Assembly: GCA_002729195.1 (NCBI GenBank)
Contig: PBTT01000084.1
Span: 1-57,259, forward strand
Source of the DNA: Acidiferrobacteraceae bacterium
Lineage (GTDB): Bacteria > Pseudomonadota > Gammaproteobacteria > Arenicellales > UBA868
Length of the DNA: 57,259 nucleotides
Reading direction: 5' to 3'
Numbering within the stretch: the stretch's first letter is position 1; every line of letters starts with the position of its first letter. This document shows positions 1-57,259 of the stretch, in pieces. Below the pieces are notes generated by a model. It worked only from the letters and a program-made list of their open reading frames with translations, was not told where the DNA came from and made no database searches. Position numbers and translations under genes: made by a program.

Positions 1-192
1 GTTAACATGACACGAAATGTGCGGAGAAATTAAGACACGGATTATCACGGATAGATAGGGGTATGGGTTTATCATCCTTGAAGCTCTTCAAACCAGATCC
101 GTTCCGTGAAATTCGCGCCTCTCATGTTGAAAAACCGTGCATTGGTGTCGCGCATGGCTAATATTGGATTGCGGGTAAACAAGTTGAGAATC

Positions 193-555
193 ATGATGAA
201 AGCAAATCATCAGAGATTGATTAACGATCCAATTTGGATTCTTCGGAATCAGATCATTCGACTGGCTTCACTGTTATCCCTGGCTGTCAGTGTTCTTTCC
301 ATCAGTGTTTCAGGTGCGGAGAAAGTAATTATATCGGACAAAACACTGGTTGCGTAGGCCACTCCGGCCAACTTGGACCAACGCGGTGGCAGTGTATTGA
401 CGATTGAAAAATCAGGCGGGGTTTTCGATGCGATTGTATTCGGTGAAATCGCCACGTCCAAATGGATGCCCGGTAGCAACAACTACCATCGGACCAAGGA
501 GGATCAGGCGGATTTTCCGAGTGAGAACGAGGTAAATGATTCACCGGTCCGTTGA
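193..555 (+). pseudogene. Secreted LamG-like protein remnant with in-frame stop
   Basis: An open frame starts at ATG 193 (an ATG also at 196) and encodes a signal-peptide-like hydrophobic stretch ending near SVSGAEK, then KVIISDKTLVA. It is interrupted by TAG at 355-357 and continues in the same frame (ATPANLDQRGG, then GVFDAIVFGEIA) to a TGA at 553-555. The residue at the stop is plausibly Trp (TGG to TAG). The sequence style resembles secreted LamG/concanavalin-like proteins of planctomycetes, from memory only. The frame ends abruptly and overlaps the 3' end of the convergent GH117-like gene by 15 bases, so the C-terminal part is missing as well. I read it as a decayed, truncated gene; stop readthrough is possible but less likely. 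Confidence 0.6.
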
Positions 556-3500
556 GCGTTTGGCTTCGGGCTTTGGGGTCGTTGGCTTCACGTTCGGGTT
601 GTAAGCGGGATTCGGAAGTGGCAGGAGGGCTTCGGTCTGAATCGTGTCGCGATCCACTCGGTCTCGCTCTTTATCGATCTGCCTGCGCATGAAATCGGGT
701 AGTCGCACGCGGGCCTGAAAGTAGGTGCTCTGTTCGAAACGCAGATTGTTGCGTTTGAAGATTGGCCGATCGACATTCAGCGAATGGTCACAGTCGAACC
801 GCACCAGCATGGATTCGCTGGTTGCTCCGCCGCCGTCGGGGTTGATGTGTGACAGGCCCCACGTGATGCCTCGGCCGTCCCCGTCAGAGGAGAAGGCGTC
901 AGGGACGAACGGACCCGGTGCGATGGGCGGTACCTGAATCATCGACATGATTTCAAAGTTCTCGCCGTCCGGCGCGAACTGGATGGTGTTTTTCTCCGGA
1001 CCGTCCAGGGCAACAAGCGCGGCGACTCCACCTTTCCACGGCCACATGCAGGTCTCGTGGCCTGAGTTGATCACGGGGTTGAGTTTCGACGGGACAAACG
1101 GCCCCAGCGGATTGTCGGCGAAAGAGACTCCCTGCATGCGCAGCAGGTATTCGTCGCCTGTTTCCCGCGGCGCTCCTTTGTAATACATCAGGATCCTGTC
1201 GTTGACAACCAGCAGATAAGGGTCGTTGATCTTGATGTTGTTCCAGGAACCTTCCGGGCCTGGTGCGATAACCGGCTTTTCGTGCAGCGTCCACGGGCCG
1301 TCCGGGGAACCGGCGATCGCAGCCATCACCGGGCAATATGCAGACCGACCCACCATCGGACTGTAGGCCTGGAAGTACAGGTAATACTTCCCTTTCCACA
1401 TCAGGATGTCCGGCGTGCAGATCGAACGGTAACCCTGAATTGGTTTTTCAGGACGTTTGACCGCGATGCCCTGTTCCGTCCACGAATAACCGTCTTCGCT
1501 GGTCGCATACCAGATGTCGGCCAGATCCCAGTCCGTTGCGGGAATGGTGTCCGTCGCCTTCTCCAGACCGACGGGAGCAACCACAGTTCGCCGGCACGTG
1601 TACCACACATAGTATTTCCCACCGACGCGAATCACCTTCGTCGGGTCCCGGCGTGAGACATTGGACTCGCGCTTCAATCCCTTGAGCGGAGAGTATTTGA
1701 AGTTGCTGTATAACTCGTTGCCACGATCCTCGTGCGGATTCCAGCGATCCCACATTCGCGCCCAGGCGGCGCTGAGTTGGCGATCGGTCGGTTTCTCAAA
1801 AGGCATAACCGCCGGAAATGCTTTGGTAGGATGGTCAGTCCAGCCCGTCGCAGGAAGTCGGGCAGGAGTGCCCGATCTACTGCGAACCACTGAGTCGCCC
1901 GAGTACATGACCGTATCAGTGTCGAGCTTTTCCCGCTCACGACGGATCTGCCGATCAAGATACTCATGCAATCGCACTCTTTTCTGGAAGTAGGTCTGCT
2001 GGTCGAACCTCAGGTTGTTGTTCTTCATCACCCGGCGATCGACATCTAGCGACAGATCGCAATCAAACCGCGCAAGGATCGAGCGCATGTTCGCCGCCTC
2101 GCTGTCCGGATTGATATGACACAATCCCCACGTGATACCTCGTCCGTTGCTGTTGTCGCCGAAGGCGTCAGCCACAAACGGCCCGGGCGCAATCGGCGGG
2201 ATCTGCAACAGCGACTTCACTTCAAAATTGATCCCGTCCGGCGCGAACTGAACGGTGTTTTTTTCCGGTCCGTCCAGACTGACAATTGCGGCAACGCCGC
2301 CTTTCCAGGGGAAGAAGCAGGTCTCGTGTCCTGAGTTGATTACCGGGTTCAGCAGTGACTTTGTGAACGGCCCCATCGGATGCTCCGCGATGGCCAGGCC
2401 CTGCGCGCGAACCAGTGTGCCGTCGCCGCCATGCTTACCGGGCGAGCCCTTGTAATAAAGGTAAATCCTGTCCCGATAAAGGATGGGATAGGGATCGTGA
2501 ATCGCGTTGGAATCCCATTCGCCTTTTTCGCCAAAATCAATAACGACTCGCCCCAGTGGCCGCCACGGGCCATCGGGCGAGTCGGCCTGGGCGACCGTTG
2601 TCGCCGCGCGATCACCTTTCAGGCCGGGGATCTCGTTGAATCCCTGATAGTACAGATAGAACTTGCCGCCCCACGCGAGGATGTCCGGAGTCGAAACGCT
2701 CCGCCAGCCGTATTCACCTTTCTCCGGTCGCCGAATCGTCGGCCCTTGTTCTTCCCATGTGAATCCATCCTTGCTGTTGGCGTACCAGATTTCGCAGAGA
2801 TCCCAGTCAAAGGACGGCGTCACTTCATCTGCCCGTTGCGGTCCTGACGGCGGATGCACGGTGTTGCGCCGCGTGTACCAGACGTAATACGTTCCGTCGA
2901 TCTTCAACACCTTCGACGGGTCGCGTCGCGAAACATTGCCTTTGTACGACAGCCCTTTCAGCGGTGAATACTTGAAATTGCTGTACAGTTCATTGCCGCG
3001 GTCTTCGCGTGGATTCCAGACATCGTATAATCGCTGCATCGCCGCGCTGAGCAATCGGTCCGTCGGCTTCACTTGAGGAATCAAAGCGGGAAACGGAACT
3101 GTCTTGCGGGCAGAACGTTCTTCGATTGCGACGAAGTACGTACCTCGCTGTCTGCCGCTTGCGGCGTCCGTCAGCCATGTCTGCAATTGTGCCTGTCCTT
3201 TGGTCAACTCCACGTCGAACGTCACCGAGGATGCACCTGAATCGATCTTCAACGTGTGATCGACGTCGCCGGGTTGCTCGGTTTTCCAGATTACCCGGCC
3301 ATCGGCCGGATGCCAGTCGCGCCCCGTGAACCCTGTCGGATTTTTCCTGGGCGAATCGATCTGAAACTGCGTGTAAGCACTGTCGTGCTGGCAGACGTCG
3401 GCATAGACGCTCGCGTAACGCATCCAGTCATCAGCGAAAAAGAACAGGATGTTGGGTTGCCGATCAGCGGCGTATGAGTCGTTTGGGACAAACGCGAAAA

Positions 3501-3561
3501 ACTCTAACGATGCGAAAAGCAGTACGAGTTGAGCAAGCGTGTTGTTTGTCTGGCTTCGCAT
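541..3561 (-). CDS. Tandem GH117/GH43-like five-bladed propeller protein with sulfatase-shell N-terminus
   Basis: A 1006-residue secreted protein with a signal peptide (about residues 1-32). Residues 33-50 read as the start of a type I sulfatase (RQPNILFFFADDW). About ten residues later the sequence passes into what looks like a sulfatase C-terminal beta-sandwich (GRDWHPADGR, FDVELTKGQAQLQTWLTD, RGTYFV; about 78-150). The roughly 400-residue catalytic core with the C-x-P-S-R site is absent. Two homologous GH117-like domains follow (about 163-560 and 585-985), each with NVSRRDP, SxDGxxWxEQG, TPDI, HDPY or NDPY, and SGHETC. The His-Glu pair of that last motif falls at H412-E413 and H835-E836, a spacing of 423 residues. 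GH117 enzymes cleave 3,6-anhydro-L-galactose from agar oligosaccharides, with a nearby His-Glu pair in the active site. The sulfatase activity must be lost; glycosidase activity is plausible, but the substrate is unknown. Confidence 0.8.
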   Translation of the reverse strand: MRSQTNNTLAQLVLLFASLEFFAFVPNDSYAADRQPNILFFFADDWMRYASVYADVCQHDSAYTQFQIDSPRKNPTGFTGRDWHPADGRVIWKTEQPGDVDHTLKIDSGASSVTFDVELTKGQAQLQTWLTDAASGRQRGTYFVAIEERSARKTVPFPALIPQVKPTDRLLSAAMQRLYDVWNPREDRGNELYSNFKYSPLKGLSYKGNVSRRDPSKVLKIDGTYYVWYTRRNTVHPPSGPQRADEVTPSFDWDLCEIWYANSKDGFTWEEQGPTIRRPEKGEYGWRSVSTPDILAWGGKFYLYYQGFNEIPGLKGDRAATTVAQADSPDGPWRPLGRVVIDFGEKGEWDSNAIHDPYPILYRDRIYLYYKGSPGKHGGDGTLVRAQGLAIAEHPMGPFTKSLLNPVINSGHETCFFPWKGGVAAIVSLDGPEKNTVQFAPDGINFEVKSLLQIPPIAPGPFVADAFGDNSNGRGITWGLCHINPDSEAANMRSILARFDCDLSLDVDRRVMKNNNLRFDQQTYFQKRVRLHEYLDRQIRREREKLDTDTVMYSGDSVVRSRSGTPARLPATGWTDHPTKAFPAVMPFEKPTDRQLSAAWARMWDRWNPHEDRGNELYSNFKYSPLKGLKRESNVSRRDPTKVIRVGGKYYVWYTCRRTVVAPVGLEKATDTIPATDWDLADIWYATSEDGYSWTEQGIAVKRPEKPIQGYRSICTPDILMWKGKYYLYFQAYSPMVGRSAYCPVMAAIAGSPDGPWTLHEKPVIAPGPEGSWNNIKINDPYLLVVNDRILMYYKGAPRETGDEYLLRMQGVSFADNPLGPFVPSKLNPVINSGHETCMWPWKGGVAALVALDGPEKNTIQFAPDGENFEIMSMIQVPPIAPGPFVPDAFSSDGDGRGITWGLSHINPDGGGATSESMLVRFDCDHSLNVDRPIFKRNNLRFEQSTYFQARVRLPDFMRRQIDKERDRVDRDTIQTEALLPLPNPAYNPNVKPTTPKPEAKRSTDR

Positions 3562-3580
3562 GTTGTTTTATCTCGCGATT

Positions 3581-3836
3581 CTACTTCTTGTTCGTTTCGG
3601 CGTGCCAGGTTTTGGCCTGTTGATTTGCCTCGATCACCTTCCTAGTGAGCGTGAAACAGGGCTTATCTAATGGATTCACAAAACCCTTACGGATCGCATA
3701 ACCCTTTCTCGCTGAGGTCGGCCAGTCTGTTCAATCTGCGAGTTCAGCCCAGTCGATCTGGTCGACACCATACGCGGTTGCCGCGTCTTGCGCCGACTGA
3801 TAATTCTTCTTCAGAACTGAGATCACCCTGATTCAA
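3581..3836 (-). pseudogene. C-terminal gene remnant with in-frame stop
   Basis: One minus-strand frame reads as protein-like from about 3836 down to a TAG at 3581-3583, with one internal TGA at 3731-3733. Before the TGA it reads KKNYQSAQDAATAYGVDQ and IDWAELAD; after it, KGYAIRKGFVNPLDKPC and EANQQAKTWHAETNKK. Both halves share the frame and look coding in composition, so this is probably the tail of a longer gene broken by a nonsense mutation and lacking its 5' part. I do not recognise the family. It fills most of the gap between the GH117-like and beta-helix genes. Confidence 0.4.
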
Positions 3837-3878
3837 CGATCAACCAAGCCCGATCATCTTCGGTCGAGTAATTTTCAC

Positions 3879-5966
3879 CTAAAATGGCGGTGGCGGTGGA
3901 GTTTCAAATTCAGGATATTGAACACTATTGGACAACCGAACCCATGAATCACTTCCATATACCCCTGCACGGCGGGGATCAAACGGCTTGAATCCAATCT
4001 TTGATGCGGACGAGTTTTCCTGGAGTGTGAAGTCGAATTGATCAGGTGCGACAAATTCCGGGTCTGCAACCGACGACTTGGCATCTCGTCCGCCTCGTTG
4101 CCAAGCCTCAAAGGTGCTTTCTGCAAACTCGATTGGTTTGCCGTCAACGCGCCAGTAAAGGTTACTCCTCAAGACAACCTTGTCATCTGTCCATTTCCCG
4201 GCGAAGAGCGGACCTTCGTTCCAGTAGACAATATTGCGCTCAAAGATGAATGAGAGGTGTTGTTCAACGCGCGTTCGCTGCAGTTGATGGGTTTGACTGA
4301 AAGCGAGGATGTTGTTGCGTATGACGTTCTCTTTCCCGTAGTGTTGATGATACCCGCCGGTCTTGGTGTTGTAGACCAGGTTGTTTTCCATCACGATGTG
4401 ACTGCTTCCTTCGTCGTTGTATAGCCCCCATCCCCCGTAGCTCCAGGAATACACGTCGTGGATGACGTTATGGCTAACGGTCGTGCCCTCGGATGGTCCC
4501 AGGGTGTAGACGCCACCCATGTCGCTGAGGAAGCCCCATCCGAGATGGTGAATGTGATTGAATTCGATTCTGTTTCGCTTTGCCAGGCTTTTGGCGTATC
4601 CCCAGCGCCACCCCACGGAGACACCGGTGTAATAAAAGTCAGCAATTTCGTTATGCGTCACCTCGTTGTCACCACTATGGCCGATCCAAACCCCCACGGC
4701 GCAAGGGAAGATACGACCACCATGGCGGATAATATTGTTCTCTGCTACAATTTCTCCAGTGAATTCAGTTTCCGCCGGAGCAATGCCGACTTCACCTATG
4801 CGAATGCCACCTGCCCCCAGATCGTGCAGATGGCATCCTTGGATCCGTAGGTTGCGGCAACCCTTCCGCGCCCAAATGCCATAGATTCCCGTGTGCCCCA
4901 CTTCACAGTCGCTGAAGGACGAGTTCCGAAACCCGTCCATCTGGATCACTGCTTCGACCGGCGATGCCGCCTGGGAGGGTTCAAAGCCTTCGGGTGGGGT
5001 CAACCATTGGGCGTGACGAAAGGACAGCCCGGTAAAATGCAGATGTTCGACAAATTGCCCGGCGGAAGGGTTGCCCTTGATCACCAGCAATTGCTCTGTA
5101 ACCGGTGCCACCACCCGAGCCTGGCTGACGTCTTCACCGGAAAACGACTTGTAGAGGAGCACCCCGTTCCGTCCCAAGAACCATTCTCCGGGAGCATCCA
5201 GGGCGGCATGAAAATTCTCCAAAACATATCCTGTTCCCTTTTTCATGGGATTCCAGGACTTCATCATTCGTCCGTCAGTGATCAGTATCCCCTTGTTGGT
5301 GTCTATCGAATTCAAAAACCGACGGGTGTTGTCCCACTTGTGATAGGCCAGTAACTGAACATCATGCTTCTCCTCTACAGAAAGGGACGCCAGCAGGCGG
5401 ACATCCTCTGGGGTCACGTGGATCGTCTGACGCGACTTGACATCAGAAAGTTTTATTTCCTCCACATCGGTCATGTAATGGAAGAATTTGTTTGGAGTTC
5501 GGGCACGCGTGGCACGTTGACCGTTGATCCACAGCTGTTCAAAATACCAATTACCCTTGGCGACCGCAGGGATGATTGCCTTCCACAAGTTATCGCCCAA
5601 AGATATCCATCCCTTGACAACAATTCCCCCTGTGAAGACCGGTCGGGCTCCAGGTGCTGCCTGGTAATGGATTGCAGCCTGGGACTCACCACTATCTTGA
5701 TGGGTGAAAACAACCGGCCTCTTAAGTGAATAATCTCCTCCGGCAATCAGTACCCGGACGAGACCTGGAGGCTTCCCTGTGGATTTCATCTTGCGAATCA
5801 TATCGCGCGCTCCAGAAAGGGTCGCAAGTGGGCCGTCAGATTGACCTAGATTAGGACGGGAAAGGCGTCCGGACCACCGGTCATTTCCATCAGGAGCAAT
5901 ATGAAGGGTGGTTTCCGCCCAACCCGTGATGGCGAACTGGCTCATCAGGGCACAAACAACAATCAT
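3879..5966 (-). CDS. Secreted right-handed parallel beta-helix protein, GH141-like
   Basis: About 695 residues. I place the start at ATG 5966 because a good signal peptide follows ([17 protein letters not shown]) with AAAAGG just upstream; the frame stays open to 6089. The mature N-terminus [13 protein letters not shown], then [14 protein letters not shown], is the entry typical of secreted polysaccharide-active beta-helix proteins. Regular Asn-ladder repeats follow ([67 protein letters not shown]). The size and the [10 protein letters not shown]-type core are like GH141, which includes alpha-L-fucosidase and xylanase activities. It lies just after the GH95-like gene on the same strand, so a shared glycan target is plausible. 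Assignment to GH141 rather than another beta-helix family is by memory. Confidence 0.75.
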
Positions 5967-6387
5967 CCAAAACCTTTTGAAACATACTGCAGACCACCGT
6001 GTAATCGCTGTGTCCAGTGGCAGGAAACTCGGGCATACAAAACAAGCGAATGCCGACGGTGACAAGGAGATACGTGATAGATTCACCATGCAGGACGACG
6101 GGTTTCCTGACTGTTTACTTTTGCTTTTTGTGTATTTTGCCTCATGTCGAAAAGTTAACTCCTGAATTGTGGAAAGCTTTCGCCCGGCAATCGTTTTACC
6201 GTCCGCCCAAGTGATGCGGGGTTAATCCACTTTTTTGGCCTCTCCAGTTCCAAGGTGATAAACCAGTTCACCCCGGGACAGGCATGATGAACTTCCGCCG
6301 TGTTCCGCCATCTGAATTCGAGGGCCCGTTGCCACATAAATACTGCTTCCACACCTGACACTCGTTCTGTGTTGCAATTTCCAGACA
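5967..6387. other. Intergenic gap without a clear gene
   Basis: About 420 bases between the beta-helix gene and the GH95-like gene. A 77-codon minus-strand frame (6155-6388) has an ATG overlapping the GH95-like stop codon (TAATG), but its product has no recognisable motif, so I do not call it a gene. No clear terminator, promoter or repeat was seen. Confidence 0.3.
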
Positions 6388-9042
6388 TTACGGGGTCAAC
6401 ACGACAACCTCTCCCGGCCGGGTTCCGATAAGGACGACGCCTTTTTCGATATGTAATCGGGTTTTCCCTTTAGCCTGGATTGTCTTCCAGGGGCTCACCA
6501 CGCTCAAGGTGCCACCGACTGTTGACTGAATACGGACCGGCCCGATTTCGCCCTTGGCGTTCTGATCCGCCGAAACGAGGAAGCCGCCTTGCGTTCGAAG
6601 TTGGTCAAACTTCGCTTTCTTGTTTTTCGGCCAGGCTGGGAAGAGGCGAATGGTGTCGTTCACACTTTGAATTAGCATCTCCGAAATCGCCATCCCGGTC
6701 CCGAACTGCTCGGTGTAGTGTCCATAGTTATTAAGTCCCTTTGGTGGGTGCAAGCGATTAAGGCTCATCGTCCCGTTCGGTCTTGTTCGGGCATGGACTT
6801 CTGTCTTCAACCATTCGAACGTTCCCTCCATGGACAGGCGCGCGCGCGATACCGCCAGCATTACCGCTGCATTATTTCCATTCCATCGAAGCCCCCGAAT
6901 GGTTCGTTCAAACAGGTCCCGTTGCTCCTTGGGCGACATGATACTGATCACTTCACCAGGAAAAACCGGTGTGGCGGGAACCGAGATGTTGTAGGTGATC
7001 GGGCCGGCACCTTTGACATCGACCACGACTGGTTCTCTATCTCCATGCACCGGGTAGTCCGGCAAGCGTTTCAGGGCGGCACGACAACGTTTTACTAGTT
7101 CCTCATCCTTACCCAGCAGGATAGCGCCTTCAATGGTTGCATTCAGCGTGAAACGGATCATCGAAATATCGAATGCGCAGTTGTAGTTTCGGGACAGTCC
7201 GGGCGTCCAGCCATGATGCTCCGGCGAGACACTCGGGCCCAGCAGTACCGTCTCATCCCCTTCACATTGCTCGATGAAATCCGCATAAAACACGGCGACT
7301 TCACGGACCACCGGATAAGCCGTTTCCTCGAGGAATTCTTGATCCGGCGCATACTTGTAATGCCACCAGACCGGTTGAATCGTGAAGCCGGCAACGCCGA
7401 TCGTCAGTCCCCAAACGTGGTGAATATACTGGCGACCGTTGCGGCTTTTGCAGGTTTCCGGAGAGATTGGTTCATAGGCATACATCACATGCGGATAGTA
7501 GGCGCCGCCCATGCTGTAGACCTCTTTGGCCAGCCACCGACCACGGGGCAGGTATTCCCGGATCAATCGGTCATAGGGCTCCACGAGATCAAGTTGATTT
7601 GCCGCATACGCCGCCCAAAAGACCTGCTGGATGTTGTAGTTCAAATGATAATCTCCATGCCAGGCCGGTGTGTTGTTGATCAGGCTGGCGAAGAGCCCCG
7701 GACATTGAGCACCCGGCTTGCTAACGCAACGCAGGAAATAAAGCCCCCGGTACCAGGTTCGCTGAAGGAGTTCGTCGTCGATCTCCAGACCGCTCCGCGA
7801 CCAAAAGGTCTTCCAGGTTTTTTCATGATTCGCAATCAGCTTGGACGAATCTTCCTGCAGCGCTGCCTTTGCCGCTTTCACCGCCGCACCCACTACGTCG
7901 CTTGATTCAACAGATGTGACGATAGCCACGGCCTTGAGATCGCCCTTTTCCGCAACCGCGACGGCAAACTCCATGCCCTTCCAGTCGAGATCGCCCGGAA
8001 TGGTCTTGTGCAGAAACCGCACACCATCCTTTACACCCCCTGCGGCTTCAGGAACATCCAGCGAATTACTGGGCACCAGTTTTACGGATTGACCGCCTCG
8101 AATTAGGAACACATTCCGGTCTGCAAGTGCGCGTACGGTTATGGCTGGCTCGCCGTCGATTGTCGCGACCGCTTTCGCGATGTCCAACCGGCCGGATACG
8201 GCCAGGCCGTTGGAGAATTCAATACCCCTTCTGCCGCCGGTTCCCGACAGGCTCAAATCGTGAAACCAGTTCTCCGCCATTTCCCCGTCTTCCGTCCAGG
8301 TATACAGAATAATGCGGCCGATCATTTGCCCTTTCAGCAGATCATATGTGAATACAGTTTCTTTCGTTGGTGTTTCCTGCCAGTCCGTCTTGAAAAGAAT
8401 ACCGTTATCCGTGTCCATCACGTCGATATAGAACCGGGCATTTTCAGTGCCCGACAATTTTACAGTCAACTTTGCATACTGATCCGTTGAAAGATCCATC
8501 GGGCCGTACGCATAACCGTTCGACGTCCCGGCTTCGCCCTCGATACGCATGACCGCGAGGCCGTCTGGTGTGTTCAGATCGTTGTGTGTTCCCTGTGCCC
8601 GGATCCGGCGCCAGGATGGGTTTTGGTCGCCCAGGATCAGCTTCCCGCAGAGGATCGGGCATGGATATGGTTTTGCATGATAGCTGTCCGTTCCGCTGAA
8701 CACGTATCCTTCCGGGAAGATGAAACCATGACGAGTGGCGCCCACGGCACCGCCTTCTGCTCCGAGTTCCTTGATCCGTTTAAGGGTAGGTAGCGGAGGG
8801 TCATTGCGGGTCAGCAGACGCGCATCCCAGACGTCGTTTTTCGTCAACATCAATGTCGTCGCGCCGCGCTCATTCCACACCAGCGCGTTGATGTCACCGT
8901 TTCCGACGATCAATGAGTGATCCAGAATACTGTCCAGACGTTCCACATTGATGGCGGCGTCATTCAGCGCCTCTGGATAAGAGGCCGAGTGAACCGTGCA
9001 ACATGCCACGAGATTGAGCAAACAGAGTGTATGTGTTTTCAT
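6388..9042 (-). CDS. GH95-like glycoside hydrolase with DUF5703-type N-terminal domain
   Basis: An 884-residue secreted protein; the signal peptide is MKTHTLCLLNLVACCTVHS. The N-terminal domain (about 20-330, VGNGDINALVWNERG, LTKNDVWD) resembles the DUF5703/GH95 N-terminal beta domain and carries an inserted jelly-roll-like stretch at about 150-260. The (alpha/alpha)6-barrel follows from about 410: DYHLNYN at 464-470 matches the catalytic-Asn motif of GH95, and PSVSPEH contains E608, matching the general acid. The canonical DGNFG motif near the barrel end is instead TEQFG (T777), so the residue equal to the catalytic Asp of characterised GH95 alpha-L-fucosidases is not conserved by my hand alignment. 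It may act on another sugar. It is upstream of the beta-helix gene on the same strand. Confidence 0.8.
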   Translation of the reverse strand: MKTHTLCLLNLVACCTVHSASYPEALNDAAINVERLDSILDHSLIVGNGDINALVWNERGATTLMLTKNDVWDARLLTRNDPPLPTLKRIKELGAEGGAVGATRHGFIFPEGYVFSGTDSYHAKPYPCPILCGKLILGDQNPSWRRIRAQGTHNDLNTPDGLAVMRIEGEAGTSNGYAYGPMDLSTDQYAKLTVKLSGTENARFYIDVMDTDNGILFKTDWQETPTKETVFTYDLLKGQMIGRIILYTWTEDGEMAENWFHDLSLSGTGGRRGIEFSNGLAVSGRLDIAKAVATIDGEPAITVRALADRNVFLIRGGQSVKLVPSNSLDVPEAAGGVKDGVRFLHKTIPGDLDWKGMEFAVAVAEKGDLKAVAIVTSVESSDVVGAAVKAAKAALQEDSSKLIANHEKTWKTFWSRSGLEIDDELLQRTWYRGLYFLRCVSKPGAQCPGLFASLINNTPAWHGDYHLNYNIQQVFWAAYAANQLDLVEPYDRLIREYLPRGRWLAKEVYSMGGAYYPHVMYAYEPISPETCKSRNGRQYIHHVWGLTIGVAGFTIQPVWWHYKYAPDQEFLEETAYPVVREVAVFYADFIEQCEGDETVLLGPSVSPEHHGWTPGLSRNYNCAFDISMIRFTLNATIEGAILLGKDEELVKRCRAALKRLPDYPVHGDREPVVVDVKGAGPITYNISVPATPVFPGEVISIMSPKEQRDLFERTIRGLRWNGNNAAVMLAVSRARLSMEGTFEWLKTEVHARTRPNGTMSLNRLHPPKGLNNYGHYTEQFGTGMAISEMLIQSVNDTIRLFPAWPKNKKAKFDQLRTQGGFLVSADQNAKGEIGPVRIQSTVGGTLSVVSPWKTIQAKGKTRLHIEKGVVLIGTRPGEVVVLTP

Positions 9043-9160
9043 CCCTCAGGGTCCTAATTCAGAACTCAATCATTCTCCAAAACTATTGAAGCCTTCTTCC
9101 CAACTTGCGATTCTCGCTGACCCGGCGCACGGCCCAGTTCGCGCTTGACTCGTGTCTTGC

Positions 9161-11311
9161 TTATTCGCTGGTATTTGTGGCGGCACCTTGTTTTACACCA
9201 TGAGGCCGATGCCAAAGCGTCTGCCAGTAGGCCTCATCGAGGGCATACACGTCGATCGGATCGCGGCCCAGTTGGAAATCTTCGGGCAAAACCCCGTATC
9301 GCTTCATTTCGCGGATGTAGTTCGGGCTGGGGCGTTGCGGCGTTCCTCCATCCATGATGGCGTAGGTGCCATTGGCGACGGCACCCGAATCCAGCCAAAG
9401 CCTTACCAACCGGTTTTCGTGGGGTGACACTTTCACGTCGTAGTGACTGCCATCAATCCGTTGCATTAGCTTGGCAGCCGAACTGCCCATGGTTCTCGGA
9501 GCCCGGTTTCCATGGGCGTTGCGACCATCGGCGATCTCCCCCAGGCGCCGCACCAGTTCGACATATGACGTCAGCACGCGCCCGCTTCCGTGAGAAGCCA
9601 TGCTTCGTCCGGCGTCGAGACGCAGATTGCCATCGGATCTTTGCCGGCTGTGACACTCCACGCAGTGTTGGTCAAGAATGGGCTGAATATGGCGCCGGAA
9701 ATCGATGATTTGAGGCATGTCCGGAATCGGCTCAATTTTGCTGGGGGCTCGACCCACGGCCATCAGGGCGGATTGTTTCAGATTGGGCGGTGCCATGGTT
9801 CTGGGTTCATGGCATCCGACACAACTCAGCACTTCGCCGGGTTGAACCGTGACAAAGCTCTGCATTTTTTTCACGGACAGGTCATTTTCATCAAGGGCGA
9901 CGAAAAACACGCTACGTAACGCGGGCACTTCGAAGTAGGCTGATCCGTCCGGTTCAACGGGGACGGTGCCGACAATGCGCATCAAGGTGAAGGCGCCCCA
10001 CAGACTGATGCCGTCGAATCCCGGACTGACATGGAATGGTCCGGGCAGTTGCTCGAGGACCAACAGCTTTTTTATCTCGCCCGGCTGGACACCTTCCATG
10101 TTGCGACCCAATGTGACATTCGCCAGAACCATCCGACCCACTACCTCGGATGGCACGGTTCGTTCGGACGGCTTCCTTTCGCGCGGACGGGGACGAAGGG
10201 GAATCGGCTCATGCAATCGCATGTGCGGTCGTGCGTCCTCCAATCGATGCAAAAGCCGCGTGTGTCCCTGCTCGTCCATTAGGTGCAGCTCGCGCTCTTT
10301 GGCCACCAGGAACCGGTCTTTGGCAACGGGAAAGGGGTCGCGCCATCCGGCAGCGCTGTGAATGCGGCGCGCCGAAGTCTGATCATCCGGCCCCTTGCGC
10401 GGATCAATGACAGTCACATATCCCTGGTGTTCCTTGCGCCCATGGCCCGGAGAAAAGATGGCGATCACATTTCGGGTACCGGGGATCGGTTTTGCATCCA
10501 ACATGGCCACTGCGCCGGGAACATTGTTGTAGTCGACGACGTTGCCGGTTTGCCGGGCGATGTTTTGATGCATGCCGTGAGGGTACATGTTACCGTAATA
10601 GGTCATCTGCCCGGTGCCGTCCGGATTGACTGTCCACAGGTGGTGATAACAGAGCTGGCTGCGTTCGACGTATTCCCAACGTGTGTAGAGAATCCGGCCA
10701 TCCGGCAGAACCGAAGGCGTGTTTTCCGTCACGGCGTTGCTGCTGAGAGCGCGGATGTTCTCTCCGTTCGGGCCACAACGATAAAGAATGGCGACCGGCA
10801 CCTTCCAGCACATCACCCAACGGTTGCATCGGGTCGAACAAAACACGATTTCATCGTCGGGGAGATATGTCGGTTCGACATCGTCGTAGGGCCCATCGGT
10901 CAGTTGCACCAGACCGCTGCCGTCGATGTTGATCTCATACAGATGGTAATGTTCAGACCCACTCTTGCGGTAGGAAAACAAGACCTTGCGTCCGTTATAA
11001 TGCAACTGCGGGTCACGCACGCCACCGGTTGGATCATTTAGCAGGTCGGTCACTTCTCCGGTCCGCAAATCCAATCGACAAAGACTGCCGCCCTGCGGAT
11101 AAGCCTTCTGTTCCGGATCCTGGCAGTAGTAACCAAAGTTCGCATAGTAATGATTATCGGGCCCATAGGGGCGCGTCGAGAAGATCACCTCATGAACACC
11201 TTCCGGCAGCACCGGGTCCTGAGGGACAGCAGCGTCTGCGCTAAGGATCAAGAATAGGCAAATCAGGGTGAATCTCAGATTAGCGCTGGCACCGTTGTAG
11301 AATTCATGCAT
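9161..11311 (-). CDS. HzsA-like TolB-propeller dihaem cytochrome c (paralogue 1)
   Basis: About 716 residues from ATG 11311, chosen because it is followed by a clear signal peptide (LRFTLICLFLILSADA); the frame stays open to 11377. A PD40/TolB-type beta-propeller occupies about 30-400 (YLPDDEIVFCSTRC, GRILYTRWEYVERS, TVNPDGTGQ). An HzsA middle-type domain (EPDGSAYFEVPALRSVFF) leads into the first haem motif CVGCH (497-501), and a second, CVECH (550-554), sits in the C-terminal cytochrome domain. The C-terminal tail REMKRYGVL and YW-TLWH is shared with paralogue 3, so these two are closest. It is periplasmic and probably redox-active. In hydrazine synthase a Tyr four residues after the first haem His is the haem ligand; here that residue is Thr, so I would not call it hydrazine synthase. 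Confidence 0.8.
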   Translation of the reverse strand: MHEFYNGASANLRFTLICLFLILSADAAVPQDPVLPEGVHEVIFSTRPYGPDNHYYANFGYYCQDPEQKAYPQGGSLCRLDLRTGEVTDLLNDPTGGVRDPQLHYNGRKVLFSYRKSGSEHYHLYEINIDGSGLVQLTDGPYDDVEPTYLPDDEIVFCSTRCNRWVMCWKVPVAILYRCGPNGENIRALSSNAVTENTPSVLPDGRILYTRWEYVERSQLCYHHLWTVNPDGTGQMTYYGNMYPHGMHQNIARQTGNVVDYNNVPGAVAMLDAKPIPGTRNVIAIFSPGHGRKEHQGYVTVIDPRKGPDDQTSARRIHSAAGWRDPFPVAKDRFLVAKERELHLMDEQGHTRLLHRLEDARPHMRLHEPIPLRPRPRERKPSERTVPSEVVGRMVLANVTLGRNMEGVQPGEIKKLLVLEQLPGPFHVSPGFDGISLWGAFTLMRIVGTVPVEPDGSAYFEVPALRSVFFVALDENDLSVKKMQSFVTVQPGEVLSCVGCHEPRTMAPPNLKQSALMAVGRAPSKIEPIPDMPQIIDFRRHIQPILDQHCVECHSRQRSDGNLRLDAGRSMASHGSGRVLTSYVELVRRLGEIADGRNAHGNRAPRTMGSSAAKLMQRIDGSHYDVKVSPHENRLVRLWLDSGAVANGTYAIMDGGTPQRPSPNYIREMKRYGVLPEDFQLGRDPIDVYALDEAYWQTLWHRPHGVKQGAATNTSE

Positions 11312-11494
11312 AACGCGCGATGGTAAATTTGTCGCCAAGGCGTCTCTCGTAATTCTCGAGAATGGCCCCACGTTCAAGCTGGTTTTTGGGCAGATCCTCT
11401 TTCAAAAAGAAACATTTCGCGCGCACCGAGCCGTCTAGACATCCCCCGGACACGCTGTTTGAACAAGACGATACTGCTGATTTCGACTAATAGT

Positions 11495-11508
11495 TTGATC
11501 AGAATCAA
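11495..11508. promoter_or_regulatory. FNR-type operator, perfect palindrome
   Basis: TTGATCAGAATCAA fits the FNR consensus TTGAT-N4-ATCAA exactly. It lies 48 bases before the ATG at 11557 and about 185 bases before the divergent HzsA-like start, so a CRP/FNR-family regulator may control one or both genes. Function is inferred; no regulator gene is present in the window. Confidence 0.55.
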
Positions 11509-11556
11509 GTTTTTTCGGCTCATCCGATGTCATCATAGTCGTCAAACGGTGATGTC

Positions 11557-14529
11557 ATGAAAATACACTGGATCAAGACCACAACCATTCTCGCCTTCTC
11601 CTCCGCGGTTTGTTCCCCGGCAGAAGTCATCCATAACCTCGCCCCCAAGGCAACCGTGTCGGCCAGCAGTGAATACAGTGCCGATTATCTTGCGCGCTGG
11701 GCCGTCGACGGAAAGATCCCCGCGCTGGAGTGCAAAGCCGACTTGAAACAGGCGTGGTGCGTCCGGGGCCAGGAAGGGCTCAAGGGCGAATTCACCCTGA
11801 AATGGAAGACTCCGGTCGAAGTCGCCGAGATCGTCTACTTCGGTCGAACCGGCATGATCGTCGAGGAATGTTTCAAGGACTACGAAGTCTATCTGGACGA
11901 TTCCACCACGCCGGCCACGAAGGGAGCGTTCGAAATGCGCCACGGTTCGCAACGCATCCCTGTCCCCAAAACCACGGTCCGAAAGATTCGACTGAAGTTC
12001 CTTTCCGCACACAAGGGAGCCGTCAACCCGGGCGCGTCGGAAATCGCTGTCTTCGGGGTCACCCCCAGCGACTTGCAATTAGCCCGCTTGTCCCTTCCCA
12101 CCGAAGAACGCACTGCGGCGTCACAGGCATTGCGCGAAGAACTGTTCAGCGGGCGCATGGGCTTCCGCGACATCCTGCTGGTCAAGCGTCATCCCCTCAA
12201 CATCTCGCACGTGTATGTATACCATGTCGAAGGTTACCAGCCCGGAGGCGGACTCTACATCTTCCGCCCCGACGCAAAAGGAGGCAAGCTCCACCGCATT
12301 GTTGATTCCTCCGAAGGCATGATTCTGACGGCCGATCTATCCTACGACGGAAAGGAAGTGGTGTTCTCCTGGAAGAAGGGTGGACTTGAGAGATGCAACC
12401 CGGTGGCATTGAACGAAGACATCGACCGTTCAGTGCCTGACAACAACTACCAGATCTACCGCGTAAACGTTGACGGCAGCGGCTTGAAGCAGCTCACCAC
12501 CGGGAAGTCAAACAATCTCGATCCCTGCTGGCTTCCCGACGGGGGAATTGCCTTCATCTCGGATCGCAAGCCCGCCTACGCCTATTGTTACGTAGTCACC
12601 TCCCCTGTCGTCTACCGCATGGACCGCAACGGCAGCAAGCAAAAGAGGCTCTCGTCCAATTACCTGATGGACTTCACACCGTCGGTGCTCAATGACGGGC
12701 GAATCATCTATACCCGCTGGGAATATGTCGACCGGGCGGCCTGCCCCATTCAAAGCCTCTGGGCCATCAACGTGGACGGCACCGGCCTGACCGGCTTCTA
12801 CGGCAACCGCGTCATCTCACCCGGCACGTTCATGGACGCCCAACCCGTCCCCGGCACCGGCAAAGTCCTCTCCACCGTTGCCAACCACAACGGCCCCTGT
12901 CGCGGCGGAATTGTCCTCATCGATCCCGCCAAGGGCGCCAACTCAAAGGAAGCCATCAAAAACCTGACGCCCGAAGTGGATATCTACGCCCATCGCATCG
13001 GCGGCGGGCCGTGGGGAAACGGCATGCTCGACATGCGTATCGGCGGAACCTACGAAAAACCGTGCGCCATAGACGGCACCCGATTCTTGGTCTCGAAGGC
13101 CGGGGCGATTCAGGTTCGCGATTTCGACAGCAATGCCGCGACGCTGCTCCAACCGCAGAAGGGCATGGGCTTTTACTGCGCGCAACCGATCCACCGCACG
13201 ACCCGGCCTCCGGTGTTGGGAGGCGGACCGAGCGACAAACTGGCGGTGTTGCCCGAGGACGGCAGCGTCTCCGGCGCCTGGGCAACGGTCTTCGTCCAGG
13301 ACGTCTACAACGGACTCGAACCGAGCGTGAAGCGGGGCGAAATCAAGCAGATCGCCGTCGTGCAGGAGTTGGAGAAAAACACCTACACCCCACAAAACAA
13401 CCATCGGCCTGACGGCCCGGGCATGAGGAACATCGCCGTCTTCGGCTTCCAGTTCCCGCTGGTTTCCTGCGGCGCCACCTACGCTCCAAAGAAAGTCTGG
13501 GGATTCGCGGATGTCGCGGAAGACGGAAGCAGCGCTTTCAAAGTTCCCTCCGAAGTCCCCATTTACTTCATGGCCCTCGACGGTGAAGGTCGCGCCGTTC
13601 AGCGGATGAGAAGTTTCACCCACATGATGCCCGGGGAAGTGCAGGGGTGTGTCGGCTGCCATTCCGACCGCAATTCCGCCACACCACTCAGCACCGGGCA
13701 CATGACAATGCGAGGCACCCCCCAGGAACTCAAGTCTCCTGACTGGGGAGTCAAGGGATTCAGCTACCCGGAAGTCGTGCAACCCGTGCTCAATCGCAAC
13801 TGCGTCAAGTGCCACAACGAACGGGAACAGCCCGGTGATGTCGACCTTACCGGCGACAAGACAGACTTCTTCAACGTCTCCTACGACATACTCGCCCGCA
13901 AAGGCACCCAGGGTGAAATGAATTGGAGGAACCATGGCAGCCCTTCCGGACGCAAATACGACCATGTCCGCGGCATGAGCCCTTACACGGAGTGGATCTG
14001 GACCATCAATGGCGCCGGCCACAACATCCTCGACATCCAACCCCGGCGCTGGGGAAGTCCTGCCAGCCAGCTCGCCGAGATCATTCGCACCGGACACCCG
14101 GATAAGGATGGCAAGCCCAGGGTTGACGTACCTGACGCCGATCGACGCAGGGTTTTTCTCTGGATCGATTTGAACGTGCCTTACTACGGCACCTCCTCCT
14201 CCAGCTACAAAGAACACCTAGGCAGCCGAAGAATGTATCCGTACAAACTGGATGCGACCTTGAAGGAAGTGGCCTCGCGCCGCTGTGTCGAATGTCACAA
14301 GGATAGGATTCCACGAAAATTCTACACTCGCATGCTCAAGCCAGAGAATAACAGTTTCATGCTGGCGCCGCTGGCCAAATCCGCCGGTGGAACCGCGAAA
14401 TGCGGTCTGGCAATCTTCCAGTCAAAAGACGATCCGGATTACCGCAGACTCATGGCGTTGTTCCAGCCACTGCAGAAAATACTCAACCAAACACCCCGCG
14501 CCGACATGGAACTCAGCACCACCCGCTGA
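11557..14529 (+). CDS. HzsA-like cytochrome c with discoidin-like N-terminus and three CxxCH motifs (paralogue 2)
   Basis: A 990-residue protein with a signal peptide (MKIHWIKTTTILAFSSAVCS). Residues about 25-170 form an F5/8 type C (discoidin)-like beta-sandwich: APKATVSASSEYSADY, LARWAVDG, VRKIRLKFLS. A TolB/PD40 propeller follows (about 190-560; CWLPDGGIAFISDR, GRIIYTRWEYVDRA, INVDGTGL). Haem motifs are CVGCH (698-702), CVKCH (749-753) and CVECH (910-914), one more than paralogue 1. The C-terminus has the Y-RLM-LFQ...R-DM pattern shared with paralogues 3 and 4. The residue four after the first haem His is Asn, not the Tyr of hydrazine synthase. It is the only HzsA-like gene on the plus strand. 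A sugar- or surface-binding N-terminus joined to a redox module suggests action on an extracellular or polymer-bound substrate. Confidence 0.8.
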   Translation: MKIHWIKTTTILAFSSAVCSPAEVIHNLAPKATVSASSEYSADYLARWAVDGKIPALECKADLKQAWCVRGQEGLKGEFTLKWKTPVEVAEIVYFGRTGMIVEECFKDYEVYLDDSTTPATKGAFEMRHGSQRIPVPKTTVRKIRLKFLSAHKGAVNPGASEIAVFGVTPSDLQLARLSLPTEERTAASQALREELFSGRMGFRDILLVKRHPLNISHVYVYHVEGYQPGGGLYIFRPDAKGGKLHRIVDSSEGMILTADLSYDGKEVVFSWKKGGLERCNPVALNEDIDRSVPDNNYQIYRVNVDGSGLKQLTTGKSNNLDPCWLPDGGIAFISDRKPAYAYCYVVTSPVVYRMDRNGSKQKRLSSNYLMDFTPSVLNDGRIIYTRWEYVDRAACPIQSLWAINVDGTGLTGFYGNRVISPGTFMDAQPVPGTGKVLSTVANHNGPCRGGIVLIDPAKGANSKEAIKNLTPEVDIYAHRIGGGPWGNGMLDMRIGGTYEKPCAIDGTRFLVSKAGAIQVRDFDSNAATLLQPQKGMGFYCAQPIHRTTRPPVLGGGPSDKLAVLPEDGSVSGAWATVFVQDVYNGLEPSVKRGEIKQIAVVQELEKNTYTPQNNHRPDGPGMRNIAVFGFQFPLVSCGATYAPKKVWGFADVAEDGSSAFKVPSEVPIYFMALDGEGRAVQRMRSFTHMMPGEVQGCVGCHSDRNSATPLSTGHMTMRGTPQELKSPDWGVKGFSYPEVVQPVLNRNCVKCHNEREQPGDVDLTGDKTDFFNVSYDILARKGTQGEMNWRNHGSPSGRKYDHVRGMSPYTEWIWTINGAGHNILDIQPRRWGSPASQLAEIIRTGHPDKDGKPRVDVPDADRRRVFLWIDLNVPYYGTSSSSYKEHLGSRRMYPYKLDATLKEVASRRCVECHKDRIPRKFYTRMLKPENNSFMLAPLAKSAGGTAKCGLAIFQSKDDPDYRRLMALFQPLQKILNQTPRADMELSTTR

Positions 14530-14568
14530 TCAGGCAGAAATAGAGCCGGTCGTCGGCCAGAAATGCGA

Positions 14569-15834
14569 TCACGATGCCACCGAGCGGCTCATGGAAGAGA
14601 CTCGGTAGAGAAGTTGCGGCTCTCGAAGGGTTCGGAAGCAGTCAAACGGGGATTCCTCCAGCAGAAGCAGATTGGCATGGTTGCCCTTGACGATATCCGC
14701 CGACGAACAACCCCAGAGTCGACGGGGAAGCGAAGTGGCCGAGGCGAGGACCTGTTCTACCGAAACACCGGCGTTTCGCAGGTGGAAAAGCTCATCGATC
14801 AAGCCGCGCCCATGGGCGACTCCGTAGCTGCCGGCGTCAGAACCCGCCAGGACCGGCACACCCAACTCGTAGGCCAGGGCCACATGTTCGTCGTGGTTCC
14901 TCAGGATTCCCCGCAGCCGATCACAGGTCTCTGAATTCCATCCAGCCAATCTCGGTTGACACAACTGAAAGGCCACCGGCGAATAGGTGGGCGTCCAGGC
15001 GATCCCCTTTTCCGCCATCACGTCCAGAATCCGACGGGTCATGAAAAAGCCGTGTTCGATGCAGTCGATTCCTGTTTCCACCGCGATCTTAAGCCCCTCC
15101 TCCCCACTGCAATGAGTGAAGGTAAGCAAACCCAACTCGCGCGCCGTTTCCACAATTCGCCTCGTCTCCTCCAGGGAAAACTGGGGGGGGCCTCTTACGA
15201 TCCCCTTCTCGAAATCGATGATCCCCGTGAGCAACACTTTCAACTGACCCGCGTTCGGGGCAACTTCCCGGATGACCCGAACAATATCGTCGGAGTCGAC
15301 CACCTCCCGAGCCATGAAACTGCCGTAACGCTTGGCTTTTCGAATGGCGATCCCCGCGCTGAGCATTTCCATTCGCGACCCGGAATCGTTGTCCAGTTCG
15401 CGCTTCATCTCCGTGTTGATGCCGTGAATGTCGCCAGCATCTCGAATCAGCGTGATTCCAGCATCAAGAGTCGCAGCCAGGTTGCTTCGCGCGACGCTCA
15501 ACATCGCTTCGCGCGGTGCCTTGAGGTACTCGCTGCGCTTCGGGAAAGACAACGTCGCGCCGTCCAGAAACGTGTGGCAGTGCGACTCGACCAGGGCCGG
15601 CATCACAAAGGATGTCCGGATGGTCATAATTGGACGTCCAACTGAGGTTGCCAATCCGGCGCGATCCGTATCAGCGAGGTCGCCGCTCACCACCTCCTGG
15701 ATCACCCCAGCCTTCGTCCCTGGAGACTCCGGAGGGCAGGCCTCATCCACCAGGATACTGTAGGGACCGTCCCCATGATGGTTCACCCCGTCGAAATAAC
15801 CGTCGGTTACAATGACGTATTGGCTCACGTTCAA
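14569..15834 (-). CDS. Amidohydrolase, imidazolonepropionase-like
   Basis: A 421-residue metal-dependent amidohydrolase. Visible ligands of the TIM barrel are HCH in LVESHCHTFLDG, the His of LLTFTHCSGEEG, EHGFFM, and the Asp of VLAGSDAGSYG. There is no signal peptide. The last residues (LLYRVSSMSRSVAS) do not look like the usual closing beta-sandwich strand of the family, so the C-terminus may be altered by a late frameshift. It is the last gene of the long minus-strand string and overlaps the preceding methyltransferase gene by ATGA. The substrate is unknown; in this family it could open a cyclic amide or cyclic imine. Confidence 0.75.
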   Translation of the reverse strand: MNVSQYVIVTDGYFDGVNHHGDGPYSILVDEACPPESPGTKAGVIQEVVSGDLADTDRAGLATSVGRPIMTIRTSFVMPALVESHCHTFLDGATLSFPKRSEYLKAPREAMLSVARSNLAATLDAGITLIRDAGDIHGINTEMKRELDNDSGSRMEMLSAGIAIRKAKRYGSFMAREVVDSDDIVRVIREVAPNAGQLKVLLTGIIDFEKGIVRGPPQFSLEETRRIVETARELGLLTFTHCSGEEGLKIAVETGIDCIEHGFFMTRRILDVMAEKGIAWTPTYSPVAFQLCQPRLAGWNSETCDRLRGILRNHDEHVALAYELGVPVLAGSDAGSYGVAHGRGLIDELFHLRNAGVSVEQVLASATSLPRRLWGCSSADIVKGNHANLLLLEESPFDCFRTLREPQLLYRVSSMSRSVAS

Positions 15835-16715
15835 TCCTCCCGGTAAAGTTGTTGCGTGCGAACGAGGATATCAAAGCCCGAACACTCCACTGCTTCCCTG
15901 AAACCGCGATAGACAAAGTTGTCCTCGTCCAATATCTGGTAATCGCGGCCGGGCGTTCCCAGGATCGTGTCCAGTCCCAGTGGCATCGCCATCGTCAGGA
16001 ATGCTGACTCCAGCCGGACCTTGAGCGGGCTGCCATCCAGCGCGGTCTTGGGCAGCATGATGCTCAGGTTGGATAGTCCCACCATCATGTGAATCCCCTT
16101 GAGGTCCGGGTCTGACCCGATCAACCGGATCGATTCAATGGCCCGTCTCGTCAAGCCTTCGGTATCTGCCGCCAGCGGCCCTATCGACACATCGATCAAA
16201 ATATCGTCGAGGCTCATGGAGTCTTCGCGCTGCAGAACCCTTTCGACCAATCTCTTTGCCGTCGCGTAAACCTCCGCCTCCGTGGTATTGGGGATCCTCT
16301 TCCCATTCTCGAGGCGTTCCGAAGCCATCAACACCACTCGGAAGGGCTGTTTTCCCACCAGGTCAAGCATCTCCAGCCGCAGTTCGGAAATCGAATTCAC
16401 AATCGCTTTGCACCCGTTCGCCTTGGCCGGGTCATAGGTGTCCAGGCAGATTTGCTGGACCTCCTTGTTGGGATAATCGAAGGAGAGAGGAACATCCACT
16501 GTTCCTTGCACGGAGCGAATCACGTCAACGAGAAAATCCGGATCATCCGTCGCGGCAGTGCCCACGTTGATCGTCAGATAGTGTACTCCCTTCCGGACCT
16601 GGGCGACGGCGAGCTCGCGGATTCCCTTCAGATCTTTGCTCTCCAGGAGCAGTTTCGAGGTAGTGAAGCCTGGGTTGATGCGTTCCCCTATGAGGGTCAG
16701 TTTTTCGATAGACAT
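15831..16715 (-). CDS. Pterin-binding methyltransferase (methyltetrahydrofolate:corrinoid type)
   Basis: A 294-residue single-domain protein of the dihydropteroate synthase-like TIM barrel superfamily: LIGERINPG at the start, then YLTINVGTAATDDP, SFDYPN, KAIVNSIS, ILIDVSIGPL and GLSNLSIMLP. These are the pattern of AcsE/MtvB-type enzymes that move a methyl group between a corrinoid and tetrahydrofolate. The true folate-synthesis enzyme is less likely because the gene overlaps a MetV-MetF fusion by 19 bases and an amidohydrolase by 4. Together with the UroD-family gene upstream it supplies the second half of a demethylase-type system. Confidence 0.8.
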   Translation of the reverse strand: MSIEKLTLIGERINPGFTTSKLLLESKDLKGIRELAVAQVRKGVHYLTINVGTAATDDPDFLVDVIRSVQGTVDVPLSFDYPNKEVQQICLDTYDPAKANGCKAIVNSISELRLEMLDLVGKQPFRVVLMASERLENGKRIPNTTEAEVYATAKRLVERVLQREDSMSLDDILIDVSIGPLAADTEGLTRRAIESIRLIGSDPDLKGIHMMVGLSNLSIMLPKTALDGSPLKVRLESAFLTMAMPLGLDTILGTPGRDYQILDEDNFVYRGFREAVECSGFDILVRTQQLYRED

Positions 16716-18016
16716 TCAGATTCGTTCTTAATTCGCCGGTCAGCCAGGTCCTCAATGACATCGAGCAGCACGCTGTGATCAGAACCGAACAACATCAAAT
16801 GAACGCCAGCCACGCCGGGAAAATCCCGAACGTCCTGAAGGATTTCCCTGGCCAGCGTTACACCCTCATGCCGGAGATCTTCCGCTCCGGCCAACCGTCG
16901 CCAGACTTCGGGCGGTAGCTTCACTCCGGGAATGTGCGAAACCATCTCCAACGCCGACCGAGACACGATCACCGGTATCCCCGCGAGGATGAACAATTCC
17001 TTGTCGAGTCCTTCCGCGACCACCAACTCCATGAATCGCCTGAATCCGGCGGTGTCCAGAATGGCCTGGGTCTGGATGAAGTCCGCCCCCGCGGCGGCTT
17101 TCTGTTTAAGCCGGCGGATGGGCACGTTGGTCGGCGTGCTGTAGGGATTGATGGCCGCGCCCAGGAACATTTTTGAAGGCCGGTCCGCCTTCTCCTTCAG
17201 GAAATGAATCACCCCTGTCTCGCGGAAGCACCGCGCTTCATACAACATCAAGGTCGAATCCATGTCGAACACCTGCTTGATTTTTGGATTACCGGCATAA
17301 GAATCGCCAGTCAGGCAGAGCATGTTGTGCACACCGTTCATCTCGTTCTCCATGATCTCGGAAATGAACGAGGTCTTGGTGTGATCACGGCACGTCGCCT
17401 GGCTGATCGGTTCAATCCCCAACCGGACAAGCTCCGCCGCGGCAACGGGCGAGGGCAAGGAGGGTTTGCCGTTCAAATACGCAGTGGCGTTGACTGCGTC
17501 GAACTGACCCCGCACAATCACGGCTTGCTCCCGGAAGCGGGCGAAGTCCGGACCGCGCGGGGCGCGAATCTCGCAAGTCCTGACAAACCTGCCGCTCCTC
17601 AACTTGGCTTCCAGTTTCGATACGGTTTGTTGCGGCAACGAAACACGATTCTTCGGAAGATCCAGATAAGGCAGGGGCGTGCGGCTCGCCTTGTCCTTGC
17701 CCGTGATCAGATTCAGGTAGGAGGAAGTGAAGTGAAGGCTTGAATCCGGGGACGGGATCAGCTCCGGCAGAGAAAAAGCGCCCTTGCTGGTTCGCCTGTG
17801 AATTCGCATCCAGACACATTCCTTATCGGGATAGATTTCGCACCCACCTTCCAACGTCCCCCCACACGGCCCATTCCTCAATCCTTTCGGACAACTCATC
17901 GGACACACCAGGCCGGTCTCAGAGAGGACACACTGCCCGCACGCATGACAATCAAACATCATCCCCTTGAAGAAAGCTTCCGTCCTGGCAATCAGCTTCG
18001 CAATCATCACCACCAT
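16697..18016 (-). CDS. Fused MetV-MetF: zinc-finger-type plus methylenetetrahydrofolate reductase
   Basis: A 439-residue protein in two parts. Residues about 15-65 are a Cys-rich MetV domain (CHACGQC, CPMSCPKGLRNGPCGG), the MTHFR C-terminal domain family of PF12225. Residues about 140-430 are a MetF TIM barrel (EIRAPRG, the TCRDHTKTSF substrate-loop region, DFIQTQAILD, AGIPVIV). In acetogens MetV and MetF are often separate proteins of one complex; here they form one chain. It interconverts methylene- and methyl-tetrahydrofolate, and in this setting probably oxidises methyl-H4F produced by the adjacent methyltransferase, although the direction cannot be read from sequence. Confidence 0.82.
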   Translation of the reverse strand: MVVMIAKLIARTEAFFKGMMFDCHACGQCVLSETGLVCPMSCPKGLRNGPCGGTLEGGCEIYPDKECVWMRIHRRTSKGAFSLPELIPSPDSSLHFTSSYLNLITGKDKASRTPLPYLDLPKNRVSLPQQTVSKLEAKLRSGRFVRTCEIRAPRGPDFARFREQAVIVRGQFDAVNATAYLNGKPSLPSPVAAAELVRLGIEPISQATCRDHTKTSFISEIMENEMNGVHNMLCLTGDSYAGNPKIKQVFDMDSTLMLYEARCFRETGVIHFLKEKADRPSKMFLGAAINPYSTPTNVPIRRLKQKAAAGADFIQTQAILDTAGFRRFMELVVAEGLDKELFILAGIPVIVSRSALEMVSHIPGVKLPPEVWRRLAGAEDLRHEGVTLAREILQDVRDFPGVAGVHLMLFGSDHSVLLDVIEDLADRRIKNESECLSKN

Positions 18017-18052
18017 CTAAACCCGCGGATCAGTTTTTACCCGCCTGGATAA

Positions 18053-19234
18053 TTAATCCAATTTGATCACCGAGATGGTGTAGGGTTTGTCGAACTTGGT
18101 GTTGATTCCCCCTGGAACGGGGAAGTCCATGTTGGTCACGATCAATTCGTTGCCGCGCATCACCACTTCACTGGGTTGATCAAGTCGTCCTCCCGATCCA
18201 TCGTTCTCCTCATCCACAGCCAGTGTCCGCACCGAGCCATCCGGATACACCACCTGGACCGCGTTGGCCAAGGAGTCGGCCACGTAAATTCTGTCGGTCT
18301 TCAAATCACAGAAGATCCCGTCGCACGATTTCATGAAGGGCGCCTTGGCGAAGAGGGTTGTTTCGGTCGGGTTACCCTTGTCGTCAAAAGTGGTTCGGTG
18401 CAGCGTGCCATCGGCAAAGTTGCCGCAGTAAAGGTTTCCCTTGCTGTCAAAGGTGAGGCCGTCGGCGCCAAAACCGACGTCAGGGTTGAATGTCTCGATG
18501 GTGGCGACCAGGTGCGGATCCTTCAAAAGCGGTGTTTTCAGCTGCGTGCCTTCCTCTGTCAGTTTGACGCGGAAAATGCCGCTGATGAGCGGTTGCTTGG
18601 GGTCGGGTCGCGGGACCATGCTGGTATCGCTGACGTAAAGGTAACCGTCGCGGATAATCACCGCGTTGGCCACCACCATGCCCTCGATCACCACAACAGG
18701 ATCACCGGCCGGATCGTAGTTCTTATCCAGGGGAACGCGCAGGACGCGGGAGTTGTTTCCCGGATTCTCCGGATCGGCGAACCATTGTAGATCGGTGACA
18801 AAGAGGTTTTTCGCTTCCGCGTCGACACAGATCCCGAACGGAAAAGCCTTGCCGGTGACGGGATGCTTGGGGGGATCGTAGTACTTCTTGACCTGGTTGT
18901 CCTTCGTGATCTTCAGCAGCACCGGCGGAGGATCCTGCTTTGACTTGTCCTCGGCCGTCGTGTAACTGTTGACGTTGGGCACGGCCACGATCACTTCACC
19001 GTTCGGCAACAGGCACATGCCGTCCGGAGTGTCGTGGCGGTCCGACAGTTCCACCAGCAGTTCGGCTTTCTTCAGTGGTTCCGAGCTGTTGCCCCCTTGA
19101 GCCTGCTCACCCGACCGCTCCTCCCCGGGCAAGGGATCGGCCCGGCGGGACTCCGAACATCCGGTGAACAACGCCACCGCGAGGACTGTAGTTGAAAGCG
19201 TAACAAGACGGATTGTATTTTTCATTGTCATCAT
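18053..19234 (-). CDS. SMP-30/gluconolactonase-like lipoprotein
   Basis: A 393-residue lipoprotein: signal peptide with lipobox LFTG-C at about 24-28. A six-bladed propeller of the SMP-30/NHL type follows (PDGMCLLPNGEVIVAVPN, GICVDAEAKNLFVTDL, GADGLTFDSKGNLYCGNF, CDGIFCDLKTDRIYVADS). It overlaps the gldA-like gene by ATGA. Members hydrolyse lactones or simply bind ligands; sited at the membrane surface it may process or sense the substrate of the operon. An internal ATG at codon 4 is an alternative start. Confidence 0.75.
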   Translation of the reverse strand: MMTMKNTIRLVTLSTTVLAVALFTGCSESRRADPLPGEERSGEQAQGGNSSEPLKKAELLVELSDRHDTPDGMCLLPNGEVIVAVPNVNSYTTAEDKSKQDPPPVLLKITKDNQVKKYYDPPKHPVTGKAFPFGICVDAEAKNLFVTDLQWFADPENPGNNSRVLRVPLDKNYDPAGDPVVVIEGMVVANAVIIRDGYLYVSDTSMVPRPDPKQPLISGIFRVKLTEEGTQLKTPLLKDPHLVATIETFNPDVGFGADGLTFDSKGNLYCGNFADGTLHRTTFDDKGNPTETTLFAKAPFMKSCDGIFCDLKTDRIYVADSLANAVQVVYPDGSVRTLAVDEENDGSGGRLDQPSEVVMRGNELIVTNMDFPVPGGINTKFDKPYTISVIKLD

Positions 19235-20349
19235 GATTTGTTTTCTGGTTGGAAAGTTAACCGTTCGGAACCCAGTTGATCGGCGGCCATCATCGCATCC
19301 ACCACGCCGTCTGATGTCACCTCGAAACAGTGGTTTGCGCAGAGTGAGCCCTCCCCGGCACAGATATCGCCCACCGTCCTGAGTTGTTCCCGGCCTACTT
19401 CCTTCATGTTCAATTGGGCGAACGTTACGGGCAGGCCGATCGCAATCAGGAAGTCAAAGATCTGGCACATGACGTCCACATCGGTGTCCTCGTCGAGGCA
19501 GAGCTGGGTGACGATGCCGAAGCTGACTTTCTCGCCGTGCATCATATCCTTGCACTCGGGAAAGTTGGAGAGAAGGTTGGCCACCATGTGGGCGGTGGCA
19601 AGGCCGCCGCTTTCAAAGCCCAGTCCTGAGAGGAGGACATTGGTTTCGATGATCTTCTCGACGGCGGGAGTGAGAAGTTGATGCTCCACCGCCCGCCTGG
19701 CTTCCACTCCGTATTCCATGAGGTTGTCGTAGGCGAGACGGGCGAGGGTCATGGCCGCGAGGGTTGAGACTCCGCCGCCCAGGTTGGTGGCCCGGGTCTT
19801 GTAGGCCGCCTCGGCTTCAACCCAGGTGGCCAGCGCGTCGCCCATCCCGCTGGCAAAGGTGCGGACCGGTGCGTGGGCAATGACCAGCGAATCGACCAGG
19901 ACAATGTCCGGATTGAAGGGCCAGCATTCGAACCCTTCGAAGTTTCCCTTCTCATCGTACCACACGGTGGCGGCACTGGTGGGCGTGTCGTTGGAGGCGA
20001 TGGTGGGGCAGGTCATCATCTTGAGACCGGCTTCCACGGCGGCGGCCTTGGCAGTGTCGAGCGCCTTTCCCCCGCCGGCACCAACCATGACGTCCGCGCC
20101 AACATCCGCCGCCGCCGCGGCAACACGCGTCGCTTCCGCCTTGGTCGATTCTCCCTGGAACTCGATATCGGACGGTTCCAGGCCCGCTTCCTTAAGGCTG
20201 GCCCGGACGGTGGAGCCGATGATCCTCTTGATGCCGGGGGACCAAAGGATGATCGGTTTTTGGCCAAGCAACTTGATGTAGCTGCCGATTTCGCCGAGCA
20301 CACCCCGGCCCTGCACGTATTTGTTAGGGGCAATCAGTACGGTTTTCAT
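19231..20349 (-). CDS. gldA: Glycerol dehydrogenase-like (GldA family)
   Basis: A 372-residue NAD-dependent, metal-containing polyol dehydrogenase. The N-terminus (APNKYVQGRGVLGEIGSYI) and the dinucleotide motif VGAGGGKALDTAK are diagnostic of glycerol dehydrogenases. Metal ligands are visible as the Asp of SGMGDALATW and the two His of TAHMVANLL and MMHGEKVSFG. It would convert glycerol to dihydroxyacetone or act on a related vicinal diol. It is coupled by ATGA overlaps both to the kinase gene before it and to the lipoprotein gene after it, so a role in the same pathway is very likely. The exact polyol is not certain. Confidence 0.85.
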   Translation of the reverse strand: MKTVLIAPNKYVQGRGVLGEIGSYIKLLGQKPIILWSPGIKRIIGSTVRASLKEAGLEPSDIEFQGESTKAEATRVAAAAADVGADVMVGAGGGKALDTAKAAAVEAGLKMMTCPTIASNDTPTSAATVWYDEKGNFEGFECWPFNPDIVLVDSLVIAHAPVRTFASGMGDALATWVEAEAAYKTRATNLGGGVSTLAAMTLARLAYDNLMEYGVEARRAVEHQLLTPAVEKIIETNVLLSGLGFESGGLATAHMVANLLSNFPECKDMMHGEKVSFGIVTQLCLDEDTDVDVMCQIFDFLIAIGLPVTFAQLNMKEVGREQLRTVGDICAGEGSLCANHCFEVTSDGVVDAMMAADQLGSERLTFQPENKS

Positions 20350-21905
20350 GAACCCTCCGTTTTGTTGGTGGTCTGTTTAATGTCGCGATTGAGATCCTTC
20401 AGCGCCGGGTAAAGGCGCTCGAACACCTGGTAGCCGTCTCGATAACGTTCGTTCAGTTTCAGGTCCGGTTCGTAGACCTCGCCCGGCCTGGAGACCTGAT
20501 CAAAAGCCTCCTGTTCATTTTTGTAGAGGCCCACCCCGATGCCGGCCAGGAGAGCTGCGCCGAGCGGTGTTGCCTCTTCCAACGGGAGAACCTCCAGCGG
20601 CAAACCGGCCATGTCGGCTTTGTTCTGCATGGCAAACCGGTTCCGCGTGCCTCCGCCCACCGAGACGATTTTGTCGGCCGGAAGGTCCAGGCCGGATTTG
20701 AGGTTCTCGAGGATTTGCACGAATTGGTAATTGAGACCTTCAATCAACGATCGGAGCATGTCGCCCCGGGTCACGGTGTTGCGAAGGCCGACGAAGGCAC
20801 CCATGGAGTCAGGATCGACGATCGGAAACGTGCTGCCACAAAGGTGGGGCAGGAAGAGGACCCCATTGGCGCCCGGCGGCGATTCCTGTGCCGTCGCCAT
20901 CAGGTTGTTCCAGTCAGATCCTCCTTCGGCTTCGGCCTTCCGTTTTTCCTCCGAACCATACTCCCGACGAAACCACTCGGTGGCTTCACCGGCAACCGCC
21001 GAGCCCATCACAGCCCAGGTGTCGCGCGCGACGTGGGAGTCGACCCAGGCGCCCATCTCACACGCTTCCGGCGTCAACATCGGTTTGGCCAGGGCGGACA
21101 CGATGATGTCCCAGGTTCCGAGCACCGTGAGGACAACACCCGGTTTGAACGCCCCGGAGGGCAATGCTCCGCAAAGAAAATCGTGTCCTCCCAGGACGAC
21201 CGGTGTCCCCTTGGCCAACCCGGTGGCCTTGGCCGCCTCGGCATGAACTTCGCCGATGATCGTGCCGCTGGGTTGGGGCTCGCACAGGAGCTCAGGATCA
21301 ACGCCGGAAATCTTCAGGAGTTCCTCCGACCAGTGTCGCTTCTGCTGATCAAAGAGCAGCGTGTTGGAGGCCATGGAATAATCTGTGGCGTACTCCCCGC
21401 ATAACATGAAGTTGACGAAATCCTCGATCAGCAGGTATTTGGCGGTCTTTTCAAGAACGGCCGGCTCGTGCTCGCGCATCCAAAGCAGCCGTAGGGCGGT
21501 GTTGCAATGCCAGACGGGGTTGCCGCTGATCGCGAATTGTTTCTGCGCGCCGACATTTTTCAGCCACCACTGTTGCTGCGGTCTTGTACGGGGGCAGGTC
21601 CAACTGATAAAGGGATAAAGCCAGTGTCCCTTCCTGTCCATCGGGACGGCGTCCATGCCCATCCCGGTAACAGCGACACCCTTGATACGCGCCGGGTTGT
21701 CGAGTTGGGTTGTCGCCTCCCGAAGCGATTCCCTCACCCCGTCCCAGATCTGTTCCGGTTTCCAGATCGTCCAGTCCGGATGTTCCGGGTCGGGATTGAA
21801 ACGTTGAGTGGGCCGGCTGGCCTGTGCGCGGGCATTACCGTTCAGGTCGTAAACCATCGCCTTTAGGCTGGTAGAGCCCAGGTCGATGCCTGCTAGGTAG
21901 TCCAT
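20346..21905 (-). CDS. FGGY-family carbohydrate kinase
   Basis: A 519-residue cytoplasmic kinase. The N-terminal ATPase-fold phosphate loop is AGIDLGSTSLKAMVYD, the middle has GHDFLCGALPSG, and the C-terminal FGGY signature region reads VSVGGGTRNRFAMQNKADM followed by GAALLAGIGVG. Length matches xylulokinase/glycerol kinase relatives, and overall it looks closest to the xylulokinase branch. It overlaps the glycerol dehydrogenase start by ATGA and follows the aldolase gene by 20 bases. The three genes make a possible oxidise-phosphorylate-cleave series for a ketose or polyol. The sugar specificity cannot be told from sequence alone. Confidence 0.85.
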   Translation of the reverse strand: MDYLAGIDLGSTSLKAMVYDLNGNARAQASRPTQRFNPDPEHPDWTIWKPEQIWDGVRESLREATTQLDNPARIKGVAVTGMGMDAVPMDRKGHWLYPFISWTCPRTRPQQQWWLKNVGAQKQFAISGNPVWHCNTALRLLWMREHEPAVLEKTAKYLLIEDFVNFMLCGEYATDYSMASNTLLFDQQKRHWSEELLKISGVDPELLCEPQPSGTIIGEVHAEAAKATGLAKGTPVVLGGHDFLCGALPSGAFKPGVVLTVLGTWDIIVSALAKPMLTPEACEMGAWVDSHVARDTWAVMGSAVAGEATEWFRREYGSEEKRKAEAEGGSDWNNLMATAQESPPGANGVLFLPHLCGSTFPIVDPDSMGAFVGLRNTVTRGDMLRSLIEGLNYQFVQILENLKSGLDLPADKIVSVGGGTRNRFAMQNKADMAGLPLEVLPLEEATPLGAALLAGIGVGLYKNEQEAFDQVSRPGEVYEPDLKLNERYRDGYQVFERLYPALKDLNRDIKQTTNKTEGS

Positions 21906-21925
21906 AACATTTTTCCGGATTCACA

Positions 21926-22735
21926 TCACGCATCCGCCCCATGAACGATTTGCCGGTAACGCGCCACTTCGGCGGCGATGTCTTCCGCTTCAAAAATGTT
22001 TCGTCCAAACACCAGGCCACGCGCACCCGCTTTCATCGACTCCTCGGCCAGCTCATAGGCCATCTGCGGCGTTTCACACTTGGCGCCGCCCGCCAGGAGC
22101 AATGGCACCGGACAGGTTTCCGCAAGCTCCGACACCGCCTCAAGGCTGCCCGGGTACTGGCTCTTGACCAGATCCGCCCCAAGCTCCGCGGCGACCCGGC
22201 ATGAAAGGGAGAGCACCTTGGGATCCTTACGATCCTCCGGATTGGTGTTCTCCCGCGCGCTCAGCGCCTCGATGACGTAGACCATCCCCAACCGCTCGCA
22301 CTCGCGGGCGATGCGGGCATTGCGCTGGATTTCCAGCTTCTCTATCTCCGGATCTTTGTGCCCTATGTAGAGGTAGGACATGACCGCATCGGCGCCGGCA
22401 GCGAGGGCGTTTTCGACGCTGGCCAGTTCCACGGTCGCACCCACCGGATACGGCAGCACTTTGCGAACGTAACTCTGGTAATCGAAATGCACGAAGAGCG
22501 CGGGACGCCTCTTGCCAATGAACGCTTCCTCCAGCGAAGTAACCATTCCTGGCGCCACCATCAGGGCGTCAACGTCCGCCATGGCCAGAGTGACCTCTTT
22601 CATCTCCCCCAGGGAACGCATTCCCGACAACGGTCCCATGATGACTCCGTGGGAGTAGGCCACCACCAGGCTGTTGCCACTCTTTTCGTTAAAGATCCGG
22701 CCCAACCGGATTTTCTTGCCCGTTCTTGAATCCAT
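21926..22735 (-). CDS. Class I aldolase of the FbaB/LsrF (DeoC-like) family
   Basis: A 269-residue TIM-barrel aldolase. The Schiff-base lysine is K191 in ADLVKSQYPG, which matches the ADLVK-x-x-YxG signature of archaeal-type fructose-bisphosphate aldolase, LsrF and related enzymes. The phosphate-binding segment is LLAGGAK and the last strand GARGLVFGRNIF. It sits 42 bases after the UroD-family gene and 20 bases before the kinase gene. LsrF acts on phosphorylated AI-2, but no lsr transporter or LuxS-related context is present, so I favour cleavage of a phosphorylated ketose from the operon substrate. Confidence 0.8.
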   Translation of the reverse strand: MDSRTGKKIRLGRIFNEKSGNSLVVAYSHGVIMGPLSGMRSLGEMKEVTLAMADVDALMVAPGMVTSLEEAFIGKRRPALFVHFDYQSYVRKVLPYPVGATVELASVENALAAGADAVMSYLYIGHKDPEIEKLEIQRNARIARECERLGMVYVIEALSARENTNPEDRKDPKVLSLSCRVAAELGADLVKSQYPGSLEAVSELAETCPVPLLLAGGAKCETPQMAYELAEESMKAGARGLVFGRNIFEAEDIAAEVARYRQIVHGADA

Positions 22736-22777
22736 ATCGTTCTTTCTTTTTTTCCTTCACCAACCCTAAATCCAATG

Positions 22778-23920
22778 TTATTGGACCGGGTAATTTCCAT
22801 AGGCTTCCACGGCATCGCGAATGGCCACGAGGTTGGCCGGGGGAGCATCGCTTTGGACATTGTGAGCCGGCGCCACGATGTAGCCACCTCCCGGTCCCAG
22901 CGCGCGGATATAGCGCCGCACCTCGGCCATCACTTCTTCCCGTGTCCCAAAAGGGAGGAGATGCTGAAGGTCGATCCCACCGTGAAAAACCAACTGCTCG
23001 CCAAAGTCGCGTTTCAGCCCCTCCGGTTCCATTCCCTGGGCCAGCGGCTGGATCGGATCGAGCACATCCAGCCCCATGTCAATCCAGCTGGGGATAAACG
23101 GGCGCACGTTGCCACAGGAATGCACCATCAGTTTGGCCTGGGGATTCTTCTCCTTGATCTTTCGCCGGGCTGCATTCCACAATCGTTCGAAACGGGGCCG
23201 GACCATTTCCTCAAACATCTTCGGAGAAATCATCGGCGCCAGCTGCGTTCCGAGATCCTCGCCGCTCAGGCGCACGATATCGATCAGGTCTCCCACTTCG
23301 TCCATGCCGATCTCCATGAGACGCACAGCAATATCGGTGATTTTGTCCATGATCGCGCAGACAATCCCGGGTTTCATCGCCATGTCCATCAGCCAGTTCT
23401 CCATCCCGTAAACCCACCACGACTGTTCCCAGATGGAATTGGCCGGCTTGAACATAATGGCCCGGTCAGTTTCCCTCCTGATCTGCAAGACCTGCTCCCG
23501 ATAGCATGCGATGCGACCGTCATCCTCCGGATCTGGCCAGGGATAACGCTCGATATCCTTGAGCGTCGCGTTGGCCAGCGGAAACTTGACCATCTCATAG
23601 TAGTAACTGCCATCTTCCCGCACCACCTTCTCCCGTCCAACACCCCACTCGTCGTAGAGCAGCCCGTTGTCCGTCTTCGGTGGATGCCAGTTCGCCGGCT
23701 TCTGTAGACTGGTGTAGTGAACATCCAGTTGCATGGCATCAAGGAGGTCGCGGCTGGCAGAGACGTCCGTCCAGGTGCCCATCTTCTTTTCCGGTTCCGG
23801 CGGCAAACCCAGGTGTTCCCTCAGTCGATGGTATATATCGACCGTCAACGACATGTTCAAGGGAATACGATCAGGCTCCCTGTGTTCCAGCACAGCCAGC
23901 ACGCGTTCCCGAGAAGTCAT
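22778..23920 (-). CDS. UroD-family corrinoid-type methyltransferase (MtaA-like)
   Basis: About 380 residues from ATG 23920 (MTSRERVLAVLEHREPDRIP), preceded by GGGGAAGG; the frame stays open to 23980. The fold is that of uroporphyrinogen decarboxylase, but the HxC motif in LMVHSCGNV followed by FHGGIDLQHLLPFGT is the zinc-ligand pattern of MtaA/MtbA and O-demethylase methyltransferases. Residues GGGYIVAPAHNVQSDAPP form the usual C-terminal loop. Haem-pathway HemE is unlikely because the neighbours are GlpD, an aldolase and folate one-carbon genes. It would remove a methyl group from a substrate, or transfer one, using a corrinoid protein that is not in this window. Confidence 0.75.
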   Translation of the reverse strand: MTSRERVLAVLEHREPDRIPLNMSLTVDIYHRLREHLGLPPEPEKKMGTWTDVSASRDLLDAMQLDVHYTSLQKPANWHPPKTDNGLLYDEWGVGREKVVREDGSYYYEMVKFPLANATLKDIERYPWPDPEDDGRIACYREQVLQIRRETDRAIMFKPANSIWEQSWWVYGMENWLMDMAMKPGIVCAIMDKITDIAVRLMEIGMDEVGDLIDIVRLSGEDLGTQLAPMISPKMFEEMVRPRFERLWNAARRKIKEKNPQAKLMVHSCGNVRPFIPSWIDMGLDVLDPIQPLAQGMEPEGLKRDFGEQLVFHGGIDLQHLLPFGTREEVMAEVRRYIRALGPGGGYIVAPAHNVQSDAPPANLVAIRDAVEAYGNYPVQ

Positions 23921-23967
23921 GGTCAACCCTTCCCCGATTTTTCCCGTTTCAGTCACTCTCCCACTTT

Positions 23968-25650
23968 CTATCCTAACCAAGCCTTGCCCTCCCCTGCGCG
24001 CGGATGGAAGCGACGAATATAGTCTCGGTAGGAAGCCTGTTCTTCCTCAACCCGTTCATCACTCCAAGCCAAGTACTTCCGTGCCACCCGCACTGCGTTT
24101 TCAACCCCGATCGGGTCGAAGGCAGACTCATAACCCACCATTGTCCGCCGGAGCAGCACGTCGACAAGGGTCTCCGCAAACTCGTGTCGGAACGCGAACA
24201 GAATCTCCGCGCCGATGGCACCGGTGTTCGGGTCGAGAGGTTGCTTGAGTTCGTCTCCTGTATCTTTGACTAGAGTCAATATTTCCGCACTTCGCGTCCC
24301 GTAAACGCGGAGGAGGCGTTCCCGGCTTTTTTCCGGAATTCCCGCTTCTTTTCCAAACTGCGCGCAAAAGCTGGGAAAATCCTCACTGCCACCGGGGAGG
24401 ACCATCGCGTCCGTGCGACAACCCGAGCCTGGTCGGCGCGAAGCACTCGAAGAAAGTTTGCCGAGGACACAATCCACAGTTTCCCGGGCCAGGCTCCGGA
24501 AGGTGCTGAACTTCCCGCCCACGATGGAGATCAGCCCTTCCACACGTGGTCCGTGATCATAAACGATGTGCTTGCGCGTGATGCTCCCTTCGGCGCCCTG
24601 CGGCATGTAAGGCAGGGGCCGCACACCCGCATAGGTAAACCGTATTGAATCCCGCGTCAGCTTTGCCCGGGGGAATGCCCGGTTCGTCTCCTCCAGAAGA
24701 TAATGGACCTCCCTCTGGCCCGCGGCCGCATCGTCGGGGTCATCGTCGTATCGAATATCCGTTGTCCCGAGCAAGTAACACCCGTTCCAGGGCAGCACCA
24801 CAACCTGCCGCTGGTCTGCAACGGCTTCAAAGAAACAGGAGTCAATCGGTCCGTCAACAAACGAATCAACGACCAGGAAGCTTCCCTTGGTCCCGCCGAT
24901 GAGCCGCTCTGTTTTCGGGCCGGTTTGCAGGACCCGATCGACCCAGGGACCGGCAACGTTAACGGTAACCGTCGCCCGCACCTTGTAGGTGCGTTGGCCA
25001 ATGACATCCCGGAAATGGACTCCTTTCACCCGTCCCTGCTCGACCATCAAATCCTCCACTGCCGCGTAGGTGATGATCCCGGCACCCTCCCGAGAGGCAG
25101 ACAGCGCATTTTCGATGCAAAGCCGTTCAGCGTAATCGGCGTAGGCATCGGTCATCACTCCCGCCCCGGTCAATCCGTCCGGGTTCAGGCCGGGCATACG
25201 CTCAAGTGCCGACTGACGCGAGAGAGTCTTGTGGACACCGAGGGACGAGCGGGAGCAGATCGCAAAAAGGTCCAGGACCGTCAGGCCTGCCTTAACCTGC
25301 CAGGGCTTGTGCTTGTTCGACTGATAGAAGGGGATGAACAGGGGCTGTGGCTTTACCAGGTGCGGAGCGATCCGGAGGAGGTTTGCTCGTTCCCGCAAGG
25401 ACTCCCGAACCAGGCCGATATCACCATGCTCCAGGTAACGCAGGCCACCATGAATCATCCGGCCGGAATAACTTGAGGTTCCACTGCCGATATCCCCCTT
25501 GTCCAGCAGCAGAACCTTCAGACCCCGCATGGCCGCGTCCCGGGCAATGCCCGTGCCGTTGATGCCGGCCCCGATCACGATGACATCAAAACTCTCGCGG
25601 TCGATATCCGCCGGGACCGGTGTATGACGTTGTGTGTGCGAGAATCTCAC
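23968..25650 (-). CDS. glpD: FAD-dependent glycerol-3-phosphate dehydrogenase family
   Basis: About 560 residues. The FAD-binding Rossmann motif is VIVIGAGINGTGIARDAAMRG, with MIHGGLRYLEHGD, VNVAGPW and VGGKFSTFRSLA following as in GlpD. I choose GTG at 25650 because it overlaps the stop codon of the decayed mmsA (GTGA), which fits translational coupling; a TTG at 25659 gives three more residues. GlpD oxidises glycerol-3-phosphate to dihydroxyacetone phosphate at the membrane, feeding quinones; the same fold serves as erythritol-phosphate dehydrogenase, which the adjacent FGGY kinase would also suit. If coupling matters, decay of the upstream gene may affect its expression. Confidence 0.85.
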   Translation of the reverse strand: MRFSHTQRHTPVPADIDRESFDVIVIGAGINGTGIARDAAMRGLKVLLLDKGDIGSGTSSYSGRMIHGGLRYLEHGDIGLVRESLRERANLLRIAPHLVKPQPLFIPFYQSNKHKPWQVKAGLTVLDLFAICSRSSLGVHKTLSRQSALERMPGLNPDGLTGAGVMTDAYADYAERLCIENALSASREGAGIITYAAVEDLMVEQGRVKGVHFRDVIGQRTYKVRATVTVNVAGPWVDRVLQTGPKTERLIGGTKGSFLVVDSFVDGPIDSCFFEAVADQRQVVVLPWNGCYLLGTTDIRYDDDPDDAAAGQREVHYLLEETNRAFPRAKLTRDSIRFTYAGVRPLPYMPQGAEGSITRKHIVYDHGPRVEGLISIVGGKFSTFRSLARETVDCVLGKLSSSASRRPGSGCRTDAMVLPGGSEDFPSFCAQFGKEAGIPEKSRERLLRVYGTRSAEILTLVKDTGDELKQPLDPNTGAIGAEILFAFRHEFAETLVDVLLRRTMVGYESAFDPIGVENAVRVARKYLAWSDERVEEEQASYRDYIRRFHPRAGEGKAWLG

Positions 25651-26471
25651 TCCGGCCAATAACGCTGGGAAATCACCTTTGACTCAGTAAAGAACTGCAC
25701 CACCGCCTTCTCCTGAGCCTTGACATCGGCGAAGATCGAAACCTTCATGCCGCCGAGCGGGAGAGACGCCATCGGCGCCGGAATACCGATATTCACACCG
25801 ATCATGCCGATCCGGGTTCGGAGTTTTTGAACTTTCTCACGTGATGGCCGTTCTGGGTGTAGATGGAGGCGCCGTTGCCGTATTGGTGGTCGTTGATGAT
25901 CTGGATCGATTCATCGAGCGTAGTCGCCTTCAGAATCACCATCACCGATCCGAAGATCTCGGTTTCATGAATCTTCATCTGCGGCTTTACGTCCGTAAAC
26001 ACATCAACGAAAAATTGAACGGCGCAATCAGGCCAGACACCCCCAAGGGCAAACGCAGCACCTCGCCATCAGTGCCCACAGCGTCATCGATCAACTTGTC
26101 GCCCTGCTGCAGGACCGGCATGCCGCAAGCCACTTCAGCATTCTCCAATGCCCGCTTCACCTCGGCCCTGGAATCAGGGAGTGATTTGCCATTCTCCTAG
26201 GAAATGTGTCAGGCCAGCTTTTCCGCATCGACGCAAATCCGCTCGACCAGTTTGAAGAGCAACTCTCAGCGCTGTGAAACCGGCGTGGCACTCCATCCGG
26301 AAAAAGCCGCCTTGTCCGCCGCGACAGTCTGGTCGATTTGCTCAGTAGATGAGAGAGCGGCACCCTGCAAATCGTCTGGCCCGTGGCGGAATTCTCCACG
26401 TCGAGATGGTCCTGCGTCCCGGGTTGAATCCAGTCTCCTCCCACGTAGTTCCTCAGGTTTGCGATGCTCAT
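25647..26471 (-). pseudogene. mmsA: Decayed (methyl)malonate-semialdehyde dehydrogenase
   Basis: ATG 26471 begins MSIANLRNYVGGDWIQPG, then GQTICRVPLS, the start of CoA-acylating MmsA/IolA-type aldehyde dehydrogenases. The frame then shifts (QIDQTVAA, WSATPVSQR), meets stops after SQR and near DAEKLA, and continues (KSLPDSRAEVKRALENAEVACG, GLIAPFNF). The central part, including the catalytic Cys and most of the NAD site, is missing: sequence jumps to DVKPQMKIHETEIFGSV. A second frameshift follows HHVRKFKN, then IGMIGVNIGIPAPMASLPL and FFTESKVISQRYWPE to a stop at 25647-25649. The family is about 480-500 residues; under 60 percent of the length remains. It lies 10 bases after the Fe-ADH gene, as an operon partner would. 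Confidence 0.88.
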
Positions 26472-26481
26472 CGTTTCAAAC

Positions 26482-27759
26482 CTACCACCCGACCAACGCC
26501 TCTTCGAACATGCTGGCCAACTCCTTCTCACCGGCGGGCCGGGGAGACAGTTTGGTCACTCGATGCTGCGGCAGGGTGCCTTCGACCAAGGCCGGGATAT
26601 CTTCCCGCGTGTAACCAATCGCACTCAGCCCGTTGGGAACCCCCAGACGTTCCATGAAGGCCGTAATGCGGTCAGCCAGGAGTCGGCCGGCATCCACGGG
26701 CTTGGCCCGCGAGACATCGACACCCAGGAAACCGGCTGCCTCAAGATGGCGTTCGGGCGAGGCGCAGGCGGTGAAGTGAAACACGGCGGGGGCGTTAAGT
26801 ATGACTGAGATACCGTGAGGCACCAGGGGCCAGTCAACCTGGTAGCCCGGTGGCCAGTAATCGCGCACCAGTCCGGAAACCGGATAAGACATGCCATGCG
26901 GCAGATGCACCCCGGCATTCCCGAAACCGACGCCGGCATAGGAGGCCGCCAATAGCATCCAGCTTCGCGCCTCTTCATCTTCGGGATCTTCAACCGCGCG
27001 AACGAGGAAACGGGAAACCAGCCGCAGCGCCTCGGCCGACCAGATATCGCTGATCGGATTGGAACCCTGGTAGGCGGGACGCAACAACGGCCGATCAGGT
27101 GCGGAACGCTGATCAAAGGGCAACGCGGTGTAGGACTCCACGGCATGGCTCAACACGTCAAGTCCCGTCGCCGCCACAGCCAGTCGGGGCAAGGTCCGGG
27201 TGTTGATCGGATCGATCAGGCCAAGAGTCGGCTTCAATCGCCGATGAGCTATCCCGGTCTTGGCGTGCATCTTGACCAGGTCAAAGATGGCCACACCGGT
27301 GGTTTCGCTCCCTGTGCCGGAGGTGGTCGGGACAGCCACCAGCGGCTTCAATTCCCCCGGCACAGGTTTGCCCTCGCCAATGGGAGGATTCACATACTTG
27401 AGAAGATCGGCGGGGTAACAGGAATAGAGATTGGCCGCCTTGGCCGTATCAATGGTGGATCCGCCGCCAACCGCCACGAAAGCATCGAACGGCTGCTCCC
27501 GCGCAAACGAGATCGCTTCCTGGAAGGATTCGTCCGTCGGCTCAACGCGAACACGGTCAAAGAGGGAGAATTCAACCTTCTGCCGTTCCAGTGATTCCAG
27601 CACCGTGGCCACCGGCGGCAGCTTGCTCAGATTGGGATCCGTCACCACCATGACCCGACGGGCACCCATATCGACCAAGTCCATGCCAATTTCCTCGGTC
27701 ACCCCGTGCCCGAAGCGCACGCTCGATGTAGCCATCTCAAAAGCTGTGTCGCATCGCAT
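26482..27759 (-). CDS. Hydroxyacid-oxoacid transhydrogenase-like iron alcohol dehydrogenase
   Basis: A 425-residue type III Fe-ADH. It closely follows the animal ADHFE1 enzyme through its length, as I recall that sequence: CDTAFEMA, GMDLVDMGA, LSKLPPV, RVEPTDESF, FVAVGGGSTIDTAKAANLY, VPTTSGTGSETTGVAIFD, PAYQGSNPISDIW, GNAGVHLPHGMSYP and GTLPQHRVTKL. Metal ligands would be the Asp of ATGLDVLSHAVESY and following His residues. ADHFE1 couples 4-hydroxybutyrate oxidation to 2-oxoglutarate reduction. Beside an mmsA-type gene, an alternative is 3-hydroxypropionate oxidation (DddB-like). It is the first gene of the long minus-strand string and has an FNR-type box 38 bases before its ATG. Confidence 0.85.
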   Translation of the reverse strand: MRCDTAFEMATSSVRFGHGVTEEIGMDLVDMGARRVMVVTDPNLSKLPPVATVLESLERQKVEFSLFDRVRVEPTDESFQEAISFAREQPFDAFVAVGGGSTIDTAKAANLYSCYPADLLKYVNPPIGEGKPVPGELKPLVAVPTTSGTGSETTGVAIFDLVKMHAKTGIAHRRLKPTLGLIDPINTRTLPRLAVAATGLDVLSHAVESYTALPFDQRSAPDRPLLRPAYQGSNPISDIWSAEALRLVSRFLVRAVEDPEDEEARSWMLLAASYAGVGFGNAGVHLPHGMSYPVSGLVRDYWPPGYQVDWPLVPHGISVILNAPAVFHFTACASPERHLEAAGFLGVDVSRAKPVDAGRLLADRITAFMERLGVPNGLSAIGYTREDIPALVEGTLPQHRVTKLSPRPAGEKELASMFEEALVGW

Positions 27760-27796
27760 GAACTCCTAATTCACTCACAAAACCGGATGAATAAAT

Positions 27797-27810
27797 TTGA
27801 CTTACGTCAA
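27797..27810. promoter_or_regulatory. FNR/DNR-type operator
   Basis: TTGACTTACGTCAA is a symmetric palindrome (TTGAC-N4-GTCAA) centred between the divergent Fe-ADH gene (start 27759) and the cupin gene (start 27845), about 35-38 bases from either start codon. It resembles the other boxes in this window and could control both directions. Function is inferred. Confidence 0.45.
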
Positions 27811-27844
27811 TGTAAAAAAGGATCTCTGACCGAAACTCATACAA

Positions 27845-28546
27845 ATGGAAGCCGACATGATGAATACTGGGCAGTCGATCAACAGACGCGCGATGATGAA
27901 GACCGTTGGAATAGGCATCGGTATGGCCGGCACCGCCAAAGCGCTTTCAGCCGAACGAACTCCAAGCCTTCATTTCCGAAACGAGGACTTTTACACCAAC
28001 GGCAAGTTCGACTTGGAAGCAGCGAAGGACGCCTACATCGAGCTGTTCAAGTATCATCACTATCCCGTGTTCAAGGACGCGCGGGAAAAGCTCTGGATCA
28101 GCGACTACGGCCTCGGCGAATTCACCCGGGTCGGACTGGGGGCCAATGTCTTTCACAACCACAAAGGAGAACATGTTGGAGACCGCTACATGCTCCTCGA
28201 TATCTACCTGCTCCCCAACCAAATGCTCCCGGAGCATTATCACCTGAAAACAGCCGTAGCGCGGCCAAAGATGGAGGGATGGGTCGTCCGCAACGGTCTT
28301 TCCTACATCGTGGGCGAAGGCGAGCCAACCCCCGGCCTCCGGGAGAAAGTCCCTGTGAGCCAAAGGTCGTCCTGCACCGTCTGGCATGCAACCGTCGCCC
28401 GCCCCGGAGAGGTGTCCCAATTGAACCGCCCCACAGAAAGGCATTGGCAACTGGCCGGCCCTGAAGGGGCCATCCTTTCCGAGGCAGCCAACTATCACGA
28501 CGGCGACGGCGTCCGTCATAGCAACAAGAAACTGGTATTCCCGTAA
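27845..28546 (+). CDS. Exported cupin, D-lyxose isomerase-like
   Basis: A 233-residue protein with a Tat-type leader (NRRAMMKTVGIGIGMAGTA); ATGs at 27845, 27857 and 27860 are all possible starts. The cupin core carries PEHYHLKTAVARPKMEGWVVRNG, similar to the metal-binding HxH...K-E...NRGG motif of D-lyxose isomerases, and WHATVARPGEVSQLN near the second cupin motif. D-lyxose isomerases interconvert D-lyxose and D-xylulose and are cytoplasmic, so the leader and the changed Glu context suggest a relative with another role. It diverges from the polyol/one-carbon string and precedes an NTF2-like gene by 17 bases. Confidence 0.65.
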   Translation: MEADMMNTGQSINRRAMMKTVGIGIGMAGTAKALSAERTPSLHFRNEDFYTNGKFDLEAAKDAYIELFKYHHYPVFKDAREKLWISDYGLGEFTRVGLGANVFHNHKGEHVGDRYMLLDIYLLPNQMLPEHYHLKTAVARPKMEGWVVRNGLSYIVGEGEPTPGLREKVPVSQRSSCTVWHATVARPGEVSQLNRPTERHWQLAGPEGAILSEAANYHDGDGVRHSNKKLVFP

Positions 28547-28563
28547 AGAGAAAGGAGCGCGCC

Positions 28564-28914
28564 ATGTCAGATGAACAATCCAAACAAACCGAAGCCGTAT
28601 TCTCCCATCACGTCCAGGCCTTGGGAGAGGGCCTTGAGTCGGTCATGAGCGATTACGCGGAGAACTCCGTGCTCTATACTCCCGACGGCCCCAAGCGCGG
28701 CCGTGGAGAGATACGGGCCTTCTTTGAAACCTTCATGGCCGACACCCTGCCCAAGCTGCTCAAGTCATTCAAACTGCTCCGCACCGACATCGACGGCGAG
28801 ATTCTCTACGTCACCTGGACGGCCGGGGAAATGGCCCCGCTGGGTACCGACACCTTCATCATTCGAGAGGGCAAGATACAGGTGCAGACTTTCGCGGCTT
28901 ACATGCCGGGTTAG
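28564..28914 (+). CDS. NTF2-like (SnoaL/DUF4440-type) small protein
   Basis: A 116-residue single-domain protein with AGGAG seven bases before the ATG. The pattern HHVQALGEGLESVMSDYAEN, then VLYTPDGPKRGRGEIRAFFE and FIIREGKIQVQTFAAYM, is that of the NTF2-like cone fold (nuclear transport factor 2/SnoaL). It has no signal peptide. It forms a two-gene unit with the cupin gene. Members are ligand-binding proteins or isomerases; no catalytic assignment is possible here. Confidence 0.75.
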   Translation: MSDEQSKQTEAVFSHHVQALGEGLESVMSDYAENSVLYTPDGPKRGRGEIRAFFETFMADTLPKLLKSFKLLRTDIDGEILYVTWTAGEMAPLGTDTFIIREGKIQVQTFAAYMPG

Positions 28915-29024
28915 TAGATAGATACCCCACTTTTGTCCCTCGTCGTCGCCCTCGTAATTGGGATCGCCACAGCAGCCCCTCGTGAAGCAACCCGCCAGGC
29001 GGCTCGTCCGCTGCCACCCCTCGA

Positions 29025-29201
29025 TCAAGCCCGCTGGATCTGATCGTCCGTGAGGTCATGCTTGCCCCCGTCGCTGAGGGCCTTGTTCCCGACATGTTCG
29101 GTTAACACCTCGGCTTGGGCCTGCAGATGGGCGATCATCGCGTGACAGATCGAGGCATCCTGTCGACCGCCCCGAATCGCTCCCGCAAAGTAGATCTTCA
29201 T
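29025..29201 (-). pseudogene. Truncated nucleotide N-hydrolase fragment (DNPH1-like)
   Basis: Fifty-eight codons from ATG 29201 read MKIYFAGAIRGGRQDAS, then AHLQAQAEVLTEHVGNKALS, the N-terminal nucleotide-binding signature of 2'-deoxynucleoside 5'-phosphate N-hydrolase/nucleoside 2-deoxyribosyltransferase relatives. The frame stops at TGA 29025-29027 after DLTDDQIQRA, before the catalytic Glu region. About 110 further bases to the NTF2-like gene show no clear continuation in any frame. The family is about 140-170 residues, so roughly 60 percent is missing. Confidence 0.65.
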
Positions 29202-29208
29202 GTTATCT

Positions 29209-30039
29209 CTATTGGAAATGCAACTTGTTCCAAGCCCCGATGGATCGCTTCAGGTTGTCTCGGGAATCACCGCGGATGGCATAGCACTGGAACCCGACGT
29301 TGCCCTTGAAGCCAAGCTCGCGAAGCAACTTGAAGAGGGCGGCTTGGTCGTAGCTGCCGCGATCCAGCGTCTGGATGAGCTGACTCCAATCGCTTCCTCC
29401 CTGTTCGGCCCCACAGGTACTGACCTGCCAAAGGAGAGGTTTGGCGTCGGTCAGGACGGCCTTGAGATCGGTTTTGGGTTCGACCATAAGGTAATGACAA
29501 AGGTTGAACATCACGCCGACGTTATCCCTATCGCATTTGCGGGCTACCCGCACGGCGGTTCCCAAGGTGTCGACGTAGAACCCGGTGTGCGGATAGAGGA
29601 CGATGCGCAGGCCCGACTCCTTGGCCTGGTCGGCAATTTCGCGGACAAAGGCCACGGCCTGCTTGTCGGTATTGGCCTTCTTGTTGCCTTGGACGTACAG
29701 TTCGAGGATGACGTCACGTCCCTTCAGATCCTTGATTGCCTGGCTGATTTCCTTGCTGTAGTTGTGCCCCTTGGGCTCCAGTCGCCCGCCAACGTAGAAA
29801 CTGAACAGCTTGAGCCCCGCCTCATCGTAAAGCTTGAGACGCTGCGGCAGGGAAAGGGCATCATTCACCCGGGCGGCCCCGATGCCGTCGTAGCCCAGTT
29901 CCTTTAGCACCTTGACGCGCTCCTCGGCGCTTTTGAAATGAACCCCGTTTTGGAAGGCATAGACCGGCCATGTCTCCGACTCGGCAAAGAGGTTTGTGAA
30001 CCCGGCAACTAAAAGGATGGCGGCGGCTATGGTCTTCAT
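29209..30039 (-). CDS. Secreted sugar phosphate isomerase/epimerase-like TIM barrel
   Basis: A 276-residue protein of the xylose isomerase-like (AP endonuclease 2) superfamily with a signal peptide (MKTIAAAILLVAGFTNLFA). Barrel features include LKELGYDGIGAARVN, GLKLFSFYVGG, VILELYVQGNKK, GLRIVLYPHTGFYVDT, NVGVMFNLCHYLM and NVGFQCYAIRGD, which keep the His/Asn metal-site positions. Exported members are common in the PVC phyla and are often of unknown substrate. It stands 7 bases from the DNPH1-like fragment and runs on the minus strand after the prp operon. Confidence 0.75.
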   Translation of the reverse strand: MKTIAAAILLVAGFTNLFAESETWPVYAFQNGVHFKSAEERVKVLKELGYDGIGAARVNDALSLPQRLKLYDEAGLKLFSFYVGGRLEPKGHNYSKEISQAIKDLKGRDVILELYVQGNKKANTDKQAVAFVREIADQAKESGLRIVLYPHTGFYVDTLGTAVRVARKCDRDNVGVMFNLCHYLMVEPKTDLKAVLTDAKPLLWQVSTCGAEQGGSDWSQLIQTLDRGSYDQAALFKLLRELGFKGNVGFQCYAIRGDSRDNLKRSIGAWNKLHFQ

Positions 30040-30327
30040 AACGTTTTATTCGAACAAGCAATGACTTCCTTAGGGCACTTCTGGAAAGGGGAGATTCGTG
30101 TGATTGAATTCTTCTAACAAGATTTTTTTGATATAGGTTTCGAAAGCACCAGTGGCTCGCTCAACCCGTTGTGATGGTGCGCTCAGCTCCTTCCCTATTG
30201 TTCGCAATCGATCCATTGCCGTTGGCTTCATCCTCCCAAATACCTGTTCCTCCCTTACCCGGGAAATATTTCGACAAGAAATAAAAATTTCCCTGCGCAA
30301 ACGGCCAGATTGTCTTTTCAAATATAT
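30040..30327. other. AT-rich gap after prpD
   Basis: About 290 bases between the prpD stop and the isomerase-like start. I see no convincing gene; an 83-codon minus frame (30070-30321) has no recognisable motif. It marks a shift from the lower-GC prp segment back to the GC-richer background. Confidence 0.3.
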
Positions 30328-31779
30328 TTACGATATCACCATCTTGTTCATGAATTCATGGACAGGCATTTTTTCCAGAGAAGCCTGATTCTGGCACACG
30401 TCATATATCTGATTCGCCTGCTCTGGTTCGAAATGGGCTTTTAAATTCGTCATGAATTTCCTCTCAAGTATGGGGAATCCTTCGTCCCTCCGCCGTTTGT
30501 GCCCCAGAGGGTATTCACATGACTCACCGACGGGAGGACTTCCATCTTTAAAATAGACCTCAATGGCATTTGCAATGGAGCGTTTGTCCGGTTCATGATA
30601 TTCACGAGAGTATCTTTCGTCTTCCTTAACAAACATCTTACTTCTCAATTCATCAATCACGGGATGACATTTGTGAAAAGAGTCTTCGTAATATTCAGCT
30701 TTCAGATCTCCAAAACCAAGCACGACGGCCGTCATGTATTGTAAGCAGTGATCCCTGTCGGCCGGATTGTTGAGCTCTCCTTCCTTGGAGATAATGCGAA
30801 TGGCTGACTCATGAGTCGTTATCTCTATGCGTTCAATCGAATCCAGTTTATCTTTGATTTGAGGATGAAGTTTTTGAGCCGCTTCACATGCCGTCTGGGA
30901 ATGGAATTCCGCTGGAAATGAAATCTTAAAAAGGATGTTCTCCATGACGTAGGCGGTGAAAGGCCGCTGAAACTTAAATGCCTTGCCTTTGAAAGAGACA
31001 TCATAAAAGCCCCAGATCTTTGCACTGAGGGCGCCGGGTACCCCCATTTCGCCACGCAGGGAAATATCAGCCAATCGGACCCCTCTGGAAGTGGCGTCAC
31101 CTGCTGCCCAAGATTTACGTGACCCGGTATTGGGCGCATGGCGATACGTTCTCAAGGAACTGCCGTCAACCCAGGCTTGTGAAACTGCCGCCAACGTCTG
31201 GTCGCGATCTCCACCCATCATTTGCGTAACAACGGCTGTCGTCGCTACTCTAACGAGCAGAACATGATCGAGTCCAACACGGTTGTAGCTGTTCTCCAGA
31301 GCGAGAACACCTTGGATCTCATGCGCCTTGATCATTGCCTCGAGAACGTCACGCATGACTAAAGGATCCCCGCCCTCTGCACTATATTTTTGTGACAGAT
31401 AGTCGGCAACGGCAAGTATCCCTCCCAGATTGTCTGATGGGTGCCCCCACTCTGCTGCAAGCCAAGTATCATTGAAGTCAAGCCAGCGAATCATACAACC
31501 AATATCCCAGGCAGCCTTAATATGATCGAGAATATATGAAGTCCCCGGAACTCTAGCCCCATAGGGAACTTTTGTCCCCTCAACGAGTGGACCAAGGTGC
31601 TTGGTGCATTCAGGAAAGTTCAAGGCCAGAAACCCACAGCCCAAGGTGTCCATTAGGCAATGCCTGGCTGTATTTAAAACATCTTCCGATTCAATTTTAT
31701 AGTCGACAACGTAATCAACTATTTCTTGAATTACTTGATCGTAATCTGGTCTATCGGCAATGTCTACTTGTGAACTTAT
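30328..31779 (-). CDS. prpD: 2-Methylcitrate dehydratase with probable ATA start
   Basis: Dehydrates 2-methylcitrate to 2-methyl-cis-aconitate in the methylcitrate cycle. The protein follows E. coli PrpD closely by memory: [81 protein letters not shown] and NNPADRDHC. The first ATG (31653) is well inside the conserved region. The frame is open further upstream and codes [23 protein letters not shown], which matches the family N-terminus. No ATG, GTG or TTG is present there; ATA at 31777-31779 stands where the family Met stands, eight bases after AGGAG (ATT at 31780-31782 is the alternative). From ATA the product is 483 residues, the same as E. coli. Confidence 0.88.
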
Positions 31780-31811
31780 AATAGTTTCTCCTGAATAATT
31801 AATCGTTTGAA

Positions 31812-32942
31812 TTACGATCTCTCCTGAATGGGCACAACCGTTCTTGCATCCGGTCCGGCATACTCCGCGCTAGGACGGATGATACGATTGTTACCGCGTT
31901 GTTCCTTAACGTGAGCAGCCCAACCGGTCAGTCTGGACATCACAAAAATAGGTGTAAACAATTTGGTTGGAATACCCATGAAATGATAAGTCGAGGCATG
32001 GAAGAAGTCGGCATTGCAAAAAAGTTTCTTTTCCCGCCACATGACCTCTTCGCAACGCTCCGAAATGGCGTACAATTTTTGATCCTCCACGAAATCAGAT
32101 AACTGTTTCGACCATTTCTTGATGATCACGTTACGCGGATCGGATTCTCTGTAAACAGCATGACCGAACCCCATGATTTTTTCCTTGCGCCCCAGCATGC
32201 CCAAAACCTCTTCCTCCGCATGATCAGGGCCATTAAACTTTTCGATCAAGGCCATCGCTGCCTCGTTGGCGCCTCCATGCAAAGGCCCCCTCAACGTTCC
32301 AATCGCACCACTGATGCAGCTATGAATGTCTGAAAGTGTCGATGCACATACTCTGGCTGTAAAAGTTGAGGCATTGAATTCATGTTCAGCATAAAGCACA
32401 AGGGAAACATGCATCACTTTTTCAAACAATTCGGCCGGTTTTTCACCAGACAACATATGTAAAAAATGAGCACCGATTGAATCGTCATCGGTCTCGGTTT
32501 CGATTTTAACACTCTCATGTGAATATTTGTACCAATAGCATATCATTGAAGGAAGAACGGCTAAAAGTCTGTCGATGTGATGATCCTGCTCGAAAAAATC
32601 CTTTTCTGTTTCGAGGTTGCCCAAGAAAGAACATCCCGTCCGCATGACATCCATGGGGTGGGCATCTGCTGGAATATTTTCCAGAACCGTTTTCAGGGCA
32701 TCGGGCAAGCCACGCAAAGTCTTGAGTTTACTCGAGTATTCATCCAGTTGACTTTGGTTGGGAAGTTCTCCTCCTTTGGTGATCAGGTAGGCCACTTCTT
32801 CAAAAACGGTATTTTCGGCCAAATCCGCGATATCATACCCGCAGTAAGTCAGTCCCGACCCCGTTTTACCAACCGTGCAAAGCGCTGTCTGACCGGCTAT
32901 CTGGCCTCGCAAACCTGCGCCACCCAATTTTTTGTCCGTCAT
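31812..32942 (-). CDS. prpC: 2-Methylcitrate synthase
   Basis: A 376-residue citrate-synthase-family enzyme that condenses propionyl-CoA with oxaloacetate. Typical PrpC features: [29 protein letters not shown], then [22 protein letters not shown] (catalytic His), [15 protein letters not shown] (second His) and [19 protein letters not shown] at the C-terminus. It lies between prpB (15 bases) and prpD (32 bases), confirming methylcitrate rather than citrate synthase. Like its two partners it is visibly lower in GC than the rest of the window. Confidence 0.93.
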
Positions 32943-32957
32943 CCTGGTCTCCTTTTT

Positions 32958-33842
32958 CTATTTATTATCTTTTTGGCTGAAAAGTTCATCAAGTTTGTCT
33001 TCATATTGATGATAATTTAAATAATCGTAAAGTTCATTTCTTGTCTGCATTGTTTCAACAACAGCATTCTGATCGCCAGCGCTGCGTATTCTATGATATA
33101 CATTTTCTGCAGCTTTGCTCATCGCTCGAAAAGCACTCAATGGATATAGCACCATATCCACACCCCAAGTCTGCAAAGTTTTTGTATTGTAAAGTTCAGT
33201 TACTCCAAATTCAGTCATATTGGCGAGGATGGGTGCATTCAGCGCTTTTCTGAAAGCCCGATAATGCTCCTCTGTTTGCACAGCCTCCACAAAAATCCCA
33301 TCGGCGCCCGCTTCTATATACTTTTTAGCGCGTTCAACAGATGCCTCAAGGCCCTCACTCACAAACGAATCCGTTCTGGCCATGATAAAAAAACTTTCGT
33401 CATAACGCGCATCGACAGCTGCCTTGATACGATCAAGCATTTCTTCCGTTGTAACAATCTGTTTTCCCGGACGATGCCCGCAGCGCTTTGGAGCCACCTG
33501 GTCTTCCATATGCACGGCAGCAACACCGGCACGAATCATTTCTTTAATGGTTCGATGGATACTAAACGCCCCACCCCATCCCGTATCGATATCGACGAGC
33601 ATCGGTACGGACGTGATTGCTGTAATTCGTCTGGCATCTTCAATAACATCATTAAGAGATGTCATGCCAATATCTGGTAAACCGTGAGATGCATTTGCGA
33701 CCCCGGCGCCAGAAAGGTATATGCTACGAAAACCAGCCTTTTCTGCCATCATTGCACAATAGGCATTAACCGTCCCCGCTATTTGCAAGGGTTTCTCAAT
33801 CTGAAGTGCATCTCTAAATGCCTGTCCTGCGAGTCTACTCAT
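32958..33842 (-). CDS. prpB: 2-Methylisocitrate lyase
   Basis: A 294-residue PEP mutase/isocitrate lyase-family enzyme that cleaves 2-methylisocitrate to pyruvate and succinate. Motifs: SGAGVANASHGLPDIG, VDIDTGWGG, AVHMEDQVAPKRCGHRPGK with the catalytic Cys in KRCGH, and ILANMTEFG. It is the first gene of prpB-prpC-prpD. No prpR regulator, acnD or prpF is next to it, so the aconitase step must be supplied elsewhere. The strong similarity to gammaproteobacterial proteins and the lower GC suggest transfer. Confidence 0.93.
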   Translation of the reverse strand: MSRLAGQAFRDALQIEKPLQIAGTVNAYCAMMAEKAGFRSIYLSGAGVANASHGLPDIGMTSLNDVIEDARRITAITSVPMLVDIDTGWGGAFSIHRTIKEMIRAGVAAVHMEDQVAPKRCGHRPGKQIVTTEEMLDRIKAAVDARYDESFFIMARTDSFVSEGLEASVERAKKYIEAGADGIFVEAVQTEEHYRAFRKALNAPILANMTEFGVTELYNTKTLQTWGVDMVLYPLSAFRAMSKAAENVYHRIRSAGDQNAVVETMQTRNELYDYLNYHQYEDKLDELFSQKDNK

Positions 33843-33906
33843 GATGTTGGTTCCAGTTTAAGTTGCTTTAAAGTCATATTAGCTTTAGGGGCAGCCCTGT
33901 CTAAGA

Positions 33907-34080
33907 CTAATACTTTTCCTTCAAGTACCACTGTTTAAGCTGTTTGTAAAGCGATAGATGGAAGCCTCCATTGAAGCGCCACTCACACTCCTTCAAGTAC
34001 CCGTAAAAACCATCGGGTTTGATCCCATTGAAACGCCTCAAATGGCGCTTGGCTTAGTACTAAGAATTCTCGATTCCGTT
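33907..34080 (-). mobile_element. IS1595-type transposase C-terminal remnant
   Basis: A minus frame ending at TAG 33907-33909 reads NGIENS, two stops, then AKRHLRRFNGIKPDGFYGY, LKECEWRFNGGFH and LYKQLKQWYLKEKY. NGIEN and KECEWRFN are the C-terminal signature of IS1595-family DDE transposases; the stops fall right after NGIEN, where intact members read FW. The N-terminal and most catalytic parts are gone. The bases beyond the stop (GGGGCAGCCCTGTCTAAGAC, 33888-33907) may be one terminal repeat, but I could not find its partner. It directly borders the prp operon. Confidence 0.7.
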
Positions 34081-34130
34081 GATTTGATTTCTTTCTTTTT
34101 CATATAGGGTGGAGTAATTCATGTTGATTC

Positions 34131-34153
34131 TAGGGTTTTAGCACCAAAACCTA
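34131..34153. repeat. Inverted repeat beside the IS1595 remnant
   Basis: TAGGGTTTT-AGCACC-AAAACCTA forms an eight-base-pair stem with one bulged G. It may be a terminator or part of an insertion-sequence end. The rest of the 33843-34335 gap holds no gene that I can see. Confidence 0.35.
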
Positions 34154-34316
34154 ACATAATCATTGGCTCAGTTTTCGGAGGTCGCATCAGTCCCTCTCTG
34201 GTGGCTGTCCCTGCCACATTTCCTAATCGATACCATACGGTCTCTCCTCTGCAGACAGATCGCGAGCCACTGCCCAAGCGCTAGCGCCACCGCAACCCAG
34301 TTTGCCGGTATCCGGC

Positions 34317-34330
34317 TCGCGTTAACGCGA
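34317..34330. repeat. Palindrome downstream of HzsA-like paralogue 3
   Basis: TCGCGTTAACGCGA is a perfect 14-base palindrome five bases after the stop codon at 34336. It lacks a loop and a T-run, so it is not a standard terminator; a protein-binding site is possible. Confidence 0.35.
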
Positions 34331-34335
34331 CCGAA

Positions 34336-36933
34336 TCAATGAGCGGCTCGAACCGGGCTGGAAGTTTGAACAGGCTGATGCCAGAGGGACTCCCAATAGT
34401 CCTGCTCCACCTCATACGCGCTGGTTATATCTTCAGGTTTTGTACGACTGGAAAGTACGCCATAGCGTTTCATTTCTCGAACCCAATCAACACGCGGAAT
34501 AAAATCTGACATATCAAACCGCTTGTTTTGATCAAGGTAGTCCCTGCCTGCTGTCACAAGCGCAAGCAGAGCCTTGTAGCCGGGATCAGCTTTAGTCAAA
34601 AAAACGGCAGACCGCTTGGTGCTGGCAGTTCGACACAGGCCCCAACCTCCGGATTCTTCTGCCAACGGTGCAAGAAGCACCAATGATTTTTCCGGACGAG
34701 AAAGGTTAAACACTATATGGCGACTGGTCAAAAGTCGTGGATCGTCAAGGCTTGGCTGCCAGAAGGAGACGCCGCGCTCGTCAGCAAGGCTATATGGCAG
34801 GAGTCGGCTCGGTTGCTTATGGCAGGCAGAGGTACAACGTTGCCTGACAACTTTGGCGGCCGCTTTGGTCTCCAGCCAATCATGGCCGGTGTTGGCCTGA
34901 TTGTTTTCATTGTAATTGCCGATCATCCCGCAGCCAAGCGCCGCATAGGTGCCGGGGTAGGCTGCAGCAGTCTCGATCCATAGTCGGAGCAGTTTTTTCT
35001 GATGCCCGGTGGCCGTCACGCCATAATGAGAACCGTCCAGCATGGTGAGCAGCTTACTCGCAGAGCTGCCTAGAGCTCGTGGTGCATAATTGCTTTTAGG
35101 TTGGTTGCGACCGTCGGCAAAAAGCCCGGCGACCGTGAGCATGTAATAACTGTGACTGTAAATTGGCCCACGGTCGCCGGTGAGAAGGAGCCGTGCTGCG
35201 CGAGGTCCACCTCGTGCCGTCTCTTCGTAGCCGTGGCAGTCCACGCAAAGCGCGTCCAGGACAGGCTGCACATCGCGTGGAAAATCAATGACATCCGGCA
35301 CATCATTGATCGGCTCGATCTTGGCGGGAGGCTTGCTCAATGCGTGTGTAGAGTGGAGGCTTGTGCCGGGGGTTTGCGCACGATGTTCGTGACAGCCAAC
35401 GCAGCCAATCATCTCACCGGGTTGCACGCTGGTGAAACTCTGCATTCGCTTGACAGCCATGTCATCCTCATCAAGCGCAACAAAAAAAACGCTGCGTAAG
35501 GCCGGGACCTCGAAATAAGCCGATCCATCATCCTCCACCGGCACGGTGCCAAGGATTCGCTCCAGCGTAAACGTGCCCCCATAGCTAATGGGTTCCATGC
35601 CACCCGTGTAGTGAATAGGCATTGGTAACGTCTCCAAAACGAGGAGTTTTTTTATTTCACCCCTCTTTACGCTGGACATGTTGCGTCCATGATTAACATC
35701 TGCCAAAAACATACGCCCGGCAGATTGTTCAGGCTTCACTTGAGATTGAATCACCCGTTCGCGCGAACGCGACATGATCGGACGCGGTTCATGGCATTCA
35801 AGTTTGGCTTTGATGTCCTCCGGCGGCAATCTGAACACCTCCTCCGTGCGACCGTTCTCATCCATGACAACAAGGCTCCCCCGCGATGCAGCCAAAAAAC
35901 AATCCTCACTAAATGCCCACGGGTCCCTGTAATCCGCTCTTCGGCTGATGGTTTTTGCGAACTCCTTCGCGTCAGGGCCGCTCTTTGGATCCACAATCGT
36001 CACCACGCCGTCATGCTCGCGACGGCCATGCCCCGGACTAAAGCTGGCGACGATCTTGTCCGTATTCGGAATGGGCTTGGCGTCAATCATGGTGATGCCA
36101 GGGTGAAAGTTGCCATACCATGTCATTTGTCTGGTGCCATCGGGATTCATCGCCCAAAGGTGATGAAAATGAACCTGACTCCGGTCAACGTACTCCCATC
36201 GGGTGTAGAGAACCCGACCGTCAGGTAACGGCCAGGGCGTATTGTCATGCTCATTGTTGCTGGAAAGGACGCGAATGTTTGAGCCGTCAGCATCGCATCG
36301 ATGAAGCACGGCAACCTGTGTAAGCCAGCAATTGACCCAACGCTTGCACCGACTGCTAACAAAAACGATGCCCCCATCAGGAAGATAGGAACACTCTATA
36401 TCATCGTAGGGGCCAAAGGTGAGCTGCTTTAGGCGTGCTGTATCACGCCTCAAACGCACTGCGTCGTCCGTCACTCCTGAAGGGCTCTTGTGTTGACCGG
36501 GTGTTACAGGGCTTTCGAGGTTCAGTTCGTAAAGATGGTAGTGCTCTGTTTTGCCTGGACGATAGCTGAAGAGAATTTTTTTACCGTCATAACTAACCTG
36601 CGGATCCCTCACTCCACCAAGCGGATCCTCGAGGAGAGTGGTCAGTTCCTGGGTTCTTAAATTCAGGCGGTAGAGTTTTGTCCCTTCAGCATAGGCCTTG
36701 CGAACCGGATCGTGGGAGTAATAACCAAAGTTGGCATACCAATGCCCGTCCCTCATGTTGAGGGCGCGTGCCGCGAAGACGACTTCCTCGGCACCACTCA
36801 TCGGGCCATTTAGAAACTTGGCAAGCAACCCGGGATCCTCGTTGGAAATCTTCCCGGGCTTGGGTGCGCACTCAGCCGAATCGGCCACCACGAAGGCCGC
36901 CAGTATCAAACCTATTTGTTTTACGTTGATCAT
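34336..36933 (-). CDS. HzsA-like cytochrome c with atypical CxxxCH motif (paralogue 3)
   Basis: About 865 residues from ATG 36933 (MINVKQIGLILAAFVVADS, signal peptide); the frame stays open to 36948. A TolB/PD40 propeller (YLPDGGIVFVSSRCKRW, GRVLYTRWEYVDRS, AMNPDGTRQ) precedes EDDGSAYFEVPALRSVFF. Haem motifs are CVGCH (511-515), CVDCH (563-567) and, unusually, CTSACH (700-705), with one extra residue. The tail REMKRYGVL and YWESLWH is shared with paralogue 1, while YKALLALV...R-DM is shared with paralogues 2 and 4, so it looks like a bridge between the two types. The residue four after the first haem His is Ala. A MauG C-terminal fragment lies upstream, the same order as MauG and paralogue 4. 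Confidence 0.8.
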   Translation of the reverse strand: MINVKQIGLILAAFVVADSAECAPKPGKISNEDPGLLAKFLNGPMSGAEEVVFAARALNMRDGHWYANFGYYSHDPVRKAYAEGTKLYRLNLRTQELTTLLEDPLGGVRDPQVSYDGKKILFSYRPGKTEHYHLYELNLESPVTPGQHKSPSGVTDDAVRLRRDTARLKQLTFGPYDDIECSYLPDGGIVFVSSRCKRWVNCWLTQVAVLHRCDADGSNIRVLSSNNEHDNTPWPLPDGRVLYTRWEYVDRSQVHFHHLWAMNPDGTRQMTWYGNFHPGITMIDAKPIPNTDKIVASFSPGHGRREHDGVVTIVDPKSGPDAKEFAKTISRRADYRDPWAFSEDCFLAASRGSLVVMDENGRTEEVFRLPPEDIKAKLECHEPRPIMSRSRERVIQSQVKPEQSAGRMFLADVNHGRNMSSVKRGEIKKLLVLETLPMPIHYTGGMEPISYGGTFTLERILGTVPVEDDGSAYFEVPALRSVFFVALDEDDMAVKRMQSFTSVQPGEMIGCVGCHEHRAQTPGTSLHSTHALSKPPAKIEPINDVPDVIDFPRDVQPVLDALCVDCHGYEETARGGPRAARLLLTGDRGPIYSHSYYMLTVAGLFADGRNQPKSNYAPRALGSSASKLLTMLDGSHYGVTATGHQKKLLRLWIETAAAYPGTYAALGCGMIGNYNENNQANTGHDWLETKAAAKVVRQRCTSACHKQPSRLLPYSLADERGVSFWQPSLDDPRLLTSRHIVFNLSRPEKSLVLLAPLAEESGGWGLCRTASTKRSAVFLTKADPGYKALLALVTAGRDYLDQNKRFDMSDFIPRVDWVREMKRYGVLSSRTKPEDITSAYEVEQDYWESLWHQPVQTSSPVRAAH

Positions 36934-37084
36934 GGTTGGAGTATACATGTTAAGATGTCACTCAAGAGTGAAGTTGACCGGCGAAACTGCCATGCCAAAA
37001 TTGGGGCAAACGCCCCGATGATGATTGACTACTCATCACATCCCGAGACAGACGCCAATAGACATCAAGCAATCCTCGATATCT

Positions 37085-37098
37085 TTGATTTATGTCAA
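37085..37098. promoter_or_regulatory. FNR/DNR-type operator
   Basis: TTGATTTATGTCAA lies within the longer near-symmetric CTTTGATTTATGTCAAAG, about 150 bases before the paralogue 3 start. It belongs to the recurring TTGAY-N4-RTCAA set of this window. Function is inferred. Confidence 0.5.
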
Positions 37099-37179
37099 AG
37101 GTAATTATGCAAATTGGAACTTTGTTTTAACTGCTGTCTGTGGTCGCGTGCCTGTGTGGAAACCGGCTTCTCGTCTTGT

Positions 37180-37274
37180 TCAAAGAGACAAAACAAACTC
37201 CACCAAGTCATCGACCTGTCCTGGCATCAGATGGGTTGTTGCGCCATGCAGATTGTCGAGGTTGAAGGTTGTCC
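37180..37274 (-). pseudogene. C-terminal fragment of a MauG-type cytochrome
   Basis: Thirty codons ending at TGA 37180-37182 read TTFNLDNLHGATTHL, then MPGQVDDLVEFVLSL, nearly identical to the last residues of the intact MauG-like protein (TSEQVDDLVEFILSL). The DNA also matches 44013-44104 closely. Everything upstream of this fragment is missing. It stands before HzsA-like paralogue 3 in the same order and strand as the intact MauG gene before paralogue 4. Confidence 0.85.
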
Positions 37275-37308
37275 CACCTGATCAATGTCGTGTCCACTGA
37301 TCGGAGTC

Positions 37309-37322
37309 TTGACTTCAATCAA
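37309..37322. promoter_or_regulatory. FNR-type operator
   Basis: TTGACTTCAATCAA (TTGAC-N4-ATCAA) lies about 130 bases before the Gfo/Idh start at 37453. It differs from the perfect FNR site by one base. Function is inferred. Confidence 0.4.
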
Positions 37323-37425
37323 GTTTTTGGGGGGTTGCAGAACATCAAGCTTGAAATAGTCGCTTCGTCTGCTTGCATTGATTTGTGCTCCGGCCTAGCC
37401 GCACGTCGTTGCGGGAAGGGGTCAA

Positions 37426-37439
37426 TTGTTGATCAACAA
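37426..37439. promoter_or_regulatory. Palindrome just before a Gfo/Idh gene
   Basis: TTGTTGATCAACAA is a perfect 14-base palindrome ending 13 bases before ATG 37453, where an operator could block initiation or transcription. No matching copy was noticed elsewhere. Confidence 0.3.
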
Positions 37440-37452
37440 CACCCATGATACC

Positions 37453-38796
37453 ATGAACAAAACTCATCTCACCTCGCGGCGTGAATTTCTGAAGCACTCC
37501 GGACCCACCGTCGCTGGCGCAGCATTCGTCAGCACGCTGGTCAAACCCGGCGCGGGCTACTGCGCTGAAACAAATACCATCAAGATCGCCCTTGTGGGCT
37601 GCGGCGGACGAGGCACCGGGGCCGCCCTTAACGCGCTCTCGACGAAAGGGCCGACGAAACTGTGGGCCATGGCCGACGTGTTTTCGCATCGCCTCGAAAA
37701 CAGCCGTCAATCGCTGGACAAGCAGTTCACTTCACAGGTGGAGGTGCCGCAGGAGCGCCAGTTCCTCGGTTTTGACGCCTTCAAGCACGCGATTGATTCA
37801 CTGGATCGCGGTGATATCGTTCTCCTCACCACGCCGCCCGCGTTTCGACCCATTCACTTGGAGTATGCCGTCGAGCGCGGCGTAAACGTGTTCATGGAAA
37901 AATCCTTCGCGGTGGACGCACCGGGCATTCGGCGCGTGCTACGCGCCGGCGAGGCGGCGAAGAAAAAGAATCTCAAGGTTGCGACCGGCCTGATGAGTCG
38001 CCACTATCTGCCACTGGAGGGTGCGATCCAGCAGGTTCACGAAGGCGCCATTGGCGAGTTGATCACTTGTTGGGCGTATCGGATGCATGGACCGCTCGGT
38101 CTCAAGCCGCGCAAACCAGAGATGAGCGAATTAGCTCATCAAATCTCCAACTACAGTTGCTTCACCTGGGTGAACGGTTCATTCCTTGTGGACTGGCTCA
38201 TCCATAACATCGACGTTTGTTGCTGGGCGAAGAATGCCTGGCCGAAGTCCGCCCAGGGCATGGGCGGACGGCAGGTGCGCGAGAAACTCGATCAGCTTTT
38301 CGACCACTACGCCTGCGAGTACAGCTTTCCGGACGGCACGCGCATGTTCGCCCAGGGGCGGCATCAGGCAAGTTGCCACAATTTCTTTGGTGACGTGCTG
38401 CACGGAACAAAAGGAAGCGCGGTACTGGGCGAAGGGCAGACCAAACCCCGCCTCTTCAGAGGTTACGAGCCTTCTCCCACCAACGTCATCTGGGAATACA
38501 AGGGAGCACCGTATAGCCACTATCAGCGCGAGCATGACCTGTTGTTCGATGCCATTCGCAATGACAAGCCCTACAATGAGGTTGAACGCAGCGCCCGCTC
38601 GTGCATGACCGCCATCATGGGCCGAATGGCGGTTGAGTCGGGTAAACAAATCACCTACGAGGAAGCGCTGGCGTCCAACATCGAACTCGCGCCGGGGCTG
38701 GAGGAAATCAATTCACTCGACGCTCCCGCACCGGTGTTGCCGGGCGATTCCGGGAAATACCCCATGGCCATGCCGGGGCATACTAAAGTCTTGTAA
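37453..38796 (+). CDS. Tat-exported Gfo/Idh/MocA oxidoreductase
   Basis: About 447 residues from ATG 37453, chosen because MNKTHLTSRREFLKHSGPTV is a standard Tat leader; an in-frame TTG lies at 37426. The Rossmann motif IALVGCGGRGTGA follows the leader, then FMEKSFAVDAPG, which corresponds to the family EKP motif but with Ser for Pro, and WLIHNIDVCCWAKNAWP carrying the usual His/Asp region. These proteins act on sugars or sugar acids with bound NAD(P). Tat export of a cofactor-loaded enzyme is common in PVC bacteria. It stands alone on the plus strand behind FNR-like box 37309-37322 and converges with the heparinase-like gene. Confidence 0.85.
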   Translation: MNKTHLTSRREFLKHSGPTVAGAAFVSTLVKPGAGYCAETNTIKIALVGCGGRGTGAALNALSTKGPTKLWAMADVFSHRLENSRQSLDKQFTSQVEVPQERQFLGFDAFKHAIDSLDRGDIVLLTTPPAFRPIHLEYAVERGVNVFMEKSFAVDAPGIRRVLRAGEAAKKKNLKVATGLMSRHYLPLEGAIQQVHEGAIGELITCWAYRMHGPLGLKPRKPEMSELAHQISNYSCFTWVNGSFLVDWLIHNIDVCCWAKNAWPKSAQGMGGRQVREKLDQLFDHYACEYSFPDGTRMFAQGRHQASCHNFFGDVLHGTKGSAVLGEGQTKPRLFRGYEPSPTNVIWEYKGAPYSHYQREHDLLFDAIRNDKPYNEVERSARSCMTAIMGRMAVESGKQITYEEALASNIELAPGLEEINSLDAPAPVLPGDSGKYPMAMPGHTKVL

Positions 38797-38897
38797 ACTG
38801 CGCGTTCCTCCAGCGGAAAAAGCCATCTTTTTTACCAATCGTCTTTCGGCGCGTCTTTATCAACTCTTACCCCGTTGCCGGGGGCGGAACGCCAGCC

Positions 38898-40898
38898 TCA
38901 CCATTTCTGCAGGGGCATCAATCTCAGTTTGCCTCTCACAGAGTTTGCGCATGAGCCAGGCGTTAACAGGACTGCCATGGTAAGTTCGCCTGATTTCGGG
39001 GCAATGGATTCAAAGGCGACCATTCGCGTTTCGAGGTTGGGTGAATCCCATTCATTGCGTGGCTTGGCGGTGTCGATGATTCTCCATGTGGCATCTTTGT
39101 TTGAGGAGCGGAGAGTTAGGACAAGGGATTTTCCGGACTGGCGTAACTCGATGTCTCGCTGGCCGGGAGAGTTCGGTGTTCCCGGCGTGACCATTCCCCA
39201 GCGAACGCGACCACCGGGTCTCAGACCTTCCAGTTCATCCTGGATCAGAACCTCGCCGGATGGAAGGAGGGCCACGCCGCGCCAGATGGTTTTCGCCTGT
39301 CCGGCATAGACCGGAGTCAGATCGGCGATCGAATAAGGAGAGTCGGGATCATTCGAAAATTTGACGATCTTTGAATGGCCTTTGGCCACTTGAAGTTGAT
39401 CGTCAATGACAAGTGTGTTGTGTCCGTGATTTTGCTGGCGGAAAATGGTCCAACGATCGGAATTCTGGGAGCGGCTCCAGAGGTTCATTCCACGCGACTC
39501 TATCCCGTGATATCCCTCGGCGCCAAGATCCACGGCCCACCTCAAGCCCTCGGAATCCAGAACGAATGAGCCCGTGTCCATTTGTCCATGGTTGGCGGAA
39601 GGGGAGCCGGCCTTGAATCCGACAAAGACAGCCTCGGGATCAGTCCATGAACTGCGGTGTACCGCGATCGGAGTCTCACCTTTGCTCAGCCAGTGAAGCG
39701 GCATTTTGTATTTGGTGCCGCCGGTTTCGCCTTTCATCCAGAGTAGAGTCATGGGCAGGAAGCGACCACTCCACGAGCGACCGTCGGAGCTTATCAGTTC
39801 TGCCAGCGTTGCCCTCAACCGGTCATGTTCCCCCAGTAACCAATCCGGACGATTGTAACGGGATGCGAACCAGAAGAGCGCCGCTGAAGGACCTCGTGTG
39901 GCTCCCCCATCGGCGTAGTTGAAGAACAGTCCCGAGGGGCCTCCTGCAAGGCTCAGGTACTGGCCTGTCTCATTGAATCCAGGTGCCTTGGACAAACCAT
40001 GATCATTGCCCAGGGCGCTTTCCAGCATGCCGATCAGCATTACATTGTAGATGGTTCCGTAGTTCCAGTATCCCGGACCTTCCGGGTAGCTTCCCTTGGG
40101 AGCGTAGGCAGCCATGGAGTAGGTCACATTTTGCAGTGCACTATGAACTGTCTTTGCGGTGAGTTCGGGTTCGTCCTCGAGAATCGCGAGGGCGCCCGCG
40201 GTGAGTCCACCATGGCAGACCTGACCCCAGTTGTTTCTGGCCCTGACCCAGCCCTTGTGCCGTGTCGTGAAGGGGAGGTTGACGCCCTTGTTGACGATGG
40301 CTTGGCGAATTTCAACGCGGCTCGCCTTGTCAAGCTGATCAAAAAGCCAATCGTACCCAATTGCCAAGGCGAAGGTCATTTCAGCGACGTCGAGAAAATG
40401 CTTTGGATTCCAGTCACCAAAGCGTGCGGCGGCCAACATCTCCTGCTTGCAGCGCCGAACGTATTTATCGCTGCCCGTCAAGTGGTACGCCATGGCGAGT
40501 GTGACAGTCCTTTGAAGGCAGCGACGCGAAACCCCGAGGAGCCTGCGTCCCTGTAATTTTCGTTCGATGGGCATGGCGTTCTCTAGCGCATTCGCCTGCT
40601 TGATCACCGCATCGGCCAGCAGTCTGCGCAACGGGTCTTGGTCAAGCGACTCACGCAACGCCTTGAAATCACTTTGCGTGGCAAGCAGGCGTGGATGCGT
40701 TGCGGGCGCCTTGTCGATTTCCTTGGCCAGTTCATCCAGCGAAACCGTTGGAGGATAGGCGTCATTGTTTGGATTTGGTGCGGGCGCAGTCCAACCGACG
40801 CCGATGACCCACAGAAAAAGGATTATGCAACCGAACGAAAAGCACGGCCGGGATGCTTTGTGCGACAGCGAAAAGGAACGCGAAAACGCCTGGTTCAT
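38898..40898 (-). CDS. Heparinase II/III-like polysaccharide lyase
   Basis: About 666 residues from ATG 40898 (MNQAFSRSFSLSHKASRPCF, then a hydrophobic signal segment); the frame stays open to 40985. An alpha/alpha toroid (about 60-370; RRLLGVSRRCLQRTVTLAMAYHLTG, AIGYDWLFD, RARNNWGQVCHGG, YPEGPGYWNYG) precedes the beta-sandwich Hepar_II_III domain (HGQMDTGSFVLDSEGLRW, QQNHGHNTLVIDDQ). Tyr in EGPGYWNYG and His in NNWGQVCHGG and ANHGQMD are positions that act in lyases of this fold. It probably cleaves a uronic-acid-containing glycan. It lies after a MauG remnant at the end of the minus-strand cytochrome cluster. Confidence 0.82.
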   Translation of the reverse strand: MNQAFSRSFSLSHKASRPCFSFGCIILFLWVIGVGWTAPAPNPNNDAYPPTVSLDELAKEIDKAPATHPRLLATQSDFKALRESLDQDPLRRLLADAVIKQANALENAMPIERKLQGRRLLGVSRRCLQRTVTLAMAYHLTGSDKYVRRCKQEMLAAARFGDWNPKHFLDVAEMTFALAIGYDWLFDQLDKASRVEIRQAIVNKGVNLPFTTRHKGWVRARNNWGQVCHGGLTAGALAILEDEPELTAKTVHSALQNVTYSMAAYAPKGSYPEGPGYWNYGTIYNVMLIGMLESALGNDHGLSKAPGFNETGQYLSLAGGPSGLFFNYADGGATRGPSAALFWFASRYNRPDWLLGEHDRLRATLAELISSDGRSWSGRFLPMTLLWMKGETGGTKYKMPLHWLSKGETPIAVHRSSWTDPEAVFVGFKAGSPSANHGQMDTGSFVLDSEGLRWAVDLGAEGYHGIESRGMNLWSRSQNSDRWTIFRQQNHGHNTLVIDDQLQVAKGHSKIVKFSNDPDSPYSIADLTPVYAGQAKTIWRGVALLPSGEVLIQDELEGLRPGGRVRWGMVTPGTPNSPGQRDIELRQSGKSLVLTLRSSNKDATWRIIDTAKPRNEWDSPNLETRMVAFESIAPKSGELTMAVLLTPGSCANSVRGKLRLMPLQKW

Positions 40899-41005
40899 GT
40901 ATCTAACCGGATAATGCATGATTTTATGGTGGAAAGGTTCAGGCGTATGGTTCTCAGGCCTGAAGCAAGGTCTCAATAAATTCATGGATAATAATTATGC
41001 TCAAA

Positions 41006-41160
41006 TCATTGCGGCTGATGCGAAAAAAACCCGGTCTGCGACGGTGTGTCAAAACGGTTTGTTAAATGATCGAACCTCCCGACTGTTCCGACTTTGTGGA
41101 ATTTCATGTCGGCGAACCACTGGCATTTGTGGGCAAGCAGAAATCTCTGGTTGGTTTCAA
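41006..41160 (-). pseudogene. Internal fragment of a MauG-type cytochrome
   Basis: A minus frame reads QRFLLAHKCQWFADMKFH, then KVGTVGRFDHLTNRFDTPS, ending at TGA 41006-41008. It corresponds to CSECHKNEFYTDMKPHNVGTMGEF-type sequence of the intact protein (about residues 544-575), but the haem motif itself is broken (KCQW). The fragment begins at the stop codon of HzsA-like paralogue 4 and stops before the heparinase-like gene. Confidence 0.75.
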
Positions 41161-43961
41161 TGGGTGAACCTCCGGCGAGCCAGCGAGGCGCGCACCGGTT
41201 CGCTGCGGGACTGGTCGAGCACAATCACCAGGGCATAATGACGAGCTTCCAAAGGGACGTGAGGATCGACAAAATCAAAGAGTGTGGTGCTGGCAATGCG
41301 GGTCGTGTCTTCGGGTACGAATTCAGGCGTGGCGCCTCGGTGTAGTTCGAAAATCATCCCCGCAAGATCAGCACGATGGTCCCATGACAACATCACACTG
41401 CCATCAGGCCGCGGATCGGCGTGCAGAACCGGCAGCATGTCCGGGAACTCCAAGGCGCTCCCCTGCCGGCTCTGACCGGGGACGATCCTTGCGCCAGGCA
41501 TGTCCACACGCGGGTGGGCAAGGGCCTGATCGCGGGTGCGTCGAATGATCGCAAACATCGCCTGATAGGCCTTGTCGTGGATCGAGCCAAAACTGATGAT
41601 GGAGGCACCAGAGGTATCGGGCGACGGAAGTTCGCGGCGCGCGAACGCTTTGATGGGTTGGACCGCGTGGGCGTAGCCGTTGACCAACTGCCGAATGCGT
41701 TGACGGCGCGAATCCACCCTGTGATCGCGACACAACCCAAGTCCGTGCCCTTCCTGGCCAGGCGGTAACGGTGCACGCAGTAGCCGGCTCAGTTCGGGTT
41801 GCTGAAGATTGATCCAGTCCTCCTCAAAGAACTGAATCTTGCCGGTGTCGTCACCATGGCAGCGAAGGCATCCGGCTTTGCCCATTTCAGTGACGAGCGC
41901 TTTGCGGGCGGGTTTCCATTCCTTGATGGCGCAACCCGCATCGGTTGAGTCCCATGTGCCGTGATAGAGTCCGTTGCTATCGATCCACGCCAGCATGAGG
42001 TCACGCTCGGTGCGGGTCATGTCGCGCACGCGGCCCCCGTGACCATCCACGAGCAGACTAGCCAGCGGCGCCGCGCCAGAACCGTGAGTGCGCGGTTGGA
42101 AGATCTGCGACGACCAGAAGGCGGTGCCGTTCATGCAGTCAATGCCGGCGATCCAATGCGCCACCAGTTGCGACTCGCTGCGACTGACTAGATTTTCGTA
42201 GCTGATGCTGAAGTGCTCGGTCCAACCGCCTGTCAAGTCGATACCGGCCGCAATACCCTTCTCGCCGCCGTGACAACGCACGCAGTGACGATCGAGCACC
42301 GGTTGCACCATCGTCGGGTAATCGAGATACCCTCCCCCCCAGGACTCAGGCTGCAGGCGGGTCGGCTCTCGCGCGATGCTGATTGGGGTGCCGAATCCGT
42401 CAGGTGGCGCGGTGGAGCGATGCTCGTGGCAACCGATGCACGCGCGGGTTGTGCCTGGTGCGGCCTGCACGAAGGAGCGCATGCTCTGAACGAGCCGCCC
42501 CCCACTGTCCAGCGCCTGAAAATAAAGCGCGCGGCCGGCCGGCGCCTCGAAATACGCAGAGCCATCCTCGGACACGGGCACAACACCCAGATAATTTTTG
42601 GCGCTGAACGCGAGTGCCGCACTGACGAGAAAAGTCTGGTTGTAGGGGCTGCCACCCATCGTGGACGGGCTGACTCGCGACATTTCCTCGATGACCCGAA
42701 GCCACTTGATTTCGCCGCGCCGCACACCTTCGAGTCCCTGGTAAATGTCCTGCAGCAGGAATCGCCCTGTCCGGGCGGTACGATCCAGCGTCCTCGGAAT
42801 CACCGGCGGCACGGGCCGCGGCTTAATCAACATGGGCGAGTGAAGGCAAATGTCCGAGTCTGCGAGCAGCGTGAAACGGATGCCCTTGCGATTTATTAGC
42901 TCAAGGACGTTGCGCTTGGCATGCGCCGGTCGACCACTAAAGATCACGGTGTCTTCCGACAGCGGCCAAGGTTCACAGGAGTTACCGCGATCAAACGTCG
43001 GCTGATTGGGATGCTCCAGATTCGTGATGGCTTGTATGTTGTTCTTGCCAAGCCGTGGATCGATGAATGCGATGGATCCTCTCGGTGGGCCATTGTGTTT
43101 TGCTAGCGTGCCCATGATGAGGGGGGATCCTGTGACGGGACGGGCATCGAGGATAGCTTCGGGAAACACCAGATTGTTCGCGAAGACAGCGGTCTCGTGG
43201 GTGCCGTCGGGGTTGATGCTCCATAGCGACTGGATGGTGAGTGCGTTTTTGTCCACATATTCCCAACGACCGAAGAGGATGCGGCCGTCTGGTAGCACGA
43301 CAGGATCGAACTCATTGACAAAATTGACGGAGATGGGATGTATGTCCGAGCCGTCAGCGTTCATCACGTGAAGGATGCCAACGCCGGTGTTGTTGCAAGG
43401 CACGAGACCGCTCTGGCGCGTAGAGAGAAAAACAATTCGCCCATCGGGCAAATAGGCCGGGGAGATATCGTGCTGACCGCTATGCGAACCTTTGTAGGTG
43501 GCGCAGGTGGGCGATGGGTCGGTCACTTGCCGAAGATTCTGACCATCCACGTTGATTTCGTAAATGGAAGTGTTGCCGTCGGGTTTTCCCTTGAAGCAGA
43601 AGAGCAGCTTCTTGGCATCCCACGACAGTTCGGGATGACTGTAAACCCCGAAACCGAGCGTGTTCGGCGTGTCCGGATCAATGACAGCCCGGATGCGCCA
43701 TTGCGAACGGGACGCCGCAGGATTCTCCAGCACGTAAATACCGCCGCCACCAGGGGGCCACTTGTAGTAGGTGTCGTAGATATGGATGCCAGTGTAGGAA
43801 TGGCGTTTGACAAAGAGCAATGGCGCGTCGAGCAACTGGGTGGGTTGTTGCTCCCCAGTCGCAACTGCACTGACAAGGCACATCGCGAGCACTGCAATGG
43901 GAGTGATCACTGCCACCTGTTTCCGGTAACGAATTCGAGTGCGTACCCAATTTCTGTTCAT
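41157..43961 (-). CDS. HzsA-like cytochrome c with fibronectin III-like C-terminus (paralogue 4)
   Basis: A 934-residue secreted protein with a signal region (VAVITPIAVLAMCLVSAVA). The propeller (about 45-400) includes AYLPDGRIVFLSTRQS, DGRILFGRWEYVDKN and SINPDGTHE. SEDGSAYFEAPAGRALYF leads to CIGCH (508-512); CVRCH (560-564) and CLRCH (698-702) follow. After YQAMFAIIRR...R-VDMPG comes a C-terminal extension of about 110 residues (GSVMLSWDHRADLAG, FELHRGATPEF, HYALVIVLDQS) that looks like one fibronectin type III domain. The residue four after the first haem His is Ser. It starts 49 bases after the MauG-like gene, so the two are probably co-transcribed and may exchange electrons. Confidence 0.8.
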   Translation of the reverse strand: MNRNWVRTRIRYRKQVAVITPIAVLAMCLVSAVATGEQQPTQLLDAPLLFVKRHSYTGIHIYDTYYKWPPGGGGIYVLENPAASRSQWRIRAVIDPDTPNTLGFGVYSHPELSWDAKKLLFCFKGKPDGNTSIYEINVDGQNLRQVTDPSPTCATYKGSHSGQHDISPAYLPDGRIVFLSTRQSGLVPCNNTGVGILHVMNADGSDIHPISVNFVNEFDPVVLPDGRILFGRWEYVDKNALTIQSLWSINPDGTHETAVFANNLVFPEAILDARPVTGSPLIMGTLAKHNGPPRGSIAFIDPRLGKNNIQAITNLEHPNQPTFDRGNSCEPWPLSEDTVIFSGRPAHAKRNVLELINRKGIRFTLLADSDICLHSPMLIKPRPVPPVIPRTLDRTARTGRFLLQDIYQGLEGVRRGEIKWLRVIEEMSRVSPSTMGGSPYNQTFLVSAALAFSAKNYLGVVPVSEDGSAYFEAPAGRALYFQALDSGGRLVQSMRSFVQAAPGTTRACIGCHEHRSTAPPDGFGTPISIAREPTRLQPESWGGGYLDYPTMVQPVLDRHCVRCHGGEKGIAAGIDLTGGWTEHFSISYENLVSRSESQLVAHWIAGIDCMNGTAFWSSQIFQPRTHGSGAAPLASLLVDGHGGRVRDMTRTERDLMLAWIDSNGLYHGTWDSTDAGCAIKEWKPARKALVTEMGKAGCLRCHGDDTGKIQFFEEDWINLQQPELSRLLRAPLPPGQEGHGLGLCRDHRVDSRRQRIRQLVNGYAHAVQPIKAFARRELPSPDTSGASIISFGSIHDKAYQAMFAIIRRTRDQALAHPRVDMPGARIVPGQSRQGSALEFPDMLPVLHADPRPDGSVMLSWDHRADLAGMIFELHRGATPEFVPEDTTRIASTTLFDFVDPHVPLEARHYALVIVLDQSRSEPVRASLARRRFTH

Positions 43962-44010
43962 TTGTTGCTTGCAGCTTCGTGATCCTGTGACAACCGGACC
44001 CTTAATGTGA

Positions 44011-45906
44011 TTAGAGGGACAAAATAAACTCCACCAAGTCGTCGACTTGTTCTGACGTCAGATGGGTTGTTGCGCCATGCAGATTGTCGAGGTTGAAGGT
44101 TGTCACGACATCTCGCAGAGTGGCAGCACGGCCATCGTGTAAATACGGCCCCGTCCGCCATATCTCAATTAGTGATGGTGTATCAAAACGTTTTTTTGGC
44201 TGCCTGAATTCCCCCATTGTGCCGACATTGTGGGGCTTCATGTCGGTGTAAAACTCGTTTTTGTGACATTCCGAACAGCCCACTGCTTCGCTGGTAAACA
44301 GCCGCTTTCCCCGCTCGGCTGCAGCAGACAACCTGCCGTTGACAAGGTGCGGACTCGGGATGGGCCGAAGCGACTTCAGGTATTTGTCAATGGCCACCGC
44401 ATCTTCCTCAGGACGCAATGTGAACATGCTGTTTCGAATGCCTGCACGCACAGAAACATAGGCATCGGCACGCACTCCCAGCCACATTGACGGCGGCGTT
44501 TGGTGCGCTAATAACAGGCTTTTGGCATTCTTGGGATTACCGATGCCGTCGTTCAGGTTGTCCCAGTTGAGGCCATCCACGCGAGCATCGGAAGAATGGC
44601 AACTTGAGCAGCTCTGCCAGCCTTGGAAACATATCGTCCCATCGTTGAAGAGCATCTCACCCCTGCGCACGACATCCATCCCGGTCGCTGGTCGTAGCGG
44701 TATGGATCTTGGCCGCGACTCAGCCTTGCCAAGATCAATCACACTGAGTGAGTCTGAAAAGTAATTGGCAAGATAAGCCCTGTTCCCAACGATTGCCAAG
44801 GCACGCGGACCACGATCCGAATTATCCAACTTTATGCGCCGACGCAGCCCCACCAGAAATGAAAGATCGTTGGGCACATCTGCTGCGGTACGTGAAGCCA
44901 CTGAATAATCGACCGGTTTGCTGGAACCTTCCGTGGAAGAAAAAGCCTTTAACTTGGCAAGCAGTGCAGGGAAATTCACGACGCTTAATTCGTGTGTTCC
45001 GGCATGGGTCACACAGAATGTTTCACCGTCGGGACTCCAGGCAACGGCCCATGGATTGGCTGCCCCGGAGTTAATGTTATCCAGCAGGACTGTATTGATG
45101 AGCTTGAGTCCATCAAGACCGATTAGGCTCACGGCGCTCGTGTTCACCCAACCACGCTCGACCTGCGTGGTTGGCAGGTGAAAACGTGAAATCTGGTGTG
45201 CGACAAATGCATAGTTGCCATCGGGCGAGATGCTGACATCGTGCAACAGTCCGCTACCATTCGGCAATTCGATCTGTTTGGTCACCCGAGCCTGCGCCGT
45301 GTCGATGACACTGACGGAAGACGCAACCACATCCACATCTGCCCTTCCCGCATGGATGTGGTTGGCAACCAGCAGGTATCTGCCATCGGGTGTGATAGCC
45401 GCAGCGATAGGTTCACGAGGGACTTTTACACGCTTAGTTATCCGGCGTGTGGAGAGATCGACAAACGCCACATCGTTGTTGAATCGGTTGCAGACATACA
45501 ACACGCTGCCGTCAGGGCTAAGCACCGGCGCCATCGTCGTGTGACCTGCTGGAATTTTGGCTTCAATTTCCCCCTTCTCGATATCAACTATACAGACCGT
45601 GCTGTCCGATGAGGCGCAGGTCACGTAAAGTTTCCCACCGTCAGGAGTAATCGCCAGGCCAAGCGGCGAGTCGGGGACGGCGATCACGCGTGAAACCTGC
45701 TCAACACCCGGCTTGAACACAACAACCTGCCCCGCTGTCGCACAGGCCACGTAAAGAACATCACCATCCGGCGATGCAACCAAACTGGCGGGGGACCAAC
45801 ACTCATCCCCGCTCGCAGATTTTGGCGAAGGAGCGGCCCACCCGGCCGATAGTGAAAACACCGACCACATGGCCGCGATCAATCCGATGTTGATATTTTT
45901 TTTCAT
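44011..45906 (-). CDS. YVTN beta-propeller fused to dihaem MauG/cytochrome c peroxidase-like domain
   Basis: A 631-residue protein from ATG 45906 (MKKNINIGLIAAMWSVFSLS, signal peptide); the longer frame to 46203 runs antisense-like through the neighbour and is not used. Residues about 35-330 are YVTN/NHL-type seven-bladed repeats (LGLAITPDGGKLYVTCASSDS, VLSPDGSVLYVCNRFNND, AITPDGRYLLVANHIHAG). The C-terminal dihaem domain has CSSCH (433-437) and CSECH (544-548) with GLNWDNLNDGIGNPKN, MFTLRPEEDAVAIDKYL and TPSLIEIWRTGPYLHDGRAATLRDV between and after them, typical of the MauG/CCP family. It lies between two HzsA-like genes (gaps 20 and 49 bases) and is the parent of the two remnants at 37180 and 41006. 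Confidence 0.88.
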   Translation of the reverse strand: MKKNINIGLIAAMWSVFSLSAGWAAPSPKSASGDECWSPASLVASPDGDVLYVACATAGQVVVFKPGVEQVSRVIAVPDSPLGLAITPDGGKLYVTCASSDSTVCIVDIEKGEIEAKIPAGHTTMAPVLSPDGSVLYVCNRFNNDVAFVDLSTRRITKRVKVPREPIAAAITPDGRYLLVANHIHAGRADVDVVASSVSVIDTAQARVTKQIELPNGSGLLHDVSISPDGNYAFVAHQISRFHLPTTQVERGWVNTSAVSLIGLDGLKLINTVLLDNINSGAANPWAVAWSPDGETFCVTHAGTHELSVVNFPALLAKLKAFSSTEGSSKPVDYSVASRTAADVPNDLSFLVGLRRRIKLDNSDRGPRALAIVGNRAYLANYFSDSLSVIDLGKAESRPRSIPLRPATGMDVVRRGEMLFNDGTICFQGWQSCSSCHSSDARVDGLNWDNLNDGIGNPKNAKSLLLAHQTPPSMWLGVRADAYVSVRAGIRNSMFTLRPEEDAVAIDKYLKSLRPIPSPHLVNGRLSAAAERGKRLFTSEAVGCSECHKNEFYTDMKPHNVGTMGEFRQPKKRFDTPSLIEIWRTGPYLHDGRAATLRDVVTTFNLDNLHGATTHLTSEQVDDLVEFILSL

Positions 45907-45926
45907 GAGGTTATTTTGACAAATGT

Positions 45927-48900
45927 CTACTGCGTTGAATCCTTGTCCGCTTCCGTTAGATCCTCTTCCAACTGTTGGTATGCCGCCTGCAACGCGCGAC
46001 GAGTGCTGACCTCCGGGTGTGTTGCAGCTAACTCCCTCAACTCCGGCAATGACGACAAATCTCTCAGGCGTAACAAGGCGGCGGCGGCGGCATGACGGAC
46101 ATCCGGTGCGTTCTCCAGGTTGCGCACTGCACCCAGGAGCGCCGGAACGGCTCGCCGATCCGCAATTTGGCCAAGCGCCCACGCTGCAGCGGCCCGCCAG
46201 CACGGCGTGTACTCGAGGTGCAGCATATGGATCTCCGGCTGCGAAGGATCCGGGCGACCGTGCCGTGCCTCGTTTAGATCGTCACCGAGAACCGAGACTA
46301 GCGTCTCCACGGAGGAAGAATCCGCAATTTGGCCAAGCGTACGCGCAAGATAAAACAGCACCCAATGGCGCACAGGCGTCCAATCAGGATTCCCGAGTTC
46401 ACGATGCACCGGTTCCTCTGACTGATCCCGATAGCGCTCGAACGCCGCACGGACACGCGCCTCGTTCTCACGGCCGCGACACACCAGCGACAAAATCTGC
46501 GCAGCGCGATTTTCCCGGTCCGGATGCCCCGCCCAAGCGGCATGGGTGGCGAACAAGTCGGCACTCGTTTCCGCGTTTGGTTTCACTGTGGCATCACCCA
46601 GAATCCTCAGGCAGGAGTCGACGACCTCGCTGCCACGCCCACTGCGACAAACCAGCCGGCCCACCATCGTCTCATAATCGTCATTGCCGGGGAATAGCGC
46701 ACGGTCCGGATCGGTCGGCACGGAGCGTATTAGCTGCGGCACAATATCTGCAGCGCAGTCGGAACCCATCAGGTCGAGCGCCTCGATGATGCGTGCGTGT
46801 ACCGGGGAGGCATGGCATGCATAGAGTGCGGGATGATCACTGTACCAGCCAACGTACTGCCAGTAATCCTTCAAGGATGCGAACGTGTCGATGAGTAACG
46901 CCTCCGTCTCCGGTGTTCCAACTTGGCCAAGCGCCTCCACGGCGGATTCGGCGAGGAACAAATTTGCCGTCTTTGGCTCGATGTTGTTGCGAAGCAACTC
47001 GCCCAGCAGCGGTACAGCGTCTGCGTCACGAAGCCTGCCAAGCGCTCGAACCGCTTCCTGCAACGTTCGTGGGTTTAATGGCGAACCAGCCGAAAACGTG
47101 AAGGTGTCGGTACGATTATTCTTTTCGAAAACCGGATAAGGATTACGCATCGCCTTTTTTGCAACGAACCCTCGCAATGCTGCACGAGCCGCATCTCCTC
47201 CGACATGGCCAAGCGCAATCACCGCCGTGCGTTGCAATGACTCCTCGCCGGGCTCCGCCAACTTCTCACGGTGCAGACGGGCAATCATCGCCTCTTCAAT
47301 TGCCTCCCAACTGTTGACTCGAAACCAGTGCTTCCAAGCCTCAGCCTGTTTCTTTCGTTCGGTTATCTGGGCGCAGGCATCAAACCGTTCCGCATGACCG
47401 GTGAGATTTTCCAAGGCTCCGGCGGCAGCCTGTGCCACGATCGGTTTGGAATCTTCCAGAGCCTCCAGCAATGCCGGTACGGATTCGCGCGTGCCGCACG
47501 ACGCAAGCGCAAGTGCAGCAGCAACACGAACCTCCCGCATTGGCTCTTTGAGATTCAAGGCAAGCAACTTCCCGGCCTCAGACGTGCGAAAAATGCCAAG
47601 ACGCTGCGCTGCTGAAATCTTTAATGCGTCATCATCCCCGGAAAGCTGCCGCAGTAGGGCGGCAATTTCATCACGCCCCGAGGCCAAGGGCTTTCGTTGC
47701 AGGCCATGACGGTTAAGTGAGGCGGTCTCACGAAATCTTTCAAACTGCAGATCCATCATGCCCGTCACACCTGAGTTGTTGCCACGAAAGTGGTGAGGTT
47801 CCCCCTGACCAACAAGTTTCAATGGAGCAGCGCCGAGTGCGCTGGCGTCACGACCGATGATCGGCGGAGTTGCCTCTCGGGGATGATGGCAACCCAGGCA
47901 GGAACGGCGCTCGCCGGGACGAACATAAATCCAGGACATTTCATTCAACTCGGATCGCCCCTCCGCATCAACTGCCTGCAACGCAAGCGGCATGTCGGCA
48001 GGAACCTCGACAAAGAACGATCCATCCGGGGCAAGCGGCACGGTACCCAACTCCACCGTTTCGTTGCCGACATGCACGATATGCGAATGGGAAGAGCGTA
48101 TGGTCAGCGCCTTTGCGCCAAGCACCCGGATGGCTCGAATGCGATCCCACCCGGCCTTGTTCTTCGTGGTGAACCGTGCGTTCTGACAGAAGAGAAAACC
48201 GGTGGATCCCTGTTGCCTGGCACGATCTGCATCCACATAGTCAGGAATGATTGGCGGTCGACTGCGGGAGCCCAGACAGACCGGCGAATGAATGGCTCCG
48301 TGTCGGGATTCAAACACCGGGTAGAGCTTGTTATCCTTCGGATCCACCACGGCCAAGATATCCGATGCCATGCGCTGGCCAGAGGATCCGCGCCTGGGAA
48401 TTCTCCAGCGCTCGCCCCAGGAACGCAGCACGGTCGCCAGCAGGCGCCCATCCGGCATGGGCGCAAGGTCGCCAAGCCGGCCCGGAAGCCGGTGAAAGTC
48501 GCTCTCGTGACCGCCGGGTGTGGCAACGAAATTCCCACGATTGGAGATAAAGGCGAGCCGGCCATCCGGAAGAGGTGCCGGGCTGCCATATCCAAACGCT
48601 CGCAAACGCACGCCGTAGTCGGCCCCCACGTTGGCTCCAATTCCGGTCAAGCCACCGGTACCGTCCGGACGTATCACGTGCAAATGCGTTTCAACTTTGC
48701 CCCGATCAAAAAAGTTGTCCGAGCGTATGAAAACTATGCGTCCGTCCGCCATCACCTTGGGCTCATTGTCAAAAATAACCGTCGATGTTATGGGATGAAT
48801 GGCGCCCCCATCGGCATTCATCCGAAAGAGAGCACGTGACGGAGGCTGGTGATATTCTTCAAAAGTGCCGATCCGCGTGGACGCAAATACAATCCGTCCA

Positions 48901-49940
48901 TCCGGCAACTCACAAGGGTCAATGTCGTGAAATGGGCCGTCCGTTAGCTGCTCGGGCGTCCCACCCGAAACAGGTACCCGATAAATATGAAAAAACTTGT
49001 CCCCTTCAGGTGCCATGGCCACGAATAGTGACAGCCCATCAAATGAGACACTCGGTGAACCGATCACGCCTCCCCCCGTATCAAGAAGCAACCTTGGCTC
49101 GGAACCCTGCCCTGGCTTCAGCGTGTAAAGCTTGCGCCCAATCTTGGACGGACACGGCAGATCAAACTCGGTATAAGCCCGAGACCAGTCGCCAATCCGA
49201 AAGGCGACCCCCCAAGCGTCACCACGCAGCGGTACGTACACACTGCAATCATCTCCAAGAAAGGCAACCTCTCCCGGCCACCGAAAATCTCCCGGCGGTT
49301 CGGCAAGTTTCAGGCGGCTTGCCACCCCCGATCGAGCACTCTCGTCTGTCTCAAGCCATTCTAACTGTCCCCATGGGGCCATGCCCATCGGGCCAACCAC
49401 CCGGCTATCCCTCCACTCCGGTCCCTCGACAAACTCAGGATGCGAGTAATTAGCCGCACGCCCCTCTCTACTCACTCGCCATGTTCTATCCGTAACAAAC
49501 TCAACTGGAGGCCGCTTTCCCTGTGCGATCCGTACTGCCGCGATGACTCCTCGCGCATCACCACGATCGCGACCGTGAATCCCTATGACGTTTTTGCCCT
49601 TGGCCAACCGCGACGTAACGTCGTAGCGCTCCACAGACTTCCATACCTCCCCGTTTGCACCTGCATCGCTGCCGACCAGTGAGCCATTGATGTACAACTC
49701 ATAGTCGTTGTCAGCCGTGATAAGAACCGTTGCACGAGATGGGTGAGCATCCAGTTTGACAACCTTCCGAAACTCGCAGTAGACATCAGATTCCAGGGAC
49801 CAAATCCAGTTCGCTTTCTCAATCGGTGGAACAGTCTCCGAATGGGCCAAGTGCGAACCGAGCACGAACACAACCCCCACGGCCATCGCCAATCCCTGTC
49901 GATACGGTTTAACTCTCTGCTGCCTTTTTCGATGCATCAT
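45927..49940 (-). CDS. HzsA-like cytochrome c with GH78-N-type and HEAT-repeat domains (paralogue 5)
   Basis: About 1337 residues. I choose ATG 49940 because it overlaps the stop of a small upstream ORF (ATGA) and starts a signal peptide (LAMAVGVVFVLGSHLAHS); the frame stays open to 50003. Residues about 35-165 (ANWIWSLESDVYCEFRK, ITADNDYELYINGSLVG, VIGIHGRDRG) match the bacterial rhamnosidase N-type sugar-binding domain. A propeller follows (ELPDGRIVFASTRIG, DGRIVFIRSDN), then one haem motif CLGCH (681-685). No second CxxCH is present; the C-terminal half (about 740-1330) is HEAT/PBS-lyase repeats (AAALALASCGTRESVPALLEAL, AAWALGQIADRRAVPALLGAV). Thus the second cytochrome domain has been replaced by a protein-interaction array. 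Confidence 0.8.
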   Translation of the reverse strand: MMHRKRQQRVKPYRQGLAMAVGVVFVLGSHLAHSETVPPIEKANWIWSLESDVYCEFRKVVKLDAHPSRATVLITADNDYELYINGSLVGSDAGANGEVWKSVERYDVTSRLAKGKNVIGIHGRDRGDARGVIAAVRIAQGKRPPVEFVTDRTWRVSREGRAANYSHPEFVEGPEWRDSRVVGPMGMAPWGQLEWLETDESARSGVASRLKLAEPPGDFRWPGEVAFLGDDCSVYVPLRGDAWGVAFRIGDWSRAYTEFDLPCPSKIGRKLYTLKPGQGSEPRLLLDTGGGVIGSPSVSFDGLSLFVAMAPEGDKFFHIYRVPVSGGTPEQLTDGPFHDIDPCELPDGRIVFASTRIGTFEEYHQPPSRALFRMNADGGAIHPITSTVIFDNEPKVMADGRIVFIRSDNFFDRGKVETHLHVIRPDGTGGLTGIGANVGADYGVRLRAFGYGSPAPLPDGRLAFISNRGNFVATPGGHESDFHRLPGRLGDLAPMPDGRLLATVLRSWGERWRIPRRGSSGQRMASDILAVVDPKDNKLYPVFESRHGAIHSPVCLGSRSRPPIIPDYVDADRARQQGSTGFLFCQNARFTTKNKAGWDRIRAIRVLGAKALTIRSSHSHIVHVGNETVELGTVPLAPDGSFFVEVPADMPLALQAVDAEGRSELNEMSWIYVRPGERRSCLGCHHPREATPPIIGRDASALGAAPLKLVGQGEPHHFRGNNSGVTGMMDLQFERFRETASLNRHGLQRKPLASGRDEIAALLRQLSGDDDALKISAAQRLGIFRTSEAGKLLALNLKEPMREVRVAAALALASCGTRESVPALLEALEDSKPIVAQAAAGALENLTGHAERFDACAQITERKKQAEAWKHWFRVNSWEAIEEAMIARLHREKLAEPGEESLQRTAVIALGHVGGDAARAALRGFVAKKAMRNPYPVFEKNNRTDTFTFSAGSPLNPRTLQEAVRALGRLRDADAVPLLGELLRNNIEPKTANLFLAESAVEALGQVGTPETEALLIDTFASLKDYWQYVGWYSDHPALYACHASPVHARIIEALDLMGSDCAADIVPQLIRSVPTDPDRALFPGNDDYETMVGRLVCRSGRGSEVVDSCLRILGDATVKPNAETSADLFATHAAWAGHPDRENRAAQILSLVCRGRENEARVRAAFERYRDQSEEPVHRELGNPDWTPVRHWVLFYLARTLGQIADSSSVETLVSVLGDDLNEARHGRPDPSQPEIHMLHLEYTPCWRAAAAWALGQIADRRAVPALLGAVRNLENAPDVRHAAAAALLRLRDLSSLPELRELAATHPEVSTRRALQAAYQQLEEDLTEADKDSTQ

Positions 49941-50176
49941 GTTACTGAACAGACCATGACATTGCGCAACATCCCCTGACCCATTCCGCCTAATGCGCGC
50001 CATGGCGGCATCCCATTTAAACCTGCATTGCTATCCATGGACTTGTAGGATTCGTAAGCCGGCGATTCAGAATCGGACCACACCATCACAATCTTTACCC
50101 TTGTCTTCGGCACCGCCACCGAACTTATTGAAGCGAAAGAAAACAAAACGATGATAGACAAGATGCGCCTGTTCAC
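49937..50176 (-). CDS. Small secreted ORF upstream of paralogue 5
   Basis: Seventy-nine codons from GTG 50176 begin with a signal-peptide-like MNRRILSIIVLFSFASISSV, then KIVMVWSDSESPAYESYKSM. The TGA stop overlaps the ATG of the HzsA-like gene (ATGA), suggesting translational coupling. I do not recognise the product; it could also be the 5' remnant of a larger lost gene. Confidence 0.35.
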   Translation of the reverse strand: MNRRILSIIVLFSFASISSVAVPKTRVKIVMVWSDSESPAYESYKSMDSNAGLNGMPPWRALGGMGQGMLRNVMVCSVT

Positions 50177-50321
50177 AGTCGTTATATTTGGAGTCCACCA
50201 ACTAGGATCATACTAGCCGTTATCATCATACTTTTTGATGCTTCAGCCCCGTCGGATGCTTGATTCGATTTATGGATTTTCATCGATATTCAATCGACCT
50301 TGGTGGTATTCAAATATTGAT

Positions 50322-52796
50322 CTATCGGTGCCACTCTGGGGCAGTAAAACTAGTTGCTTCTTTGAACGTCGGTCTACGTCGGAAATCAGTTGGATTGTAT
50401 GAAGGCACCTCTGAATCCAATTGGGTCCACTTCGGATGATGCCGGCCGAAGTAGGTGCCGTAGAACTGATAATTGGCATCCACCCAGCGACTGAGGATCA
50501 TCAATTCCGTTTCCGTGAGCATTCGCGAATGATCTTCCTCGGAGTTTTTGGGATGTTCGGGTTTGGACAATAACTCCATCAACGGGCTCTTGGAACACCC
50601 CAGGCTTCTCGGCGATAGAAACGCGCCGTTGTAATTACCCTGATCGCCGCGACGGAATGACGTGAATTCGGGAATGATGGGGCCGGCTAATTCTTTCCTC
50701 GCAAGCTCCTCATAAGATGTGTTGTAGTACTGGGTGACTGCACCAGTCAACTTCAGTCCCCCGACTGGAACGTCCCCGCTGTGACAAGAGACACATTTGG
50801 CGTTGAAGATTGGCTGAATATCTGTGGGGTAGTGAATGACTTGTCCTGCTCGGCCATCCCCACCGTTCTCCACAAGGTCACACGGTTGCGGTTGCGGTAT
50901 GCTCGGTGGCCGAGTTACTGCAAGCGGCATCGCGGATTTGATCGAAGCGCCAACATGATTGGCTTGCCCGTGACAGCCGGTGCATGAACGAACCTCCCCT
51001 GGAGCGTAATTCACATACGTTCTCTCCCTCTGAACCTCGCGGAAGTTTTTGTCCAGAGCCTGTAGGAAGATACTGCGATTGGCCGGCACCAAAAAGTGGG
51101 CTGAACCATCTTCCTCCACAGGCACGACACCCCATTGCACCCGCGGCCACAAGGCGGCCTTCCAGCTAGAACTGCTCAATGACGAACTCCACCGCCTGCC
51201 GGTGGACCAGTAACGCGGCAGCGCTTCATTGATCCGTAGCCATTTGACTGTTCCTGGCTCAATCCCCCGCATCCCGTGATAGATGTTGGAGAGGATGCAG
51301 ACCGCCTGATTGCTGGCAGCGTATTTAGGGTGTCGGGATGGTTGTATTGTTGGCGGGACAAATCGTGCGACCAGCGGTGTCGGATGCCAGAAGGAAAGTT
51401 GGTCGGCCTTGTGGACAACGCGGTGGTTCCCGTCGGTGTCGATTAGATACAAGGAGTAGGCGTTGGCAACATCCTTGTAATGATCAGCGGGGTTGGCCTT
51501 GCAGGAAACCAGAAATTCTTTTTCACTGACCGGATAAGGGTGGGTGTAGAGATGCCCTCTCTGACCTTTCCTGTCATGCACATATTGGCCCTGAGGGGTT
51601 AGGAAGTGCCAACCGGGTTCGGTTCGGCGCTCTATAAACACATGCGGGGTGACATTCACCACCGCGTATTGGTCATCGTTTTGGACGTAATCCGGCTGGT
51701 GCGGGTCGGGACCACGTACCCGGACTCCCTTCCCGTAATCGATCAGCATGATCGCTCCCAGGCAGCCACCTTGCGGAAAGTGGCAGGTACCCACACATAC
51801 CAGACGGTGATCACTGCCCGGAACAGCCTGCGGGTACATGTAAACCGTTGTCGTGTCGTCGGCCAGGCCATACAACTCCCGAGGCTGGGTTCCGTCGGGA
51901 TTCATGGACCAAATGGTCTTGCCGACGCGGGCGCCTTTGTCGATATATTCCCAGCGATGGTACATGACTCGGCCGTCATCAAGCACCACCGGACAAAACT
52001 CACTCACCGGACTGTTCGTGAGTTGTTCGACGTGGCTGCCGTCGGCATTCATGCGATGAAGCCCAGGGGCCACGAGGTGGCCTGATCCGCCGCAGAGAAC
52101 AGTGTGCTCGCATCGAGTCGAGGAGAAGATAATCATGCCGTTGGGGAGATAACATGGATGGATATCATCCGTGTGCCAGCCATTCCTCCATCGACGCGCC
52201 TTCTCTGCCTCATCCTCCGGAGGGAACGATATCTGCCGCAGCCCCGTGCCGTCGGCGTTCACTTCCCAGATACGAAAGCCTGAGTTGGGATCCTGTCGAA
52301 AATCAAAGATGATTTTTGTTGCGTCAAAGGAGAGGCTGATCTTGCCGATGAAGCCCCTTCCACCGGGTAATTTATCGGCAGTCACAACGGGTCGTTCCGA
52401 TTGTGTGCGAACGTTGAATATGTAGATCCCGTTTTCCGGGACGAACCGGTCGGGGCTGGTGCCATTGTTTATGTCGGTGTAATAGTGATCCGATGAGTAA
52501 GGCTTGCGCTTGATGAAAACAATCTCCTCAAAGCCCAACTTATCAGCATCAACCGGTGATTGAGACAACGCCGAGGTGACCACAGGCAACCCTGTAGTCT
52601 CGCCCGCGTTCACAGCAACTGCTGTCCAATGGGTGACACCCACCAACATGACAGACAACCAAACAAGCGGCAGCGGGGCCAGAATCATGGCCAAGGTACT
52701 CGAAGCATGGCGCAACGGATGCTTCAGCCTGGCAGCGATATGTGTTGTTGATGAACGTTGCAGTAGTTGTGTTTTCACCTTCTTTTCAACTTTCAT
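50322..52796 (-). CDS. HzsA-like dihaem cytochrome c (paralogue 6)
   Basis: An 824-residue protein with an N-terminal hydrophobic export segment (about 35-65). The propeller (about 85-480) contains CYLPNGMIIFSSTRCEHT, DGRVMYHRWEYIDKG and MNPDGTQPR. VEEDGSAHFLVPANRSIFL leads to CTGCH (605-609); the second motif is CVSCH (668-672) in HYPTDIQPIFNAKCVSCHSG. The extended N-terminus before the propeller and the SRMLTETELMILSRWVDAN C-terminal helix set it apart from the other paralogues. The residue four after the first haem His is Asn. Its ATG overlaps the stop of the Gfo/Idh gene before it (ATGA), so a sugar oxidoreductase and a cytochrome are made together. Confidence 0.8.
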   Translation of the reverse strand: MKVEKKVKTQLLQRSSTTHIAARLKHPLRHASSTLAMILAPLPLVWLSVMLVGVTHWTAVAVNAGETTGLPVVTSALSQSPVDADKLGFEEIVFIKRKPYSSDHYYTDINNGTSPDRFVPENGIYIFNVRTQSERPVVTADKLPGGRGFIGKISLSFDATKIIFDFRQDPNSGFRIWEVNADGTGLRQISFPPEDEAEKARRWRNGWHTDDIHPCYLPNGMIIFSSTRCEHTVLCGGSGHLVAPGLHRMNADGSHVEQLTNSPVSEFCPVVLDDGRVMYHRWEYIDKGARVGKTIWSMNPDGTQPRELYGLADDTTTVYMYPQAVPGSDHRLVCVGTCHFPQGGCLGAIMLIDYGKGVRVRGPDPHQPDYVQNDDQYAVVNVTPHVFIERRTEPGWHFLTPQGQYVHDRKGQRGHLYTHPYPVSEKEFLVSCKANPADHYKDVANAYSLYLIDTDGNHRVVHKADQLSFWHPTPLVARFVPPTIQPSRHPKYAASNQAVCILSNIYHGMRGIEPGTVKWLRINEALPRYWSTGRRWSSSLSSSSWKAALWPRVQWGVVPVEEDGSAHFLVPANRSIFLQALDKNFREVQRERTYVNYAPGEVRSCTGCHGQANHVGASIKSAMPLAVTRPPSIPQPQPCDLVENGGDGRAGQVIHYPTDIQPIFNAKCVSCHSGDVPVGGLKLTGAVTQYYNTSYEELARKELAGPIIPEFTSFRRGDQGNYNGAFLSPRSLGCSKSPLMELLSKPEHPKNSEEDHSRMLTETELMILSRWVDANYQFYGTYFGRHHPKWTQLDSEVPSYNPTDFRRRPTFKEATSFTAPEWHR

Positions 52797-54112
52797 GTCA
52801 GCTTGGTTAGACCCGGTTTGAAGACGGGATAAACACCGTTCGGTCCGGGTTTCACAGGCGGCTCCATGTCATCTCGGCAATTCTCCGGGCGCGGTGAGTA
52901 ATAAAAACCCGACTGTTTCATTTCCTCCCAAGTTGTTTCCCTGCCGGTATAACAACTGAGCTGGCCCATGATTGCAACAAGCGTGCTGCGTACCATGTAA
53001 TCACCACAGTTCAGCGGCTGCCCCGAGCGTATGGCGGCAAAAAACCTGTCATGCTCGACTTGATACGGGTTACACCGCCCCTTCCAACGCCAGTTGGTTT
53101 CGCCTTGGATGCGACATGCCATGATTGAAGCGCGCCCCTTTGTTCCAAAGACGATGCTTGAGGATTCGTTGTAACAACCGTTGGTTGTTCGGCAAAAGGC
53201 GTAAAGGCGAACGCCGTTGGCCATTTCGTAGATAACCGAGTGGTGATCAAACACGTTCCCGTAAATTGGATCTGTCATTGTCGATCGTCCACCAAGCCCG
53301 TGGCACTTTAACGGTGCTTTCCCGCCCATGATCCAAATGGATCGATCCAGATTATGGACGAGCGACTGCACAACGTCATCGCCCGACAGCCAGGAGAAGT
53401 GGTATTGCGTGCTGCACTGATACTCTAATTCTGTCAGGCCGGGCTTTCGAGGAATGACTCCGTAGGGTGCACGCAGAAAGTTCTCCTCGAGGGAAACGAC
53501 TTCACCGATGGCACCGTCCTGGATGCGCTGGATAGTTTCGGCATAGCCAGCATGATGGCGACTATGAAGGCCCGAAAGCACACTGAGCCTTTTTTGCCTT
53601 GCCAATTCACAGGCAGCACGCACTGTTTTAATGCCGGTCGGGTCAATTGCATGCGGCTTCTCGACAAAGACGTGTTTACCGGCTTTGATTGCTGCCATGA
53701 GATGCAGCGGATGAAACTTGGCCGCATTGGCAATGAGCACCACGTCCGATAATTCAATGACGCTTTTGTAGCCATCGAATCCTGTGAAACAGTTGGCGTC
53801 ATTCACCTCTACCTGTTTGGGCTTCTGTTTTTTGATGAGCGCCCGCTTCTCGTGTATACGATCCAAAAACAAATCGCACATTGCAACAAGCCGAGCACCA
53901 GGATCCGCCGTCAACGCCTGAACAGCTGCGCCTGCATTGCGACCGCCGCAGCCAATCATCCCGACGCGAACCACATCACTGCCGGCCGCGTGGACAGCAA
54001 GGCTAGCCTCAACCATGCCCAGTGTAGCCCCGGATGCGAGTGTGGTTGATGTCTTGAGGAACTTCCGGCGGGAGCCGTCATCGAACGCTGCTTGCGGTAT
54101 GCCAAGTGTCAT
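52793..54112 (-). CDS. Tat-exported Gfo/Idh/MocA oxidoreductase
   Basis: A 439-residue protein with a Tat leader (SRRKFLKTSTTLASGATLG). The NAD-binding motif VGMIGCGGRNAGA is followed by KHVFVEKPHAIDPTG, which holds the EKP motif with the usual catalytic Lys, and VQSLVHNLDRSIWIMGG in the substrate region. It lies in an operon directly before HzsA-like paralogue 6 by ATGA overlap. An FNR-like box lies 42 bases before its ATG. The other exported Gfo/Idh protein (37453-38796) has EKS instead of EKP, so the two are probably not redundant. The sugar substrate is unknown. Confidence 0.87.
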   Translation of the reverse strand: MTLGIPQAAFDDGSRRKFLKTSTTLASGATLGMVEASLAVHAAGSDVVRVGMIGCGGRNAGAAVQALTADPGARLVAMCDLFLDRIHEKRALIKKQKPKQVEVNDANCFTGFDGYKSVIELSDVVLIANAAKFHPLHLMAAIKAGKHVFVEKPHAIDPTGIKTVRAACELARQKRLSVLSGLHSRHHAGYAETIQRIQDGAIGEVVSLEENFLRAPYGVIPRKPGLTELEYQCSTQYHFSWLSGDDVVQSLVHNLDRSIWIMGGKAPLKCHGLGGRSTMTDPIYGNVFDHHSVIYEMANGVRLYAFCRTTNGCYNESSSIVFGTKGRASIMACRIQGETNWRWKGRCNPYQVEHDRFFAAIRSGQPLNCGDYMVRSTLVAIMGQLSCYTGRETTWEEMKQSGFYYSPRPENCRDDMEPPVKPGPNGVYPVFKPGLTKLT

Positions 54113-54153
54113 GATTCCAAGCGGTAGAGTATTGCAGCGAACGAATGCTGAGT

Positions 54154-54167
54154 TTGATTTAGGTCAA
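54154..54167. promoter_or_regulatory. FNR/DNR-type operator
   Basis: TTGATTTAGGTCAA lies 42 bases before the Gfo/Idh start at 54112 and matches the recurring TTGAY-N4-RTCAA pattern. The remainder of the 54113-54373 gap shows only two GGCCAAGC words, common as coding motifs in the HEAT gene, and no gene. Confidence 0.5.
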
Positions 54168-54373
54168 TTAATTTGACGGTGCGTGCAATTGCGTCGATGT
54201 CAATACGGCTCCAATCATTTCTCTGCCTGGTTCGAGCGAGCGCCGGGACGACGTTCCACCGTTATGAGCTTGGCCAAGCTTCGCAGGACAGCAGCGGACA
54301 CGTTGGGGGGGCAACTGCGCTAGGCCAAGCGAAACTCACCGATGGCGATGAAGCGGGGCCAACGCGGTGACGC

Positions 54374-55531
54374 TCATCCCTTGGCCTTGGCGGCGGCCAA
54401 TTCAAGCTCGAACAGCAAGTCCTCCCGGCAGACGTCGTTTTGAATCACGATAACAGGCTCCGCAGAGAGGTTTGTTCGTTCACAGTATCTGTCGAACGCA
54501 GGAAGATCCTCCTTATCCCGAACATAGGCGATGGCATCGGTGACATCATTCCACTCCATGCCACAGGACTCCATTATTGCCAGAACGACGTCGAGTGTCA
54601 GCTCGATCTGTCGGTCTATGTCATCCAGATGAATCGTGTGCCCTTCCGGAGCAATGCTGGCAGTCCCGGAAATGAATAGTTTCCGGTAAGTCGGCGCATC
54701 CACTTCTACTGCCCGACTGAACGAACTGCCGTATTCGAGAGCGGGACATTGCAGAGGGGAGGGTACAGCACGAATGCGCATTTCATCTGTCTTGGGCTTG
54801 ATTGCGTACAGATTCCCTACAATGGAAACACCCGCCGGATTGGCCCCGCCTATGCCGGTACTGGCTGGAACGAGCGCATCGTAGATTCCCCGTTCCTTAA
54901 AAAATCGATGCCGAACGTCGTTGAATTGGTCGTACCAATCGAAAATGTTGTCCAGATGAAACCAGGTGCGAATCACGTCGCGGAATTCCATGCCCACGGT
55001 TTTCAGCGCCGCCTCGAAGCGGTTGAACACCTGTTCGGTCTGTTTTTCGGTAAGCACGTTGAGTTCCGGCAGGATGTTGTTGAGGAAGCAGTAATGAGCG
55101 AAGTCATCCTCGTAGATTGTGCCCACGATCTGTCCACCCAGCCAGACAGGCTGAAGTTTGGCATTTGAAATCGTGTGGGCGTACAATCCGGAGACGGGGC
55201 AATTCCGGGTGCCATCGTGATTCGGCTCCCTTAACGAGCAATCTCGGCAATCCTCACAGTAGCGAAGCTCCGAGACGGCTTTGCCTGAAGTGTTAATCAG
55301 GCCCACACCCTCCATCCGAACTATCCCCGAGTTGAGTTTTTGCAACCGCTCTCTCATTCGGTCAAACATGCACAGTGGGTCTTCACTACCCTCCCCGTGT
55401 ATGGTCAGGAATGTTTCCGTGTAATCCCCGTGACGCAGTGTCGAAATGTAGGGCTCACGACCACTGATAACTTTTGAATCTACTTTCATTGCCTTCTTTT
55501 CGTATCTTTTGAATTGTTGAGTCGTCGTCAT
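54374..55531 (-). CDS. RidA/YjgF-superfamily two-domain protein with Cys cluster
   Basis: A 385-residue cytoplasmic protein; start ATG 55531 overlaps the preceding stop (ATGA), and ATG 55489 behind AAAAGAAGG is a good alternative. The C-terminal half (about 140-380) has the trimeric RidA-type pattern: VFNRFEAALKTVGMEFRDVIRTW, RHRFFKERG and KLFISGTASIAPEG, IELTLDVVLAIMESCGMEWNDVTDAIAYVRD. The paired arrangement resembles chorismatase-like two-domain members. The N-terminal region has CEDCRDC (C92, C95, C98) and C111 in NCPVSG, which may bind zinc or an iron-sulfur cluster; this is unusual in the family. A deaminase or lyase role is possible but not provable here. Confidence 0.7.
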   Translation of the reverse strand: MTTTQQFKRYEKKAMKVDSKVISGREPYISTLRHGDYTETFLTIHGEGSEDPLCMFDRMRERLQKLNSGIVRMEGVGLINTSGKAVSELRYCEDCRDCSLREPNHDGTRNCPVSGLYAHTISNAKLQPVWLGGQIVGTIYEDDFAHYCFLNNILPELNVLTEKQTEQVFNRFEAALKTVGMEFRDVIRTWFHLDNIFDWYDQFNDVRHRFFKERGIYDALVPASTGIGGANPAGVSIVGNLYAIKPKTDEMRIRAVPSPLQCPALEYGSSFSRAVEVDAPTYRKLFISGTASIAPEGHTIHLDDIDRQIELTLDVVLAIMESCGMEWNDVTDAIAYVRDKEDLPAFDRYCERTNLSAEPVIVIQNDVCREDLLFELELAAAKAKG

Positions 55532-57259
55532 AGACGGAGTTGTAGCGCCTGAGGGTTGTTCCGGAAAAAGTTCTCCAACTCCCTGCGATCCAGAACTTTG
55601 TCGCCATTGGCATCTGCCTTCATGATGGCTGCTCTGTGGGTCTTGGGGATTTCACTTCGCTGAAGTTTGTCGTCCCCGTCACGGTCCAAAGCCCTCAACC
55701 GGCGCAGGAGTTGGCCGGTGCGGCGCAGGCGTCCACTGGCTTTACCGACCAAAACCGCTTCCATCTCTCTTGCGGGGACAAGGTGCCTCCAGAGGAACGC
55801 TTGCATCCTGTCTTCCGCCGGTACAGCCTGACGGGTCACCTGCTTACCTTCGATTATCGCGTGGCCTACAACACTCAAGGCAAACGGTTCCCTCTGGTCG
55901 CTACGCACACCTTCCAAAGTCAACTTCACCTGGCTCTTGTTGGCTGGCACGCTGTCACCAGCCAGCTTGAATCCTTCAGGACATCCCTTTAATGCCAAGC
56001 GGATCGCGCCCGTAAATCCATCCCTTCGAAGCGCGTAGATAGTGAGAGGAACCTTGGCACCAGGCCGGACTGTTATGCTGGACGGCACAACCCGCAACCC
56101 GAAGTCCGGACGCGGCGGACTGATGCGCAACCGATAGGCGTAACCGGCGCCACCCTGATGCTGCGCGTCGCCCACATGGACATGGTAGACTCCCTCCTCG
56201 GGCAGTGTCGAGCGAAGCCAAGAATCTGCATGGTGCGTGGTCAACCCGGCACCCTTGTCTTCATGATCATCGTTGAATGCCAGTTGACGCCCTTCCTTGG
56301 TCGTCAACCGAATGACGGAATCGACCGGGGAATTCAATTTGCGTGCGGTAATCTCCACTACAATCTGCTGGTGTGTCTTGCCTTTGAAACTGTAAGTGTC
56401 CCAGTCTCCAGGGTAATCAATGCGCCCGTTCACAATGATAGGTGTCGTAACTCGCTGTGCATCTCCATTATTGCTGTTCTCAAACTCGAGGCACTCGGGT
56501 AACGTGTCCAAGGCAAAAGGCACGAAGTTGGAGATTGTGCCCTTATCGGATGCGGCAACGGGGTAAACACCCGGTTCGTTGCCATTAATCCCCGGCTTCA
56601 GGCTGGCAGTGGGAAGATTCCACCCGGCAACGGTGACGTCAGCATTATCGCCCACTCGGCTGCCCAGCGGAAAAATGCCCGTCACGAATGGCAATTCGCC
56701 GATGGTTATTCGGTAGACAAAATCATCACGACCCCGGTAAATCGCATCCTTGATTTCGATCACATAATCACCCGATTTGGGTATCTTGTAATGCAGAACC
56801 GGATCGGGATGGAAACGGTAATCGTCGACATAGGCCACTTCCCTTCCCTCACTGTCAAACAACGCCAGTGTGGCCTGAAACCAACCAGGCACAGCATCCG
56901 GAAGATAGGGGATCAACTGCCGGGCGCTGACTGCAACAACCAGTTTCTGTCCCTCGGTCGCATGAAACTGGTACTTATCCGACAAGCCGGGCATGATCTG
57001 ACCGTTAACGATCACAGGTAGCGTGATCATCGGTATGGCCGTGGGTGGATTATTATTCACCGCCCTGCCACGTGACGGCTCACCCCTGCTTTTCTCCAAC
57101 TCCGTGGAGAATTCGGGGTACTGTCCGACCTGAAAAACAAGCGGATTCGTTAATCCAAGCGGTGTTTTGAGTCGAATGTCCCGATCGCCGATTGCCGCAT
57201 CGGATTCCACTTTGATTTCCAAAATCACATTCTCAACAATCGCGGGGGCGGGGGGACGC
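55528..57259 (-). CDS. PPC-domain and EF-hand secreted protein, 5' end outside the window
   Basis: At least 577 residues; the frame is open to the window edge (RPPAPAIVENVILEIKVE), so the GTG at 57228 is not the real start. The visible part has two bacterial pre-peptidase C-terminal-type beta-sandwiches (about 55-165, LPVIVNGQIMPGLSDKYQFHA; 245-365, IIVNGRIDYPGDWDTYSFKG), linkers GDNADVTVAGWNLP and an Ig-like module (PGAKVPLTIYALRRDG). Two EF-hand loops, DRDGDDKLQRSE and DANGDKVLDRRE, lie at the C-terminus. Such proteins are exported adhesion or scaffold proteins of planctomycetes, and the upstream missing part often contains enzymatic or cytochrome domains. Its stop overlaps the RidA-family start by ATGA. 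Confidence 0.78.
   Translation of the reverse strand, partial: RPPAPAIVENVILEIKVESDAAIGDRDIRLKTPLGLTNPLVFQVGQYPEFSTELEKSRGEPSRGRAVNNNPPTAIPMITLPVIVNGQIMPGLSDKYQFHATEGQKLVVAVSARQLIPYLPDAVPGWFQATLALFDSEGREVAYVDDYRFHPDPVLHYKIPKSGDYVIEIKDAIYRGRDDFVYRITIGELPFVTGIFPLGSRVGDNADVTVAGWNLPTASLKPGINGNEPGVYPVAASDKGTISNFVPFALDTLPECLEFENSNNGDAQRVTTPIIVNGRIDYPGDWDTYSFKGKTHQQIVVEITARKLNSPVDSVIRLTTKEGRQLAFNDDHEDKGAGLTTHHADSWLRSTLPEEGVYHVHVGDAQHQGGAGYAYRLRISPPRPDFGLRVVPSSITVRPGAKVPLTIYALRRDGFTGAIRLALKGCPEGFKLAGDSVPANKSQVKLTLEGVRSDQREPFALSVVGHAIIEGKQVTRQAVPAEDRMQAFLWRHLVPAREMEAVLVGKASGRLRRTGQLLRRLRALDRDGDDKLQRSEIPKTHRAAIMKADANGDKVLDRRELENFFRNNPQALQLRL

Follow-up and report, generated by a model that had tools for sequence, protein, structure and literature searches.

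Algal and plant polysaccharides commonly contain methoxy sugars. In the literature that we found, their demethylation is documented as an oxidative route: marine Flavobacteriia demethylate 6-O-methyl-galactose in a P450-dependent reaction that releases formaldehyde (PMC10033563). The corrinoid systems with which the locus described here can be compared are MtvABC, OdmABCD, MtoABCD and CdmBCA, together with the Cmu system (CmuA, CmuB, CmuC and MetF2). CmuA is a UroD protein fused to a corrinoid domain. It works both as methyltransferase I (MT I) and as corrinoid protein, and for MT I enzymes of the UroD superfamily it is established that the activator can be unlinked (PMC13222342). Marine Roseobacter demethylate glycine betaine with MtgBCD-MetF2, in which MtgB is an MttB-family enzyme (PF06253; PMC12478193). 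On the sugar side, the comparison is with fucose and rhamnose catabolism in Verrucomicrobiota (PMC8857213) and with GlpK-GlpD operons.

We analysed a stretch of 57,259 nucleotides (contig PBTT01000084.1), hereafter the window, whose composition is uniform along the contig. Because its composition and proteins agree with the Akkermansiaceae MAG UBA7890, in which orthologs were found, and because the single RpoB of the assembly housing it is gammaproteobacterial, the window was judged to be very probably a misbinned, Akkermansiaceae-like Verrucomicrobiota contig. Between positions 14569 and 27759, ten intact minus-strand genes and one pseudogene form a string. An earlier sequence-only reading had counted eleven genes here; its calls, strand, order and outer coordinates held, and its family names agree with Pfam and NCBIfam, which back all families named for the string. 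From high to low coordinates, which is the order of transcription for the string, the features are as follows.

30328..33842, minus strand: PrpB, PrpC and PrpD, methylcitrate-type, upstream of the string (PrpD by Pfam; PrpB and PrpC by eye from the sequence)
26482..27759, minus strand: Fe-ADH, a generic iron-containing alcohol dehydrogenase (Pfam PF00465, 148.7 bits)
about 25650..26472, minus strand: decayed MmsA-type aldehyde dehydrogenase (ALDH), a pseudogene (sequence reading and comparison with UBA7890)
23968..25659, minus strand: GlpD-like FAD polyol-phosphate dehydrogenase (DAO and DAO_C; PRK12266 320 bits, cut-off 360)
22778..23980, minus strand: UroD-superfamily protein, candidate MT I (PF01208, 91.8 bits)
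21926..22735, minus strand: class I aldolase, DeoC/LacD (DhnA/LsrF-like) family (PF01791, 105 bits)
20346..21905, minus strand: FGGY sugar kinase, xylulo-/fuculokinase-like rather than glycerol kinase (NCBIfam scores)
19231..20349, minus strand: GldA-type glycerol/diol dehydrogenase (NF006941, 411 bits, above the cut-off of 336)
18053..19234, minus strand: lipoprotein with an SGL/gluconolactonase-like propeller (PF08450, 36 bits)
16697..18016, minus strand: MetV-MetF fusion (MetVF), a methylene-THF reductase with acetogen-type MetV and MTHFR (PF12225, PF02219)
15831..16715, minus strand: pterin-binding methyltransferase (MeTr, AcsE-like), candidate MT II (PF00809; PRK07535, 106 bits)
14569..15834, minus strand: amidohydrolase, Xaa-Pro/Arg carboxypeptidase-ochratoxinase type (PF01979)
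541..9042, minus strand: glycoside hydrolases (GH43-like, GH141-like and GH95) adjoining the string (Pfam)

Four-base overlaps link FGGY/GldA, GldA/SGL lipoprotein and MeTr/amidohydrolase, and a 19-base overlap links MetVF/MeTr; of the four 4-base overlaps and one 19-base overlap claimed earlier, three and the longer one were recovered. GlpD and UroD overlap by 13 bases only with a TTG start; starts further downstream give no overlap. The TTG start of GlpD falls within the ALDH remnant. The ALDH remnant occupies the 822-bp gap between Fe-ADH and GlpD, and 36 bp separate the lactonase-like lipoprotein from MetVF. The RNA-family search returned no known family, cobalamin riboswitches included, and no microcompartment genes were recognised in the string.

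Like MtvABC, OdmABCD, MtoABCD and CdmBCA, the string joins a UroD MT I candidate to a pterin-type MT II candidate and would pass the methyl group to folate, and its activator may be encoded elsewhere. Unlike them, it has no corrinoid protein or activator, its UroD protein is only a candidate, and it interleaves a sugar kinase, an aldolase and dehydrogenases and has an amidohydrolase. It resembles the Cmu system in combining a UroD-type protein with a pterin methyltransferase and MetF for C1 metabolism, and weak matches to MtaA/CmuA and CmuC were found in the string; however, the window UroD protein (400 aa) carries PF01208 only, without the corrinoid domain of a CmuA-type fusion, and no halocarbon context was seen. 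Like MtgBCD-MetF2, it would transfer methyl to folate and then use a dedicated MetF, but it has neither an MttB-family enzyme nor betaine genes. The P450 route would do the same chemical job, taking the methyl off an algal sugar ether, whereas the route proposed for the string would be corrinoid-dependent with methyl-folate as the product. Finally, FGGY, the aldolase, Fe-ADH/GldA, the fucosidase-family glycoside hydrolases and a RhaT-like permease in the string's relatives recall fucose/rhamnose catabolism and GlpK-GlpD operons, whereas the string's aldolase is of the DeoC/LacD class I type and it has GlpD and UroD in addition.

We identified the order GlpD-UroD-aldolase-FGGY-GldA-lactonase in UBA7890 at 72-92% identity to the window (GlpD 72%, UroD 80%, aldolase 92%, FGGY 90%, GldA 82-83%, SGL lipoprotein 81%). 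More distantly, FGGY is 60% identical in genome G542 and 50% in G663, GldA is 61% identical in G542, and the SGL lipoprotein is 42% identical in G663, where it lies beside FGGY. The kinase scored 289 bits with XylB, 246 with fuculokinase and 163 with GlpK, each under its cut-off; that for GlpK is 590. Fe-ADH reached no NCBIfam equivalog (best 198 of 550 bits needed), and UBA7890 has, at the corresponding position, an Fe-ADH that is not its ortholog, since the two are only 31% identical. The ALDH remnant carries frameshifts and an internal deletion of about 220 residues (about 187-406), and its three fragments match the intact MmsA-type ALDH of UBA7890 at 33-51% identity.

In the window as in UBA7890, UroD sits between GlpD and the aldolase, and we therefore regard it as part of the sugar block. 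It has HSCG and APAHN motifs and is a candidate methyltransferase. Two relatives, at loci L203 (41% identity) and L204 (38%), have both motifs and an adjoining stand-alone corrinoid protein; at L203, a GH2 gene precedes the UroD relative and an MtaA-like UroD comes after. Against a joint reading of the string, no corrinoid gene adjoins any of the six homologs (35-38% identity) that score best once the ortholog is set aside, and in G542 and G663 the UroD protein shares only 23-28% identity with that of the window and does not have its HxC motif. The protein might instead be no methyltransferase, but a TIM barrel of, say, the sugar-binding or lyase type, and the sugar operon would then involve no demethylation. 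Some sugar clusters that have no corrinoid genes do contain UroD members (L056, a Chloroflexota plasmid; L210; L211), and these members differ widely in sequence and metal motif. We consider this explanation improbable, given the two subfamily members that adjoin corrinoid proteins and have both motifs in common with the window protein.

The MetVF protein combines DUF5981 (MetV) and MTHFR in 439 aa, as in the acetogen-type fusion, and a search with a MetVF alignment found relatives of 57-73% identity in nine genomes of four phyla; a scan of genome contigs with the single UroD protein had given no match. MeTr has a Pterin_bind domain in which the putative pterin/methyl site residues D80, N107, D175 and N216 are invariant, and is thus predicted to be an MT II that transfers methyl to tetrahydrofolate. 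In related genomes, MetVF and MeTr have UroD methyltransferases, corrinoid proteins and RACE activators as neighbours, which supports placing them on the folate side of corrinoid-dependent demethylation. The amidohydrolase has the TIM barrel (TM 0.78 to 2qs8; best folds 2qs8, 3mtw and 4c60) and the intact HxH-K-H-H-D metal set of the Xaa-Pro/Arg carboxypeptidase-ochratoxinase group, with H85, H87, K199, H241, H261 and D333 invariant in seven homologs, and is only 17-21% identical to characterised members of that group. Unexpectedly, it adjoined MeTr in 21 of 21 genomes sampled. The pairing is previously undescribed; we found no literature joining an amidohydrolase to corrinoid and folate topics.

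Neither a corrinoid protein (B12-binding_2 and B12-binding domains) nor a RACE/RACo activator was found in the window. The search of the genome for both, proposed earlier as a check, did return matches. The check is not valid here, since the window very probably does not belong to that bin: the corrinoid and RACE genes of the assembly sit on other contigs, chiefly of a gammaproteobacterium, and were therefore rejected as evidence, being another organism's. The RACE profile PF14574 matched contig C18 alone in the assembly, and C18 is not from the window's organism. Contig C111 of the assembly is odd in composition and has, besides UroD-like and MeTr-like matches, a corrinoid protein; as this shares only 45-47% identity with the UBA7890 corrinoid proteins, the contig is probably not from the window's organism either. 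In UBA7890, the nearest relative, corrinoid proteins were found on contigs C151 and C8, and RACE on C151.

UBA7890 also carries MetVF-MeTr-amidohydrolase (62-72% identity to the window), in the same direction as the sugar set and about 18 kb from it. Other genes lie between the two sets, among them a methylcitrate-type set that resembles the window's less closely (52-61%), and a corrinoid protein and activator follow a further 24-29 kb on. Exact 120- and 95-base overlaps join contigs C13-C106-C151, which ruled out that the two sets lie on unrelated contigs and placed the sugar block, MetVF-MeTr-amidohydrolase, RACE and the corrinoid protein within one stretch of ~55 kb. The lactonase-MetVF junction is not kept there: a PSCyt-type gene precedes MetVF, and a RhaT-like permease follows the lactonase. 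Since sub-orders recur in other genomes, the part from GlpD to the amidohydrolase is no chance run. Conservation of gene order, proposed earlier as a check, holds for sub-blocks and for the UBA7890 neighbourhood; the junction is not kept, and the sets separate further out. A chimeric contig in which sugar block and C1 trio were fused would fit the wrong bin and a junction so far unique to the window; it is very unlikely, given the even composition and the similar identity of both sides to UBA7890 (71-92%), where they lie in the same region.

The two sets might also be independent: a rearrangement would have set a sugar/polyol operon end to end with a C1-folate module of general use. The trio would then serve other methyltransferases, such as the UroD MT I-like proteins encoded by contigs C8 and C151 of UBA7890, and the sugar block's own UroD would work by another route or with another methyl acceptor. 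Beyond the UBA7890 lineage, the trio indeed occurs without sugar genes, and sugar genes without the trio, which argues against a joint reading. Six genomes of several phyla have the trio without sugar genes and with different UroD methyltransferases, and in distant genomes of several phyla it is found next to UroD methyltransferases and corrinoid proteins. G542 (GldA-GlpD-UroD-FGGY and a GH29 fucosidase) and G663 (a UroD-like gene and RhaT-FGGY-lactonase) have the sugar block by itself; in distant genomes this block keeps company with fucosidase or RhaT genes, and the UBA7890 junction differs. However, both Akkermansiaceae genomes keep the two sets in one neighbourhood and one direction, and the window gap is only 36 bp; extended synteny in two related genomes is, alone, no proof of common function. 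We hold independence to be a serious possibility, at somewhat below even odds.

Our main reading, with a probability of roughly 0.4, is that the string is an Akkermansiaceae-like sugar/polyol operon with its own UroD-type methyltransferase, joined to the folate half of corrinoid demethylation. In its favour, a UroD-like gene again goes with the kinase block in G542 and G663, and GH95, GH141-like and GH43-like genes adjoin the string. The cell would take up a sugar or polyol in O-methylated form, perhaps a 6-deoxyhexose; MeTr would pass the methyl to tetrahydrofolate, and MetVF would oxidise methyl-THF to methylene-THF. The demethylated sugar or polyol would be phosphorylated by FGGY, oxidised by GlpD and cleaved by the aldolase, and GldA/Fe-ADH could deal with C3 alcohol or aldehyde products. 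That both sets act on one substrate, which substrate this is and in what order the steps run are inferences; genes nearby suggest a sugar and possibly a 6-deoxyhexose. The original proposal of a methylated sugar, polyol or betaine-like compound that is demethylated and then catabolised is partly supported by the corrinoid context of the C1 genes and the sugar neighbours; the betaine option was dropped, as the string has no gene to support it.

A broader and doubtful extension is that Verrucomicrobiota growing on algal-type polysaccharides use corrinoid/folate UroD demethylation within a sugar operon, rather than P450, and that the amidohydrolase is a constant, undescribed partner of MeTr across several phyla. 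The MeTr-amidohydrolase pair offers C1 metabolism a directly testable protein. If the extension is true, a corrinoid route in a sugar operon would save the methyl group as folate-bound C1, and vitamin B12 supply would be tied to polysaccharide turnover by Verrucomicrobiota.

The string named by the sequence-only reading is real, with small corrections. All of its named genes were found by gene calling on the minus strand at 14569-27759, and the family of each was backed by Pfam and NCBIfam.

Features of the string and the adjoining row, in order from the Fe-ADH end
within 14569-27759, minus strand: Fe-ADH
25650-26472: MmsA-type aldehyde dehydrogenase pseudogene between Fe-ADH and GlpD, with frameshifts and an internal deletion of about 220 residues
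within 14569-27759, minus strand: GlpD (DAO and DAO_C)
within 14569-27759, minus strand: UroD (URO-D)
within 14569-27759, minus strand: DeoC/LacD aldolase
within 14569-27759, minus strand: FGGY kinase
within 14569-27759, minus strand: GldA (above its curated NCBIfam cut-off)
within 14569-27759, minus strand: SGL propeller lipoprotein (lactonase)
within 14569-27759, minus strand: MetV-MetF fusion, MetVF (DUF5981 and MTHFR)
14569-16715, minus strand: pterin-binding methyltransferase (MeTr) together with amidohydrolase
541-9042, same strand: GH43-like, GH141-like and GH95 genes in a row beyond the amidohydrolase end (Pfam)

Ten genes are intact and one is a pseudogene, where eleven genes had been counted. 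Junction geometry confirmed the 19-base overlap, which lies at MetVF/MeTr, and gave three rather than four 4-base overlaps (FGGY/GldA, GldA/lactonase and MeTr/amidohydrolase). The gap between lactonase and MetVF, which divides the sugar block (GlpD to lactonase) from the C1 trio (MetVF, MeTr and amidohydrolase), is 36 bp; that between Fe-ADH and GlpD is 822 bp, and the mechanical TTG start of GlpD falls within the end of the pseudogene.

In an assembly of 2.38 Mb, the window is contig C99. By tetranucleotide use it lies 0.28-0.35 from the other contigs sampled, where distances inside the assembly are about 0.10-0.25, and 0.11-0.20 from contigs of its nearest relative, the Akkermansiaceae MAG UBA7890, whose proteins of the same region are 71-92% identical to those of the window. 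The product of the single rpoB in the assembly reached about 2000 bits with RpoB of E. coli but at most about 1280 bits with the more distant bacterial chains compared, indicating that the main organism is a gammaproteobacterium. Taken together, tetranucleotide use, RpoB and the UBA7890 identities make it very probable that the window is a Verrucomicrobiota contig placed in the wrong bin, although the contamination stated for the assembly is 0.9%. A short contig, C111 (locus L038), has a composition odd for the assembly and matches to UroD-like, MeTr-like and corrinoid proteins; it is possibly a second stray. The proposed genome search for a corrinoid protein and a RACE-type activator, run across the assembly contigs, found neither in the window; the matches sit on other contigs and, with the window very probably misbinned, tell nothing about its organism.

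In UBA7890, exact end overlaps of 120 and 95 bases, inside FGGY and inside MeTr, join contigs C13, C106 and C151. The order starts with GlpD (72%), UroD (80%), aldolase (92%), FGGY (90-92%), GldA (82%) and lactonase (81%). A RhaT-like permease, an MmsA-type gene on the opposite strand (intact, in contrast to the decayed window copy), Fe-ADH (31%), PrpB/C/D (52-61%), an acyl-CoA synthetase, several unrelated genes and a PSCyt-type gene (81%) follow before MetVF (72%), MeTr (71-76%) and amidohydrolase (62-65%). The two sets are thus neighbouring yet not contiguous, in contrast to the direct lactonase-MetVF junction peculiar to the window. At 24-29 kb beyond the amidohydrolase come a RACE activator, an MtaA-like UroD and a corrinoid protein; a second corrinoid protein accompanies a UroD MT I-like (substrate methyltransferase-like) gene on contig C8. 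Methylcitrate-type PrpB/C/D (window 30328-33842; UBA7890 C106, locus L219) and Fe-ADH stand beside the sugar block in both genomes; their identities of 31-61%, against 72-92% for the sugar block, would be consistent with these functions having been recruited separately.

A genome scan with a MetVF alignment, whose listed matches are a lower bound, found at least nine MetVF loci, 57-73% identical, in genomes whose record titles place them in Verrucomicrobiota, Planctomycetota, Proteobacteria and Armatimonadetes. Among the matches listed, six loci outside UBA7890 carry the whole C1 trio, none with sugar genes beside it; corrinoid proteins lie near MetVF at six loci (L059, L060, L062, L063, L064 and L067), and RACE and UroD genes at several. 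Kinase blocks without C1 genes were identified in genomes G542 (GldA-GlpD-UroD-FGGY adjoining a GH29 fucosidase) and G663 (UroD, RhaT-FGGY-lactonase). FGGY was found at E <= 1e-90 in 3 of 388 sampled genomes of one phylum, indicating that the block is uncommon. On gene order, the two sets are kept as neighbours in UBA7890 but are not contiguous there, and among the other matches listed they are apart.

The window UroD (400 aa) carries the URO-D domain only. Its Verrucomicrobiota relatives at loci L203 (41%; 9060-11926) and L204 (38%; 9579-10673) immediately adjoin a stand-alone corrinoid protein and carry the HSCG and APAHN motifs of the window UroD, while six homologues scoring slightly above them had no corrinoid neighbour. 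On these grounds, the window UroD is a candidate methyltransferase I, and would likely act as one. O-demethylase and haloalkane MT I enzymes have been assigned to the UroD superfamily; their activator genes often lie at other loci, and zinc is sometimes dispensable (PMC13222342; PMC8630106). At L203 the UroD relative is preceded by GH2 and followed by an MtaA-like UroD, and a GH116 gene is also present; this locus is a candidate for a corrinoid demethylase encoded in full within a carbohydrate cluster.

The amidohydrolase alignment was searched against 392 genomes from the phylum of G102 (Planctomycetota) and 297 from the order of G104 (Rhodospirillales). At E <= 1e-60, 21 genomes matched (L221-L241), 18 of them independent since G102, G108 and G104 had supplied alignment rows. 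The gene directly adjoins MeTr in all 21, with MetVF also inside the 1.5 kb flank in 12. Its metal-site residues are invariant, and its structure as predicted (pLDDT 85.7) most resembles those of Xaa-Pro and Arg carboxypeptidases and ochratoxinase. Since the pairing is constant whichever UroD is present, this suggests that the amidohydrolase serves folate or corrinoid handling, not one substrate. We found no description of the pair in the literature, and the constant association of a folate:corrinoid methyltransferase with an amidohydrolase of carboxypeptidase type seems undescribed.

Demethylation of a methylated sugar, polyol or betaine-like compound before its catabolism, as first proposed, is partly supported: in this lineage, every component of a corrinoid demethylation pathway is encoded in the surroundings of the sugar block. 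The direct lactonase-MetVF junction, however, is not conserved, and methyl transfer and a methylated substrate in the sugar-block pathway are putative. The bacterial route known for demethylating a methoxy sugar is an oxidative one that uses P450 (PMC10033563). The FGGY kinase fits the NCBIfam xylulokinase and fuculokinase models better than the glycerol kinase model, the window glycoside hydrolase row is a fucose-type polysaccharide set, and RhaT-like permeases and one GH29 lie near the sugar block in relatives. Verrucomicrobiota including Akkermansiaceae consume fucose- and rhamnose-rich polysaccharides (PMC8857213). Our leading guess is that the substrate would be a methylated 6-deoxyhexose or related polyol.
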